This document shows positions 1 to 64,000 of a DNA stretch of 64,000 bases, piece by piece; positions within the stretch are counted from its first letter, which is position 1, and every line of letters starts with the position of its first letter. The position numbers and the translations under genes were made by a program. The notes under the pieces were generated by a model, which was not told the DNA's origin, searched no databases, and saw nothing but the letters and a program-made list of their open reading frames with translations. This DNA comes from Nepenthes gracilis. Lineage: Eukaryota > Streptophyta > Magnoliopsida > Caryophyllales > Nepenthaceae. Location: contig BSYO01000013.1 in NCBI GenBank assembly GCA_033239525.1, positions 9,324,501-9,388,500 of the forward strand, given 5' to 3'.

Positions 1-3000
1 ATTTTTCTACACTAACTTACCAAGAATAATTCTACATGTTTAATAAACCTTACAATTTAACCTTTTATGTTTTAAAATAAGCATGTTTAAGTTCCTACAC
101 AAATTTTACACAATGCATATAAAGGAATTGAAAAAATTTGATGAAAAACTCTACAATTTGTTAAAAGATTAAGAATATTTTCTCCAAATTGAAATAATAT
201 AAGAATTATATAAAATTTTGTAAAACTTTTATCTATTTTAAGTATTGAACCATTATAAAAATATTAGCGGTGATATATTATAGTATGTCTTAATATATTA
301 TAGTGATAATCGAGATTCAGACCTATCATCCGCAGGTGAAGTAGTGTTTAGCACCATCTATATGGTGATATATATGACGGGTGACTTATAAGTCTTGAAT
401 GATTGTGTAAGGTCTTTGATTGTGCGGAAAAAAATAAACCTCATATTTTAATTATCCGCTCCTTTAATCGGTAAGGCACTATTAGCCTTAATCTATAAAA
501 ATTTATATAATTGAACATGAATTGTGTGGCACAATTTAAATAAGAATAAAGAAAGAAGTTTAAAAAGCCGTACACATTTTGTAAGGATAGAAACTTCATG
601 AACGTACTTATTTCGATAATTATACTAAGAGTTCACAAATTTGAGATTTATTCCGGGATGTCGCAATGGTATAAAATTTAATCAATGGACCTGATTTTAC
701 AACCGATTTAATTTTGGTTGGTAAAATTGGTTGTACGGCCGGCACAAGAGTAGCCCGATAGTGGTCGTATCATTCGAACAGCAATATAGTAAAATTAGCA
801 GCTAAATTATATCAGCTAGAGGACCCGACTATACTCAAGAAATTTAGCAAAATGTGGGAGAGCTCAACACTTAGTCAATTTCCAACACTTAGCCAAAAAT
901 TCACTAATGGAAAGGGACACGACACATTGAGAATCGATATACACAGCTCAAATACTTAGCTAAAATTCAATAATGAGAAATCCACACAAACGGTCAACAC
1001 TTAACCAATTGCAACAATAAACTAATTCCCACTAACACTCACCCCACTAACAAATAAACTAATGAAAATTAGAGTAACACATGGCATATTAAGGAGGAAG
1101 ACAGACGGCATATTAGAAGCCTAAACAAGTAGAAATTTTAGCTAGATTAAAGACCAATCACACACCAACACAAGGTTGAATTAGGAAGAAACAAATCAGA
1201 GGAACAAGGAGGTGAATCAGCAAAGGAATGAAGCTGAATTTGGACAACTCAACTGAGTGGTGGTAGTAGCAATTTAATCTGAAAATGACTTAGCTAATTT
1301 AGTAAGTAAATAAATTAATTAAAAGTAAAAAAAAGGGGAAAGAAACGGAAAGAACAGAGAAGAAAAAACCAAACAAAATAGAGGGAGAAAACAGAACCAG
1401 AAGAGAGAGGCCAACTGTGAGCTTAAGGAATTTAGATTAAGTTCCAAATTAATTCGGACAAGGACACTGCTACTTCCTTCGATTATTGATAAATTCTTGT
1501 TGTTATCTTCAAGTATTGTCATTTCAATACTTTAAATCCTTATAGCCATCATGTTAGAATAGGCAAAAATCAGATTAATGTTCCGTGAAAGTCGGTTTCT
1601 ACACTATACTGATGTGTTGATTTTTACATACTACATTTGACCGATTCATCCCATAAAAATTTTAATTTAAGAACTTTATGAAGTTGGCTAAATCATTATA
1701 TTTTTGTATTAAAATTATTCTTCATAAAATTGGTTGGTTCAATAAAAATAAAATCGGTAACTACCGGAACCAGTTGAGAATGTCCTGCTATTGATGCTGA
1801 TGGTTTCTCTAGGATTTTTGACCAGTTGAAACCCTATAAAAATTAATTTGAAAACTTTAATGAACCGGTTAATATGCCATGAAGTTGGTGCTGAAATCTC
1901 TTTTAAAAAATTGACAGGTTCGGCCTAAAGAAAATTATGAGCTGCCGAATTGGTCAGACGCAGACTTTGGCATCAGAAATCAATATATAATATTGAATTG
2001 GGCAAGTAAAATATTTAAAATTTCACATGAATCGGTCCAAAATTATGTGTTGATTCTGAAAATATCGTGAAAATAATTTTACATGGTGAATCGGCTACTG
2101 AATTGGTGTCAAAACTGGATGATTTATATAAACCGAATGTTGCACTAGATTGGCGATTCTGTAAAATATGTGTGAACCAGCTATAAAAATATCAGTAAAC
2201 CAATCATATATGGTATGTTAAGATAGTAAACGGGTTAAATATCATATGAACCGGTTGACCATTATGCGCTGAAAGTGAAAGTAAACGGGTTTCAGTAAGT
2301 CGGCTGAGAATTTAGTATATAATTTGAGGAAATGACCTGGTTTTTAAGTGCTTTATAAAATGATGAATTGGTAATTGAAATTTATTCATGATGGTGAACC
2401 GGCTAAGGAGATGAAATGGCTTTTAAAACAGGCAAAATTTCATGAATAAACCAAACCGGATGATGAACTAGATTATGACAGAACTGGTGGATTATGACCG
2501 AACCGCTTGGTGAACTAGTAAATTTAAAGGGTTGATGAACCAATTATTAGTTGGATCGGTTGATGAAACGATTAATTAATGAGTGATGAATCAGTCAATC
2601 CACGGGTTGATGAATAGAAAACCGAGTAATATTTTGCTTAAAAATTATTTCAGCACATGTAAAAATTTATATGATTTTATTTTTACGCTATGTATTATTA
2701 TAATTTTAATATGTATATATATCGAATTTAAGTATAAGTGGAAGCTTATATGATACCATGAAAAAATAATTATTTTCTCTCAGAAATAAGAAAAAAAATG
2801 GAACAAGAATCAAGAATAATTATAGAAGCTTCCACTAAGAAGTTTAATAATTAAGGAAACTGAATCAAAATTTTATTTCAGATGATAGTATTCTCTAGCA
2901 TACCTTATAATATTATAATAGAAATCAAAAAATTGTCCCTAACAGTGCGGGGACCGTGAGGGAATAAAGGCAGCTATTAGGTTCCATCTACCAGGATATA

Positions 3001-3904
3001 ATAGGTATATACTACTTATCTCGGGGTATAATAAGGAGGTTACGGCTTTAAATTGTGTTGATTGAATACAATCCTTTTATCGATTTACCATTCCGTTAGC
3101 TAGTCATGTCTACTAACCCTAATTTCTCAAGTTATATAAATTATAAGTGTGCTAGCAAGAAAAAAGGAAAATGTATAATGAAAAAGAAATTGAATGCATC
3201 ATAAAAATATTTTTGAATATATATATATGTATTTTTATATGCATCATAACTCCTATTCTTCTCTATGCTTTATTTTCAATAAAAATATGCATATCCTTAA
3301 ATATATTGTATCTTACTAAACACATAACTCACTCTCTTACTATTTTCTTACTATCTAGATGCTTCACAGGAGTTCATGGTTGATGAACAAGAGTAGAGAT
3401 TAAAATTTTAATTTGTAGTATTTAGTGATGATGTAATTAGTTTGGGTTAAGTGATGATGTAAATTTGTAAACTTTATAATTATATCAATGAATGTAATAT
3501 GTTACAGTAATGTTAGTACTTCCATCAATTTATATGATTATCTTGTATGCTTTAGTAAATTTTCTATGAGATGAGTTTTGAATTTTAACAGGCATCTTTC
3601 CTAATCAAAATTGACAATGTATTATACAATACGATATTGGCACCACTAAAGTTGTGGCATTTCTAAGAGCCCTGTGTATTACTATAGAATTTATCACATA
3701 TTAATATAATAAGAATAATTAATTAAGAAAATAAGAACGTGAGACGTGACACATTTGTCATAAAAATTTATGGCATTTCATCTAAATTTGATTATTTACT
3801 CCTTCAGGCATGTTTTTTTGTGAATCATGTGTTTAATTATGAAATTATATACCTTATTGAGTTTTCAATTCATTCATATTTTATTTTTCGCTAGCCCTCT
3901 TAGA
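1..3904. other. AT-rich intergenic DNA, no gene recognised
   Basis: No open reading frame here looks like a protein. Roughly 1600-2640 is peppered with variants of gaaccggtt and tgatgaaccgg, which gives it a repetitive, LTR-like texture. Around 2930-3160 there is a less AT-rich block followed by a TATA-like ttatataaatt near 3133. These could be decayed LTR pieces, but I found no second copy in the window and no terminal dinucleotides or target duplication to prove it. Confidence 0.5.
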
Positions 3905-4476
3905 TTAGTGGGTGGGGCATTTGTAGGGTGAGTATAATTGAAAGATATCTGAAGAGATTAGGATTAGAAATGTTAATTATTTGATAATGTATTTAGTTCT
4001 CGATTAGTAACTTATAATCTTTATGTTATTGGAACTATTGTCTGTAATTAAACGAATGAAGATGATTTATCTAGTATCAATCTATTTTGGATGTAGTCTA
4101 CTTCAATTTTTGAATTAGACATAACTCTTTCCGTAGAATCCGACGTCACAGTATGGTCGGTGCTCGGAGCCACTTCTGAGTGTGGCAAATTTTTGGTCCC
4201 GTGGTTCGATTAATTAATATTTGAAATAAATATAAACTTGTAAGTTGCGTTTGGAAGTTAATTGAGTCTATTAATTATTAATAAAATGATCTCATTGATA
4301 ATTATTATTTAGGTTTTGTACGGGGACATGACAAGGTGGCCCATACTTTTATTTGTATTGGCTTGACATGAAATATAATCAATTAGTAAAAATATAATAT
4401 TAGTTAATTTTTTTATTATTTGTAATCAGATAATATTTTTAACATTGTAAGTAGTAATTTAAAATTTTAGATTTTA
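3905..4476 (+). repeat. Left 572-bp direct repeat (leader) of element 1
   Basis: Aligned base by base with 10852-11423 without any indel. I count 8 mismatches, about 98.6% identity. It lies directly upstream of the movement protein ORF and contains no coding frame. The repeat does not include the TATA-like promoter, which lies only upstream of the right copy. Confidence 0.93.
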
Positions 4477-4526
4477 ACATCTGTAGAAACTTAGTGATTT
4501 GCATCATTTGTAGAAAAAACTTGAAA

Positions 4527-6512
4527 ATGGCCTCGAGACTAAGACGCATGTTCAGGGGTAGTTCTTCGAATCACAGTACAACCACAAACACTAGAGAAGC
4601 ACTGAGTATACCGAATAATGGTCGAATTATCGCGCCTTGGACTTTGCCCACACAACACATGGAAGAAATCTATCAGATAGGCACTTTTGATTTCAAAACT
4701 GCTTTAGCCATTAAGGATCATGAACAAACACTTTCTATTAAAAATGAATACGAAGAAATTAAATTATCATCCTTGTCTATTGAAAAATTCAAACAACAAG
4801 GATATAATTATATTCACTATGGCTTAATTCAGATAGCAATTAAACCATTAACCAAATTAGGAATTGATACACCAGTTTTACTGTGTTTACGTGATCAAAC
4901 GTTATTAAAATATAAAGATTCTCTTTTAGCAATCGTACAATCTAATTTATGTAATGGACCAATTCACTTTAATTGTGCACCTAACTTTTCAGTTGATCTT
5001 AATGACCCAACTATACTTAATACGTTAGTCCTTAACGTCCATCTTCCTGGTTTAGCTCAACAAGAAAACCGAAGAGGATTTCTAATCCTTTATCGAATCT
5101 ATTTTAAATTACTTACTAGTCAATTTAATCCAAGATGTCTCATTCGAGACTCCACCCGTGAGACAATCGTTTTACAAATAGAAGCAGAAACACGCGCTAC
5201 TTTTACTCCAAAATTATTAAAATGGGATGAAATCACTTTACCACAAGATTGGCAAGTAAATCTTCCACAACCCGCTAGACATATAACCAAAAGAGAATTT
5301 ACAAATATTACTGAAACACCTGAAGGTAATATTATTTTAAATTTTAGTCAACCTCAAAATTATTTACCTAGATCTTTAAGTTATAATCATACTAGATCTC
5401 CATCAATTATTTTTGAACATGATAATTCTAACGAACCAGCTAGAAGATCAATAAATCTTGAAAATTATTCAGAAAATCCTAGAAATGATTATGATACTTC
5501 TAGATTAGCAACAAATACTAGACACTCATCTACGTATTGTCATGATACAAGAAATCTAGAAAGTAGAAACCCTATTCCTGAAATAATTACACAACAAACC
5601 CCACAATCACCAACTCTATCAGAAATGCAAACAATTAATGTTATAACCCTTGAAAGAGAATTTATTCCAGATATGGATACACTTAGAAAAGATTTTATGT
5701 TAGAAAAATATAATAGTGTTAGAAATTGGTTTTTCACCGCATTTACCAAAGAACAAACTGAAGAATATAGAAGTACGTGGAAACAAATAATGAACTTACT
5801 CAAAAAGAATTTACCATTTTTTGAATGGTTCCTTCCTTATGTAAGACATGAGCTTCAACTAGATAAAACTAACAATTCTCAGACTAATATGTCCAATATG
5901 CCTAAAGAAAATAACAATTTGATTAATCAAACTACAAATAAAAATCTTTGGAACAATACTCAATCCACTATGACAAACGACTATAATAATTTAACTAAAA
6001 AACATATAAATCAATCATATATGACACAAAATAATAATTTGACTCATACAAACATAAATATACAATCAAACATGATATGTACTTTAGAAATAAAAACAGA
6101 AAATAAGGAAATTAAGGAAGAATATGATAATGAATGGGAAGAAATGACTGAAGAGAAATTTTATCTAAATCGACTTCTTAATCCAGAAGATAGTGAAGAC
6201 GAAGAAGAAGAAGAAGAAGAAATTACTTTAGAAACAATAATGCATCATAAGTATAGACCAACTAAAACTGTATCAATTATAGATCAATTTGAAAAATATA
6301 CTTCACCGATTATGGAACGAGTTACATTATCTCCATCTGCTTACCAAAGTAAAGTATTATTAAATAAATTAACAAAAAAGATAAATGATTTGACTAAGGC
6401 TCTAAAAGAAAATGACTTGACTAAGTCTCGAAAAGAAAAAGATAACTTAACTAAGAAAACAAGTAAGTTAGATACTTTTCCAACAAACATTAGTCAAACT
6501 ACTAAAATGTAA
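4527..6512 (+). CDS. 30K-superfamily viral movement protein with coat-like C-terminal part
   Basis: The frame is open from 4494, but the start at 4527 (MASRLRRMFRG) is preferred because the second copy at 15906 begins at the matching residue. Residues about 40-260 look like the caulimovirid 30K movement protein, which opens plasmodesmata for cell-to-cell spread: a globular beta-rich region with the conserved Asp in VDLNDPTI followed by LVLNVHLPGL, then YRIYFKLL and NPRC. A polar Asn/Ser-rich linker follows, then a segment ending in PFFEWF that resembles the conserved coat/polyprotein segment of these viruses. After that come a Glu-rich acidic run near 6195-6222 and a basic repeat of DLTK units near 6385-6455. 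The ORF is uninterrupted for over 660 codons and AT-rich like the rest of the element. It ends at a TAA that stays in frame with the next ORF. Confidence 0.78.
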   Translation: MASRLRRMFRGSSSNHSTTTNTREALSIPNNGRIIAPWTLPTQHMEEIYQIGTFDFKTALAIKDHEQTLSIKNEYEEIKLSSLSIEKFKQQGYNYIHYGLIQIAIKPLTKLGIDTPVLLCLRDQTLLKYKDSLLAIVQSNLCNGPIHFNCAPNFSVDLNDPTILNTLVLNVHLPGLAQQENRRGFLILYRIYFKLLTSQFNPRCLIRDSTRETIVLQIEAETRATFTPKLLKWDEITLPQDWQVNLPQPARHITKREFTNITETPEGNIILNFSQPQNYLPRSLSYNHTRSPSIIFEHDNSNEPARRSINLENYSENPRNDYDTSRLATNTRHSSTYCHDTRNLESRNPIPEIITQQTPQSPTLSEMQTINVITLEREFIPDMDTLRKDFMLEKYNSVRNWFFTAFTKEQTEEYRSTWKQIMNLLKKNLPFFEWFLPYVRHELQLDKTNNSQTNMSNMPKENNNLINQTTNKNLWNNTQSTMTNDYNNLTKKHINQSYMTQNNNLTHTNINIQSNMICTLEIKTENKEIKEEYDNEWEEMTEEKFYLNRLLNPEDSEDEEEEEEEITLETIMHHKYRPTKTVSIIDQFEKYTSPIMERVTLSPSAYQSKVLLNKLTKKINDLTKALKENDLTKSRKEKDNLTKKTSKLDTFPTNISQTTKM

Positions 6513-6554
6513 AATCAACAAGAAGAAATTTCGAAAGAATATAGCCAACAAGAA

Positions 6555-7886
6555 ATGATTCGAAACTCTACCAACAATATTAAAAATTCTTCAACTTCCT
6601 TAGAAACTATATCCTTAGCAAATACCAAAACCAAATCAACTACTTTACACCCTGAAAACCAATCCCAAAATATTAATGAAAATTCGTTAATACCCCCTCC
6701 ATTAGCAAAAACATTCAATCCATCATCCTCTTTACTTTCCGAATCCATAAATATTAAAGAACTGTCTTTACCTTTTAATTTACAAATCTCAAAAGATAAA
6801 GAAACTGATAAAGAAAAACCTTTAATACCCTGTCTTACTTTACTTACTCCACCTAAACAAAATCAAACTAAGTTATTAAAAACTAAATGTTGGAAATGTA
6901 AAGAATTTGGACATAAGTCTAAGAAATGTAAATTAAAACAAAAATTAGAAATTAAATCTGATGTAACACTGGAATCAGAACAAAGTTCAAATAAAAATAT
7001 TGTTCAATACATTAAGCCACTTAAACCTAATCAAGTAACATTATCTCTTTGCATCAATCAAAATTATTATCAACTAATTCTTACAGAATTATATGACGAT
7101 AAATTGCAAAACTCATATATTATAAAATTTAATAATATCTTTACTGATATAAAATTATATAATTCAATTATAAATACTTATTTTATCTCCTTATCAAAAA
7201 TTTTACCAAAACAAAAACAAATATTTTCAACATCTACTTTAATTTATCTTGAAGACAGTTCATCTACAAGTTTAGAACTTAAAGAAAACAATAATAACCT
7301 TACGACAGAAAATAACAAACAACTTACTCTGTTAAAAAACAATTACTCTCTAACTCCGACATGGACAAGCGATTATCACACATCTCCGAGAAATATCATA
7401 GAAATTCAATATAATCATCAAAATTATTATAAGATAAGATTTGAAGATATATTAACTAATAATAAATTATCTAATTTATTTATACAATATTATTTTATTT
7501 CTCAAAAAGAATTAGCACAACACAGATATAACATAGTTAAACATAAATATAAAACTCATCTGTTTAAAAATCTAACGAAAATCTCAAAACAATTACAAAT
7601 AACTAATAACATTTTGAAACATCTCCATAATAAAGAAAATCACTTATACAATAAATCAAGTAATACAAAATTAATATTATTTCGTGACATAGAAATAGAA
7701 AAAGAAAAACAATCACGAAATAATCATATTAAAAATATACCACGACCATCTAATCAAAATAACAATAAAAGTCAAATATATCAAAAGTTTAAGAAAATAA
7801 AGAATAAAGAAAAAATAAATATTCTTGAACAATATAAAAAATTAAAATCTTGGCATAATAGTAAAAAACAATGTTATAAAAAATAG
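6555..7886 (+). CDS. Zinc-knuckle (CCHC) protein, coat/gag-like, with an unknown duplicated module
   Basis: 443 codons from the first ATG. The frame is the same as the movement protein and is open from the TAA at 6510-6512, so one stop separates them. A perfect CX2CX4HX4C knuckle lies at residues 112-125 (6888-6929), as in coat or gag proteins that bind viral RNA. Beyond it, where an aspartic protease (DSGA) and RT would be expected, there is a Lys/Asn-rich region with a 25-residue module present twice: 7116-7190 and 7428-7502, 13 of 25 residues identical, each ending YFIS. I do not recognise this module. The ORF ends at a TAG (7884-7886) that again leaves the same frame open downstream. A coat-like nucleic-acid-binding role for the N-terminal half is inferred from the knuckle only. 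Confidence 0.65.
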   Translation: MIRNSTNNIKNSSTSLETISLANTKTKSTTLHPENQSQNINENSLIPPPLAKTFNPSSSLLSESINIKELSLPFNLQISKDKETDKEKPLIPCLTLLTPPKQNQTKLLKTKCWKCKEFGHKSKKCKLKQKLEIKSDVTLESEQSSNKNIVQYIKPLKPNQVTLSLCINQNYYQLILTELYDDKLQNSYIIKFNNIFTDIKLYNSIINTYFISLSKILPKQKQIFSTSTLIYLEDSSSTSLELKENNNNLTTENNKQLTLLKNNYSLTPTWTSDYHTSPRNIIEIQYNHQNYYKIRFEDILTNNKLSNLFIQYYFISQKELAQHRYNIVKHKYKTHLFKNLTKISKQLQITNNILKHLHNKENHLYNKSSNTKLILFRDIEIEKEKQSRNNHIKNIPRPSNQNNNKSQIYQKFKKIKNKEKINILEQYKKLKSWHNSKKQCYKK

Positions 7887-8563
7887 ATTTTAGCTCAACA
7901 AATTAAAAAACAAATAATTAATTACCAGCTCTATAAACACTATCGACAAAATAAACCTAAGTTGTTTCTAAAATTAGTTAGATATTTAAATAAATATTTA
8001 AAAAATCAACAAAACACAATTCTTACTAAAAATTCTAATCACAGATCAAGTAAGTTACTGCAAAGATTTAGAAAACCTTTTAGCTTTAAACCACCATTAA
8101 AGTTTAGATCAACTAAACTAAAATCAATAAAAGTAATACAACAAAAGAATAAAAAACTTAGTACAGAATCTAGCACACAGAATTTAGAACCAATTCTACC
8201 ATCAAAAATAGGTATCAATAAAATAGTTCCCCATAAAGATATACAATACAGACGACCATATACGAAGTTACCTATCTTTAAGGATTCAGTCTCTAGAACA
8301 TTACCATTATATGCATCCAAGTATTTACATACATCATTACATCATTCATTCAAGTATTCTGCATATCTAAACAAAAGAATTTTTTGCATATCAAAAAGCC
8401 AAAATAATTTTATTCATCATCTTGCTTATCAAAACATTCATATTGTTTTACAAAAAGATTTAAAGGATTTTACATCGATCGATGGCAAATCTAATTTTGA
8501 CATTGAAAGTTTTATTGAAGCACATATTTTAGAAAGTTTAATAAACGAATTTTTACAGGAAAT
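7887..8563 (+). CDS. Basic, unassigned open stretch between the zinc-knuckle and unknown ORFs
   Basis: The frame remains open from the TAG at 7884 without an obvious ATG start. The encoded stretch is very rich in Lys, Gln, Asn and Ile and matches no family I know. It lies where protease, RT and RNase H sit in related viruses and shows none of their motifs. The length of the open frame in AT-rich DNA suggests selection or recent arrival. It could be expressed by stop-codon readthrough, reinitiation or not at all. Confidence 0.35.
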
Positions 8564-9936
8564 TATGTCTTTTAAAGGAAAAGAGAAGGACACTTCATCT
8601 CCTTATACTCTAGCCAAGCAAACACCCAAACAGTCTGTTCATAACTATGCAATGTCTAAACCACAGATTATCCCAACTTCAAACAGATTTGCAACCTTAC
8701 ATGAATATCCACCACTTAATTACAAAGAAGCTGTTGCTCCCACTTCCTCATTTACGCAACCAGCTCCTACGCCCCATGATAACCAGTATATCACCAAACC
8801 ACCTAAACTTCATGTTGCTCTAACTTCCTATTACCAAAAACCGTTACTCAATGATCTCATTACCTTGACAAACAAAATGTTTCATCCTAATTGTCTATAT
8901 CAAACTGCGGATATTTCAAAAATCCAACAGTACTATGAATTAATCCTACTTGATTACGGGGTACATTGAAATCAAACATCACCGCAATCCTCAAGACAAT
9001 ACCATTACCTTTTCCACTATCAAAATTAAACACATCAAACTTCCTCAAGATGTTGGACTTAACACTTGGGATATAAAACCTTTTTCTGTTCCTTATCAAC
9101 CTAAAGGATACAATTACCAAGATTACAAAGACGCTTGGTATAATGCTTTTTATCTTCGATCTTATACACATTCCTGGTTTATTCGGTTCGATAAAACCTG
9201 TCCAAAACCATTACCAATATGGTTTACAGAATGGTGGATTTATTTCGGATGCTTACCAGTTCTTTATCCTAGCAATATTAACAATGCAAGAATGCATTAT
9301 GAAGAATTACACAAGGGTATATTCTTACCACATCGAATAATCTGTTTTCATATTGACTATGAAGTTCCATGGATTGTGTCATGGTATTTTACTTGCAATC
9401 AACATTATGAAGACTCACCATTAGCTATTCAAGACATTCCTCTATCGATTGTTCGAGCATTCAGAATCAAATGGTGGGAGAAATTCGACCATATTCTGAT
9501 CGATTACACTCAAATTGATTATGACTATAAAAAGGAACAAACATCAGCTCAGACAATAAAAATTGCCTCAAAAATTTTACCACCTTCACCTACACCAAAA
9601 CCTTATATACCTGATCACCCAGCTGGACCTAGTATCTCAAGGCCCAAAACAAGCAAACCAAGACGTATCGGATCTCCGACTCTATCTGTCTCCTCTAAGC
9701 GATCTGTACGATCTACGCAAGCAAAACAGCAAATGGAAGACCAACAAGCTCAGATAGATACAATGATGAATCAGATGACTCAAATGCATCAACAACTCTC
9801 AAAGCAAGTATCAGACTTCAAGACTCTATGGGCTGACATATCAGATGACGACCCAGCATCAGATTCATCTATACAACCGCTTAGTCCACAGCCGCCATAT
9901 GCCGCCGGTTATGCTCAAGACCCATTCAGTCTCTGA
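8564..9936 (+). pseudogene. Downstream viral ORF of unknown function (frameshifted), element 1
   Basis: The ATG at 8564 (MSFKGKEKD) matches the start of two other copies in this window (about 13802 plus, 23001 minus). The N-terminal part is Pro/Ser/Thr-rich. The middle is a Trp/Tyr-rich globular region with signatures QQYYELIL, WYNAFYLRSYTHSWF, WFTEWWIYFG and IKWWEKF. The C-terminus has an RRIGSPTLS-type linker and a Gln/Met-rich coiled coil (about 9727-9825). Compared with the plus copy in element 2, there is one extra G in the GGGG run at 8957-8960. The upstream frame therefore stops at 8969 and the rest continues in the next frame to 9936. Homologous ORFs are common beside plant caulimovirid sequences but I know of no function. 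Confidence 0.7.
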
Positions 9937-10330
9937 AAGGACTGCTAACATATGTGTTACATTGCAGGTATCCAAATTAATCCTTATGACAAGATAAACA
10001 AGCTTCGCACAAGACATCTTTAAGTTTCTCCATTCAAATATCAACAGCCAAAGCCAAATGAAGAAGTAAATTCAAGAATAGTTACCTACTTCTGGACAAA
10101 GGATCTTTAAGAGACGGACATATGGACCTTTTGGAACTCTAGACAAAATAGTCCATTCCATAAAAATAAAAAAAAATAAAAAAATCTTTTAACAGATAAA
10201 CCTCATTATGCAAGGCACAAAACAGATGCAAAGTTGATGCAACGTACAAGCAAAAAAGGCAGAAACTGCAAAAGCTTCTAACAGAAAGCAAAAGTTTTCA
10301 AAACTTTTCAAAAAGTTTTACTGTGCAATA
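9937..10330 (+). other. Non-coding region between the unknown ORF and the promoter, element 1
   Basis: AT-rich, with an A-rich run near 10167-10190 and purine-rich stretches. No ORF is convincing. By position it is the 3' untranslated/intergenic region of the viral genome. Confidence 0.4.
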
Positions 10331-10380
10331 GCACTATGCAGACACTATTTAGCACTATGCAAACACTATGCAACACTATT
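10331..10380 (+). repeat. Short repeats of CACTATGCA upstream of the viral promoter
   Basis: Five copies of CACTAT, three of them as CACTATGCA, occur within 50 bp about 200-250 bp upstream of the TATA-like box. The placement is like the enhancer region of a pararetroviral promoter. A regulatory role is inferred. Confidence 0.5.
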
Positions 10381-10580
10381 CATCGAAGTGACCAGAAACT
10401 GCCTAACAGAACCGACGAATTCTACGGATGTTTTTAATCATTCCTATGCAAAAGATATGCACTACTGTTGACAAGACGCAAAACGCAAAGATTCCCTGGC
10501 AATTATATGAAGACTTATCAACGGCTCAAATCTATGCAATTATTTCACCAAATCAACGGCCACAGACAATCCAGACCTTC

Positions 10581-10589
10581 TATTTAAAG
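10581..10589 (+). promoter_or_regulatory. TATA-like box of element 1 (tatttaaag)
   Basis: Lies between the last ORF and the right leader repeat, the usual place of the pregenomic RNA promoter in Caulimoviridae. The corresponding spot in element 2 has a stronger tatataagg. A CT-rich tract and a candidate initiator follow. Confidence 0.5.
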
Positions 10590-10851
10590 CCCTTCTCAGC
10601 TTCAGTTGGAGGCAGGTCCAAAATCAGAGGTCCAAAGAACCAGAACGCAGAAAACTCAAGAGCTCTCTCTCCAGCAACCTTGTCCCAGCTTTTCTTATTT
10701 TTCTTTCCCTGTAAATTTCCTTTTCCTTGTACAAATTTCTTTTGTTGTAACCAAGCTCAGACTATGTAAGCACTTCTTCAATCAAAGTCCAGCCGATTAT
10801 TCAGCCTTATTCTGGTATATCTCTGTCTTTCTCTGGTTTACGTGTTACGTG

Positions 10852-11423
10852 TTAGTGGGTGGGGCATTTGTAGGGTGAGTATAATTGAAAGATATCTGAA
10901 GAGATTAGGATTAGAAATGTTAATTATTTGATAATGTATTTAGTTCTCGATTAGTAACTTATAATCTTTATGTTATTGGAACTATTATGCGTAATTAAAC
11001 GAATGAAGATGATTTATCTAGTATCAATCTATTGGGGATGTAGTCTACTTCAATTTTTGAATTAGACATAACTCTTTCCGTAGAATCCGGCGTCACAGTA
11101 TGGTCGGTGCTCGGAGCCACTTCTGAGTGTGGCAAATTTTTGGTCCCGTGGTTCGATTAATTAATATTTGAAATAAATATAAACTTGTAAGGTGCGTTTG
11201 GAAGTTAATTGAGTCTATTAATTATTAATAAAATGATCTCATTGATAATTATTATTTAGGTTTTGTACGGGGACATGACAAGGTGGCCCATACTTTTATT
11301 TGTATTGGTTTGACATGAAATATAATCAATTAGTAAAAATATAATATTAGTTAATTTTTTTATTATTTGTAATCAGATAATATTTTTAACATTGTAAGTA
11401 GTAATTTAAAATTTTAGATTTTA
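10852..11423 (+). repeat. Right 572-bp direct repeat (leader) of element 1
   Basis: Same sequence as 3905-4476 apart from 8 substitutions. It follows the promoter-like region by about 265 bp, as an RNA leader would. A weak Met-tRNA primer-site resemblance (tctggtatat) lies just upstream near 10811. Confidence 0.93.
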
Positions 11424-12205
11424 GATTGGTGGAAAGCCAACGAGCACATATTTCTTATATTCACATTAATACTATTGGGCTTCTTAACCCCATTAGCAAG
11501 TATGGTGTTATTAAAGTCAAATTTCATTGTCGGGGTCAAATAGTTGATGAGAAAAAAATAGGATGATATTGAAAATCATAAAAATATATATTACTTTTAA
11601 GAATTAGTTGGATATAAAAGAGATCGTATTAGAAATCCAACAATTTTTAGTTTTATTGAAATTGTGGACTTTAGAAGTAGCAATAGTATACATGTGCCTA
11701 ATACCTAAAAATAATCAAATTATTGTTAGATGTATTTTTTTATTTTTTAAAATTATAATATTAAAATATTTAATAAAATAAATAAAATATAGGTTATTTA
11801 CTTATGTGTTTTTAAAATTTAAATTTCAGCATTATTTTTAAAGATAGCCATGCCAACTAATGATATAATATGACCCATAAATATGGTTGGCCCAACACAG
11901 CATGACCACATGCCATATTGAATCAGGATATATATGTCCCGTGCTATATTGAGTACGATTCATGATGTTAAAGTGTCATGCTAAATATGACATATTTATA
12001 TCTTATAGTCGAAATGAATACATGGTGCCCATTTAACAATAATATCAAGTCATCGGAATTTCCATTGTCATTTCCTCTTCCACTGCTACCGTCTTCTCTT
12101 CTCTGCCAATCGGCCTCACTTTACAGCTCCAAAATCCCATCCATGGATATTGCGGTCTAAACTCCACTCTCGTGCCAGCGATCAGCAATCGACGGCTGAG
12201 AGAAC
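11424..12205 (+). promoter_or_regulatory. Upstream region of the gamma carbonic anhydrase gene
   Basis: All of the 782 bp between element 1 and the start codon. A TATA-like tatttatatc lies near 11994. TGGGCT near 11476 and GGCCCA near 11890 resemble Site II elements that are common in plant mitochondrial-protein genes. A CCAAT box lies near 12106. A CT-rich tract at 12062-12100 probably belongs to the 5' leader. Element 1 therefore replaces whatever lay further upstream. Confidence 0.45.
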
Positions 12206-12320
12206 ATGGGAACCTTGGGAAGGGCTATATACACCGTCGGATTTTGGATTCGTGAAACCGGCCAAGCCCTTGATCGTCTCGGATGTCGCCTCCAGGGCAA
12301 TTACTACTTTCAAGAACAAC
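12206..12320 (+). CDS. GAMMACA1: Gamma-CA exon 1
   Basis: 38 codons plus one base, followed by the donor gtagac. Encodes the N-terminal presequence-like region ending in YYFQEQ. Confidence 0.95.
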
Positions 12321-15300
12321 GTAGACTTCCCTCCCTCTCTCTAATGGGTTATCTTTCAGTGATCGTAAGACTGCCTTTTAACTCGAATGGCTTCTATATT
12401 ATTTTTTGTGAAATTTTACACAGAAATCTGTCAGTTGCAGATTAATGTTTTGGCCAGATTAATTAATATGACGATTTCAAATTTCAATTTGGATGCCAGT
12501 TATTGTAGTGAGGCTTTTCATCATGTTAAATTCGGCATTTCTTGGCTTGGCTTCTTCAGTATAACATTTCGGTAAATGGGAAAGCGTTGATGCCTGAGTA
12601 TGGTGGGATAGTGAGAATTTTATATGCTAGCTGGTGCTGAGAAGAATAGGCTTGACTATGGTGATTGGTGACCAAAGTTTCATTGTAGTTTCGTCTGGTT
12701 AATAATATATGATTAAAAGTTCTGTGAAGTGTGAGCTTTGCTAAGGATAGTATTGCTAACAGTAATCACGAATTTATGCTATAAAAGCTGTAAAATTTAC
12801 CCTTTCCATCTCCCGTCGCAACGATATAAGAGGGATGTACAGTATGCAGCAATGTGAGGCCAAATTTAGTAATTTCAGTGACAGCATTTGGTTTTGCTTA
12901 TTACTACCTATTCTGCCGCCCTATATAAATTGCTTTTGGCAAGCGGCAAATTTTTTTGTTGCCAAAGTTATGTTTAACACATACACGCAGGCATTCTTTG
13001 GGTTAATGAACAAGAATTAAGCTTCCCAGTTCTACAAAGAACAAACTAATCACAAACCAATCCATGTATTTGGTTGCTAAGTAGGCAATGCATCTTAGGA
13101 GGTGAGTTGAGCTGTGCATGCAGTTACCATATTTCATATCATTCCTTATTTCTTTGATATTAAAAAAAGGCCAAAAAACCTAATCACTAGCTAGACTAAG
13201 GGATCATTTTATTGAATGATTGACAAAAATAGGTTGACCGGGGCATTTGGTTCCAATTTTTCTGTCAGAAACACTATTCTATCCTCTCCAACCAAATGTA
13301 GACACCATGGCTGCGGTAACAATGCTTCTGTAAATATCAGGGTAAATTCTTCCTCGAATATTGTCATGAACCGTAAACTCCATTACTCCTGGTAAATGGG
13401 TTCCCTCTTAACCGAGCCTCTCAAAGTCAAGGACATACACAGCAACTTGCTTTGAATACCCTGAAAATGATTTTTGGCTTGTGTTCAGATCTGCAGGAAA
13501 CACCAAGCACTATCAGTAATGCCCATTTCCTTTAATCTCCCTTTGGCCAGGATTTTGTCCTTAGATCCCAGCCACATATGAAATGCGTGTTTTCAAATCA
13601 CTTGTCTCCCCAATCAAAGTGGAGCAATTTCACTCTCTACAGTACTTTCCAAGAAGGGGCTTTACGCACTCTTGACATCAAAATTGCTATTTTGAGTTAG
13701 TTTTTGGCTGCATTCACCTGCAGTGAGCATTAAAATGGTAAGACAAATCAGTCGGATTTTGGGCAAACCCTTTTGCAGCAACTTGATCTCTAATAAACAA
13801 AATGCCCTTTCAGGCCCTCCTACACCAACTAAACAATCAGCAAAAGATTATGCAATGCCTATTTCACAGAAAACCATCTAGTATTCAATCAATTCTCCAC
13901 CCTTAGGGATTTTCCACCACTTTCAAAGATGCTGTCCAAACCCACAAATCAGAACAAGCTTTATCTTTCACTGCCACAAAGTCTAATGAAGCTCAGTCCA
14001 ATTACATTACAAAGCCACAAACCCTCCACATAGCCTTGACTGTCCTAATCCAGCAGCCACTACTCAAAGACCTCTTGACCATTAACAAATGGATATTTGA
14101 GGATACCTGCCTCTATCATACCGCTGATTCAACCAAAGCCCAACAATACTATGAATTGATCCTTATTGATTCAGGATGTATTGAACTCAAACATACTGCA
14201 ATCCCCAAGACAATTCTATTGTCTACTCCATATGTAAAATAATGAGAGTAAGGCAACTTGGTGAGATTGCCCTCACTCTCTGGAGTACCAAACACTTTTT
14301 AGTTAATTACTATCCCATTGGTTATGATTGCCAATATTATAAGAATGTTTGGTGTAATGCCTTCTATCTATGCTCCTATAGCCATTCATGTTTCATCAAA
14401 TTTGATAGTAAATGTTCAAAGACTTTGCCAAATTGGTTCACCAAATGGTGGATTTACTTTGACCCAATTCCAGCAATTTATCAATCTAATATCCAGGAGT
14501 CCAAGCTCTTTTGTGAAAAGCTTTGCAAGGATTTTATATTGATTTTGAAATCTGATAGATTATGGCGTGGGCTTTCAATTCTTAACAATTTTATCTAAAC
14601 ATACCATTATCTATAGTTCGAGAATTCAAAGTCAAATGGTGGGAAAAGTTGACTGTCATCAATTTACTCATGCCTACTTGCAAGCATATTTTCAAAATCT
14701 CAAAATTGTCAAAAAGCACTTTGTGAGGTGCCCTGGTAGTTGCCTCCGCCTTCTCAACCAACTCCACCGTCAACTATTACTCCATCTGCTCCTCCAAAAC
14801 CATCCGTGATAGCAGTTCCACCACCAGGTCTGTCCAAGTCCCTAAGCCCATTAGTTATAACTAAGAAATCGTCTGAGAAGGCCCAACTTGGTGACTTTAT
14901 GGCCAAACTATAACAAATTATTCAAAAATTGGCTGATGTCGAGGACTCTTTTGATTCCTCCACACAGCCTCCTAGCTCACTGGCCTCTGATCCCTACGGA
15001 GGCTCCTTTGACTTCTGAGCATTGTCTAAAAAAAAAAAAAAACTCATTTTACCTTTATTTTCCCAAATCTTCAGATTATCAAGTGTTACCCGCAATATAT
15101 TCAAGATGCCATCCGACAACTTCGACATCCCGTGACAGATTAGCAACTATAAAAAATGCTTTACTTTATTTCTACTTTATCCGATATCAATAGTGATTAA
15201 CAATAGTAGCAACAGTATGATGCAACTGTACAAGCATATCTCTCTAGATTTACTTTATCAAAAGAAGATTCCTTTATGGCAGACAAAGGGAATCCTAGCT

Positions 15301-18300
15301 GTTCATCCATGTGAATAAACTATCCATCCACTAGCAAAAGCAGTTCTACCTGCTCCACTATCAACGGTCCAGATGACTCGACAATTAAAGGTCATTAAGC
15401 ATCAAAGGAGTCTATATAAGGAGACTTAAATATTCAAGGAGGGCATTGGTAGAAAAACCAAAAGCCCTGTATAAACAGTGTAAGGCTAAAAACCCTTGTA
15501 TCCATTTTCCAATTACAATCTCTTGTATCCATTTTCCAATTACTGTCTCTTGTATCTATTTTTCAACTACAATTAACAATTGTAAACTCCTTCAATTTAG
15601 TAATAAAAATGGAGTTTTATTCAATTATTGGTACATTTCTTTCTCATTCTCTTTTATTACTATCAAGTATTTGAATTACATGATCCTGTTCTGGCAATTG
15701 GCATCAAAGACACATTTAATTTAATTTCTGCATTCATTACATATTAAATATACTCCATTTGCATCTCACCTAGTGTACCACTAATAAGTCTGGTAAATCC
15801 GTTGGAGCCCATTGCTAGGTGGTCCCGATAATAGGTGTTCCTGTGTGCATTAGTTTTGTGTAAATTGCATTTCATTTAATATTTAGTTGATACATTAATT
15901 ATAAAATGACATCTAGATTCCGAAAGCTACTCAGGGATAGTAGTTCAAATTCTAGTATGATAGCTAATTCAGGAGAGTCTATTCTTATCCCAAATAACAA
16001 AGACTATTCAAGATGGATTATGAAGGGAACTAGCGTCCCAAAGTACACAATAATGTTTCGATCCCGTATAAGATTAGCGGAAGTAATACAAAATTAAATA
16101 TTCAATACACGTAAAGAATATTTGTATCTAGATGTTACGAGCAATACGAGCATGAAAATAAAACACTAATAATAATAATAATAAGACAATCTTTTTGGTG
16201 ACGAAGGAAAAACTCAATACCCGCGGTAATTGAGAAAAACCCTCTGGGGACTAGAGAAGAAATGCACTATGAAAATCAACTTACAGATCGGGTGGTAATA
16301 ATGCGCTAACATAGCCGACTTACTTCCGTCTTGTGATTTATACCAAGGAACTTATTGGATTTGCTCACTGCAATGGAATCAGATGTCTTCCGGTCTTTAC
16401 GTCAATCTTTCCTCTCGAGCCACTTGAATTGCCGAACTCACTGGATCCCAGTGTTCATGCTACCAATATCGCTACGAAGGTTAACCGGCGGGAGAAGAGA
16501 AAGTAAAATGACGGAGAGAAAAGCTTTTTCAATCAAGCACAGAAGATTAGAGCTTTTCCAGTGATATGCACCCCCAAAGATGTTCTAAGCAAGCTAGGCT
16601 TGAAGTTATAAGACATGAATATATAGAAGAGCTCAAAAGAATTCAAAATAAAAAAGAGCCGTTAGACACATAAACTCTGTGCTGCTCGAGTGCTAGATAG
16701 GGTTCAGGAAATGAATCCATGCCGCTTGAGCGGCTATCGAGCGCTCATTAAGCGCTCGGCACGGGAGGTGAGCCTAGATGGCGCCTCGGGCGCCCTTCCC
16801 GGGACGAGGTGAAAAACACGACAGGAAGGCGAGGACACTGATTTCTAATAATGATGACCTTTGAGCATGAAACGAATGAAAATCTTCCAGGCCGATATGT
16901 TGCTGCAGTTACCGAACGCGCCGATATGTGACTAAATAAATTGTCCGACACAGTCACGGAATATGCTAACTAAAAATATGCCTAACAATCTCCCCCTTTG
17001 GCAATTCCGTGACAAAACCCATATAAAAAAAATAAATTACAAGAGAATCATGAGTTCAAACACCACCGAGATAAAATCTGCTTACATGAAAATCTACTCC
17101 TAATAAAAAAATACAAGTAAACATAGAACCCGTGTACATGTAAATGACGCCTTAAGATAATTGACACAGTATAATGAAGTACAAAAAAAGTACAAACTTC
17201 AAAAGCGGCCGCCTGCTGTGCATCAGGGGAGAATAGCGATTTTTGGATAGACATAGTTAGTGCAGAAATAGCAAAAATACAATAGCAGGAGGTAAATATA
17301 CATAAACATAAAAGAAAGATAAAACGAAAACTCCCCTATCAAGAATAACCTCCCCCTATCTCCCCCTCAAAAAAAATAGTAAGACACTTTTCTATGGTAG
17401 AGGTCTACTCCCCCTTTTTGTCATGGATGATCAAATGGTAATGGAGTTCACTCTTCTTGATCCACAATTTCTTGTCACATTTTATGGCGTTGCTTAAATT
17501 TATCACTTGATCATTTAGATGTTGGATGTAGTGAATGAGATGCTCTATCTTAGAGCTTTGCCGAGACTTATTTTGTCGTAATGATATGGGGCAGTGGAGA
17601 CGAATATGGCTAATAATTCTGCATTCATGACATGTTGGAACGAATTTAGCTTGGCTGGCAGAAGTGAATATTAGCTTCCTAGTGTATTTAAGATCGAACT
17701 GTTTCATACTTGTGAAGTTTTGATGGTCTTGTGTATTAGCACTCTTCTTTGGGGAACCTCTGGACAATTTGACAATATGAATAGACGAGGGACTGTTTTG
17801 TCTTAGGAGGAACGTGGGTTGGACAAATATAGTTTTAGAATTACTAGTGGCTTTCAAGTCATTTTCAGAGTAACCCAACCCAGTTTTGTTTCCTCTTATT
17901 TTTCCCAAACTGAGCATATGGTCCAATTTTTTGGAGCCATTTGAAAATTGTTTCAAGTCATTTCGAGAAGCCTCTAGATCAGATTCAAGAGTTGTAATTT
18001 TTTCAGTAAAAGAACTTTTCAAGTTCTCAACTTATTGAACTTTTGTGTCTAACTCGGATTTTAGAGTTAATTTTTCTTTTTCTATTTTAGTCAGTTTGTG
18101 CTTGAGTGACACATTCGTTTTCTTAACTTGAAGGTATTCTTTAAATAAATTGTCATAAACATCCTAAAGGTCATATAGATTAGATTCTGACTCGTTCTCG
18201 GAGTCATTGGATAGATTGAGACTTGCCTCTAAGCGATCATCATTTCAATACATTGAGATTATAAATGCCATATACTTGACAGGGCCATCTTCAGAGCATT

Positions 18301-21300
18301 TTTAAGCCTCTTCTTCTTCGTCATCGCTCAAGGTCACATTAACTTTATAGGCTTGACCTTGTTGGCATTTAGGGTTTGAGCATTCAGCTCGATAATGACC
18401 AAAACCTTTACATTCGTAGCATTGAATACTTTGGGTATTTTTAGATTTAAATTCGCGTCGGCCTTTCTTATCAGATTTTAGAGTTCGTTTTAAATCCAAA
18501 CCTTGTAAGTCATATGAAGATTTATTTTTCTTTAAATTTTTTTTAAAATTTCTAACAAATGTGGTAAAATCTTCATCGCTATTTGACTCCTCATCGGAGT
18601 CACGATCTCTCTCTTCCCTAACGGATTTTAGGACAATTGATTTTTGCTTTCTTAACTATGGAAGTGTGTGCTCATAAGTTTGGAGGGATTTTATAAGTTC
18701 TTCGACCTTCATTTTATCAAGGTCTTTGCTTTCTTCGATAGCGGTGACCTTAGGTCTAAATTATTCAGGGAATGATCTAAGAAATTTTCTAATAATTCTA
18801 TTTTTAGGAATTCGTTCTCCTAAATTAAACGTGAAATTCACAATATCATTTAATTGTATATAGAATTCATCAAATGTCTCATCATTTTTCATTCATATTT
18901 TTTCGAACCTAGTGGTAAGCATTTGTAATTTTGAATTTTTAACTAATTTAGTTCCTCCGTGGGTAATTTCAAGAATGTCCCAAGCTTCTTTTGATGTCTC
19001 ACACATAGAAATGTGCTTAAATTATTCAGGTGACACAGTCATAAATATAACATGTAAACCCTTAGTGTTCTAGTTGCATGCATCAAGTTCATCTTTTGTC
19101 CACGAGGACAAAGCTTTGGGCTTGTCATCACTTTTAGGTGGGGTCCACCTGGTTTGGGTTTTAGTCCACACGCGCTTATCCATAGATTTGAAGAAGGCTT
19201 TCATCCGAACTTTCTAATAGGTATAATTATTCCCATCAAAGAAGGAAGGTACGGAAAGTGAACCACTCGTATATATCTAGATCGGGGGTCGCGGATCGGG
19301 GTATTTCTTTGATACCAATTGAAGGGAACTATCGTCCCAAAGTACATAATAATGTTTCGACCCCGTATAGGATTAGCAGAAGTAGCACAAAATTAAATAT
19401 TTTATACACGTAAAGAATATTTGTATTTAGATATTATGAGTAATACGAGCATGAAAATAAAGTACTAATAATAATAATAAAAAGATAATCTTTTTGGTGA
19501 CGAAGGAAAAATTCGATACCCACGGTAATCAAGAAAAAAAATCTTTCGGGCTTCAAGGCCAGGGAAGAAGTGCACTATGAAAATCAACTTACAGATCGGG
19601 TTGTAACGACGTGCTAATCTAGTCGATTTACTCTTGTCTTGTAATTCTTACCAAGGAACTCTTTGAATTTATTCACAGCAACGGAATCGGACGCTTTCCA
19701 GTCTTCATGTCAATCTTATTGCTTTTCGAAATGAGACCCTACTGGATCCCAGTATTCACGCCACCAACGTTGCTATAAAGTTTAACTGGCGGGAGAAGAG
19801 AAAGTAAAATGAGGGAGAGAAAAACTTTTTCAGTCGAGCACAAAGGTCAGAGTTAAGTTTTCTCAATAATGAGGCACCAAGATTAGGTGCTTTTTCCAGG
19901 GATATGCACCCCCAAAGATGTTCTAAGCAAGCTAGGGTTGATGTTATAAGACATGAATATATAGAAGAGCTCAAAAGGATTCAAAATAAAAAAGAGCCAT
20001 TAGACACATAAACTCTACGCCGCTCAAGCGTTGGATAGGGTTCGGGAAATGAACCTGCGCTGCTCGAGCAGCTATCGGGTGCTCATCGAGCGCCTGATTC
20101 ACAAAAATGCGCCCAGCGGGCGCTCATCAAGCGCCCGACACGGGAGGCGTGCCTAGATGGCGCTTTGGGCAGCCTTCCCGGGTCGAGGTGAAAAACACGG
20201 CAGGAAGGTGAGAACACTGAGATTTGACGATGATGACCTTTGGGCATGATAGAATGAAAATCTTCCAAGCCAATATGTTGCTGCAGTTACCAGACGTGCC
20301 GACACAGGATTAAATAAACTGTCCGACACAGTCACAGAATATGTCAACTAAAAATATACCTAACAGATTATTTCCACTTAACAAATAGAAGAAATTTATG
20401 AGATAGGTGCTTTTGATTTTAAAACTACCTTAATAATTAAAGATCATGAATAAACAATATCAATAAAAAATGAATATGAAGAGATAAGATTATTATCCTC
20501 TTTGTCAATTGATAAGTTTAAACAAAAAAGATACAATTATATTTACTATGGCTTAATTCAAATAGTAATAAAACCTCTAATTAAATTAAGTATAGATACT
20601 CCAGTCTTACTAAGTCTTAGAGACTAAATATTATTAAAATACAAATATTCTATTCTATTAATAGTACAATCAAATTTATGTAATGGACCAATTTATTTTT
20701 ATTGTGCATCAAATTCCTTAGTAGATCTTAAAGATCTTGCTATTCTTAATACTTAGTCTTAAATGTACACAGACCTGGACTGGCCCAGTAAGAAGACCAT
20801 CAGGATTTTCTCATATTATGTCATATCTATTTTAAACTACTAGCAACCCAGTTCAATCCTAAATGTCTTATACAATCACTACCTAGAGAAACTACTGTAC
20901 TCCACATTGAGGCAGATCATGTAACAACTTTTACCCCTAAATTATTAAAATGGAATAAAATTACTCTGCCTGCCAAAGGCATGGTAGATAGATTTTACAC
21001 AACCACCAAAACATGTTACCAGAAGGGAGTTCACAGACATTACTAAAATCCCTGATGGAAATATTGTTTTTAATTTTAGACCGACCCACACTACTATCAA
21101 AACAGGATCATATAATTCAAAAACTTGATAGTAATAAAAGAGAATGAGAAAGAAATGTACCAGTATTTGAATAAAATTAAGTTTTTATTGCTAAATTGAA
21201 GGGGTTTACAATTGCTAATTGTAGTTGGAAAATGGATACAGAGTTTTTAGACTTTGAATATTTATATGTGGATTTAGTTTTTCTGTCGATGTTCTCCTTG

Positions 21301-24300
21301 AATGTTGAAGTCTCTTTATATAGACTCCTTTGTTGCTTCATGACTGTTGATTGTTGAGTCATCTGAATAGTTGATAGTGGAGCATGTGGAATCTGCTTTT
21401 GTTAGTGGATGGATAACTTTTTCACGTGGATGAACAGCTGGGATTCCCTTTATCTGCCATAAAGGATTCTTCTTTTAATAAAGTAAATCTATTAAGATAT
21501 GCTTGTACGGTTGCATCACACTATTGCTATTGTTATTAGTCACTGTTGATTTTGGATAAAGTAGATATGAAGTAAAACATCACTTGGAGTTGCTGATCTA
21601 TCATGGGACTTTGCTGTTGCTGGATGGCATCTTCAACATATTGCAGGTAGCACTTGATAATTTGAAGATCTCGGAAAATAAATGTAAAATGAGTGTTTTT
21701 TTTAGACAATGCTTTGAAGTCAAAGGGGTCCTAAGCAAAGAGGCCTCTGTAGGGATCAAAGGCCAGTGGATTAGGAGGCCGTGTGGAGGAATCAGAAGAA
21801 TCCCGACATCAACCCATTTTGAATAGTTTGCTGTAGTTCGGCTATAAAGTCACCAAGCTGGGCCTTCTCTGACGACTTCTTAGATGTAACCAATGGGCTT
21901 GGGGACTTGGATGGACCTGGTGGCAGAACTTCTATCACGGGTGGTTCCGGAGGAGCTGATGGAGTAGCAGTTGGTGGCGGAGGTGGTTGAGTAGGCGGAG
22001 GCAGCTGCTAAGGCACCTCATGAAGTGCTTGTTTGACAGTCTTGGGACTTTGAAAATATGCTTGCATGTAGACAGGAGTAAATTGATGATGGTCAAACTT
22101 ATCCCACCATCTGACTTTAAACTCTTGAACTCTAGATAATTGTGTGTTTGGATAAAATTGTTGACAACTGAAAACCCATGTCATAATTCATGGGATTTCA
22201 AAATCAATGTAGAAGGTAATTTTTTTTGATAAGGGGGAAACATCGTTGCCAAGTTTTCCATAGTAGAGCCTAGACTCTTGAATATTAGATGGATAAATTG
22301 CCGAGTTGGACCAAAGTAAATCCACCATTTAGTGAACCAATTTGACAAGTCTTTGGACATTTACTATCAAATTTAATGAACCATGAATGGCTGTAGGAGC
22401 GTGGATAGAAGGCATTATGCTGGGTATCCTTATAATCTTGGTAATTATAACTAGTGGGATAGTACTTAATTGAAAAAGGTTTGGTAGTCTAAAGAGTGAG
22501 GGCAGTCTCTCTAGGTTGCCTGACTCTCATTATTTTGCATATTGAATAGACAATAGAATTGTCTTGGGGACTACAATGATGTTTAAGTTCAATGGATCCT
22601 GAATCAATAAGGATCAATTTGTAGTATTATTGGGTTTTGGTTGAATCAGCGGTGTGACAGAGGCATATATCCTCAAAAATTTGTTTGGTAATGGTCAAGA
22701 GGTCTTTGAGCAGCAGTTGCCAGATTAGGGACAATCTTGGCTATGTGGAGGTTTTGTGGCTTGGTGATGTAATTGGATTGAGTTTCATTAGGCTGTGTGG
22801 TAGTGGAAGATGAAGCCTGTTCTGGTTTGTAGGTTTGGACAGTATCTTTGAATGAGAGAGGTGGAAAATCCCTAAGGGTGGAGAATTAATTGGATGCTGG
22901 GATGGTTTTTTGTGGAACAGGCATTGCATAATCTTTTGCTGATTGCTTAGTTAGTGTAAGAGGGCTTGGAAGGGCTGTTTGTTTATTGGGTTTTGATGGC
23001 ATGGTGTTCCTTTAAAAATATCCTTGTTGAAAAATCAGGTAAGGAATTTAAAGTTCCTTTAATGAATTTGATATCAAAATAAAAAATTGATAACATTAAT
23101 TGCCAACGGGAAAAAATTTGTTTTAAAACTAAATTTTTAATATCTTTTTGTAAAACATCTTTTGATACGTTGTAATCAATACGTAAAAATTTTTGTCATA
23201 TAAATCATCATGAAATTTGGATATGCATAAAATAATGGATAAAATCTCGCTTTTGATAGTTGAATTGTTTTTCTGATGGCTAAGCCAAAGTCCTGAATGA
23301 AATTGTATGATTTGGATGCATGCCCTATACTCTAATTGTTGTTTAAGGATACCTTGGTATTCTATGTCGGAGGCATTGTTTTCTACTATCATGAATTCAT
23401 GTGGATGTGATATTCCTAAACAAATAAGGGATTGAACCTGTTGTTTAAGTGTTCTAACGATTATAGTATGCTGATCCGTCTATTGGATCGGGTTCTTTTG
23501 GAGCCTTGGATATAAAGGCTTACGTATTTGTCTAAGCTTGGAGATAAAATCAGTTACATAATTGAGATATCCTAAAAATCTTTGAAGTTTATTTTTATCC
23601 TTAATTTTATCTGGAAACTTGTTAGCAAATTCAATTGATCTTTGAATTGGGGCAATTGTATGCTAATATATGTTAATCATAAAAATCTGATTTTTGTTTG
23701 AAATAATTTTATTTTATCTGCAGGTACAAAATGATCTATTTTGTTTAATAATACTGAGAAATTGGTAAAGATGTTGATAATGTTGATCAACTGTTCTTGG
23801 AAATACTAACACATCATCTATATAGACTATTATGAAGCTAGTATAAGGACTAAATATTTGATTCAGAATATTTTAAAATTCTAATGGTGTGTTCTTCATT
23901 TTGAATGGCATTGTGTTCCATTCATAATATTCAAATGGGACTATGAATGCTGTTTTATATCGATTTTGTTTGTTGATTTGGATTTGCCAAAATTCACTTT
24001 TAATATCAAATTTTAAAAATATGTTTACATTGTATAACCTATTAATTAGGTCTTTTTTATTGGGGATTGGATACATGATCCACTATAATACTTTGTTTAG
24101 TGGCTTATAGTTGATTACTAATATGGGAACACCTTGTTTGAGTTTAGTCAGTTTCATGACATAAAAGGATGGACAACTCTAAGGTGATTTTGATGGTTTA
24201 ATTAATTTTTTTATTTATTAAGTCTTGGTTTTGCCTTTAACAATAATTTATAATTCTTGATTCATTTGAATAGATCTTGCTTTTGTGGGAATTTTGGATT

Positions 24301-27300
24301 CGTCAAAATCCTTTCCATAAAGTAGATTGACTTGGTGCTGTTTTCTATCCTAAAAGGCATTGGGGAAGTTGGCATTGATATATATATATATTTCAATTTG
24401 TTGTTGCACTGTTTCGATTTTGTTTTGAATGATTGGATTAGTTAATTGTTGTTCTAGTTTTGCTAGTTCTATTTCTTCTTGTAAATACTAAATTTGTTTT
24501 TCTTTTCTTGATTTCAAATTAATTTGTTTATAAATGGAGGATGCTTGTAATTCTTGAATTTTTCTTTGTTTAACTGTATGGATGAAAGGGAAAAGAATGA
24601 TTTCTCCTAATTTTTGGGTTGATAATCCTTTTGTGAAACTAGTAAAAGGATAGATTTGAGTAAAGAGATGAGTTCCTAGAATGATATCATATTGTAGATC
24701 TTTTACAAGGATAAATGTTGATCGGAAGCAGTGAACCTGATTGCATATTATTGCATTTGTTAATTTATAATTAATATTTAGTATGGATCTACTTATTGTA
24801 TGTAGTTTCTCTGTACTTTTTTGGTAATATTTAGTTAGAATTAGTCTTTCTTGCTGTCAGTTTTGATCAGCTCTAGTATCTAAAAGAGCTATTAATTTCA
24901 AGTGGAATTCATTGCTAATAACTAATGTAATTTGGCAATACTATTTATTGAAATTAATTTTGGTAATTAGTTGCAACTATTGTTCGTCATTTTGGTGCTT
25001 GTCTTCTTGAGTAGGTGTTGTTAAATTAGATTGTGAGGTGGAGGCTTTATTTGGATTTGGTTGTAATATGTTTGATTTAAGTAGTAGTAATCTAGTATCT
25101 ATTTGTTATTCTGTAATTGTTTGTTCTTGTGTTTGATTTTTTAATTCTTTGATTTTTTCTTTTAGTTGTTTAATTTCTTGTTGTAGATCTCTTGTGATAA
25201 TTTGTTTGAATAAAAATTGGGATGGATATTTTTTAAATATCTTTATTAAGCAAAATGGTTCTGGATTTTCCTTTTTTTTTTTTTTTTGCTCGAGTTAATA
25301 GGTTTTTTTATTTCAAATAGTATTGGTGCTTAATGTTTGTGTCTTCAATTTTTTCTATATTATCGATGAGAAATTCCTTCTCATCCTTTGTTCTTAGCGT
25401 ATTGAGTTGTTGAAATTCACATTCGCATAAATGTCAAATTTCATTATTATTTTGTTCTTGATCTAATTCAGAATAAGTGGATGTATTGCTAGATTCATTT
25501 TCTTGAATTTCATAAATTTGATCTTCCTCTTGGTCTGTTCTGGTTCTTCTAAATCACTGAGAAATAATGAGGTTAAGTTGTTACACATTTGTTCATTATT
25601 TTTAATTATTCATATATATATATTTTTTAAGTTTACACGAGTCAAATTTATGACCAAGTCTTTTATATTTCTAATATATTATCTTGGATGTTTGGTAGTT
25701 TGGTTTAGTTGTTCTATTAGTAGCTTTAGATTTTCTTGTATAATTTCTGTATGGCTTATTATGTTGTGTAGTTGGATCAGATTGTTTGTAAGGTTTCCTA
25801 GAATATTTTAATTTAGTTCTGGAAGGTACTTTTAGTTTGCCTATGCCATATTGTTGGCAAAATGTCCCTATTTGGGCTTTAAATTGTTTGCTATCTTTAT
25901 GAAATTTTGCTTGTTCTTTATGTTCTTGACATAATTTGAATTATATTTGTTTAAATTGTCTACAACTCCACTGCTCCTGGCTAATTGGGTCCCCTCGTAA
26001 CCGAGCTTATCAAAGTCAAGGACATACACAGCAACTTGCTTTGAATACCCTGAAAGTGATTTTTGGCTTGCATTCAGATCTGCAGGAAACACCAAGCACT
26101 ATCAGTAATGCCCATTTTCTTTAATCTCCCTTTGGCCAGGATTTTGTCCTTAGATCAGAGCCACATATGAAACGCATGTTTTCAAATCACTTGTTTCCCC
26201 AATCAAAGCGTAGCAAATTTCACTCTTTACATTACTTTCCAAAAAGGGCCTTTATGCACTCTTTGCATCAAAATTGCTATTTTGAGTTAGTTTTTGGCTG
26301 CATTCACCTGCAATGACCATTAAACTGGTAAGACAAATCACTCAGATTTTGGGCAAACACTTTTGTAGCCAAGAGCAACTCTGCTTGGCACGGTGTATGT
26401 ATGCTTTCACCGTAGATTAATTTTATTGCCATGCTGAGGGAGAATTTTCTATACTGTACAATGTATGCCAAGTACATCAATCACGAAAAAGGCTGAATAG
26501 AGGACATGATGGCCCATGAAGTAGGAAGCTGGTTTCTATTAAATTGTTCAATGTTGTTTTGTAGGCTTGAGTCCTGAAGGCTCATTATTACCTCCATACA
26601 GTAATTGTCACCGATGGATGATTCTAGTTGATTTGATTCTCACCTCAGGGGACTCTTTGGGTCTTAACTTAATAGACTAACTGGCAGTTTGGTTATTGTT
26701 ACATTCTCTAGTATTTCTGTTTTAACGTTGTTACATTCTCTAGTTACGGTCTCACTCCACTATTGCTTCTTTGTATTCTGTTTTGTTTTTGGTTCTTTTT
26801 GTTTTGTTCCATTATTTTGTTTGCAATTGATGACGTTTTTTAGCTTTTGCTGTTAGAATAGATTGTAGATCAGAAATACTTTTCATGGACCTCATGCTAC
26901 TATAGGGATTTAAATTTTAATGCTATTACTGACCAGAACTTGAATATCCTCTACCTGTAATTTTTTGTTTTCCTTTTTGTTTCAGTTTCCAGGCATCGAA
27001 CGCTGATGAATATATTTGATAAAGCACCCGTGGTTGACAAAGATGCATTTGTAGCTCCAGGCGCCTCAATAATTGGGGATGTTCAAGTAGGACCAAAATC
27101 ATCCATTTGGTATGGGTGTGTCTTGAGAGGTACTTTTATTACTTTTTTCTAAATTTAAATTGATAGCAGGTAGCGTGATGTTTTGGTAAAAAAGGTTTTA
27201 GGTCACTACATAAATGATCAATCTTATCATAGGACCATAGCTCCTTAGGTAGCACAATGTTTGATAATATATTTTGATGGGTCCAACATCAAAACAGTAT

Positions 27301-30300
27301 ATTATGCGGACATGAATGTTAGAAACTGAACTGTCAGAATGGGTTGTGTTGTTAGAAGACTGATTGTCAAACCAATCTGAATTGTCAGAAGACAAATTGT
27401 AAGAAGATGAGCAATCAGACTAGTTCAAATTGTTAGTGGACATACTGTTAGACCAGTTAGGATAGTCAGAGGTCGGATATTCAGAGAAATGTACTACTAG
27501 CTAGATGGACTATCAGAGCACAGTCTCAGCACCAAGGACCTATGGTCTGTTGGCTGCCCTGCCTGAAGGTCCGATTTGTCAGTGGGTTGAGTTGTCAGTT
27601 AGGGTAGAAATGCCAAATTGGCATAGGCTAATGACCAGAGTAAAAATGTCCACACTAGCTGGCTTGCCACATCAGCAATGGCCAAAATGTGTTGTTTCAT
27701 GGGTTATGCGCACTGAAAACCCTAAGAAATAACCTATTAAGCCCACAATCTTTCAAGCAACCATTTAGAACCCGAAATTAAGGGTATTTGGCACAATATT
27801 ATTATCTCATTCAGTGAAACTGTCATCAAGACTGCCACAAGCTAACTAGAGCCATCCTAGGGGAGGATAACAGGCACTTTCACTAAATAGTAATTATGGA
27901 GACTGAATCGATTACGAGTCAAATCAATCAATTATCCAGAATAACTAAGGTTGGGAGGTTATCTAGTAATGTATGCACAATTACATGCTTGAGGGAGGTT
28001 ATTAGACCATTCTCCGCATTGGTCCAATGTTTCCATAAATACAAGCCCCTTTATCACATATATGAGCACCTTCCACTTGCCTGAGCAATCCTTCTCTTAC
28101 AAAACAATCCTAAAAAACCTGACAAAATGTCCTACAGCACCTGCAGAAAAAAGGTTAGGATCTTATCTTCTAGAGAACTTTCTCCCCTGAAGATAAGAAG
28201 ACACAAAGCATTGCCCTCCAAAAGCCTACTTTCCCTCTCTATATCTTGCTTTCTAGTTTGCCTAGCAGACACTGACTTTAGTGCCAAATAGTAAATTAGG
28301 GAGTTATTCTCATGGCTTTGAGCTCTTCTTTTGGTTTGTGGTATGCAAGACAGGGCTAGGAGATCCAAGAGCTCATTTTAGAATCTCTTTAGATCAAATC
28401 TGAATTCACTATACACATCACATTTCAGTCTAATAATTTGAGGGTTGGGTATGTGCAACCCCACAGTATTTTTAGGAGGGGTGTGCCCATGAAGTGTGGT
28501 TTGCATTTTGTAAACTTTTGTGTACCAAAGTATATTTGTTGTTTGGCTAGGTTTATTTGCGGTTTTAGGCTTCTTCCAGCCACCATTTAGGGATTTGCTG
28601 ACATCTTTTCATTAATCCATCTTCTTCACTGGTTATGGAAAAAAATGTGAAATTTAATTAGAATAGATTCAGTTAGAAGTAACTCATAGGTAGCTTAACA
28701 AGTGACCAAAATCTAGAAAATGCTTCTTTTAAATTACAAAAAATAAGAAAGCAAGACAATACACATTTCCTGGAGCCAAAAAGAATGGAAAATCATAAAT
28801 CGTCCTTGTTTACATACATCCATCTTAACATGATAGAATTACAGTGAAGAAACGAACCAATAACAATGATAGAATAAACAGTAGAACACCAAATACAGTT
28901 TCCAATGAACAACATAAATGAAAGTTTACATCCAGTTAAATAAAATGAGAAAAAGTTCTGTTGGATGTCCATTCCGCTCAAAAATAAGATAATCACCCTT
29001 GACAGTAGGGCCCTTCGACTGCAAATCATCAAACATCCATTTATATACAACAGTTTACACAACATGCCTGGCATGGAAAAAGCAACCAACGTATTGCAGC
29101 CTATAAAACATTTATCTGCAGAAAATAAGTCATAAATCAGCAACTGTGTTAGTAGTAATTGGAGATCATGAAAGCTCCCAAAACATGTAAAAGCAGCACG
29201 TTGGCTCCTTAAAATCATGGAATATAATTGAAATGGGAAATTCATCAGTAAAATGTCAAACAAGTTTGCTTCCATTTTTTTGTTCAATTCATCTTCTTCT
29301 GTTGTTATGGAAAAAAATCTGAAATTTAATTAGAATATATCAAGTTAAAAGTAAATTAGGCCCCATTTGGATGCAAGAGATAGGCGTTAGAATTTGGAAT
29401 ATAAATTAGAATCATAGGCCTAAATTCAATTCAGTTTTTTTGCGTCGGATTGAGTTAGAATTCTAATTTCATGTTCCAACTTTTTGGAATTAAAAAAGTA
29501 GGATATTTCTTTGTGATTTTTAAGGATAGAGTAAAAAATTGTTATTATGAGGTTGAAAATTGTTTTTCAATTAGATATGATAAACTCGAATAAGATGAGA
29601 CTCGAAATAAAATATGTTTGATTGTTTGAGTTGGGTAGATGTAGATTGACAATGGTTTTGTTTTCTAATTTATTATTTTAAAAAAATTATGTATAAGTAT
29701 TATTTAAAAACTTAAAAGCTAATATTCTAATATGTGTTTTCTAAAAATATATTAACATAATATGTATTCATAAAATACTATCAATATCCAAAAATAAAAT
29801 TTTTGAAATTATATTATATTAGATTTTCATACATTAAAAATTTTAGAATTTATATTATATTACTTATTTTTTTTATTTTTATGTATGGGTTTAAAGATCA
29901 ACCTTATCATAACTTTAATTTTCTCTCTCAAAATTGTAATTCTTTATATAGTTCAAATAATAGAAATTAGAGTCTAACCAATTTCAATTCCAACAGAATT
30001 GAAATAAGACTTATATTTTTCAAATTTTATTTCTAATTCTGTAATCAAAATGGACCCTTATTGTTAACTCAACAATTGACAAAAATCTAGAAAATGCTTC
30101 CTAAATAACAAATAGTGGGAAGGCAGGACAATACACCTATATTTTTATGCAACCAAAAGAATACAAAATCATCAGTCATCCTTGTTTCAATCCATCCAAC
30201 TTAACATGACATGGACTTACAGCTAAGAAACTAATTAATAATGATGATAGAATAATGGGTACATCACCAAATCCTGTTGTCCTGCCAAAATATCAACAGA

Positions 30301-33300
30301 AAATAACAAATAAATCAGCAACTGTGTAAATCCCAAAAATCATGTAGGAGCAACATGAAGTGATGCAGGGGAAGGGGAAAGTAGGGGAAGGGAAGGAGAA
30401 GACTTGGGAGAAGGGGAAGAAACAGGAGGAGGAGGAGCAGAAAGAAGAGAAGCAGATATCAACAAAAAGAAGATAGTCACAATCACTTAAATTTCATTTA
30501 ACTTATCAATAATCCCCTTTTAACATTAGAGTTAGAATTCTTATATAAAAAGACTTTCCTACTAGGTTAATTATAAAACAAAATAATTGCCTAATTAATG
30601 GGGGAATAATTTGACATAAATTCCTAAAATAAAATAAAATCTCATCAAATAAAATTTCTCAAATAAAATTATAATTAAATAAAATATAATTATTTTTAAT
30701 CAAATAAATTCAAGTATCTTCTAATTTAAAATATCTCTAATGTCTGCATCATGTAGGCTCCTTGAAATCTAAAGTACAAGCAAACCAAGAAAAAAATTCA
30801 AGCATCATGAATGAAATCATCAGACACAATTTGGGATATTCAAAATTTCTATGATACAAAAATTTATGCAGATTGATTTCCAAGTAAGCAACAAAAAAAG
30901 CACTAATATAATATGTTACAAAACTAGGGTGGACATGGAAATATGGAAAATGTCATATGGACAGCGTATATATATATACCATCTTAACACCCCAATTGTA
31001 TAAACTGTCTATAAAGGTTATTCATGTAAGATTAGAAATATTATCATCCTCTTCAATGTCATCCAATCTCTAATCAACCTTGATTGGACTAGAAGATGTT
31101 TAACATTCTTGGCTATGAATCAGTGTCTCACCTATCTTAGTATCTTAGGAGTCAAAAAACTAGTAAATAAATTAGGAACACAGCATCCGGTGCTAAATGC
31201 TGATTCTGATGCACCAGTGGCAGTAGGATTAGCCAATGCATCACATGCTTCTTGTACGATGCTGAAACTTGTGAGCTATTATTCTTCCGCTGCCTTGAGA
31301 TGTCAATCTGATCATTAGGATGTCAAGGTTATGGACTACTCAAGGTGTCTAATCCTGCACTTATTAACAGTCTTGTGCCACTTGTATAAGATTGCATAAT
31401 TGATCTCCCTTTTCTTGATGGTTTCTCACTGTATACTTTGGGTACTGTTGCTTGATGGGACATTTTAATAGGAGGTCTGAAGACTTACCCAAAGAGGCCA
31501 GAAAAAGAAATGGTTTTATTATTATTTTCTGTCTTTATTCTATGGCATGCAAACAGTTTTGTTCTTTTAGGTAATACCTATTATTGTCTTTTAACATCTG
31601 CAAATGTCATTTATTGTTCTTTGGTAGCTTTTTTACGTACTTGTATATCTGTGTTTTTAATGACCTATGTATCAAGTTTAACTTTAAAAAAATTGTTTAA
31701 AACTTTTCAAATATGTAAATACATGAAAAAGATGGTCAAGTTTGGTATATTACTTAGTTTTAATGTGGTCATGAGAAATAAAATGTGTCAATGGTGTTTG
31801 ATACCAATTTATGTCAATGGATATGGCTATGACCGTTAGTGTTGCTGTTACCGTTACCAATATTTCTTATCACTGTGTGAAGTTTTAATTGTTGTTATGG
31901 GAAATATGCTCCTTGGTCAGCAAGCCCTGTTGCCGTACAGCAGATTGAGTTTCTAAGGATCACAAAGGACAATTTGACCTGTTTGCTTATGAGATACAGC
32001 CAAAGCCTTGTCACCCTCATTCACTTGGAATGATCAAATTCACCTAATCAAATATGAATTGGGATCAGGCACCAAAGCAAGAAACATTATTATATTTAGC
32101 CTTTCTATGCTTTCCCTTTACTTGTTCCACCTTTCTTTGAAGAGATTTCACATTTGGACTCTTGAGAGCAACGACCATACATCCTCATCAAAGAGATGCT
32201 TCAGAGGAAACATAGGACCCATGTGCATGATCGGGGCAATGCCCTAATTTTGAGTTGCGACAATGATTTTGCTACCATGTGATTTTCACTTCAAATCCAT
32301 ACCTCATCTGCATTAATAAGAATCCATACATCATCTACATTAATAAGAAATTTCCTGCCTATTAATTTATTACTTAACCTAGAAATACTCAGTTCATTGA
32401 TGTTGCAAGATTGTTCAGTGATGGATTCAAGAATTGCTTTGGCCACTCAACAACGTCAAAATTGTGAGAAACATAAATGCATAATTTGAAGTTGTACGAG
32501 TCTTTTACCATGCCATAACCAATTTAGGCAAGTTACTTAACCATGCCAACAATGGCAATCACACTTTACTTCCATCGTTTTCTTGAGCTATGTTAGGCAC
32601 ACCTCATGTGCGCCAAGGCTCGAGGCACAAAGCCTGTCACCTTTATATACCTTGGTGAGGCTCATCAAGATGCGTGCACATTTTTTGGAACAGAAGGTGC
32701 TTAGCTTGAGTGCTCCATATTGTTTTTCTCAAAAAGGCATTTCATTGTTTCTTTTTGAATCAGCTATTAATTTAATTGTTACTTTTAATCCAACTTTGTG
32801 TTTATGGATTGGGATTAATTAAAGCAATGAGTGGCTCAATAGAAAAATGGATGGAGAGTATGATGAGGATAATAAATATATATTCGATGATGATTATTTG
32901 ATGTAGAATTATATAGCTAAAGTTATTGGACTAAACAAGACTGCATGCCACCCTAAACTGAAAAGTAATGTGAACCTCAAATGATATGTGCATCTAAGGC
33001 TATTCATTGAATATTATAAATAATGAATATTTTAATTTAGAGGGACATATAAAGAAGAAGTCATTCAAACTTACAAGCTAACAAAAGAGAAGAAGATGAA
33101 CTTTTATTTGATGATGAGAGTACATATTAGTTTTTACTATGAGTATTCTGAAAATAATAATCCAAGTTTGTTAATAAAATTTATTATTCTTGTACATTTG
33201 TGGCTAGTTATTCTTGTTAATTACCATCTTATATATTGTTAGTTAAATTATGAGTTTATAATTATTTTTAGGAACATTTTTTGGGATTTTTTATTTTATT

Positions 33301-36300
33301 GTTAATTTTAACAATTAGAATTTATAACAAGAATAGTATATATATATATATATCATAAATGGGCCCTCACTTCCGGCAGACTTGCACATAGGCCCCAAGG
33401 ACCCTTTGCTTCTTAATGTGCCTTATGCCTTTAACAGCACTGAATCTTGAGAAAGCAACAACTCAACTATTTGTTCTCTCTTGATTACTGTGATAAGCAG
33501 CAGATTTGTCTTCTGAAGAGGTAGTCAGCTGTGCTTGTGATACTTTGCTTGGAGGAACACTTTCTATGGAACTCCTTCATCCTTTGTTTAGCTGTATGTA
33601 ACTTTCCATTTTATGGAGTTTTGGTGTGCAGTTTTCTTGATTGGATCGACAGTAGATCTATGAAATTCCATACAAATTTTTAATGACCGGTGTTTTGAGT
33701 TGAGGTTCCTTGTAGGATTGCCAAGCATCTGTTTTGTCTTATTCAATATTTCCTCCTCATTGTAGAAGACACCTTAAAAGTCAAGATACTCCTTTACCGC
33801 TTAATTCGTAAATTGTTTTTCCTCTGCAATCAATAAGCAGTGCTTCAATTGCCAGAAGAGTAATCTTCAAATTGTCTAGGAATTATTCACCAAGGTAACA
33901 TCGTCACATGGATTAAAGAAGTTCATCACATGGATCAAAGAAAGCCTATCGAAAAGGACTTGAAGGAAGGCACCAAGGAATATTTCTTCATTTGGCATGA
34001 TGTTTCTTCATAATAAGAACACTGGGATTAAATTGATCTGAGAGGAAAAATGAAAGAAAAGGGCTCTCTATAGTGGAAGTGCAGTATGGTGAGTGTTTTA
34101 AAGTAAGTTCATGCATCCCTCCTGTTGAAGTGCTTTCTCTGTAGGAAGTGACGCTTTCCCTCACTTGGAGTTCATTGTCTTCACACGGTCCACCTCACTT
34201 CTACAATAGTTACTCAACTCAAGAAGGCTTTCCCATGGATTGTTCACGAGCCATGAACCATTGCCATATCCATTGCCCTGTAGTTATGTAGCCAACATAT
34301 GTTGGACCTACCAATTCAATTAGTTTCTGTTTTTCTATGTGGATCAGTTAGCATTAGGATTCTTAGTCCTTTTCAATTTTATTTTGGTTTTCACGTTCTC
34401 ATTTGTTTCCATGTCCTTTTCACCAGGCAACTTGATTTTACATGAAGAAAGACATGAAAGTCTCTGCATAAATAGAGGTCAAACAACTATGCAATCCATA
34501 GTAATAGATCCAAGGTAAATTCCAAAGATAACATTGAAAGAGAGGACTTACCAGAAAAAAAAATTAAAAGAGAGTGTTGTACTGAATGAAGAATAAAAAT
34601 TTGATTTTATTATGTGGTATTTGATTTTATTGAAGAATTATATCACTGATATGTAATGTAAATAAAATCATTATTGCTCATATATTAATTGATTTTTACA
34701 GAAAAAAGTTTAAAACATATAGGAATATTGATGGGTCCAGCTACAAATAGTATGATTTGGACTCAAAATCACATAATCTGGGCCACCAGAACAGGGGGCA
34801 CATTGTCAGAACTGCCCTGTCAAGCACCTTGTTAAGAATACCTATACTGCCTTTTCCAGGGGCAGGATTGTCAAAACCGAGTGCAGAGTTGGATTGTCAA
34901 ACAATCTGGTTTTTAGAGGAAGTTTCTCACAAGGGCATGGCATTGAGCCGGCTTGTCAGGGAAAATTGTCAGCAATCTTGTCTTCTTGGAGAAATCCAGT
35001 TGTCAGATTAGACTAAAGTCAAATAAGTCCAAGCCATTGACCAAAGTCAAAGAAGCCCATGCCAGCTGGCAGTGGCAATTTGGACCTCAAAATTAGAGAG
35101 ACATTGTGCAAGTTCAAGATCCTATTCAGATGAACTGCCACCTGGACCTCTAGGGGAACCATTTAAACGTGTCAAAATGGGAAGTTTACTGCCAGACTCA
35201 CTCATAGTCAGTTAATCAAAACATGAAAGCCATTTCTCTTCAAGAAGGAAAAGGGCCTTCGATCCTAAGGGCCCACATGAGATTTTAGTGAGATTGGGTA
35301 GTTACTTACTCCTAGTGTTACCCACTTTGAATGGTTACTTACTGAGGAAGGACTGACTTGTTTGCAGGATAAGCCTAATGCTATATAAATTCAAGTCCCC
35401 TTAACACAGGAAAGGACACATTCATGCTTCCAAAAGTATCTCGAGAAGAGTTGTTAAAATGCAAGTCCTGTAGCACTTAAGTATATGCAGAAAAAGATCT
35501 GGAGCTAGTCTTCTAGAGCAGTTTCTTCCCCCTTAAAAAACACTCTAAGGCAGGAGTTTGTTCTCCATAAGTCGTTTTTCCCTCTCTTCATTCTCTACTT
35601 CTACTTTGTCTAGCAAATACTAACTTGAACGTTTGAGATAAAGTGGAGAGTTTTTCTCATACCTTTGAACTCTTATTTTAATTTACAGTGCATAGGATTT
35701 GGATTAAGAGATCCAAGATACTGCAAAGAATTTCTTTGGTTGAATCTTTATTTACGGTACACGTCGAACATTATTATCAATGTTGCAGCCACAACCACAG
35801 TGGTCACCATGGTCATAGACATTGTTGTCACACTGAGCTTCATAGTTGACTATGTTGTCAGTCACTAACATCATTGCTGCCTGTACTTGTTGCCACAGAT
35901 ACAACTTGTTGCCACAACCACCACTATAGCTATTCTCACCATCATAACTGCCACCTCTGACCAATGCCCGCTGGAATATTTATTCACACGTTACTGTAAT
36001 TACTGCCATCACTTCATTAGTTTTTGATAGCCACATTGACCCCATACGCAACCAAATCATCAGTGCTGTCACAAGCCACATAACCACCCACTATTGCCAT
36101 TGTAGTGGTAATATTAATTCTCACTTCTCTAGTAATGTTTAAATCATCCTATATTTCACTTGGGTTGTTATTCACTCTTTTATAAGAATAACTATTTTAT
36201 CTAAAATATTTAACCATACAAAGCAATAGTTTAATTAAGATTATATTCAAAAAATATAAATGTTCATTTGTAGTAAAAGGGACTAGTAAATTTGGCTAAT

Positions 36301-38486
36301 GGTAACATCTAGGTGTTGCCATCAGGCTGTCTATGTTATTTTCATTGGAATATTGGCAATTGAAAAATTGCATATCTGACAAGTTTAACAGAAATGGTGT
36401 TATTAAGATGGATGAATGGTGTAACTTTAAATGATAAAATAAGAATTAAGCAAATATGTAGCAAATCAAAGTAGACCTGCCAAACAAAAGATGAGGAAAG
36501 AGAAAAAATTCCATTGTGACACCTGAAGTGTAGGCCAATAATGCAGTACTGAGTTGTGGTGGTTTAATTCTGTATTCGGTGATAGGAAGGGGATACGTAG
36601 GCATAGGAAAAATGTATGGTGAGGTAAGTAAACAGGGTGAAGAATAATCTTTTATATTTGGAGGTTGTTGCTCTCAACCCCACATAGTGGGATGGCTTTC
36701 TCTCCTTTTTCTTTTGTAATCACATTCTTATTTGCACATAGTTAGTCCACCAGATTGTATATGCTAATGATTTAGGCTAAACCTTCATGGATGGATGATC
36801 CCTTCCCTTTCCCTCCCTTTTTATACTCTTGAGGTTGAGATGATTGTTTTTTGATGGAGATGTATCTTTGGCATCAAAATGCCCAATCTGATCAGTAATT
36901 AATTTTTTTTGTACTACATTCCTGATTCTTGTCACAATCTTGCTTTCTTTTCCCTTAAACTACATTTCTAACCTATATGTGGATAAATAAAGTGGGACTT
37001 GAATATTGTAAGACTGAACCTTTTATATGCATTAGCACTCGTTTGTTAAATACATCCACTACTTCTGCAAACTGAGTGCAATCTACCATCTCTTCTCTCT
37101 CAGTTTTTATCTCCTTGACTGTCTCACTGTTACATTTTGCAATAATCTCAAGTTAATCTTGGGTGATAGACAAATTACCTGTTTCCAAGATATGGCTCTA
37201 GGGAAAAGGAAAGGGGAGGAGGTAGATACTAGATGTATCGGCAGCCTAATGCCATGTTTCAATCTTTATATCTATTAACTTCCCTCTTATTGGACTGATT
37301 TGTAGTGGCGCTGATTTTAATCTAATGGTATGGGTAGGTGATGTGAACAGCATCAGAGTTGGATCCGGAGCAAATATTCAGGACAACTCCCTAGTGCATG
37401 TTGCTAAATCTAATCTCAGTGGCAAGGCCTTTCCTACTATAATTGGTGATAATGTTACCATAGGTGTGTAATATGCTAGCAATTTAAATTTTTTATCAGC
37501 ATGCTATCAATGTAAATACTTATATTGCTCCTGGTTCAATTAATTGAATTATGCTTTGATATTTAAATTGCCCAGGACACAGTGCTGTTATCCATGGATG
37601 CACTGTTGAGGATGAGGCATTTGTTGGCATGGGAGCGACATTGCTTGACGGGGTGGTGGTGGAGAAACATGCCATGGTGGCCGCTGGAGCCCTTGTGAGA
37701 CAGGATATAAGAATTCCCACTGGAGAGGTGTCCTTTTGTCTGATACATTCAAATATTTAATTGGGTTTTCCTAAGTTTTGGTTTCCTCTTAATTTTTTCT
37801 CCAGCACCAATTAAATGTGCTGTTCTATGTTCTCTTGGTCTCAAGAAGAATTCTTTCTTCCTTCAATATAGACAAAGTTTGGAAAATCTCAATCATGCCT
37901 TCACGCAGCATTTTTGTACTGCTTAGTTTCTGTCTAGTTTCCCTTTACTTACTTTCTTTGATACTGAATTGGATTCTCTCCTGCAAATGTTTGAGAACTA
38001 GGACAATCTTTGTTACTTGTTAGGGAGTTAATTCCTTTTTTAAGTGGCGTTTCCTCCATTTGAATTTTCAATTCTGTTTTTTTTGTGTGACTGAAAAAGA
38101 TATGTTAGGAAAATTACCTTCAAACTTTGATGTCCCTGGTGTTTGCACTTTGCTCATACAGTTATAGGCCACTGATTTCTTTTGCAATTTGTCTCTTGCA
38201 GGTGTGGGGTGGAAATCCAGCAAAATACCTGCGGAAACTCACTGATGAGGAGATAGAATTCATATTTCAGTCAGCTACCAACTATTCTAACCTTGCCCAG
38301 GTCCATGCTGTTGAGAATGCTAAATCTTTTGACGAGATTGAGTTTGAGAAGGTGCTTCGCAAGAAGTTTGCTAAGAAAGACGAAGAATATGACTCAATGT
38401 TGGGTGTCATTCGTGAGACTCCACCAGAACTCATTCTTCCAGATGATGTTCTACCAGACAAAGCACCAAAGTATTCTAAAAAATGA
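12206..38486 (+). CDS. GAMMACA1: Gamma carbonic anhydrase 1-like, mitochondrial complex I subunit (five exons)
   Basis: Coding exons: 12206-12320, 26986-27129, 37338-37463, 37576-37727, 38202-38486. All junctions are GT/AG and phases agree, giving 273 residues, close to the usual size of about 275. The N-terminus MGTLGRAIYTVGFWIRETGQ is the plant CA1/CA2 type. The body is a left-handed beta-helix of hexapeptide repeats (for example IIGDV, SSIWYG, TIIGDNVTIG). The three metal-ligand histidines of the family are present at residues 107, 130 and 135. The C-terminal helix continues to PPELILPDDVLPDK. Plant gamma-CAs form the matrix-side trimeric domain on the membrane arm of mitochondrial complex I and are needed for its assembly. 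Introns 1 and 2 are swollen to 14.7 and 10.2 kb by insertions, while introns 3 and 4 are 112 and 474 bp. Nothing in the coding sequence is broken. Confidence 0.96.
13279..13492 (-). pseudogene. Last-exon fragment of an unidentified host gene, antisense in intron 1
   Basis: On the minus strand a splice acceptor (cctgcag) is followed by an exon-like frame. It begins DLN.SQKS.SGYSKQVAVYVLDF and ends VTAAMVSTFGWRG before a TAG at 13279-13281. A poly(A) signal AATAAA follows near 13208. One in-frame stop interrupts this copy. The second copy (25967-26370) lacks that stop but is cut off before the C-terminus. Residue choice is protein-like and differs from the surrounding TEs, so this is probably a captured genic fragment. 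I do not recognise the protein. Confidence 0.55.
13376..13788 (+). repeat. Left copy of the 400-bp direct repeat flanking element 2
   Basis: Matches 25967-26370 in the same orientation at roughly 90% identity, including the stretch ggacatacacagcaacttgc. Directly after it, element 2 begins. The left copy extends further (13200-13375) into the C-terminal codons and poly(A) signal of the antisense exon, which the right copy lacks. Confidence 0.88.
13802..15018 (+). pseudogene. Unknown downstream viral ORF, plus copy in element 2
   Basis: Homologous to 8564-9936. Recognisable segments are AQQYYELILIDSG (near 14140), the WCNAFYLCSYSHSCF block (near 14350), WFTKWWIYFD (near 14432) and the Ser/Pro-rich tail ending SDPYGGSFDF before the TGA near 15016. 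Several stops and frameshifts (near 14240 and 14596) break it. At the site where element 1 has an extra G, this copy is in frame. Confidence 0.72.
15413..15421 (+). promoter_or_regulatory. Pregenomic promoter TATA box of element 2, plus copy (tatataagg)
   Basis: Follows the unknown ORF, resembles the TATATAAGG of pararetroviral promoters, and is about 285 bp upstream of a Met-tRNA primer site. AATAAAA near 15602 could serve as the poly(A) signal of the terminally redundant transcript. Confidence 0.62.
15699..15710 (+). other. Primer binding site, initiator Met-tRNA type
   Basis: tggcatcaaaga matches the plant Met-tRNA primer site tggtatcagagc at 9 of 12 positions. It lies between the promoter and the movement protein, exactly where Caulimoviridae start minus-strand synthesis. 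Confidence 0.6.
15906..16020 (+). pseudogene. Movement protein N-terminus, element 2 (split by copia insertion)
   Basis: Starts MTSRFRKLLRDSSSN, parallel to MASRLRRMFRGSSSN at 4527. The frame is interrupted after 16020 by the LTR element and resumes at 20371. Confidence 0.75.
16021..16987 (-). repeat. 3' LTR of the non-autonomous copia element
   Basis: 967 bp, TG...CA. It contains a GC-richer block (16680-16950) with palindromes such as gagcgctc. It matches the other LTR with several indels, one an approximately 40-bp stretch (about 20095-20135) present only in the right LTR. Confidence 0.88.
17405..18022 (-). CDS. C-terminal gag-like protein of the copia element
   Basis: 205 codons from the first ATG. 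The frame continues upstream past a TAA near 18033. It contains a coiled-coil-like acidic start (EKITTLESDLEASRNDLKQF), a KTIFVQPTF segment, a second degenerate CCHC-like motif (CHECRIISHIRLHC) and a C-terminus with LWIKKSELH. This resembles the long gag of SIRE/Maximus-type copia elements just before the protease, but here the element ends without a pol gene. Structural (virus-like particle) role by family. Confidence 0.6.
   Translation of the reverse strand: MKSSFTEKITTLESDLEASRNDLKQFSNGSKKLDHMLSLGKIRGNKTGLGYSENDLKATSNSKTIFVQPTFLLRQNSPSSIHIVKLSRGSPKKSANTQDHQNFTSMKQFDLKYTRKLIFTSASQAKFVPTCHECRIISHIRLHCPISLRQNKSRQSSKIEHLIHYIQHLNDQVINLSNAIKCDKKLWIKKSELHYHLIIHDKKGE
18302..19202 (-). pseudogene. 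Copia gag with CCHC zinc knuckle
   Basis: The minus-strand frame starts near MKAFFKSMDKRVWT and contains the UBN2-type gag region (WDILEITHGGTKLVKNSK, LQMLTTRFEKI, FDEFYIQLNDIVN, LRSFPE). It ends with CYECKGFGHYRAEC at about 18390-18431 and an acidic tail DDEEEEA. At least five in-frame stops lie between 18650 and 19070, mostly where Trp or Gln codons are expected, as C-to-T decay would give. The last 65 codons are intact. Confidence 0.75.
19307..19318 (-). other. Primer binding site of the copia element (Met-tRNA)
   Basis: The minus strand reads attggtatcaaag, adjacent to the 5' LTR, matching the initiator Met-tRNA primer site apart from one base. Confidence 0.75.
19320..20365 (-). repeat. 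5' LTR of the non-autonomous copia element
   Basis: 1046 bp, homologous to 16021-16987 with the same termini. Confidence 0.88.
20371..21115 (+). pseudogene. Movement protein, continuation in element 2
   Basis: Resumes the frame interrupted at 16020 with IEEIYEIGAFDFKTTLIIKD and continues through the 30K core (NYIYYGLIQIVIKPL, HFYCASNS-like, VDLKDLAIL). In-frame stops near 20380, 20452 and 20625 and frameshifts near 20750 and 20990 inactivate it. It ends abruptly in an inverted junction near 21110. Confidence 0.72.
21116..21560 (-). promoter_or_regulatory. Inverted promoter/leader segment of element 2
   Basis: Reverse complement of about 15290-15690. The minus strand reads tatataaag at 21314-21322 as TATA box and aataaaa near 21180. 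The leader stops at tatcaag where it meets the plus-strand movement protein, so the two half-genomes are joined head on. Confidence 0.65.
21716..23001 (-). pseudogene. Unknown downstream viral ORF, minus copy in element 2
   Basis: Starts MPSKPNKQTALPSPLTLTKQ at 23001, then KDYAMPVPQKTIPASN and the Trp/Tyr-rich core. It ends in the Ser/Pro-rich tail near 21720. Alignment with 13802-15018 covers the whole length. Stops and frameshifts are scattered, for example near 22700 and 22000. Confidence 0.7.
23010..23420 (-). pseudogene. Pararetroviral RNase H fragment, element 2
   Basis: The minus strand encodes FMIVENNASDIEYQGILKQ, the RNase H core start where the first catalytic Asp (usually ETDAS) is replaced by Asn, then SEILSIILCISKFHDDLYDKNFYVLITTY. 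The frame from 23392 to 23129 is open, and stops follow. RNase H degrades the RNA template during reverse transcription. Confidence 0.75.
23500..24330 (-). pseudogene. Pararetroviral reverse transcriptase, element 2
   Basis: Read on the minus strand: YPIPNKKDLINRLYN, FDIKSEFWQIQINKQNRYKT (24010-23950), MPFKMKNTPLEFQ and the catalytic YIDDV near 23820. Further on are the SIEFANKFPDKIKDK and LQRFLGYLNYV segments. Spacing is typical of Caulimoviridae rather than Ty3/gypsy. Stops near 23460, 23650 and 23730 and at 24080-24200 interrupt it. The catalytic DD pair is kept. Confidence 0.85.
24340..25966 (-). pseudogene. Coat (zinc-knuckle) and aspartic protease remnants, element 2
   Basis: From high to low coordinates on the minus strand: a basic segment (about 25960-25780), a degenerate knuckle (KYKRLGHKFDSCK, near 25650, first Cys lost), HLCECEFQQLNTLRTKDEKE with FLIDNIEKIED (near 25450-25340), and the protease active site as LLDTRADQN (near 24875, usual DTGAD changed). 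A region of poly-Gln/Lys-like decay follows up to the RT. Many stops. Together with the RT it shows that a full replication module existed in this viral group. Confidence 0.62.
25967..26370 (+). repeat. Right copy of the 400-bp direct repeat flanking element 2
   Basis: Homologous to 13376-13788. The antisense exon frame is open here from 26095 to about 25967, after which the viral sequence takes over, so the viral junction lies inside the exon. Confidence 0.88.
26986..27129 (+). CDS. GAMMACA1: Gamma-CA exon 2
   Basis: Acceptor tttcag, donor gtactt. Encodes SRHRTLMNIFDKAPVVDKDA through SSIWYGCVLR. Confidence 0.96.
27275..28422 (+). repeat. Left LTR-like repeat in intron 2
   Basis: Starts tgatgggtcca and aligns, with many differences, to 34729-35770 in the same orientation. 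Shared landmarks are TGTCAGAA-type motifs, a TATA-like box followed by aagcccc, a CT-rich tract (tttccctctct), gtttgcctagcaga, ttctcat.gctttgagctctt and gagatccaag. Strong divergence suggests great age. Confidence 0.68.
28612..30360. repeat. Diverged tandem duplication, second copy interrupted by a MITE
   Basis: Copy 1 is 28612-29283 and copy 2 is 29284 to about 30360. Both begin with catcttcttc followed by ttatggaaaaaaat and aatttaattagaata. Both continue with aaaatctagaaaatgcttc, agacaatacac and cataaatcagcaactgtg. The MITE lies only in copy 2, so it arrived after the duplication. Copy 2 has lost about 200 bp of the second half. Confidence 0.78.
29359..30057. mobile_element. PIF/Harbinger (Tourist-like) MITE
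   Basis: 699 bp flanked by TTA target duplications (29356-29358, 30058-30060). The ends are inverted repeats: ggccccatttggat at the left, gggtccattttgat read inward from the right. It is AT-rich and non-coding. Terminal sequence, 3-bp TTA duplication and size fit Tourist-type elements that are mobilised by a Harbinger transposase elsewhere. Confidence 0.75.
34729..35770 (+). repeat. Right LTR-like repeat in intron 2
   Basis: Starts tgatgggtcca and pairs with 27275-28422. TATA-like gctatataaa near 35381 is followed by caagtcccctta, parallel to aagcccctttat near 28043. The right edge is uncertain by about 10 bp. Confidence 0.68.
37338..37463 (+). CDS. GAMMACA1: Gamma-CA exon 3
   Basis: Acceptor gggtag, donor gtgtgt. 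Encodes DVNSIRVGSGANIQDNSLVH with metal-ligand His107. Confidence 0.96.
37576..37727 (+). CDS. GAMMACA1: Gamma-CA exon 4
   Basis: Acceptor gcccag, donor gtgtcc. Begins HSAVIHGCTVEDEAFVGMGA with ligands His130 and His135. Confidence 0.96.
38202..38486 (+). CDS. GAMMACA1: Gamma-CA exon 5 and stop
   Basis: Acceptor cttgcag. Encodes VWGGNPAKYLRKLTDEEIEF to the C-terminus, TGA at 38484-38486. The 3' untranslated region follows and runs towards the tandem duplication at 38737. Confidence 0.96.
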   Translation: MWGGNPAKYLRKLTDEEIEFIFQSATNYSNLAQVHAVENAKSFDEIEFEKVLRKKFAKKDEEYDSMLGVIRETPPELILPDDVLPDKAPKYSKK

Positions 38487-38736
38487 GGCTTGTAGGAGGT
38501 AGATTCTTTACTTTTCTTTTAAAATTTGTTCGAAAAGATTAGTGCCAATGCCAATGAACAACGCACCAAATGAAGAGCGGGGGGACACAGAGTTCTCTCC
38601 CCGGTAAAGATAAACATGTTTTGGGACAGGTTGGTGTTATTTCGTTCTGGCTTATTGCTCAATTTTACTCTGCTTTATAGTGGATGAGAGTAGATAGTGC
38701 CACACATCTCTCTGTACCGGTGCTTTTGTCTCATTA

Positions 38737-40258
38737 TACTAGAGAGTTTCATTTTTCCCCATGATCTTTGTACATATGGTTTTCACTTCAAACCGCTTTG
38801 GCTCGTGATTGTTGCCTGATGTTCCTATAAACCTTACAATTTGGATGGATCGCAAGTTTGTGCAAATTCCATCCATGGCTACTATTGTTTCCTGAATATT
38901 ACTCGATTGCTGGCTTATTTTCTAGGGTATGATCTATTTTTGGTTGAAGTAAAACGTTATGCCACAATATTTGCTTGTGAACATTACGGCTTGGATGGTT
39001 GCTCCGTTGTTTGTGCAAATGCCGGGCATGGTAGAAATTTTGTATTATGTGAAATCCTTTTGCTGCTCTCATGTACATGCTTACCTCAAGTTCTGTGGTA
39101 TGACCTGTTGTCGGGAAAGTAGAAATTTGGTATTACTTTACATGGCAAAAATGCATAAACGAAATCAAACCAAACTAATCAACCCCAAGGCCATTTCCCA
39201 CCCAGTGTGCAGGAGCTTTCGACGATAAAAATGCAGGTTGAATCGGTGGAAATGCTACCAAAACTCAGTAAAACACAAAACTGCTAGTTCCTTGGAACAA
39301 TGTAACTCCAAATTGAGGGAGACTGCAGCTGCCGAAACAGCCTTTTTTTGACCTATGGTTACTGGGTGCGCTGCAAAAGCAGCTTTGAACTCCTTGTCAG
39401 GTGCAGATAGTTAAGATTTCAAGTAAAAGATAAAGTATAATTATATCTTTAATTTTTTAAAAATGTCTTATTTAATTATATCTTTAAAAGTCTTATTTTA
39501 TTTAATAGCCAGACATCGGGCCAGGAAGCAATTCTTGTTGCAGCTGTTACGAATATTCCTTGCTCTTACAATTCTCATTTTTTTTTTTTTAAATGATGTA
39601 ACTATCATAAACCTCATCCATTTATTGTTTTATGGTATTTGGTTATGAGCCGTAGATCGAGGAAAGTGTCAGATTTGAAAACTTAGGAAGTCAAGAAAAT
39701 ATAGGAATGAATAATTACACATTTTGATAACTCAATGTCATATAATAATTAATATCTCTTCAAAGTCAATGAGGTAAAATAGATGCTAACTTAAGTTTGA
39801 AAATCAAATTATAAATGCACATCCACCGAAGAGATGAAGATATGAAGTTAACGAGAGGCCGATTGGAGAATATAGCAAAGATTGAAAATTATGGGCAGTA
39901 TCAATGAATTCTATGGCAAATACATGTAAAGAATCACCACTACCACATGAAAAATCAATTGGGGATGATGCGTGAAGGAAGGTAATGGTCGTCCTTTTCA
40001 ATGACCGGACGGAGAACTGTTATTTCAATGACTAAAATGGAGGTGGGTAGTCGTCTTTTTAAACAATTAGATAAAAAGTCGTCTATTTTAATAATAAAAA
40101 AACGAAAGGCATCTATTTAAATAACTAAATATAAATGACTGAAATTATATGTATGTTAAATGCTATGATTGATGCATACGAAAATTACATCTCAACTGTA
40201 TTATTGATGTAATAAAGTGTATCCTTGGAAGATGAGAAAATATGAAAATAAATAATTT
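38737..40258. repeat. 1.5-kb tandem duplication, copy 1
   Basis: Starts actagagagtttcat in the 3' flank of the gamma-CA gene and recurs with an offset of 1522 bp. Identity is high (only scattered substitutions and small indels). No gene recognised in it. Small minus-strand ORFs near 39804-40001 exist in both copies but look fortuitous. Confidence 0.92.
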
Positions 40259-41755
40259 ATACTAGAGAGTTTCATTTTTACAATGATCTTTGTACATATA
40301 GTTTTCACTTCAAACCGCTTTGGCTCGTGATTGTTGCATAATGTTCCTATAAACCTTACAATTTTGATGCATCGCAAGTTTGTGCAAATTCCATCCATGG
40401 CTACTATTGTTTCCTGAATATTACTCGGTAGCTGGCTTATCTTCTAGGGTATGATATATTTTTGGTTGAAGTAAAACGTTATGCCACAATTTTTGCTTGT
40501 GAACATTACGGCTTGGATGGTTGCTCCGTTGTTGTTTGTGCAAATGCCGGGCATGGTAGAAATTTTGTATTATGTGAAATCCTTTTGCTGCTCTAATGTA
40601 CATGCTTACCTTCTAAGTTCTGGGGTATGACCAGTTGTCAGGCAAGTAGAAATTTGGTATTACTTTACATGGCAAAAATGCATAGACGAAATCAAACCAA
40701 ACTAATCAACCTCAAGGCCATCCCCACCCAGTGTACAGGAGCTTTAGACGATAAAAATGCAGGTTGAATCGGTGGAAATGCTACCAAAACTCAGTAAAAC
40801 ACAAAACTGCTAGTTCCTTGGAACAATGTAACTCCAAATTGAGGGAGACTGCAGCTGCCAGAAACAGCCTTGTTTTGACCTATGGTTACTGGGTACTTTG
40901 CAAAAGCAGCTTTGAACTCCTTGTCAGGTGCAGATAGTTAAGATTTCAAGTAAAGATAAAGTATAATTATATCTTTAATTTTTTAAATGTCTTATTTAAT
41001 TATATCTTTACGAGTCTTATTTTATTTAATAGCCAGACATCGGGCCAGGAAGCAATTCTTGTTGCAGCTGTTACGAATATTCCTTGCTCTTACAATTCTC
41101 ATTTTTTTTTTTAAAAAAAAATGATGTAACTATCTTAAACCTCACCCATTTATTGTTTTATGGCATTTGATTATGAACCGTAGATCGAGGAAAGTGTCAG
41201 ATTTGAAAACTTACGAAGTCAAGAACATATAGGAATGAATAATTACACATTTTGATAACTCAATGTCATATAATAATTAATCTCTCTTCAAAGTCAATGA
41301 GGTAAAATAGATGCTAACTTAAGTTTGAAAATCAAATTATAAATGCAGAGGCGGGACGTCCACCGAAGAGATGAAGATATGAAGTTAACGAGAGGCCGAT
41401 TGGAGAATATGGCAAAGATTGAAAATTATGGGCAGTATCAATGAATTCGATGGCAAATACATGTAAAGAATCACCACTACCACATGAAAAATCAATTGGG
41501 GATGATGCGTGAAGGAAGGTAATGGTCGTCCTTTTCAATGACCGGACGGAGAACTGTTATTTCAATGACTAAAATGGAGGTAGTCGTCTTTTTAAACAAT
41601 TAGATAAAAAATTATTCTATTTTAATAATAAAAAAAACGAAAGGCATCTATTTAAATAACTAAATATAAATGACTGAAATTATATGTATGTTAAATGCTA
41701 TGATTGATGCATACGAAAAGAACATCTCAACTGTGAAAATATGAAAATAAATAAT
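40259..41755. repeat. 1.5-kb tandem duplication, copy 2
   Basis: Same content as 38737-40258. It has lost about 30 bp near its end and gained 9 bp near 41346. It ends just before an (AT)n microsatellite. Confidence 0.92.
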
Positions 41756-41768
41756 TATAAATTTAAAA

Positions 41769-41772
<4 letters not shown>

Positions 41773-41799
<27 letters not shown>
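41773..41799. repeat. (AT)n microsatellite
   Basis: About 13 uninterrupted TA dinucleotides at the end of the tandem duplication. Confidence 0.95.
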
Positions 41800-41804
<5 letters not shown>

Positions 41805-43085
41805 TAATTTAAAATATTTAGGTAATATTTTAATGAAAATATTATGTTATTTAAAATACTTATATTTAAGGTATTGTTAATATATATAAAAAAATTTGAT
41901 TAAAAATAATTAAAAATATATCAATAAACCGTTTTTAACCTGATAAGTTTTAATTACGGACGAGTATAGTTAAGTTTTTTGCTACCGTATTCCGATCAGC
42001 TAGTTGAAAGAATTTTAAACTTCTGAGAAGTATCCGCTTAATCAAATAATGTTTTACTCGTTAGATTTCAAAGTGTATTATAAATATCACTTTCTTTAAG
42101 ATATTATTTGCTCTTTACAAATACAAATTAACTTGTGTGAATTATTTTGAAAATATACTGAAGTTTTATTTGACTGCATTGACAATAATGAAATCAATTT
42201 CGAAACCTTTAACCAAAATAAGATTATCTAATATTTATTAATTATTTCATATAGTAGATAGTTAATATGAATAATCTAATTATTTATAAGTTTTTCATTC
42301 TTATATTTTTTCTTGTATTTTCTCTTTCTCTACCAAAATCGATGGCACAATTTATTCATAGACAAATATATAACACATGAAAAACTACATGTCTAATAAT
42401 TTTTAAGGTAGTTGAAAGTCAGGTAGATTAATTAATAGTCGATAATTATGATAGTTCTTGAAACTACCATCGAATGTAACATAGATGCTACATATGCGCT
42501 CTATATATATATATCTTCCATGAGCATGTGGCATATATCACATATCTAAATATTAATACAATATGAGACTTTATGAAATGAAAAATCTTCATTTTTCCAT
42601 TGTTTTTAATATTTAAAAAGGTGTGAGATTATCAATAATCTTAAAAATTTATGTATAAATAGTGGTGTTTAATGATTGAACCATTGCTCAATGAAATATG
42701 TTATAATTAATGAAAATAGTACGGTAGGCTAATTTTAAACAAATGATCCTATTTGATTAGTTTAAACAATAAATCACATATAATTTTACGTCATTGAAAA
42801 TTTACAATAACTGCCATTTTTATCAACATATGTTATATCCAATCATGAGCCTAAACTCCATGAAGCGGCAGTATTTCATAACTTTATAGGAAAATTTTTT
42901 CAGAAGTGTGCTAAAACCTAAAATATTTCAACAAAAAATTATTATAAGTCTATTAAGAGCATTATTTACTCAATCTTCCTTTATCAATTATGGTTTTCAA
43001 ACACTACTAACTCCACTGTAGGATGAAAATATATTATTACAGTATTTACAATCACTTGTAATATACTTTGATTTGCTAAACTTAA
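41800..43085. other. AT-rich DNA without recognised feature
   Basis: Long A/T runs and no supported ORF. A second short (TA)n lies near 42503-42514. Confidence 0.5.
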
Positions 43086-43089
43086 AACT

Positions 43090-43780
43090 TTGTTGGGCTT
43101 TGATCACTTCATTATAGGTATCACAATAGACAGAAGGTCATTGGAAGATTACACGAGGTTCATGCGAGGATTGGGATACTCATGCGCACGGTGCATGGCC
43201 AATACGCTGCCTACACTTGAGGCGAGTTCGAGTGCCAATTCAAATTTATTGTTGACACATCCACACTCGAGACTTACTCGAGTAGCACTCGAGCGGCGGT
43301 TCTAGTGGTACCCGCAGGTTACCTGCATTTGAGTCACAGCTGATGGCACTTAAGTGTGGTTTGTAGTATAAAACACGTCAAATGCATTTTAGGGTTTAAT
43401 TCTAAAAACATTCTTATACAAGGAGTGCCGCACAAAGAGGGTGAAACGAAGAAGGTAATAGAGGAAGAAGGTTCGATATTGGGTTGAGATCCAATTTGAA
43501 TTCTGTTCTTTGTCAAGATAGGATATATTGTTTTAGAGACGATTTCTAAATTATATTTTTGTTTGATTACTTTTATTCCTCATTATATTTCTCTTGTGGG
43601 TTATTAGGTGTATTGAGGGGGGTTATAATCACTCATTTTTTATTCGAGATTGTAGTTAAGAGTTCGGAATGAGTTTTTGTAATCGATACTTTCATAGTGA
43701 ATTTGTTTGGAATTTATCTCGTAATTTTTTTCTTGGTTGAAATGGTTTTCTACGTTAAAAATATTATATATTATTGTGTT
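43090..43780 (+). repeat. Possible solo LTR or LTR fragment
   Basis: A GC-richer block with several CTCGAG/actcgag motifs (43217-43300) is followed by a T-rich stretch with gtttttgtaatcgatactttcatagtg, a texture typical of copia LTR ends. No partner copy or target duplication was found. Confidence 0.3.
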
Positions 43781-44067
43781 TCTTATACTTACAATTTTGA
43801 TGGATGACGATTGATGGGGGGTTCGGATGTTGTTCCGCTATACTGGATTATGCGTATTTGGATTGATCCTTAGCAGACTTAACATCAAGCGTAGGTTCTA
43901 TTTGTTGACGATTTTAAGCATATGGGCTTGAAATCAATCCTTATTTGAAAAACATTATATACATTCGTCAGGAAATTGGATTGTGCTGGGTGGGGCGCCA
44001 AATCGGATCTTCTTGTTTATCGATCGACGGGATCCGCTCAAGTCTTGAATCGAGTCCTGCACCTAAA

Positions 44068-45373
44068 GTAGACAAGATGGTCGGGAAGGCCAATGGGCTA
44101 AATCCCCAAAGGCTCTCCGACGCTCAAGTCAGTCATGGCCTTTTTGAGAATAAAAAAGGGAAAGATATATTTTTGTTCTCTTTTAGATAGTATTTTTTAG
44201 AGAGAGAGAGAGTTTTTCCTGCCCTCTCCTCCTTTTGTTTTTTTCCCTCCTCCCTTTTCGTGGAGGATAACTCCTCTTTATGTAGGACCTCCTCTCTCTG
44301 GAGGTTTCTGGAGGTTTTTCCTCTTCTCTGGAGGTTTTCGGAGGTTTTCTTACCTTTCGGTCGGTTATGGTTAAACTTTATCCATAATTAACCACCAGTG
44401 ATAACCACCGGTTATAACCGCTTGTGGATTACATAAAACGGTTTGTGCGATTATTTTTTGGGTGGGTTATTATTGTACCCATCATAAGCCCCATGCTAGA
44501 AGATTAAAATTTTAACTTCTAGCATGTTTTCTGATGGGATTGATTACTTAGAATTTTAACGATTTGGATTAATTTACTCTCGATTTGGTGACTCCATTTT
44601 CTTGGTCACTCGGATTTTTACTCAGTTTGGTGACTCCATTTTCTTGGTCACTCGGATTTTTACTTGGTTTGGTGACTCCATTTTTTTCCCGGTCACTCCC
44701 GATTTTACACTCCGTAAATATTGGTACCCATCCATTTCCACTCGGAAAACTTGGTACCCCTTCATATTTCCCTCGGAAATATTGTACCTGCCGTATTTCC
44801 CTCTGAGAAAAGTTGCACTCCGTCGAGATTTGCCTCTGCTGTAGCTCACGGCAGTCAAGATTCACTCCAGCCGTAAAACACTTTGGCGCATCAAATTTAC
44901 TTATTTGCTCGCTTTCTTGGTAAGGCTGGTCCAGATCCACTCCGAGCCCAAAAGGCATTTGGCTATTATTTTCATTTCCATCACACTTACTCTAGAAGGA
45001 CACATTAAGCGTTCCCCAGTCGATCCGCGGATCGTCTCCATACCAACTTGAATCTGAGTCGCATGCAACACAAAAGTAGACAAGATGGTCAGGCCAATTA
45101 AATCCCAAAGGCTCTCCCGACTGCATCGGTCATGGCCTTTTTGAGAATAAAAAGGAAAGCTATATTTTGTTCTTTTAGATAGTATTTTTAGAGAGAGAGA
45201 GTTTTTCCTGCCACTCTCCTCCTTTTGTTTTTCCCTCTCCCTTTTCATGGGAGGATAACTCCTCTTTATGTGGACCTCCTCTCTCCTGGAGGTTTGGGTT
45301 TTTCACTCTTCTCTGGAGGTTTTCGGAGGTTTCTTACCTTTTCGGTCGGTTATGGTTGAACTTTATCTGTGCA
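44068..45373. repeat. Direct repeats of about 310 bp, 1005 bp apart
   Basis: 44068-44385 and 45073-45373 share aagtagacaagatggtc, catggcctttttgagaataa, an AG-dinucleotide run and tttttcctgcc. They also share two ctctggaggttt blocks and cggtcggttatggtt. Between them lie a 42-bp tandem repeat and degenerate related sequence. This may be an LTR-like pair or local duplication. No coding content is supported. Confidence 0.75.
44584..44705. repeat. 42-bp tandem repeat, about three copies
   Basis: Units start at 44584, 44626 and 44668 with tttggtgactccatttt, and the third is degenerate. Stop-free frames across it are a by-product of the period being a multiple of three. Confidence 0.88.
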
Positions 45374-45870
45374 ACCGGATTATAGCATTTTGGATTCCTA
45401 AAAAGCGGTTTTGTGCGGTTGTTTTCTTGGATCGGTTATCTTTGTGCCCTTGAATATCTTTCTTTAATCTTTTTGCCAAAGGATTTGTTAAATTTTAACT
45501 TTCCATCAAAGTCAGCACTCGCCACATCATTGACAAATATATAATCTCATATAACTATTTTTTTTTAGAAGTGTAACGATAGTTTTATTTATTTTTTTTT
45601 ATTGAAAGAAGCTTGTATTGTCACCATCATCTTTGTCAATAATCTAATTTAAGATTTGAGAATAACTTAGATGTAATTAAATATTTTTGTATTAAGAGTG
45701 ATGGATTCCGTTTCTAGAATGAAATTTATTGAAAATTTGACACATATAAATTTGAAATAAATTATGTACAATGCTGAAAAATCTCTTCGTTATTTAAGCT
45801 AGAATTAATCTACATAAAAATATTTTAAATATTTTCCTTTTATCTAAATTTTATAATTTATAATAGTTCC
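45374..45870. other. AT-rich DNA, weakly similar to 61818-62000
   Basis: No gene. aatgaaatttattgaaaattt at about 45718 has a near match at about 61838, so both sides of the decayed copia element share a short sequence. The cause is unclear. Confidence 0.35.
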
Positions 45871-45879
45871 TTATTAGAA

Positions 45880-46797
45880 GAAACTTGTATAGATTTTTCA
45901 TAGTTCTTTCTAGCAGGTTCCGATCACCAAACTTTACTTGCAAAGTTGAGAATAAGATTTCTACAACGATTTTTATCAAATTTTTTGTTTGAATCTGCAA
46001 TGAGACAATAAGATAATGCATTATAACAAAAATAATAATCACAAAAATGAGATACATAAGTTTTACATGAAAAATCTATTTAAAAAATAAGAAAAAATCA
46101 CAAGATAATATGTTCAAAAATATTTATTATTTGATGAGTTCTGTTACAAAAATATCTAACAATCCAAGAATATAATACTTTGTAATAAGTAAATCAAATA
46201 TAGATAGAAGAATACATGAATAAAGGAAAAGAAAATAACTGGCAAAAATATTCTTCTTAATAGTAAAAAAATTATTTCCAGAGTTGGTAAAAAACGTAAC
46301 ATGATTTTAAGCCTAAAAGAATGAATAAATATTCCTTTTCTTTATTTTTGTCATTTCATTATCTTTCTATCTCTTTTTGATACTAAGCAAGTTTGAATAA
46401 CTCTTATGGAAAATGATTTAAAAATTGTGTTATACTTTTAGAAACAAGTCACGACGTATAAGCATCTAACAGTCACATATCAGATGTGCCTATATTATAC
46501 ATTGGCACACATAGTGTTTTATCAGGTGTGCATTAAGCATGCTTGTGTACCCTAAAACTATGTATAAGCTCCTTTTAGGTGCATATGAGATGTGCCTATA
46601 TAGCTATCAACACATGTATGTCCTCATAGGTGCCCATCAAGCATGGGGCAATATCTCTTGATGAAGAACTTCTTTCGCTCACATTTGGATTATCTAAACA
46701 TTTCATAAAACTCTACACAGATGGTCAACAAATCATTAAATATAGATATGTATAAAGAGTATGCCGCTCATAAAAAAGTTGTCCATCCTAATAAACA
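45880..46797 (-). repeat. 3' LTR of the decayed copia element (approximate)
   Basis: Aligns with 51700-52167 plus 61399-61812 once the gypsy element is set aside. Edges are approximate because of divergence. Confidence 0.6.
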
Positions 46798-47089
46798 TCC
46801 CTTGTGACCATGTGGGAGCCATTGCCATTTCAGTAATAATTCGACATGTTTCAAGCATTCTTCTTTGCATTACTTTCATCATTATATATTATCGAGTATA
46901 GTCTATATTGACTTTATCAATCATTTACAATTCAAGTCAACAATGCTATTCACCTAATAATATCTTACATTAATGTACTTTAATTTGGATTAAAATGACC
47001 GAGTTCTTGTAATGACAAATTTCTTTAATTGTCACAAAGCAATATATATTGCTTTTACTTAAAACTGAGTTCTCTATTGAACTTTTTCA

Positions 47090-47330
47090 TCTATAATATT
47101 TTTTTAATCTTTTGGTTTATCACAATGAATTTAACTTTGGTTGCAGAAAGTGTAATACATTTTTGTAGCCTTGACTGCCATGGCACAATACCTCTTGCAA
47201 ACATTATCAAAGATCCCAAAGCGGACTTTCGAGAATTAATATTGCAAATGCATTTTGACATCGATGAATTTAGTAAAAAGCAACTTATCATTGTTAAAGT
47301 ATATACATATCTTTGAAGTACCCCAAAGAA
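47090..47330 (-). pseudogene. Copia RNase H fragment
   Basis: The minus strand contains VPWQSRLQKCITLSATKVKF, the conserved WQS.LQKC.ALSTTEAE region of Tork/Tnt1 RNase H. The family's catalytic ALSTTEAE is changed (TEAE to TKVK). Confidence 0.72.
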
Positions 47331-47959
47331 ATTTGAGTATTCACTTTTTCACGGATCAATACTCTCTTACGAGGTTGGAAAGGAATCAACTGATTGCTCC
47401 AATTACATGAGCTATGTTTGGTTTGGTGCACACTATAGCACACACTAAACTCCTATGGTTCGTAGAATAATGAACACATCTTATAACAATATCCTTATCA
47501 TCCATAGAAGAATTATAGAGTACTCAAATTAAATTGTTTAGTAAGCGTAATACTCACTAGTTTGGACTTCTTCATATTGAATTGTTAAAACACTTTTTTC
47601 AATGTAACTCTTTTAGAACATTTAAAGTTTCTTCACCTTCTGTTCACAAAATTTTTTATATTAAGAATTTATTTTGTTGGGCCCGAATCTTTTATTAAAA
47701 AGACTTTTCATGTTGCTTTTTTAACTCTATAATACGGGATACATTCTTAATGATCATATCAACCACATAGAAGAAGATGATAATAAAATTCTCTTCTAAG
47801 ATCCTTTAGATAAAAATATAATTGTTCAAAATAGTCTTCTTATAGCCCTACTCCACTATCATTAACTCAAACATTTTATACTATTTCCTTGATGCCTTAT
47901 TTTAGACTGTAAAAGCTCTTCTTCAAGCAAAATATAAGATACTCCTTCCCCTTTACTTG

Positions 47960-48230
47960 GAACCACTCTTGATTATTTTATATAGATTTTCTCCTTAAGA
48001 TTAATGTGAAAGAATATCATCCACACTTTTAGTTGTTTGATTTCTAGATCTCGGCTTACCGCTAAATTGAGAACAATTTTAATGGAAGATATCCTTATAA
48101 TGGAAGAAATGATCTTTTCAAAATTGATTCCTTTCTGTTGGATAAATCTCTTCACAACAAATCTTGAATTACACCTTGACTGAGGGTTGTACTCTTCAGA
48201 CTTTAAGCAAAACATCAACTTATTCTTGAG
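47960..48230 (-). pseudogene. Copia reverse transcriptase N-terminal fragment
   Basis: The frame 48218-47973 encodes RFVVKRFIQQKGINFEKIIS and a region ending LKEKIYIK, matching the ARLVVKGF.Q..GIDF start of copia RT. The rest of RT (to about 47330) is decayed. Confidence 0.78.
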
Positions 48231-48299
48231 TGCTCATTTGCCCTTAGTCAATCTAGTGAACTCAAAAGTGTGATTTTAATGTAAAGACTTTATTTTGTC

Positions 48300-48810
48300 T
48301 TATATGGCATTCATACACCCTGTCTCATGGTCATCCTCTATAATTTTATTAAAGCATTCAGGCCATCCATCAATTATAAGTAATATATACTCATCGGTTA
48401 ATAGGTGTATGGAAGGATGATGATCTCTCATAGATCGTCTGAGTGAGATGATCGATGTAGGCTTAGAAATTTCATATTTAACATTATCATTAGTATCATT
48501 ATCAAGATTGTCCACCTCATCAAATTTGGGAATATTATAGTCTTCATCGACCTCAAACATCATTATCAACTTATATTAGCATCTGTGTCAATGCGATATG
48601 ATCTATATCGCAAAGACAATTATTATCATGGAAGATCACTTTCTTCATTTTGTTGATATCCTCAATGGTTTCATCCTCAATAAACATTAAATCTTTAGAT
48701 CTCAGAAGCTTCATTTTTTTTGAATCATAAAACCGATAACTAAATTCATCTATTGCATAATTGAAAATATATTGACATGTCTACACATTGATCTTGGATC
48801 TTTTGCACCT
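48300..48810 (-). pseudogene. Copia integrase C-terminus and connector to RT
   Basis: The minus strand reads FSYRFYDSKKMKLLRSKDLM and EDETIEDINK (near 48770-48660), the conserved integrase tail. Then come the RRSMRDHHPSIHLLTDEYIL connector and a WPECFNKIIEDDHE stretch leading into RT. Confidence 0.75.
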
Positions 48811-51650
48811 TATGATATAGACAAAAGACTTACACCTAAATGTGCAAAAGAGATCGTATGATACCTCCTTTCTGAATCACGCCTTGTTGAACATATTACC
48901 ATTTAGGGGACGGTTAGGAAGAGGTTGATTATATGAGTCATAATATTTAATATTTTCACCTAAAATGAATTGAGGAGATTTGCTTCCAAAAGTACACATC
49001 AAATCCTGTCGATCAACATATAATTGATCTTTATGACCATACCGTTTAGTTATGGTATCTTTGGCAGGGTCTTTTTATGTTAGAACCTAGTTGGACGATT
49101 GTGTGCATCCATTGTCTCAGTATACTCTTCTTCGTTGTCACTATAGATGCACTTTAATTTTTTCCATTTACCTTTTCAATCAAATTATAAAATTTTTTGA
49201 AGTTATCAAGTACTTGATTCTTTATTTGTAACAAATGTACCTACAATTTTCTAGAATAATTATTATTAAAGGTTGTGAAATAAAGTATGCCACTAGGGGT
49301 TTTTACCTTGAGAGGACCATATACATCGGTATATATGAGTTTATGAAGATCTACTTTCTTTGAAGATGAATTTCCATGGAATAAAACTTTTTATTACTTC
49401 CTAGCCATATTTTTTTTTTAGTAAGTAAGTAAAATTGAATTAAAATAAAAGAAAGTACAAAAAATATGTTCTACCTCCAAGTATTTTGCCGACTTAGTGG
49501 TAGAACATAGACTCTAAGGTAAATCCCGAGCACCACCATGACACATTTCATAAAATCAAAATAAACCATACAAAAAAAAACCCAGCCAAATCCAACGCCG
49601 GTCAAATCGTTGACCGAAAAACTAACCCAAAGGCCGTCTGTTCCATTAGCCGGAATCCAAGTTGATCCATGCCACTATATCTGGTCAACCCTTTGACCAG
49701 ACTTTTCCTTCTTTTCATGCAGCCATGCACCCTACAGCCTCCAAAGCCAGTCAAAACATTAACCGAAAATTGAGCCAAAAGCCGGCCATTCCATCAGCTT
49801 GAAACCAACCTGATCCATGCCACTATTTCGGTCAAACTGTTGACCAAAAACTTGAGCCAACAACTGTCCATTCCATCAGCCGGAGCCCAACTTGATCCAT
49901 GCCACAAAGTCCGGTCAACCTTTCGACCAAAATTTTCTCTCTTTTCATGCTGCCATGAACTCCACATGCCTCCAAAGCCGTTCAAGCCATTGACCGGGAA
50001 ATTTGAACCAAAAGCCGGCCATTCCATCAGCTTGAAACCCACTTGGGCCATGCCACTATGTCCGGTCACACCATTGACTCACATGCCAAACCGGTCAAGG
50101 AGCATCTCGGCATTTTGCTGCATGAGGACCCACATGCCAAGCTGGCATTATGCAATGACAGTTGCAAACCAGGCAAATTCCATCCCGGTATTTCCAAGTC
50201 AAAAGGTAGCACAAAGATAAAAAACCAGTCCTTTTTGTTTTGTTTTTTTTTTTTTTGCCGGTGAGTGCGAGAACGGCCAAAAACCAAAAGAGCCGGTCAA
50301 CAGGAAGACCGGCCAAGGAAATCTAAAGAAAATAGCTTTTTTTTTCTTGTTTGGGCCGGTGAAACCAAGAACGGCCAAGAACCAGGGGAGTCTTGGCCAT
50401 ACAATGAGGACTCTTCTTCAATTTTGTCTCCTTTATGCCTAGAAGAAGTTTTTTCACAAAACAATTGAGTCATTTCTCATTCGTACTGTTAAATTTCTTA
50501 TGTTATAATTTGGTATACTTGTCTCCCTTCACTACATTTACATCTCCATTTGAAATTAAGACTTATAATATGTACAATCTAGTAAACATATTTCCATGTA
50601 CCACCACTAGAAAACATCTAATGAGCTCATACGAGAACTTGTAAAAGGTTTTGCAAAACCCTAAATCATGATCTTATTGACCGAAATAAGATTTAATCGA
50701 ATATCTACAACATATCACATATTTCTTATGATTAATTTCACGTCATTGACAATAGTCAAACACATATTACTATAACTCATGATTTATGAAAAGTCGTTAT
50801 TACTCATATTCAATATCTAAAATTGTCATAGTATAGATGTAAAAGTTCCCTTCCTTGACGTCATGTGGAGTGAGGTGCCATTATTAAACGATCAACTTGT
50901 CTCATAGTTGACCATGTTGATCACTTCTTTTTCACACACAATAATAAAATCAAACTTGGTAATAATAAAGGCTCTCTCATCATCTCAAGCGGCCTTATCT
51001 CTCTTCTTGTCACCACTATTATTTTTGAGTTTTTACTTATAATAATATTTTTTGATGTAACTTTTCTTACCACAATAACGATAATCAAAGTTTTATATTA
51101 TAACTTTGACTTACTCTGGCTCTTATCACAATTCTTAGAGCCCTTCCTCTTACTTCTCCTTTAAGTCTTGGATCCCAACACTTTGGGTTTGAAAAGAGGA
51201 AGAACCATAAGACTTTCTTCTAATTTCTTTATTAATAACTGCCCCAATTGTAATCTGCATAATCATAATATTATTTGGAGCAAAATTAATAATAAAGATT
51301 TAAAGGACCTCCTATGAATCTAACAAATTTTTAAGAACCATAAGCCAAGCAACTTATTGTTAAATTTAATACTCATACCAGGCGATTGATCAATACACCT
51401 TTAAAACTCATTTAGGTGGTCGGCAATTGAGTGATCTTCCTTACATCTCAATTGTATTAGTTTCTTCTGGAAATATAATTTATTGTTATCTCATTTTGAG
51501 GCATAGAATGCTTAAGCTTGTTCCACAATGTCCTACATACTTTTTATGTCAAATGTAATTATAAATATTATTGTCAATAATTGCCAAATGTACCCACAAA
51601 TTTACTTATATTTGAAATCCCACTCTTCAAAATTTGATCTAAATTTTAAG
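48811..51650 (-). pseudogene. Copia integrase core, pre-integrase and gag remnants (interrupted)
   Basis: Integrase core pieces lie at 49400-48811 (GNSSSKKVDLHKLIYTDVYG). The pre-integrase region lies at 50640-50467 and is separated from the core by the inserted 49410-50466 segment. A heavily decayed gag-like stretch extends to about 51650. Stops in all frames. Confidence 0.5.
49410..50466 (-). mobile_element. Poly(A)-tailed insertion with internal tandem repeats
   Basis: Read on the minus strand it ends in attttacttacttactaaa plus further A residues at 49411, a retroposon-like 3' end. The interior holds alternating repeat units of about 149 and 82 bp starting gtggcatgg (minus strand), covering about 49605-50070. 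No RT is present. It could be a truncated LINE or a SINE/retro-transcript. The 5' edge is approximate and I found no clear target duplication. Confidence 0.5.
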
Positions 51651-52167
51651 TTATAAATACTAAAAAATTTAACACAACAACCCAAATACTGTAATACTAT
51701 ATTTTAGGTTATGGTAATCAAACTTTACTTGAAAAGCAGATAACAAATCTCTATAATGATCATTATTGAACCATTTATTTGAATTTGTAAAGAAGTAATA
51801 TGATAACTTATAATAACAAAAAAACAATAATTATAAAGATAAGATAAAAGAGTTTCATATAGAAAATCTATTTTAAAATGATGAGAAAAATTATGGGATG
51901 ATACGTTTAAAAATATCCATTAGTTGTTGAGTCTAATTACAAAAATCTCCAGCATTTTAAGGATACAATATTTTATAATGAATAAATCGAACATAGAAGA
52001 ATATATGAGCAAATGTGAATAAAACAATGATAAAATTATTATTTTTATTAGCATGAATAACGTATCCAAGATTGATAAAAATAGGACACGATTGGGGATC
52101 TAAACGAATGAGTAAATATTAGTATTCTTCTTTTCTCTCTCTTCCTTCTCTTTCTTTCTTTATTTCA

Positions 52168-54415
52168 TGTGATGGAATGGATTTTTTTCCTCAAAAGCAT
52201 CCGTCAGGATAGAAACGTAATCAACGAGACTATCAAAATAATTCTCCCTATAACATACAAACACAGGATCACATGTGCCATCCATGACACAAATTTATAA
52301 AAATATTAACTACACTAACAGTTCAATAACGAGATGCCGTTTAGGACCTGTAAGTAAATCCAGAGTTTAGAGCGTAAGTAAACTAATAATCTGTAGAAGT
52401 ATAGCTTTTCCTTTTTACAGTCATACATATCATATGCTTTCCGTACAAAAATTCATATGTTCTAGAACATCCATAAACATAAAGTCAGTATACAAAAATC
52501 ACAATTTCAGCTAAGCCTTCACATCGACAAGCTCTTCAAAAATAGCTCCAATGCACTAAGGTTCCCAAACGTCATCAAACAACACCTTTCTGTCTACTCT
52601 TTCTCATCATGCAGTAACTCTACTGTCTCATCTGAAGGGAAAAAAATAATAAAACAGTGAGCCGAGACCCAGCAAGGTACATACACATGAGCAGTAAAAT
52701 GATGATGCAGAACGATCACGTAGTTATGCATAAACAGAACGGTTAATCAGAATATAATCCCGAAAATAGAGAAAAACATACTTTGATAATATTATACTTC
52801 AGAATCAGAATCAGCAGTCGGTAAAATGAAATCAGTAATCGTTAATTAACAAATGGAAAACGGTAAACAGTAATCGGTACACGGTATTCAGTAAACTACA
52901 AATAGTCATCGATACTTCAGAACTTAACATATCGGTAATCGGTACTTCATATTCGGTAATCGGTACGGTAACATAACATTTCGGTAAAATAGTAAACGGT
53001 ACTTCGTAACATATCAGTACAGACCCTGCTAGTATACTCTACTAGCTAATGAGGCAAATAATCGAGGATAGATTGTATTCACTCCACACAATCTAAGATC
53101 GGTAACTGTCATATGGGTATCCCATCTTACGGGATTAGTACGGTATGCCACCCGAAGGTAGGCCGGTAACAGTAATTCTTCCTGACTGTAATGCCCCAAG
53201 GGCAGGGCGGACCACAAATAATCCATGGCAGAGTTATCCTTGATTACCGCCGAAAAGTCCTAAGGCATGCCGGAGAACCTATCCGGACTGTAGTCAGTCT
53301 CGGGTCCTAAAATAATTGTAACAAAAACCATCTCTTTATCGAAAATCCCTTTTTTAAAATCAGACTTTCACAATATACTTTTAGCTAACTCTTAGTATAC
53401 ATGGAAATTTTCTTGGTATAGGTCGGTACATATTCTCAAAAACAAACTATACTGGAAGCTTCATTTCGATGTCAATTAACTTTCATATAACAGAAGCTAC
53501 GGTTAAAATTCATCAAAACCTCTTCATTTTCGTACATAGGGCTTCGTCAAAACCTTCGGACTCAAATCGATCTCTTATATGTACATATTTCATGAAATTA
53601 ATATCATAGATGCCATACATATATATTAAATTATACAATTTACTCAAACTACTCAACATGTTCGAGCTAGGGTTTTATCACATACTTTTCAAGACAAATT
53701 GAACACTATTTTCATGCTTATTCACGAAATCGAAACCAAATCTTACAATAAATATGGATAAACACAAAATCTAACCGATTAATCGAAGGAAACATGCTTC
53801 ATGTACTTTAAACATGCATCAACATCATTTTCACAACATTTTCATTAACTTTAAAGCAACAGAAACGGTAAAAATGAAAAACAACGTCCAAGGTACACTT
53901 GCCTTAACCCGATCTACCGTTATTTTACCGGGTGTGGGTTGGAACTAGAGATTTTCCCATTCTTCTCTTCTCTTCTTCCTCTTTTTCCTCTCCTTTGTGC
54001 GTGCTCGTTCTCTCTCTCTCCTTTCCCTTTTCTCCTCCGTTTTATAACAAAAACGAAGCAAAAATGCGGGCAAAAGTCGGGGCCGCGCTTGAGCGTAGCT
54101 CGAGCCCTCAGCGAACGGGCTGTGTTCTGTTTTTCGGGCTCGAGTGGCCAGCGGGCGAGCAGCGAGCGGGCTATATTCTGCTAAATATGCTCGAGCGGCC
54201 CGCAGGGGCGCGGCGAGCAGGGCTACTACTGGATTTTCCGCTTGCTACAACCGCTCCGGCGCGCAGCAGGCGCCATTCTGCTGCTTGCTGAACTCGGGCA
54301 TTTTTTTCAATTTATGCTTTCAACAAACACTTGCTCATTACATGCTTAGCCTCTTAATGATATTAATCACCTTAATTACATCTAGTTATCACGTTTTCGG
54401 TTCCGGGTCCTCACA
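52168..54415 (-). repeat. 3' LTR of the gypsy element
   Basis: 2248 bp, ends TGTGATGG...CCTCACA on the plus strand. Contains one full 51-bp GC-rich unit (54138-54188) plus a partial one. Confidence 0.93.
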
Positions 54416-54439
54416 CCCTCCCCCACTTAAAAAAATTTC

Positions 54440-55015
54440 ATCCGCAAAATTGAATAAACTACATACCTCAAGGGAACAAGTCAGGATACTTGCTTTGGAT
54501 CTCCTCTTCGCGCTCCCAAGTGGCCTCCTCCGGCGAATGATTTCTCCAAAGCACTTTCACCAGGGGAATGGACTCGTCCGTAACCATTAATCCTTTCGGT
54601 CTACAATTTCCAATGGCTCCTCAATGTAGGACAAGTCCTTATCAATAGACAAAAATCCGTAGTCAATCACGTGCGCTGGATCATGGACATATTTTCTCAG
54701 CATCGATACATGAAATACATCGTGTACGTCGGTAAAATTTGGAGGTAATGCCAACCTATAGGCTACCTCACCGACCCTTTTCAGAATCTCAAAAGGGCCA
54801 ATGAACAGAGGCTTCAACTTTTCCTTTACTCCAAATCGAAATGTGCCCTTGGATGGCGAGACCTTTAGAAACACAAGATCTCCTATCTCAAAACTCAATT
54901 CTCTCCTTCGCTTGTCCGCATTACTCTTCTGTCTACTCTGAGCAACCTTCAAATTATTGTGAATCACCTTAATCTTCTCTGCTGTTTCTTTCACAATCTC
55001 CGGGTACAAAATCAT
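54440..55015 (-). pseudogene. Gypsy integrase C-terminus with chromodomain
   Basis: Starts upstream of KVAQSRQKSNADKRRRELSF and includes GTFRFGVKEKLKPLFIGPFE and VFHVSMLRKYVHDPAHVIDY. After a stop near 54587 the frame continues into a chromodomain-like end with LVKVLWRNHSPEEATWE. Chromodomains steer chromovirus integration to heterochromatin. Confidence 0.8.
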
Positions 55016-55033
55016 TTTGTCTCCGGTCTCCTC

Positions 55034-55923
55034 CTAATGAATCGGGGACCTATACTTTCTCCCATATAACGCCTCAAAAGATGCAATGTCGATACTAGCT
55101 TGGTAGCTATTATTATAAGCGAATTCAGCTAGTGCCAGATAAGTATCCCATATTCCTTTCATCTTCAAAACAGAGGCCCTCAACATATCCTCAAGAATCT
55201 GTATAGTATGCTCAGATTGGCCATCGATCTGGGGGTGATACGCAGTACTGAACTTCAACTCTATCCCCAACTCCTTATGCAAGCTCTCCCAAAACCTCGA
55301 GACAAAACGTAGATCTCTATCAGATACAATGGAGGCTGGAACTCCATGAAGCCTCACAATCTCATTTACGTACAACTGAGCCAATCTATCACACGAATTG
55401 GTCATCCTGATCGCCAAAAATGTGTTGATTTCGTCAGCCGATCAACTATAACCCACACGGCGTCATGATTCCTAGGAGTCCTCGGTAAACCCGATACGAA
55501 GTCTATAGCAATGTCCTCCCATTTCCAGCTCGGGATGGGCATTGGCTGTAGTCCAGAAGGCTTCCTCCTTTCGACCTTCAGTTGCTGACACACTAGGCAT
55601 TTCTCCACATGGTCCATGATATCTCTCTTCATGTTTCTCCACCAGAAAGTCTTTTTCAGATTCTGATACATTTTATTCGTTCCCGAGTGGATTGTATACC
55701 GAGATCGATGAGCCTCCTTCAAAATTTTCTCTTTCAACCCTTTATCATCCGGTACACATAATCGATCTCTAAATCTCAACACACTATCAGCCCGGATGTT
55801 AAAATCAGCTCGAGACTCTTTACTCAAATCACCAACAATATCCATGAGAAACAGATCATTCACCTGCTTCTCTTTAACTTCACTAACTACCTCTGGTAGA
55901 ATCTGGAAGTACGACAAGAACAT
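55034..55923 (-). pseudogene. Gypsy integrase (zinc-binding and catalytic core)
   Basis: HHCC-type region (AHRSRYTIHSGTNKMYQN, then CLVCQQLK), followed by WEDIAIDFVSGLP with the first catalytic Asp, SDRDLRF with the second and SEHTIQILEDMLR with the Glu. A frameshift near 55402-55417 splits the core. Confidence 0.88.
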
Positions 55924-55956
55924 TTTATCACCTTTGACATAACGTTGGATATCGTA

Positions 55957-57402
55957 CTACTTCAAATAATCTAACATCTTCATCTGTTTAACCTGTAGGT
56001 GCGCCACATAACCCGATCGGTGACTCAACGCGTCCGCTACTATATTGGCTTTCCCCGGCTTGTACTGTATCTCGCAATCATAATCTTTCAGAAAATCGAG
56101 CCATCTCCTTTGCCTCATATTGAGTTCCTTTTGCGAAAACAGGTACTTCAAACTTTTGTGGTCTGAGTATACAAAGAACTTCTCACCATATAGATAATGT
56201 CACCAAATTTTTAATACAAAGACTACAGCAGCAAGCTCGAGGTCATGAGTAGGTTAATTTTTCTCATGCATCATCAATTTCTGGACCCATATGCCACGAC
56301 TTTACCGTGTTACATCAGCACACACCCTAGACTCACCTTAGAGGCGTCGCAATATACCTCAAAGCCTCTAGAACCCTTTGGAATAATCAGTATTGGAGCG
56401 GTGGTCAAACAATCCTTTAGCTCCTCGAAGCTCAAATCACACTCCTCTGTCCACACAAATTTAGCCTCTTTTTTCAGTACCCGAGTCAGAGGTATAACAA
56501 TCTGAGAGAAATTCTCTACAAAGCGCCCGTAATATCCTGCCATACCCAGAAAACTCCTAACCTCAGTCACCGAAGTTGGTCTGCTCCAACTCGTAATAGC
56601 CTCTATTTTCTTGGGATCCATAGAAATGACACCATCAGAAATCACATGCCCCAAAATATCACCTTCTCGAGACAAAATTCACACTTACTCAGTTTGGCAT
56701 ACCATTTTTCCTCGCGGAGCACTTCAAGTACCTTCCTCAAATGAATTTTATGCTCCTCATGATCCTTTGAATAAATCAAGATATCACCAATGAATACCAC
56801 CATAAATTTATCAAAGTACGGCCTGAAAATCCTATTCATCAAATCCATAAAAGCAGCTGGAGTATTTGTAAGGCCAAAAGGCATAACAAGAAACTCTTAA
56901 TGGCCATAACGTGTCCGAAAAGCTGTTTTAGCCACATTCTCCGGCTTGATCCTCAGTTGGTAATAACCGGACCTCAAATCAATATTTGAAAACACTCGAG
57001 ATCCTTGCAACTGATCAAATAAATCATCAATGCGTGGTAGAGGGTATTTATTTTTAATCGTAATCTTATTCAACTCACAATAGTCAACACACAATCACAA
57101 AGACCCATCTTTCTTCCTTACGAACAACACCGGTGCATCCCAAGGAGATACACTCGGTCTGAAAAATCCTTGTCTAACAGCTCCTGCAACTGCAAATTCA
57201 ACTCCTTCAATCCAGCCGGAGCCATACGATGGGGGGATTTAAAAACTAGGCTAACACCAGGAACAACAACAATCTCAAACTCAATTTTTCGGTGTGGAGG
57301 CAATCCAGGTAACTCTTCCGAAAATACATCTTCAAAGTCACAAACAATCAGGATATCCTTAGCTGGCACATTATGACTTCCAGTAGTGCACACATATGCC
57401 AA
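55957..57402 (-). pseudogene. Gypsy reverse transcriptase and RNase H
   Basis: Protease-RT linker (57402-57118, DVFSEELPGLPPHRKIEFEI). RT (57094-56897, [20 protein letters not shown] and [11 protein letters not shown]). RT catalytic region 56884-56642, where the usual FIDD reads FIGD ([13 protein letters not shown]), a lost catalytic Asp. RNase H follows from FEVYCDASKVSLGCVLM to the LSHRSG end. Frameshifts near 57100, 56660 and 56250. Confidence 0.88.
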
Positions 57403-57483
57403 ATAAGCTTTACATCAACTACTTATCAAATGCTTAGCATGTAGAGTAGAGATCAACATAGGCACCCCCTTTTTCTTAATGCC

Positions 57484-57740
57484 CTAAAAGAAAAAGGGCT
57501 CCATCCTAGGAATGTTAAAACAAACCCGCTTCAGGAAATAGTCAATACTGGCATGGTATTTAGCAAGCCAGTCCATTCCTAGGATCACATCAAAATCACG
57601 CATGTCTAACAATACTAAATCTACAACCAAATGATTTCCATTCACCTCAACTATACATTCCGGATACATAATATCCGTAATCACAGAAGATCCGATGGGA
57701 GTACACACAGATAATTCACAATAAAAAATACACGGGGCAA
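57484..57740 (-). pseudogene. Gypsy aspartic protease region
   Basis: VDLVLLDMRDFDVILGMDWL and AKYHASID mark the C-terminal half of the retropepsin. The DSGA active site lies upstream (about 57790) in degraded frame. Confidence 0.72.
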
Positions 57741-57879
57741 ATACAATACAGCATGCAAATCATGGGGAAACAAAAAAATGGGTAGACCCCAAGTCAAATA
57801 ATATGGATGTAGAAACTCTACAAATAGAAAGGGTACCTTCCACAACATTCGGAAATGCCTTCGGATCTTGAACAGCTAC

Positions 57880-58881
57880 CGCGAACGCTTTTGCCGAGAC
57901 AATGGGCTTCTTTCCTTCCATCCTCAGAGGTAGCGGGTAGTTCCTGAGAATGTGGCCCTACTGCCCACATCTGAAATAGGCTCCCCACATCTTACAACAT
58001 TCGTGTCCCGGAAGTTTCCTCACAAAGAAGGTACAGTCACCAGCCGACGCTCTAGTACTGGTTACTGACTGAGCCATAATACTCTTTCCCTTGTCAGTCG
58101 CCCTAGTCTTCTTGGACGGTCCAGAAGACTCTGCAGCTGATCCGGTACTTACTCCCGCTCGACTGGCGGTCCTTTTTGCGTAAAATCTCTCTGTCTCTGC
58201 CTCCTTTTCATAAATCACTGTTTGATCTAGGATCTCGACATAAGTTTGAAGCTTTAGAACAGACAACAATTTTCTAATGTCATCCCGTAGCCCTTGCAGG
58301 AACTTCTTTACTTTCCTCTGCTCATCCTCTATGTAGAAAGGCACAAAACAGGACAGCTCAGTAAACTTAGCGTCATACTCCTTGACCATCATGTTCCCTT
58401 GTCTCAATCTCATAAATTCTTGCTCCTTCTGATCTCGGAGATTGGATGGGAAATACTTCTCCAAAAATGCATCTTCAAACATTTCCCAGGTAATGGCTTC
58501 ATTAGGCACTCCCATCGCCCTTTTCTGCAAATCCCACTAACTATCAGCCTCACCTTCCAGCTTGTACGCCGCAAAGGTGACCTTTTCTCTATCGGTATAG
58601 CCAAGCACCGCGAATATCTTCTTCATCCTTTTCAACCATACGTCTACTTCAGCCGGATCAGGCTTTCTTATGAAGCCCGGTGCTTGTTCAGCTGTGAATC
58701 TATCATATAATGTAGGACCAGGAAGTGTCAGAGCTGGCAGATGAGTTCTCGGGCCATGTGCTTTTGCTCGATGATTCAACTATATTGGTCATCCTCTCCA
58801 AAAGATCAATGCAAGCGGCCTCTCTATCATAAGGCGTGCTAACGCCCTCGTACCATTCCTTCCACCTCTTCTACCCGCCAT
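57880..58881 (-). pseudogene. Gypsy gag with partial zinc knuckle
   Basis: The ATG at 58881 (MAGRRGGRNG) is followed by a stop after about 30 codons. The Retrotrans_gag domain is readable from FTAEQAPGFIRKPDP through WEMFEDAFLEKYFPSNLRDQ and FMRLRQGNMMVKEYDAKFTE. One stop lies near 58534. The knuckle region is degraded (FRCGQ* then GH). Confidence 0.82.
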
Positions 58882-59103
58882 CCTATAATCAAGGCAAATA
58901 CGAGGGATATAAGGACAAAGATCCAATGGAATAAGAGGAAAATATTCAACAACTTTAAGGAATTTCTACCCAAGCTTAAGAATCAATATCTTAAGGGTCC
59001 TAACTATCTTAACTTCCTCTACTTATTCCTCACGAAATTTATTCTATTGATTCAAACCTATACTTTCAATTTTGAGTCATTCGATTCCTAAGGCATCTCG
59101 ATT

Positions 59104-59115
59104 CTCTAATACCAA
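59104..59115 (-). other. Primer binding site of the gypsy element
   Basis: The minus strand reads tggtattagaga, one base from the 5' LTR edge, Met-tRNA type with mismatches. Confidence 0.75.
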
Positions 59116-59116
59116 T

Positions 59117-61393
59117 TGTGATGGAACGGATTTTTTTTTCTCAAAAGTTTCCGTCAGGATAGAAACGTAATCAACGAGACTATCAAAACAATTCTCCCTA
59201 TAACATACAAACACAGGATCACATGTGCCATCCATAGCACAAATCTGTAAAAGCATTAACTACACTAACAGTTCAATAACGAGATGCTGTCTAGGACCTG
59301 TAAGTAAATCAAGAGTTTATAGCGGAAGTAAACTAATAACCTGCAGAAGCATAGCTTTTCCTTTTTTGCAGTCATACATATCATATGCTTTCCGTATAAA
59401 AATTCACATGTTATAGAACATCCATAAATATAAAGTCAGTATACAAAAATCACAATTTAAGCTAAGCCTTCACATCGACAAGCTCTTCAAAAACAGCTCC
59501 AATGCGCTAAGGTTCCCAAAAGTCTTCAAATAACACCTTTCTGTCTACTTTTTCTCATCAGGCAGTAGCTCTATTGTCTCATTTGAAGGGAAAAAAATAA
59601 TAAAACAGTGAGCCGAGGCCCAACAAAGCACATGCACATGAGCAGTAAAACGATGATACAGAACAGTTATGTAACTATGTATAAACAGAACGGTTAATCA
59701 GAATATAATCCCGAAAATAGAGAAAACATACTTTGACAATATTATACTTCAGAATCAGAATCAGCAGTCGGTAAACAGAAATCAGTAACCGTTAATTAAC
59801 AAATGGAAAACGGTAAGCAGTAATCGGTGCATGATATTCAGTAAAATATAAGCAGTCATCAATACTTCATAACTTAACATATCGGTAATCGGTACGGTAA
59901 CATAACATTTCGGTAAAACAGTAAACGGTATTTCGTAACATATCGGTACAGACCCCACCAGTATACCCTACTAGCTAAGGGGGCGAATAATCGAGGATAG
60001 ATTGTGTTCATTCCGTACAATCTAAGGCCGGTAACTGTCATATGGGTATCCCATCTCATGGGATCGGTATGGTATGCCACCCGAAGGTAGGCCGGTAACG
60101 GTAATTCCTCCGATCGTAACGCCCAGAGGGCAGGGCAGACCACAAATAACTCCATGGATAGAGTTATCCTCGATTACCACTGAAAAATCCTAAAGCATGT
60201 CGGAGAACCTATCCGGATTGTAGTCAGTCCCGGGTCCTAAAATAACAGTAATGGAAACCATGTCTCTATCGAAAACCCCTTTTTCGAAATCAGGCTTTTA
60301 TAATATACTTTCAGCTAACTCTTAGAATGCATGGAAATTTTCTCGGTACAGGTCGGTACATATTCTCGAAAACAAACTATACTGGAAGCTTCATTTCGAT
60401 GTCAATTAACTTTCATATAACAAAAGCTACGGTTAAAACTCATCAAAACCTCTTCATTTTCGTACATAGGGCTTCTCCAAAACCTTCGGACTCAAATCGA
60501 TCTCTTACATGTACATATTTCATGAAATTAATGTCATAGATGCCATGCATAAATATTAAATCATGCAATTTACTCAAACTACTCAATATTTTCGAGCTAG
60601 GGTTTCATCACATACTTTTCAAGACAAATTGAATACTATTTTTATGCTTATTCACGAAATCGAAACCAAATATTGCAATAAACATGGATAAACACAAAAT
60701 CTAACCGATTAATCGAAGGAAACATGCTTCATGTACTTTAAACATGCATCAATATCATTTTCACAACATTTTCATTAACTTTAAAGCAAGAGAAACGGTA
60801 AAAACGAAAAACAACGTCCGAGGTATACTTGCATTGGCCCGATCTACCGTTATTTTACTGGGTGTGGGTTGGAACTAAAGATTTTCCCCTTCTTCTCTTT
60901 CTTCCTCTTTTTCCTTTCTTTTGTGTGTGCTCTGTTCTCTCTCTCTCCTTTTGCTTTTCTCCTCCGTTTTATAACAAAAATAAAGCAAAAATACGGGCAA
61001 AAGTCGGGGCCGCGCTTGAGCGTAGCTCGAGCCCTCAGCGAACGGGTTGTGTTCTGTTTTTCGGGCTTGAGTAGCCAACGGGCGAGCAGCGAGTGGGTTA
61101 CATTCTACTAAATACGCTCAAGTGGCCAGCGGGCAAGCAGCGAGCGGGCTACATTTTACTAAATACGCTTGAGAGGCCAGCAGGCGCACGGCGAGCGAGG
61201 CTGCTACTGGATTTTCCACTTGCTGCAGCCGCTCGGGCAAGTAGCAGGCGCCGTTCGACTGCTTGCTGAATTCGGACATTTTTTCCACTTTTTGCCTTTA
61301 ACAAACTCTTGTTCATTACATGCTTAGTCTCTTAATGATATTAATCATCTTAATTACATCTAGTTATCACGTTTTCAATTCCGGGTCCTCACA
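59117..61393 (-). repeat. 5' LTR of the gypsy element
   Basis: 2277 bp, homologous to 52168-54415. It carries two full 51-bp GC-rich units (61065-61115, 61116-61166) and a partial third, one more than the other LTR. Confidence 0.93.
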
Positions 61394-61812
61394 TTTCAGT
61401 TCTCACCCAATTTGAATAACTCTCACATAAAATAACCAAAAAATTAAGTTATTATTATAAAGTAGATCATGGTATACAAATGCCTGATAGGCGTGCATTA
61501 GGTGAGTCTGTATTATATATTAGCATATGAGCATCATATCAGGCATGCATTTGGCGTGCCTTTATAGTCCAAAACTATGCATAGGCTCCTTCAGACATGC
61601 ATAAGGCAATGCTTCTATTGCTATTAAAAGCATGTACATCCTCACAAAGCTCATTAAGAGTGGACAATCCTTCTTATTGAAGAACCTCATTTACTCAAAT
61701 ATAGATTGCTCAAGCTTTTATGAAACTCTATGTGGCTGGTCAACAAATCAAAGAAATAGATATGTGTATAAAAACATGACATTTATAAGATAGTGGCTCA
61801 TCCTAATACTTT

Positions 61813-62149
61813 ATGTAATGAAATTTGTTATTTAATAAAAAAATTTATTGAAAATTTTAGACGTGAAAATTTGACATAAATTTTGTACATCAAATGCATT
61901 TCCCTTCCCTGATTTAAGATGTCGCCTTCTATTTAAAGGATTTAGTATTGTCAACATAATTTTGGCCAATTATCCAATTAATTTATAGAAAAATCCATAA
62001 AATTTGTAATTTTTTTAATTTAAAATAAAAATAATTTCTCATTAAGAGGAACTCGTTTTGAATTTTTAAAATAATTTTGAGTAATGAAATCTCTTCTCTA
62101 ATATGAAATTTAATGGAAACCTAACATGTGTAGGTTTTCAAATTTTGAA
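61813..62149. other. AT-rich spacer between copia LTR and LINE
   Basis: No gene. Short similarity to 45480-45770 as noted there. Confidence 0.4.
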
Positions 62150-62213
62150 TTTGAGCAGGCGAAAAATTTGCAAAGGTTGTCGTTAGGGTTGAGGACTGTG
62201 CGTGTCTCAACCG

Positions 62214-62927
62214 ATGCCGGCCATGGCCGGCATCCTGGGAGCTCCACCTGGTCCTTCCTCTCTTCCTCATTTGCCTATTTCGTCTCCTTCTTCGTGGGTG
62301 GCTTCGTCTGAGCTGTCAACTACCATGGCCAGTCCCTTTGAGGCACCGTCTGGTCCTCCTCGCCCTTCGTCTTCTCCTCCATTTTCCCCCTTTACTTCTC
62401 CTTCGAAGGAAGTCGATACTAAATCTCTAGCCCAATCCTCTCATTCGTTTCCCTTGTTGAAGAGGGATGAGTTTTCACAATCCCCTACCCCAGATGCATC
62501 CTTTTTGGTGCGTTTGAAGCCAATGGAACTCCGCAACAGCCCCCTGTTGGCACAGCATGCCAAGTCCCCTGGCCCAGCCGAAGAAGTGGTTACTGAGCGA
62601 TGGAGTAGGTCATCTCACCTTGGTCCTCAGTCCGATGCCGTTTCATCTTCCCCTACTACTGTCTCTATTTCTACGCGATTGTTCTCTGGAAATGTGCAGT
62701 CTAATCAGGCCCCATCGGTTGTGAATGGTCCTAAGAATGTCATCGGCAATCCTTCAGGTAATGACCTGTGCCTCTCTCTGTCTCGATCCCCTATATGTCG
62801 CGCTGAAGCCCCCCTTCCTGGGGGGTTTTGTAAAGATTTGAAATTCTTCCCCCCTCAGGCAATAGATGGAGACACTGCCACCATTTCTCCTCCTTCTGAA
62901 GTTATTAATCAAGGAAATCTATTATGA
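62214..62927 (+). CDS. LINE ORF1 N-terminal region (Pro/Ser-rich)
   Basis: ATG at 62214 or 62223 (MAGILGAPPGPSS) in a frame open from before 62202 to TGA 62925-62927. Low-complexity Pro/Ser/Thr-rich, as plant L1 ORF1 leaders are. The RNA-binding DUF4283 part follows in other frames, so this ORF ends early by frameshift or stop. Confidence 0.55.
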   Translation: MPAMAGILGAPPGPSSLPHLPISSPSSWVASSELSTTMASPFEAPSGPPRPSSSPPFSPFTSPSKEVDTKSLAQSSHSFPLLKRDEFSQSPTPDASFLVRLKPMELRNSPLLAQHAKSPGPAEEVVTERWSRSSHLGPQSDAVSSSPTTVSISTRLFSGNVQSNQAPSVVNGPKNVIGNPSGNDLCLSLSRSPICRAEAPLPGGFCKDLKFFPPQAIDGDTATISPPSEVINQGNLL

Positions 62928-64000
62928 GGGTTTACTTTAGTTGGACATTTTCTCGATACCCCCCCATTTCCTAGTTGTCAAAGCCATAGCCAGGAAAATT
63001 TGGGCACGCTTTGGAATCGTGCATATTGCTGATAGTGAAGCTGGATTCTTCTTTTTTTGTTTCTCTACCTTGGGCCGATGGAGAAATGTTCTTGGCTAGT
63101 CTGTGGCTAGTGCGGAAAAGCCATTTTCCTTAAAAGATGGTCTCCCAATTTTCTATTGACCAAGGAGGAGCACAAACGGTTCCCTATTTGGATTAAACTA
63201 TCTAACGTGCCGATTGAATATTAGACCCATTCTGGTCTCAGCTGGGTTGCTAGTGCCGTAGGGAAACCTCTGCAGCTTGAATCAAGGACAGCCCGTATGG
63301 AAAATGTTCCTATTGCTAAGATTTGTGTTGAAGTGGGAGTGGGTGACTGTTTTCCCACACGCATTGCTCTACAGTCATGTCCAGATTTCGCATCCCTAAC
63401 TGTGGTGAACGTGGAATATAGTTAAGCCAGGCTCGATGTGGATCTTTGCCTAATGTTAAGTCATGATGAATCTAAATACAAAACTAAGAAAATCTTCAGA
63501 CCTACTGGTCAAATACTTCCCAATCCCTTCTCCTCCAATTTTTCTTCCGCAGTTAAGGACCAATGGGACCATTCAAAGCAACCTGCTTTATACGGCCAAC
63601 TGATTGGTGCAATCGATTCTAGTCGCTCTGCCAATCCTTTTGCTCCCCTTCAAGAGGATGATGGGTCCTTGGGCCTTGCTGTTGCCGACCAAATTGAGTT
63701 TGAAATATATAGAATCAACATGAATGATGACTCAGTGACAGGTACCCCCATAAGCGAGGCAACCTCTGAGCTCCAGACCTCCTTGGATGATGGTGGTTTT
63801 GCAAATGAGCCGAAATCCACGCCTGAAAGTTCCCAGCATCTTGTTGTTGTTCCAGTTACAATCAGCCTATCAGCCTTGTTCAAGGCCATCAGGAATCCAA
63901 TACTTCCTCCCGTCTGTGCCCGCCCTCATCCTCCTGCCGGCGCCCATGGCGCCGGTCGACCCCCCTCCTCCCTGCCATTCGAATCCCTTGAACCTACTCT
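62928..64000 (+). pseudogene. LINE ORF1 DUF4283 and zinc-knuckle region, decayed
   Basis: Readable pieces are VVKAIARKIWARFGIVHIAD and FFFFCFSTLGRWRNVLG (62970-63095), GLPIFY (near 63140), a degraded NVPIEYWTHSGLSWVASAVGKP-like block (63205-63270) and RMENVPIAKICVEVGVGDCF (63295-63350). Then comes a linker with PTGQILPNPFSSNFSS. Frameshifts and stops between them. Typical of the nucleic-acid-binding ORF1p of plant L1 elements. Confidence 0.65.

What the first reader, a model, noticed from the sequence alone, without database searches (positions are those of the whole stretch)
3905..11423. RT-less pararetroviral element with nearly intact ORFs
Element 1 has a viral movement protein of over 660 codons, a zinc-knuckle ORF and the conserved unknown ORF, but nothing resembling protease, RT or RNase H. 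In place of these enzymes about 1.6 kb of frame is open and codes for unrecognised sequence, so this is not a simple deletion. Florendoviruses are the group where bipartite genomes have been proposed, and element 2 next door keeps RT/RNase H. Element 1 may be the non-replicase component of a two-part virus, or a satellite-like passenger that borrows the enzymes in trans.
Basis: partly seen in the sequence, partly recalled or inferred. Interest (0 to 1): 0.88.

Follow-up and report, generated by a model that had tools for sequence, protein, structure and literature searches.

The report
Half of a two-part plant pararetrovirus
This stretch of plant DNA is an inserted, partly decayed copy of what looks like one half of a two-part plant virus: it carries the cell-to-cell movement gene but no reverse transcriptase, while a partner molecule found elsewhere in the same genome carries the replication enzymes, lacks the movement gene and seems to have picked up a plant F-box gene.

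Summary
Element 1 is real, but its viral part is 4477-10851; 3905-4476 and 10852-11423 are a 572-bp duplication, probably of host DNA. It belongs to a dispersed RT-less lineage. The ORF standing before the missing enzymes has 101 matches in the host genome (itself and pieces included); 53 of 101 are followed by the same downstream gene, 0 of 101 by RNase H. Two divergent copies keep movement protein, zinc knuckle, linker and C-terminal gene in one open frame (1728 and 1759 codons). The linker retains an RNase H remnant, so the lineage began by internal deletion.

An RT-bearing partner exists: coat domain, protease, RT, RNase H, no movement-protein core, and the same promoter region (86-93% over 562 bases). 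That region groups by lineage, not by component, and on one contig both types lie inside one duplication. This matches component B of bipartite florendoviruses (Geering 2014), so the kind is known. Apparently new: a sharper division of genes, and a partner whose second ORF is F-box-like, while the usual-type ORF2 sits on the RT-less molecule. Not tested: reference RT phylogeny, transcripts, particles.

The parts
3905..4476 (.). left copy of a 572-bp direct repeat, read as duplicated host target DNA
   Evidence: 98.6% identical to 10852-11423, 8 mismatches; in related loci only short matches of 36-63 bp
4477..4529 (+). remnant of the viral leader before the movement-protein start
   Evidence: 94-98% identical in L011, L013, L014 and 98% in the RT-bearing copy L034
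4530..6512 (+). movement-protein part of the long frame (MP domain 4683-5120, DUF7588 5673-5849)
   Evidence: Pfam MP 1e-16 and DUF7588 3.4e-14; dN/dS median 0.33 over 91 pairs of copies
6555..7886 (+). ORFb: zinc-knuckle part (knuckle at 6879-6956) followed by fast-evolving Asn/Lys-rich sequence
   Evidence: zf-CCHC_6 2e-4, just under cut-off; aligns with the zinc knuckle of the RT-bearing partner (hhalign 95.5%); 101 matches in the host genome, itself included
7887..8564 (+). linker X standing where protease, RT and most of RNase H would be
   Evidence: open in frame; present in order in 11 of 20 fetched loci; no codon-position bias
8379..8492 (+). remnant of the C-terminal part of RNase H
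   Evidence: hhalign against residues 578-624 of the partner's pol frame, score 31.2 versus a shuffled maximum of 22.8
8565..9936 (+). C-terminal gene U (U1 8565-8969, U2 8950-9936), the ORF of unknown function; frame change within 8950-8969 in this copy
   Evidence: dN/dS median 0.22 for each part; fused in frame to the rest in L012 and L014
9937..10851 (+). intergenic region; in the loci read, the first 353 bases occur with RT-less copies only
   Evidence: own-genome DNA search and loci
10290..10851 (+). common region shared with RT-bearing copies, with TATTTAAA at 10581-10588
   Evidence: 86-93% identity to four RT-bearing copies; alignment of seven copies
10852..11423 (.). right copy of the 572-bp duplication
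23132..24082 (-). element 2: RNase H (23132-23479) and RT (23876-24082) remnants
   Evidence: RT_RNaseH_2 8.7e-14, RVT_1 2.8e-7
22089..22987 (-). element 2: U-type ORF remnant next to RNase H
   Evidence: 39-55% identity to U pieces of element 1, one 15-residue piece 73%

Best explanation
Element 1 is an integrated, lightly decayed copy of the RT-less molecule (component B) of a two-part, florendovirus-type plant pararetrovirus. Shown by sequence: B codes one long frame (movement protein, DUF7588, zinc knuckle, linker, U); a second molecule (component A) codes DUF7588, DUF7746, coat domain, zinc knuckle, protease, RT, RNase H and an F-box-like ORF2 but lacks the movement-protein core in the copies read; both share the promoter region, leader and the start of the frame. 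Inferred: B is transcribed from the shared promoter, packaged and reverse transcribed by A's proteins because it carries the same primer site and leader, and in return supplies movement protein and U. The two arose by complementary deletions from a one-part ancestor. Integration was by host break repair, leaving a 572-bp target duplication and losing the part of the leader that holds the primer site.
For: Dispersed RT-less layout: 101 matches of ORFb, 53 of 101 followed by U, 38 of these at 1.03-1.33 kb, and 0 of 101 by RNase H; 11 of 20 fetched loci have movement protein, ORFb, X and at least the first part of U in order on one strand. Open frames of 1759 and 1728 codons in L012 and L014. Purifying selection: median dN/dS 0.22 for U2, 0.33 for MP, third-position excess between divergent copies. 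Partner L031: RVT_1 6.7e-36, RNase H 1.7e-24, protease 3.7e-9, coat domain 2.7e-8. Movement-protein core absent from 4 of 4 close partner 5' ends read (L014, L019, L031, L034). Shared region: 93, 91, 87 and 86% in L031, L033, L032, L034 over up to 562 bases; leader 98% in L034; primer site upstream of MP in relatives. Tree of the shared region: the labels A and B need 7 changes (one would mean two clean groups), and rows of the same locus are neighbours. 26 of 101 ORFb hits have RNase H within 10 kb, random expectation 0.004 per hit. On C4 an A followed by a B lies inside one 367-bp duplication at 98.9%. RNase H remnant in X.
Against: No protease was found in B, although the Vitis component B is described with one. 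X shows no codon-position bias and ORFb little; the closest pair, element 1 and L013, shows no constraint in ORFb (dN 0.012, dS 0.008). Only 562 of the 915 intergenic bases are shared with A. The start of the frame is less alike between A and B (59% identical residues in L034) than the leader. Compound loci gather in virus-rich regions, so adjacency is partly expected, and gene conversion inside them could make shared regions alike. No virion, episome or transcript was examined and no published florendovirus sequence was at hand; searches of outside collections found no relatives. Complete one-part copies were not sought properly.
Confidence: 0.86

Rival explanations
1. A satellite or defective passenger: the RT-less molecule borrowed RT from a self-sufficient virus and was not needed by it.
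For: It lacks protease, RT and most of RNase H; RT-bearing copies with U after RNase H exist (2 of 150 RNase H hits, and element 2), so one-part relatives may have been around; they were not sought properly.
Against: The close RT-bearing partner lacks the movement-protein core in 4 of 4 5' ends read and its ORF2 is not U (55 of 150 RNase H hits are followed by the F-box-like ORF, 2 of 150 by U), so each lacks what the other has; MP and U in B are under purifying selection.
Confidence: 0.09
2. One larger virus genome (about 13 kb) with both gene sets in tandem and two intergenic regions; element 1 is a piece of it.
For: A followed by B in one insertion on C4; A/B joints also in L018 and L019.
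Against: Element 1 is B alone, near unit length, inside its own duplication; L012 shows B without A-specific pieces in 9.9 kb; the two spans, about 6.3-6.4 kb each without the primer-site gap, fit the 5.5-6.9 kb reported for bipartite components.
Confidence: 0.03
3. A single deletion copy multiplied by host duplication and not by virus replication.
For: X retains an RNase H remnant, so a deletion happened; some copies cluster, as on C37 and C9.
Against: Matches on many contigs at widely differing identity, low dN/dS for MP and U between divergent copies, two long frames open in divergent copies. After masking, the flanks of 24 loci and element 1 share leader stretches, repeats within one locus, matches inside the L027-L029 group and two others (L017 with L026, L030 with L032), but no common host flank.
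Confidence: 0.02

Closest known systems
Component B of bipartite florendoviruses (Vitis vinifera B and D virus, Oryza sativa B virus, Sorghum bicolor virus; Geering et al. 2014, PMC4241990, passages seen)
   Same: Movement protein and zinc-finger region kept, RT and N-terminal RNase H lost, C-terminal extension fused in frame, size range, intergenic region largely shared with an RT-bearing component, compound A/B insertions.
   Different: No protease detected here; long frame decayed into pieces in this copy; the C-terminal gene is not the ORF2 of the close RT-bearing partner.
Component A of bipartite florendoviruses (same passages)
   Same: Protease, RT, RNase H, then a second ORF; N-terminal part of ORF1 shortened.
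   Different: Here it keeps a coat domain and loses the movement-protein core, and its second ORF is F-box-like and not a detectable relative of U.
One-part florendoviruses (e.g. Lotus japonicus A virus, same passages)
   Same: Domain order MP, coat with zinc finger, protease, RT, RNase H, then an ORF of unknown function; U follows RNase H in element 2 and in 2 of 150 RNase H hits.
   Different: Element 1 lacks the enzymes; no complete one-part copy was seen, but none was sought properly.
Component B consensus of Vitis D virus as found by CAULIFINDER (PMC9719215, passages)
   Same: Only movement protein and zinc finger recognisable, as here.

Membership tests
Bipartite florendovirus component B | movement-protein domain | tested here: met
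   PF01107 1e-16
Bipartite florendovirus component B | coat region with zinc finger | tested here: inconclusive
   zinc knuckle just under the cut-off, aligned with the partner's; coat domain PF22909 not found in element 1
Bipartite florendovirus component B | aspartic protease domain | tested here: not met
   no Pfam match, no hhalign match of ORFb to the partner's pol frame and of X only to its RNase H; CAULIFINDER too detected only MP and zinc finger in one Vitis component B
Bipartite florendovirus component B | RT and N-terminal RNase H missing, C-terminal RNase H kept | tested here: met
   the remnant is short (38 aligned columns)
Bipartite florendovirus component B | single long polyprotein frame with C-terminal extension related to ORF2 | tested here: inconclusive
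   frame met in L012 and L014, decayed in element 1; U also follows RNase H in element 2 and two other loci; relation to published ORF2 sequences not tested
Bipartite florendovirus component B | intergenic region over 90% identical to a component A | tested here: met
   over the 562 shared of 915 bases only: 93 and 91% with L031 and L033; 87 and 86% with L032 and L034
Bipartite florendovirus component B | movement-protein domain over 87% identical to a component A | tested here: not met
   the four close A-type 5' ends read have no movement-protein core, so there is nothing to compare
Genus Florendovirus | RT-RNase H groups with florendoviruses in a tree | not testable with these tools
Caulimoviridae in general | tRNA-Met primer site and MP, coat, protease, RT, RNase H set | tested here: met
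   over A and B together; element 1 itself has no primer site with up to 2 mismatches outside the coding region
LTR retrotransposon | repeat ends belong to the element and recur in other copies | tested here: not met
   only 36-63 bp of the 572-bp repeat match elsewhere among the loci read

The most novel reading that the evidence does not exclude
A pararetrovirus whose genome is divided with little overlap: movement protein and the ancestral-type ORF2 on one molecule, coat and enzymes on the other, held together by a shared control region of about 1 kb, and in which the freed ORF2 slot of the enzyme molecule was refilled by a captured plant F-box/beta-propeller gene that then evolved under purifying selection.
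Probability: 0.6. Interest if true: 0.78.

Novelty: new variant of a known kind. Interest (0 to 1): 0.66.

Why it matters
According to the passages read, divided genomes are not known from living Caulimoviridae or elsewhere in Ortervirales, and the claim for florendoviruses rests on a few plants: Vitis, Oryza, Sorghum and Beta. This genome gives a further case together with its partner. The division of labour is sharper, the shared control region stays alike lineage by lineage, and both molecules were caught inside one insertion. It also suggests how a split can free a gene slot for a captured host gene, here F-box-like, a kind of protein that a few other plant viruses use against host defences (recalled, no call).

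Tried and rejected
Rejected: LTR element. Rejected: element 2 as the close partner (its U pieces are 37-55% identical, one 15-residue piece 73%). Rejected: the sequence between zinc knuckle and U as chance open frame, though X shows no codon-position bias. Rejected: U as a detectable homologue of the partner's ORF2. I first took L027-L029 for RT-bearing because of the gap between MP and U; Pfam on eight of their frames found no RT, and element 2's RT and RNase H pieces match them nowhere better than E 0.25. Without result: three protein-database searches (6555-7886; 8950-9936; partner ORF2), two scans of viral contigs, PDB, a one-part copy at C10 (coat piece only, no movement protein in the 3.5 kb read). 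The dN/dS values are NG86 on star alignments and crude at high dS; the shared-region tree has 24 rows, two of them the same stretch of C4 read from overlapping loci, and its bootstrap had not settled.
Full report
What is there. The window lies in a 752.5-Mb genome (G000:C13:9324501-9388500), taken to be a plant from its content. Element 1 proper is 4477-10851 (6375 bases). It is bracketed by a 572-bp direct repeat, 3905-4476 and 10852-11423, with 8 mismatches. Among related loci only 36 to 63 bp of it match (one of 20 loci; L031), so it is best read as a host target duplicated at insertion. With substitution rates recalled from memory (2.5e-9 to 1.5e-8 per site and year) the divergence gives roughly 0.5 to 2.8 million years.

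Gene content. The first ORF has the Pfam movement-protein and DUF7588 domains; the second a zinc knuckle just under its cut-off; no RT, protease or coat domain was found. The longest open stretches exceed everything in 200 dinucleotide shuffles of each segment. The movement ORF, the zinc-knuckle ORF and the stretch up to 8969 are in one frame with two internal stops; the last part is in another frame. In two copies on other contigs, L012 and L014, the span is a single open frame of 1759 and 1728 codons. So the ORFs of element 1 are one decayed long gene.

Many copies of the RT-less plan. ORFb (6555-7886) has 101 matches in the genome, itself included (95 of 524 candidates scored; some matches are pieces of one copy; identity 100% down to 40%). 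By coordinates, 53 of 101 have a U match downstream on the same strand within 4 kb, 38 of these at 1.03-1.33 kb, on 21 contigs; 0 of 101 have an RNase H match there (the RNase H list is 150 of 409 candidates; the U list 121 of the 128 rows). Of 20 loci of 9.9 kb read directly, 11 (L011-L019, L021, L022) have movement protein, ORFb, X and at least the first part of U in order on one strand; RT, RNase H and protease pieces, where present, lie outside that span. The other nine are truncated, rearranged or, for L027-L029, belong to a more distant group in which eight frames scanned gave no RT.

Selection. Medians of dN/dS between copies: U2 0.22 (55 pairs), U1 0.22 (66), MP 0.33 (91), ORFb 0.58 (91), X 0.56 (78). 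Single pairs vary; element 1 and L013 show no constraint in ORFb (dN 0.012, dS 0.008). MP, U1 and U2 show an excess of third-position changes between divergent copies, ORFb little, X none, and the close pair element 1-L013 none in U. I read this as real constraint on MP and U, and X mainly as a linker that must stay open because U is fused behind it (inference).

Where the layout came from. X residues 165-202 align with the C-terminal part of the partner's RNase H: hhalign score 31.2, E 0.0021, probability only 13.5%, while 100 column-shuffled profiles reached at most 22.8; with both sides cut to their C-terminal parts, E 5.9e-5 and probability 65%. The deletion therefore removed protease, RT and the front of RNase H. 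Geering et al. report the same for component B as to RT and RNase H (passages).

The partner. The intergenic DNA of element 1 has 48 matches (40 of 171 candidates scored). Several match only bases 354-915 and lie near RNase H matches. Four were read: L031 (C4), L032 (C7), L033 (C32), L034 (C1). Each holds protease, RT and RNase H pieces and the shared region at 93, 87, 91 and 86%, with an ORF of about 400 codons between, unbroken in L031 and L034. Pfam: RVT_1 6.7e-36 in L031 and 2.2e-35 in L034, RNase H in both, protease in L031, DUF7588 and DUF7746 in L034, coat domain 2.7e-8 in L031 and 1.4e-5 (under its cut-off) in L034, zinc knuckles slightly under the cut-off. The 5' ends of four close A-type copies (L014, L019, L031, L034) run from about the first 50 codons straight to DUF7588, without the movement-protein core (L031 starts at residue 27 of the L034 frame); a divergent one in L029 may have the same plan (35% identity). 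The 53-base leader is 98% identical between L034 and element 1 and 98% over 49 bases in the A copy of L014, 81% in that of L019. The primer site stands upstream of the movement protein in relatives, some with one mismatch; element 1 was opened there and lacks it.

Linkage of A and B. A tree of the shared region has 24 rows: 10 A (two of them the same C4 stretch), 8 B, 6 unlabelled, labelled by the ORF upstream. The labels need 7 changes, no fewer than shuffled labels, while rows of the same locus are neighbours in L014, L018 and C4, and L033 (A) with L021 (B), both on C32. The region thus follows the lineage, not the component; gene conversion inside compound loci is another possible cause. 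TATTTAAA is in all seven rows aligned. 26 of 101 ORFb matches have RNase H within 10 kb in any orientation, against 0.004 per match at random, although both kinds gather in virus-rich regions. On C4 an A copy is followed by a B copy and the pair is enclosed by a 367-bp direct repeat at 98.9%; on C7 an A with B fragments is enclosed by 629 bp at 98.9%.

The F-box surprise. The partner's ORF2 shows no relation to U (BLASTP E 1.1; hhalign). It matches the F-box domain above the cut-off in L032 (21.5) and L025 (21.8) and below it in L031, L033 and L034; the pieces of L026 and L029 start behind that domain, and L026 matches the beta-propeller family of F-box protein At3g26010 (1.2e-3, below its cut-off), which the other six pieces did not. 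55 of 150 RNase H matches are followed by this ORF, most often after 152 bases, 2 of 150 by U. dN/dS is 0.17 between L031 and L034, 0.40-0.55 in pairs with the broken L032 and L033, median 0.28 over 59 pairs, some with L035-L037. Full-length matches at 35-40% with none of my viral probes nearby exist (L035-L037); L037 passes the cut-off of the beta-propeller family, L035 and L036 match F-box weakly. They may be the host family from which it was taken, or old viral copies; I did not settle which.

Known or new. RT-less components of this plan are described by Geering et al. 2014 (passages), in a review (PMC10377300, passages) and in CAULIFINDER (PMC9719215, passages). Searches for Caulimoviridae with F-box (9 papers), endogenous pararetrovirus with F-box (4), florendovirus with gene capture (0) and a mixed query (16, 8 listed) listed no title or abstract on an F-box gene in such a virus; one hit was opened and was about host genes. 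F-box does not occur in the main text of Geering et al.. That covers open-licence papers only. Filing: works like, and probably is, a component B of a bipartite florendovirus-type virus; formal membership stays open because no reference RT could be compared and two described features (protease; movement protein shared with A) are not met.

Noticed in passing
L031:868-2076, L034:1043-2233, L032:5847-7054, L025, L026 (partner copies): The RT-bearing partner's ORF2 is F-box-like (one truncated copy beta-propeller-like) and not the U-type ORF; dN/dS suggests purifying selection.
   Followed up: partly
window 3905-11423 and 13376-26369; C4 22898900-22912700; L032; L028: Insertions enclosed by unusually long direct repeats of host-like DNA: 572 bp (98.6%), about 404 bp (91.6%), 367 bp (98.9%), 629 bp (98.9%), 519 bp (97.5%). 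This suggests break repair with long duplicated ends. Direct repeats in other loci lie in viral sequence or were not resolved, and many borders are outside the DNA held.
   Followed up: partly
window 13376-26369: Element 2 is a nested or rearranged locus: U-type sequence in both orientations, movement-protein remnant, zinc-knuckle ORF, RT and RNase H remnants with U close after RNase H, i.e. an RT-bearing type that kept U.
   Followed up: partly
L027, L028, L029: A second, more distant group without detected RT (MP 57-66% identity; U 35-43% in L028 and L029), suggesting that the two-part state may be old.
   Followed up: partly
C6:8804576-8805709, C20:7345434-7346567, C24:2708225-2709382 (L035-L037); more at C6:8780686-8842864: Open ORFs of 384-547 codons resembling the partner's ORF2, with none of my viral probes matching in the 3.5-4 kb read: host F-box genes or viral genes taken over by the host.
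   Followed up: partly
window 38734-41734: A tandem pair of about 1.48-kb repeats at 95% identity.
   Followed up: no
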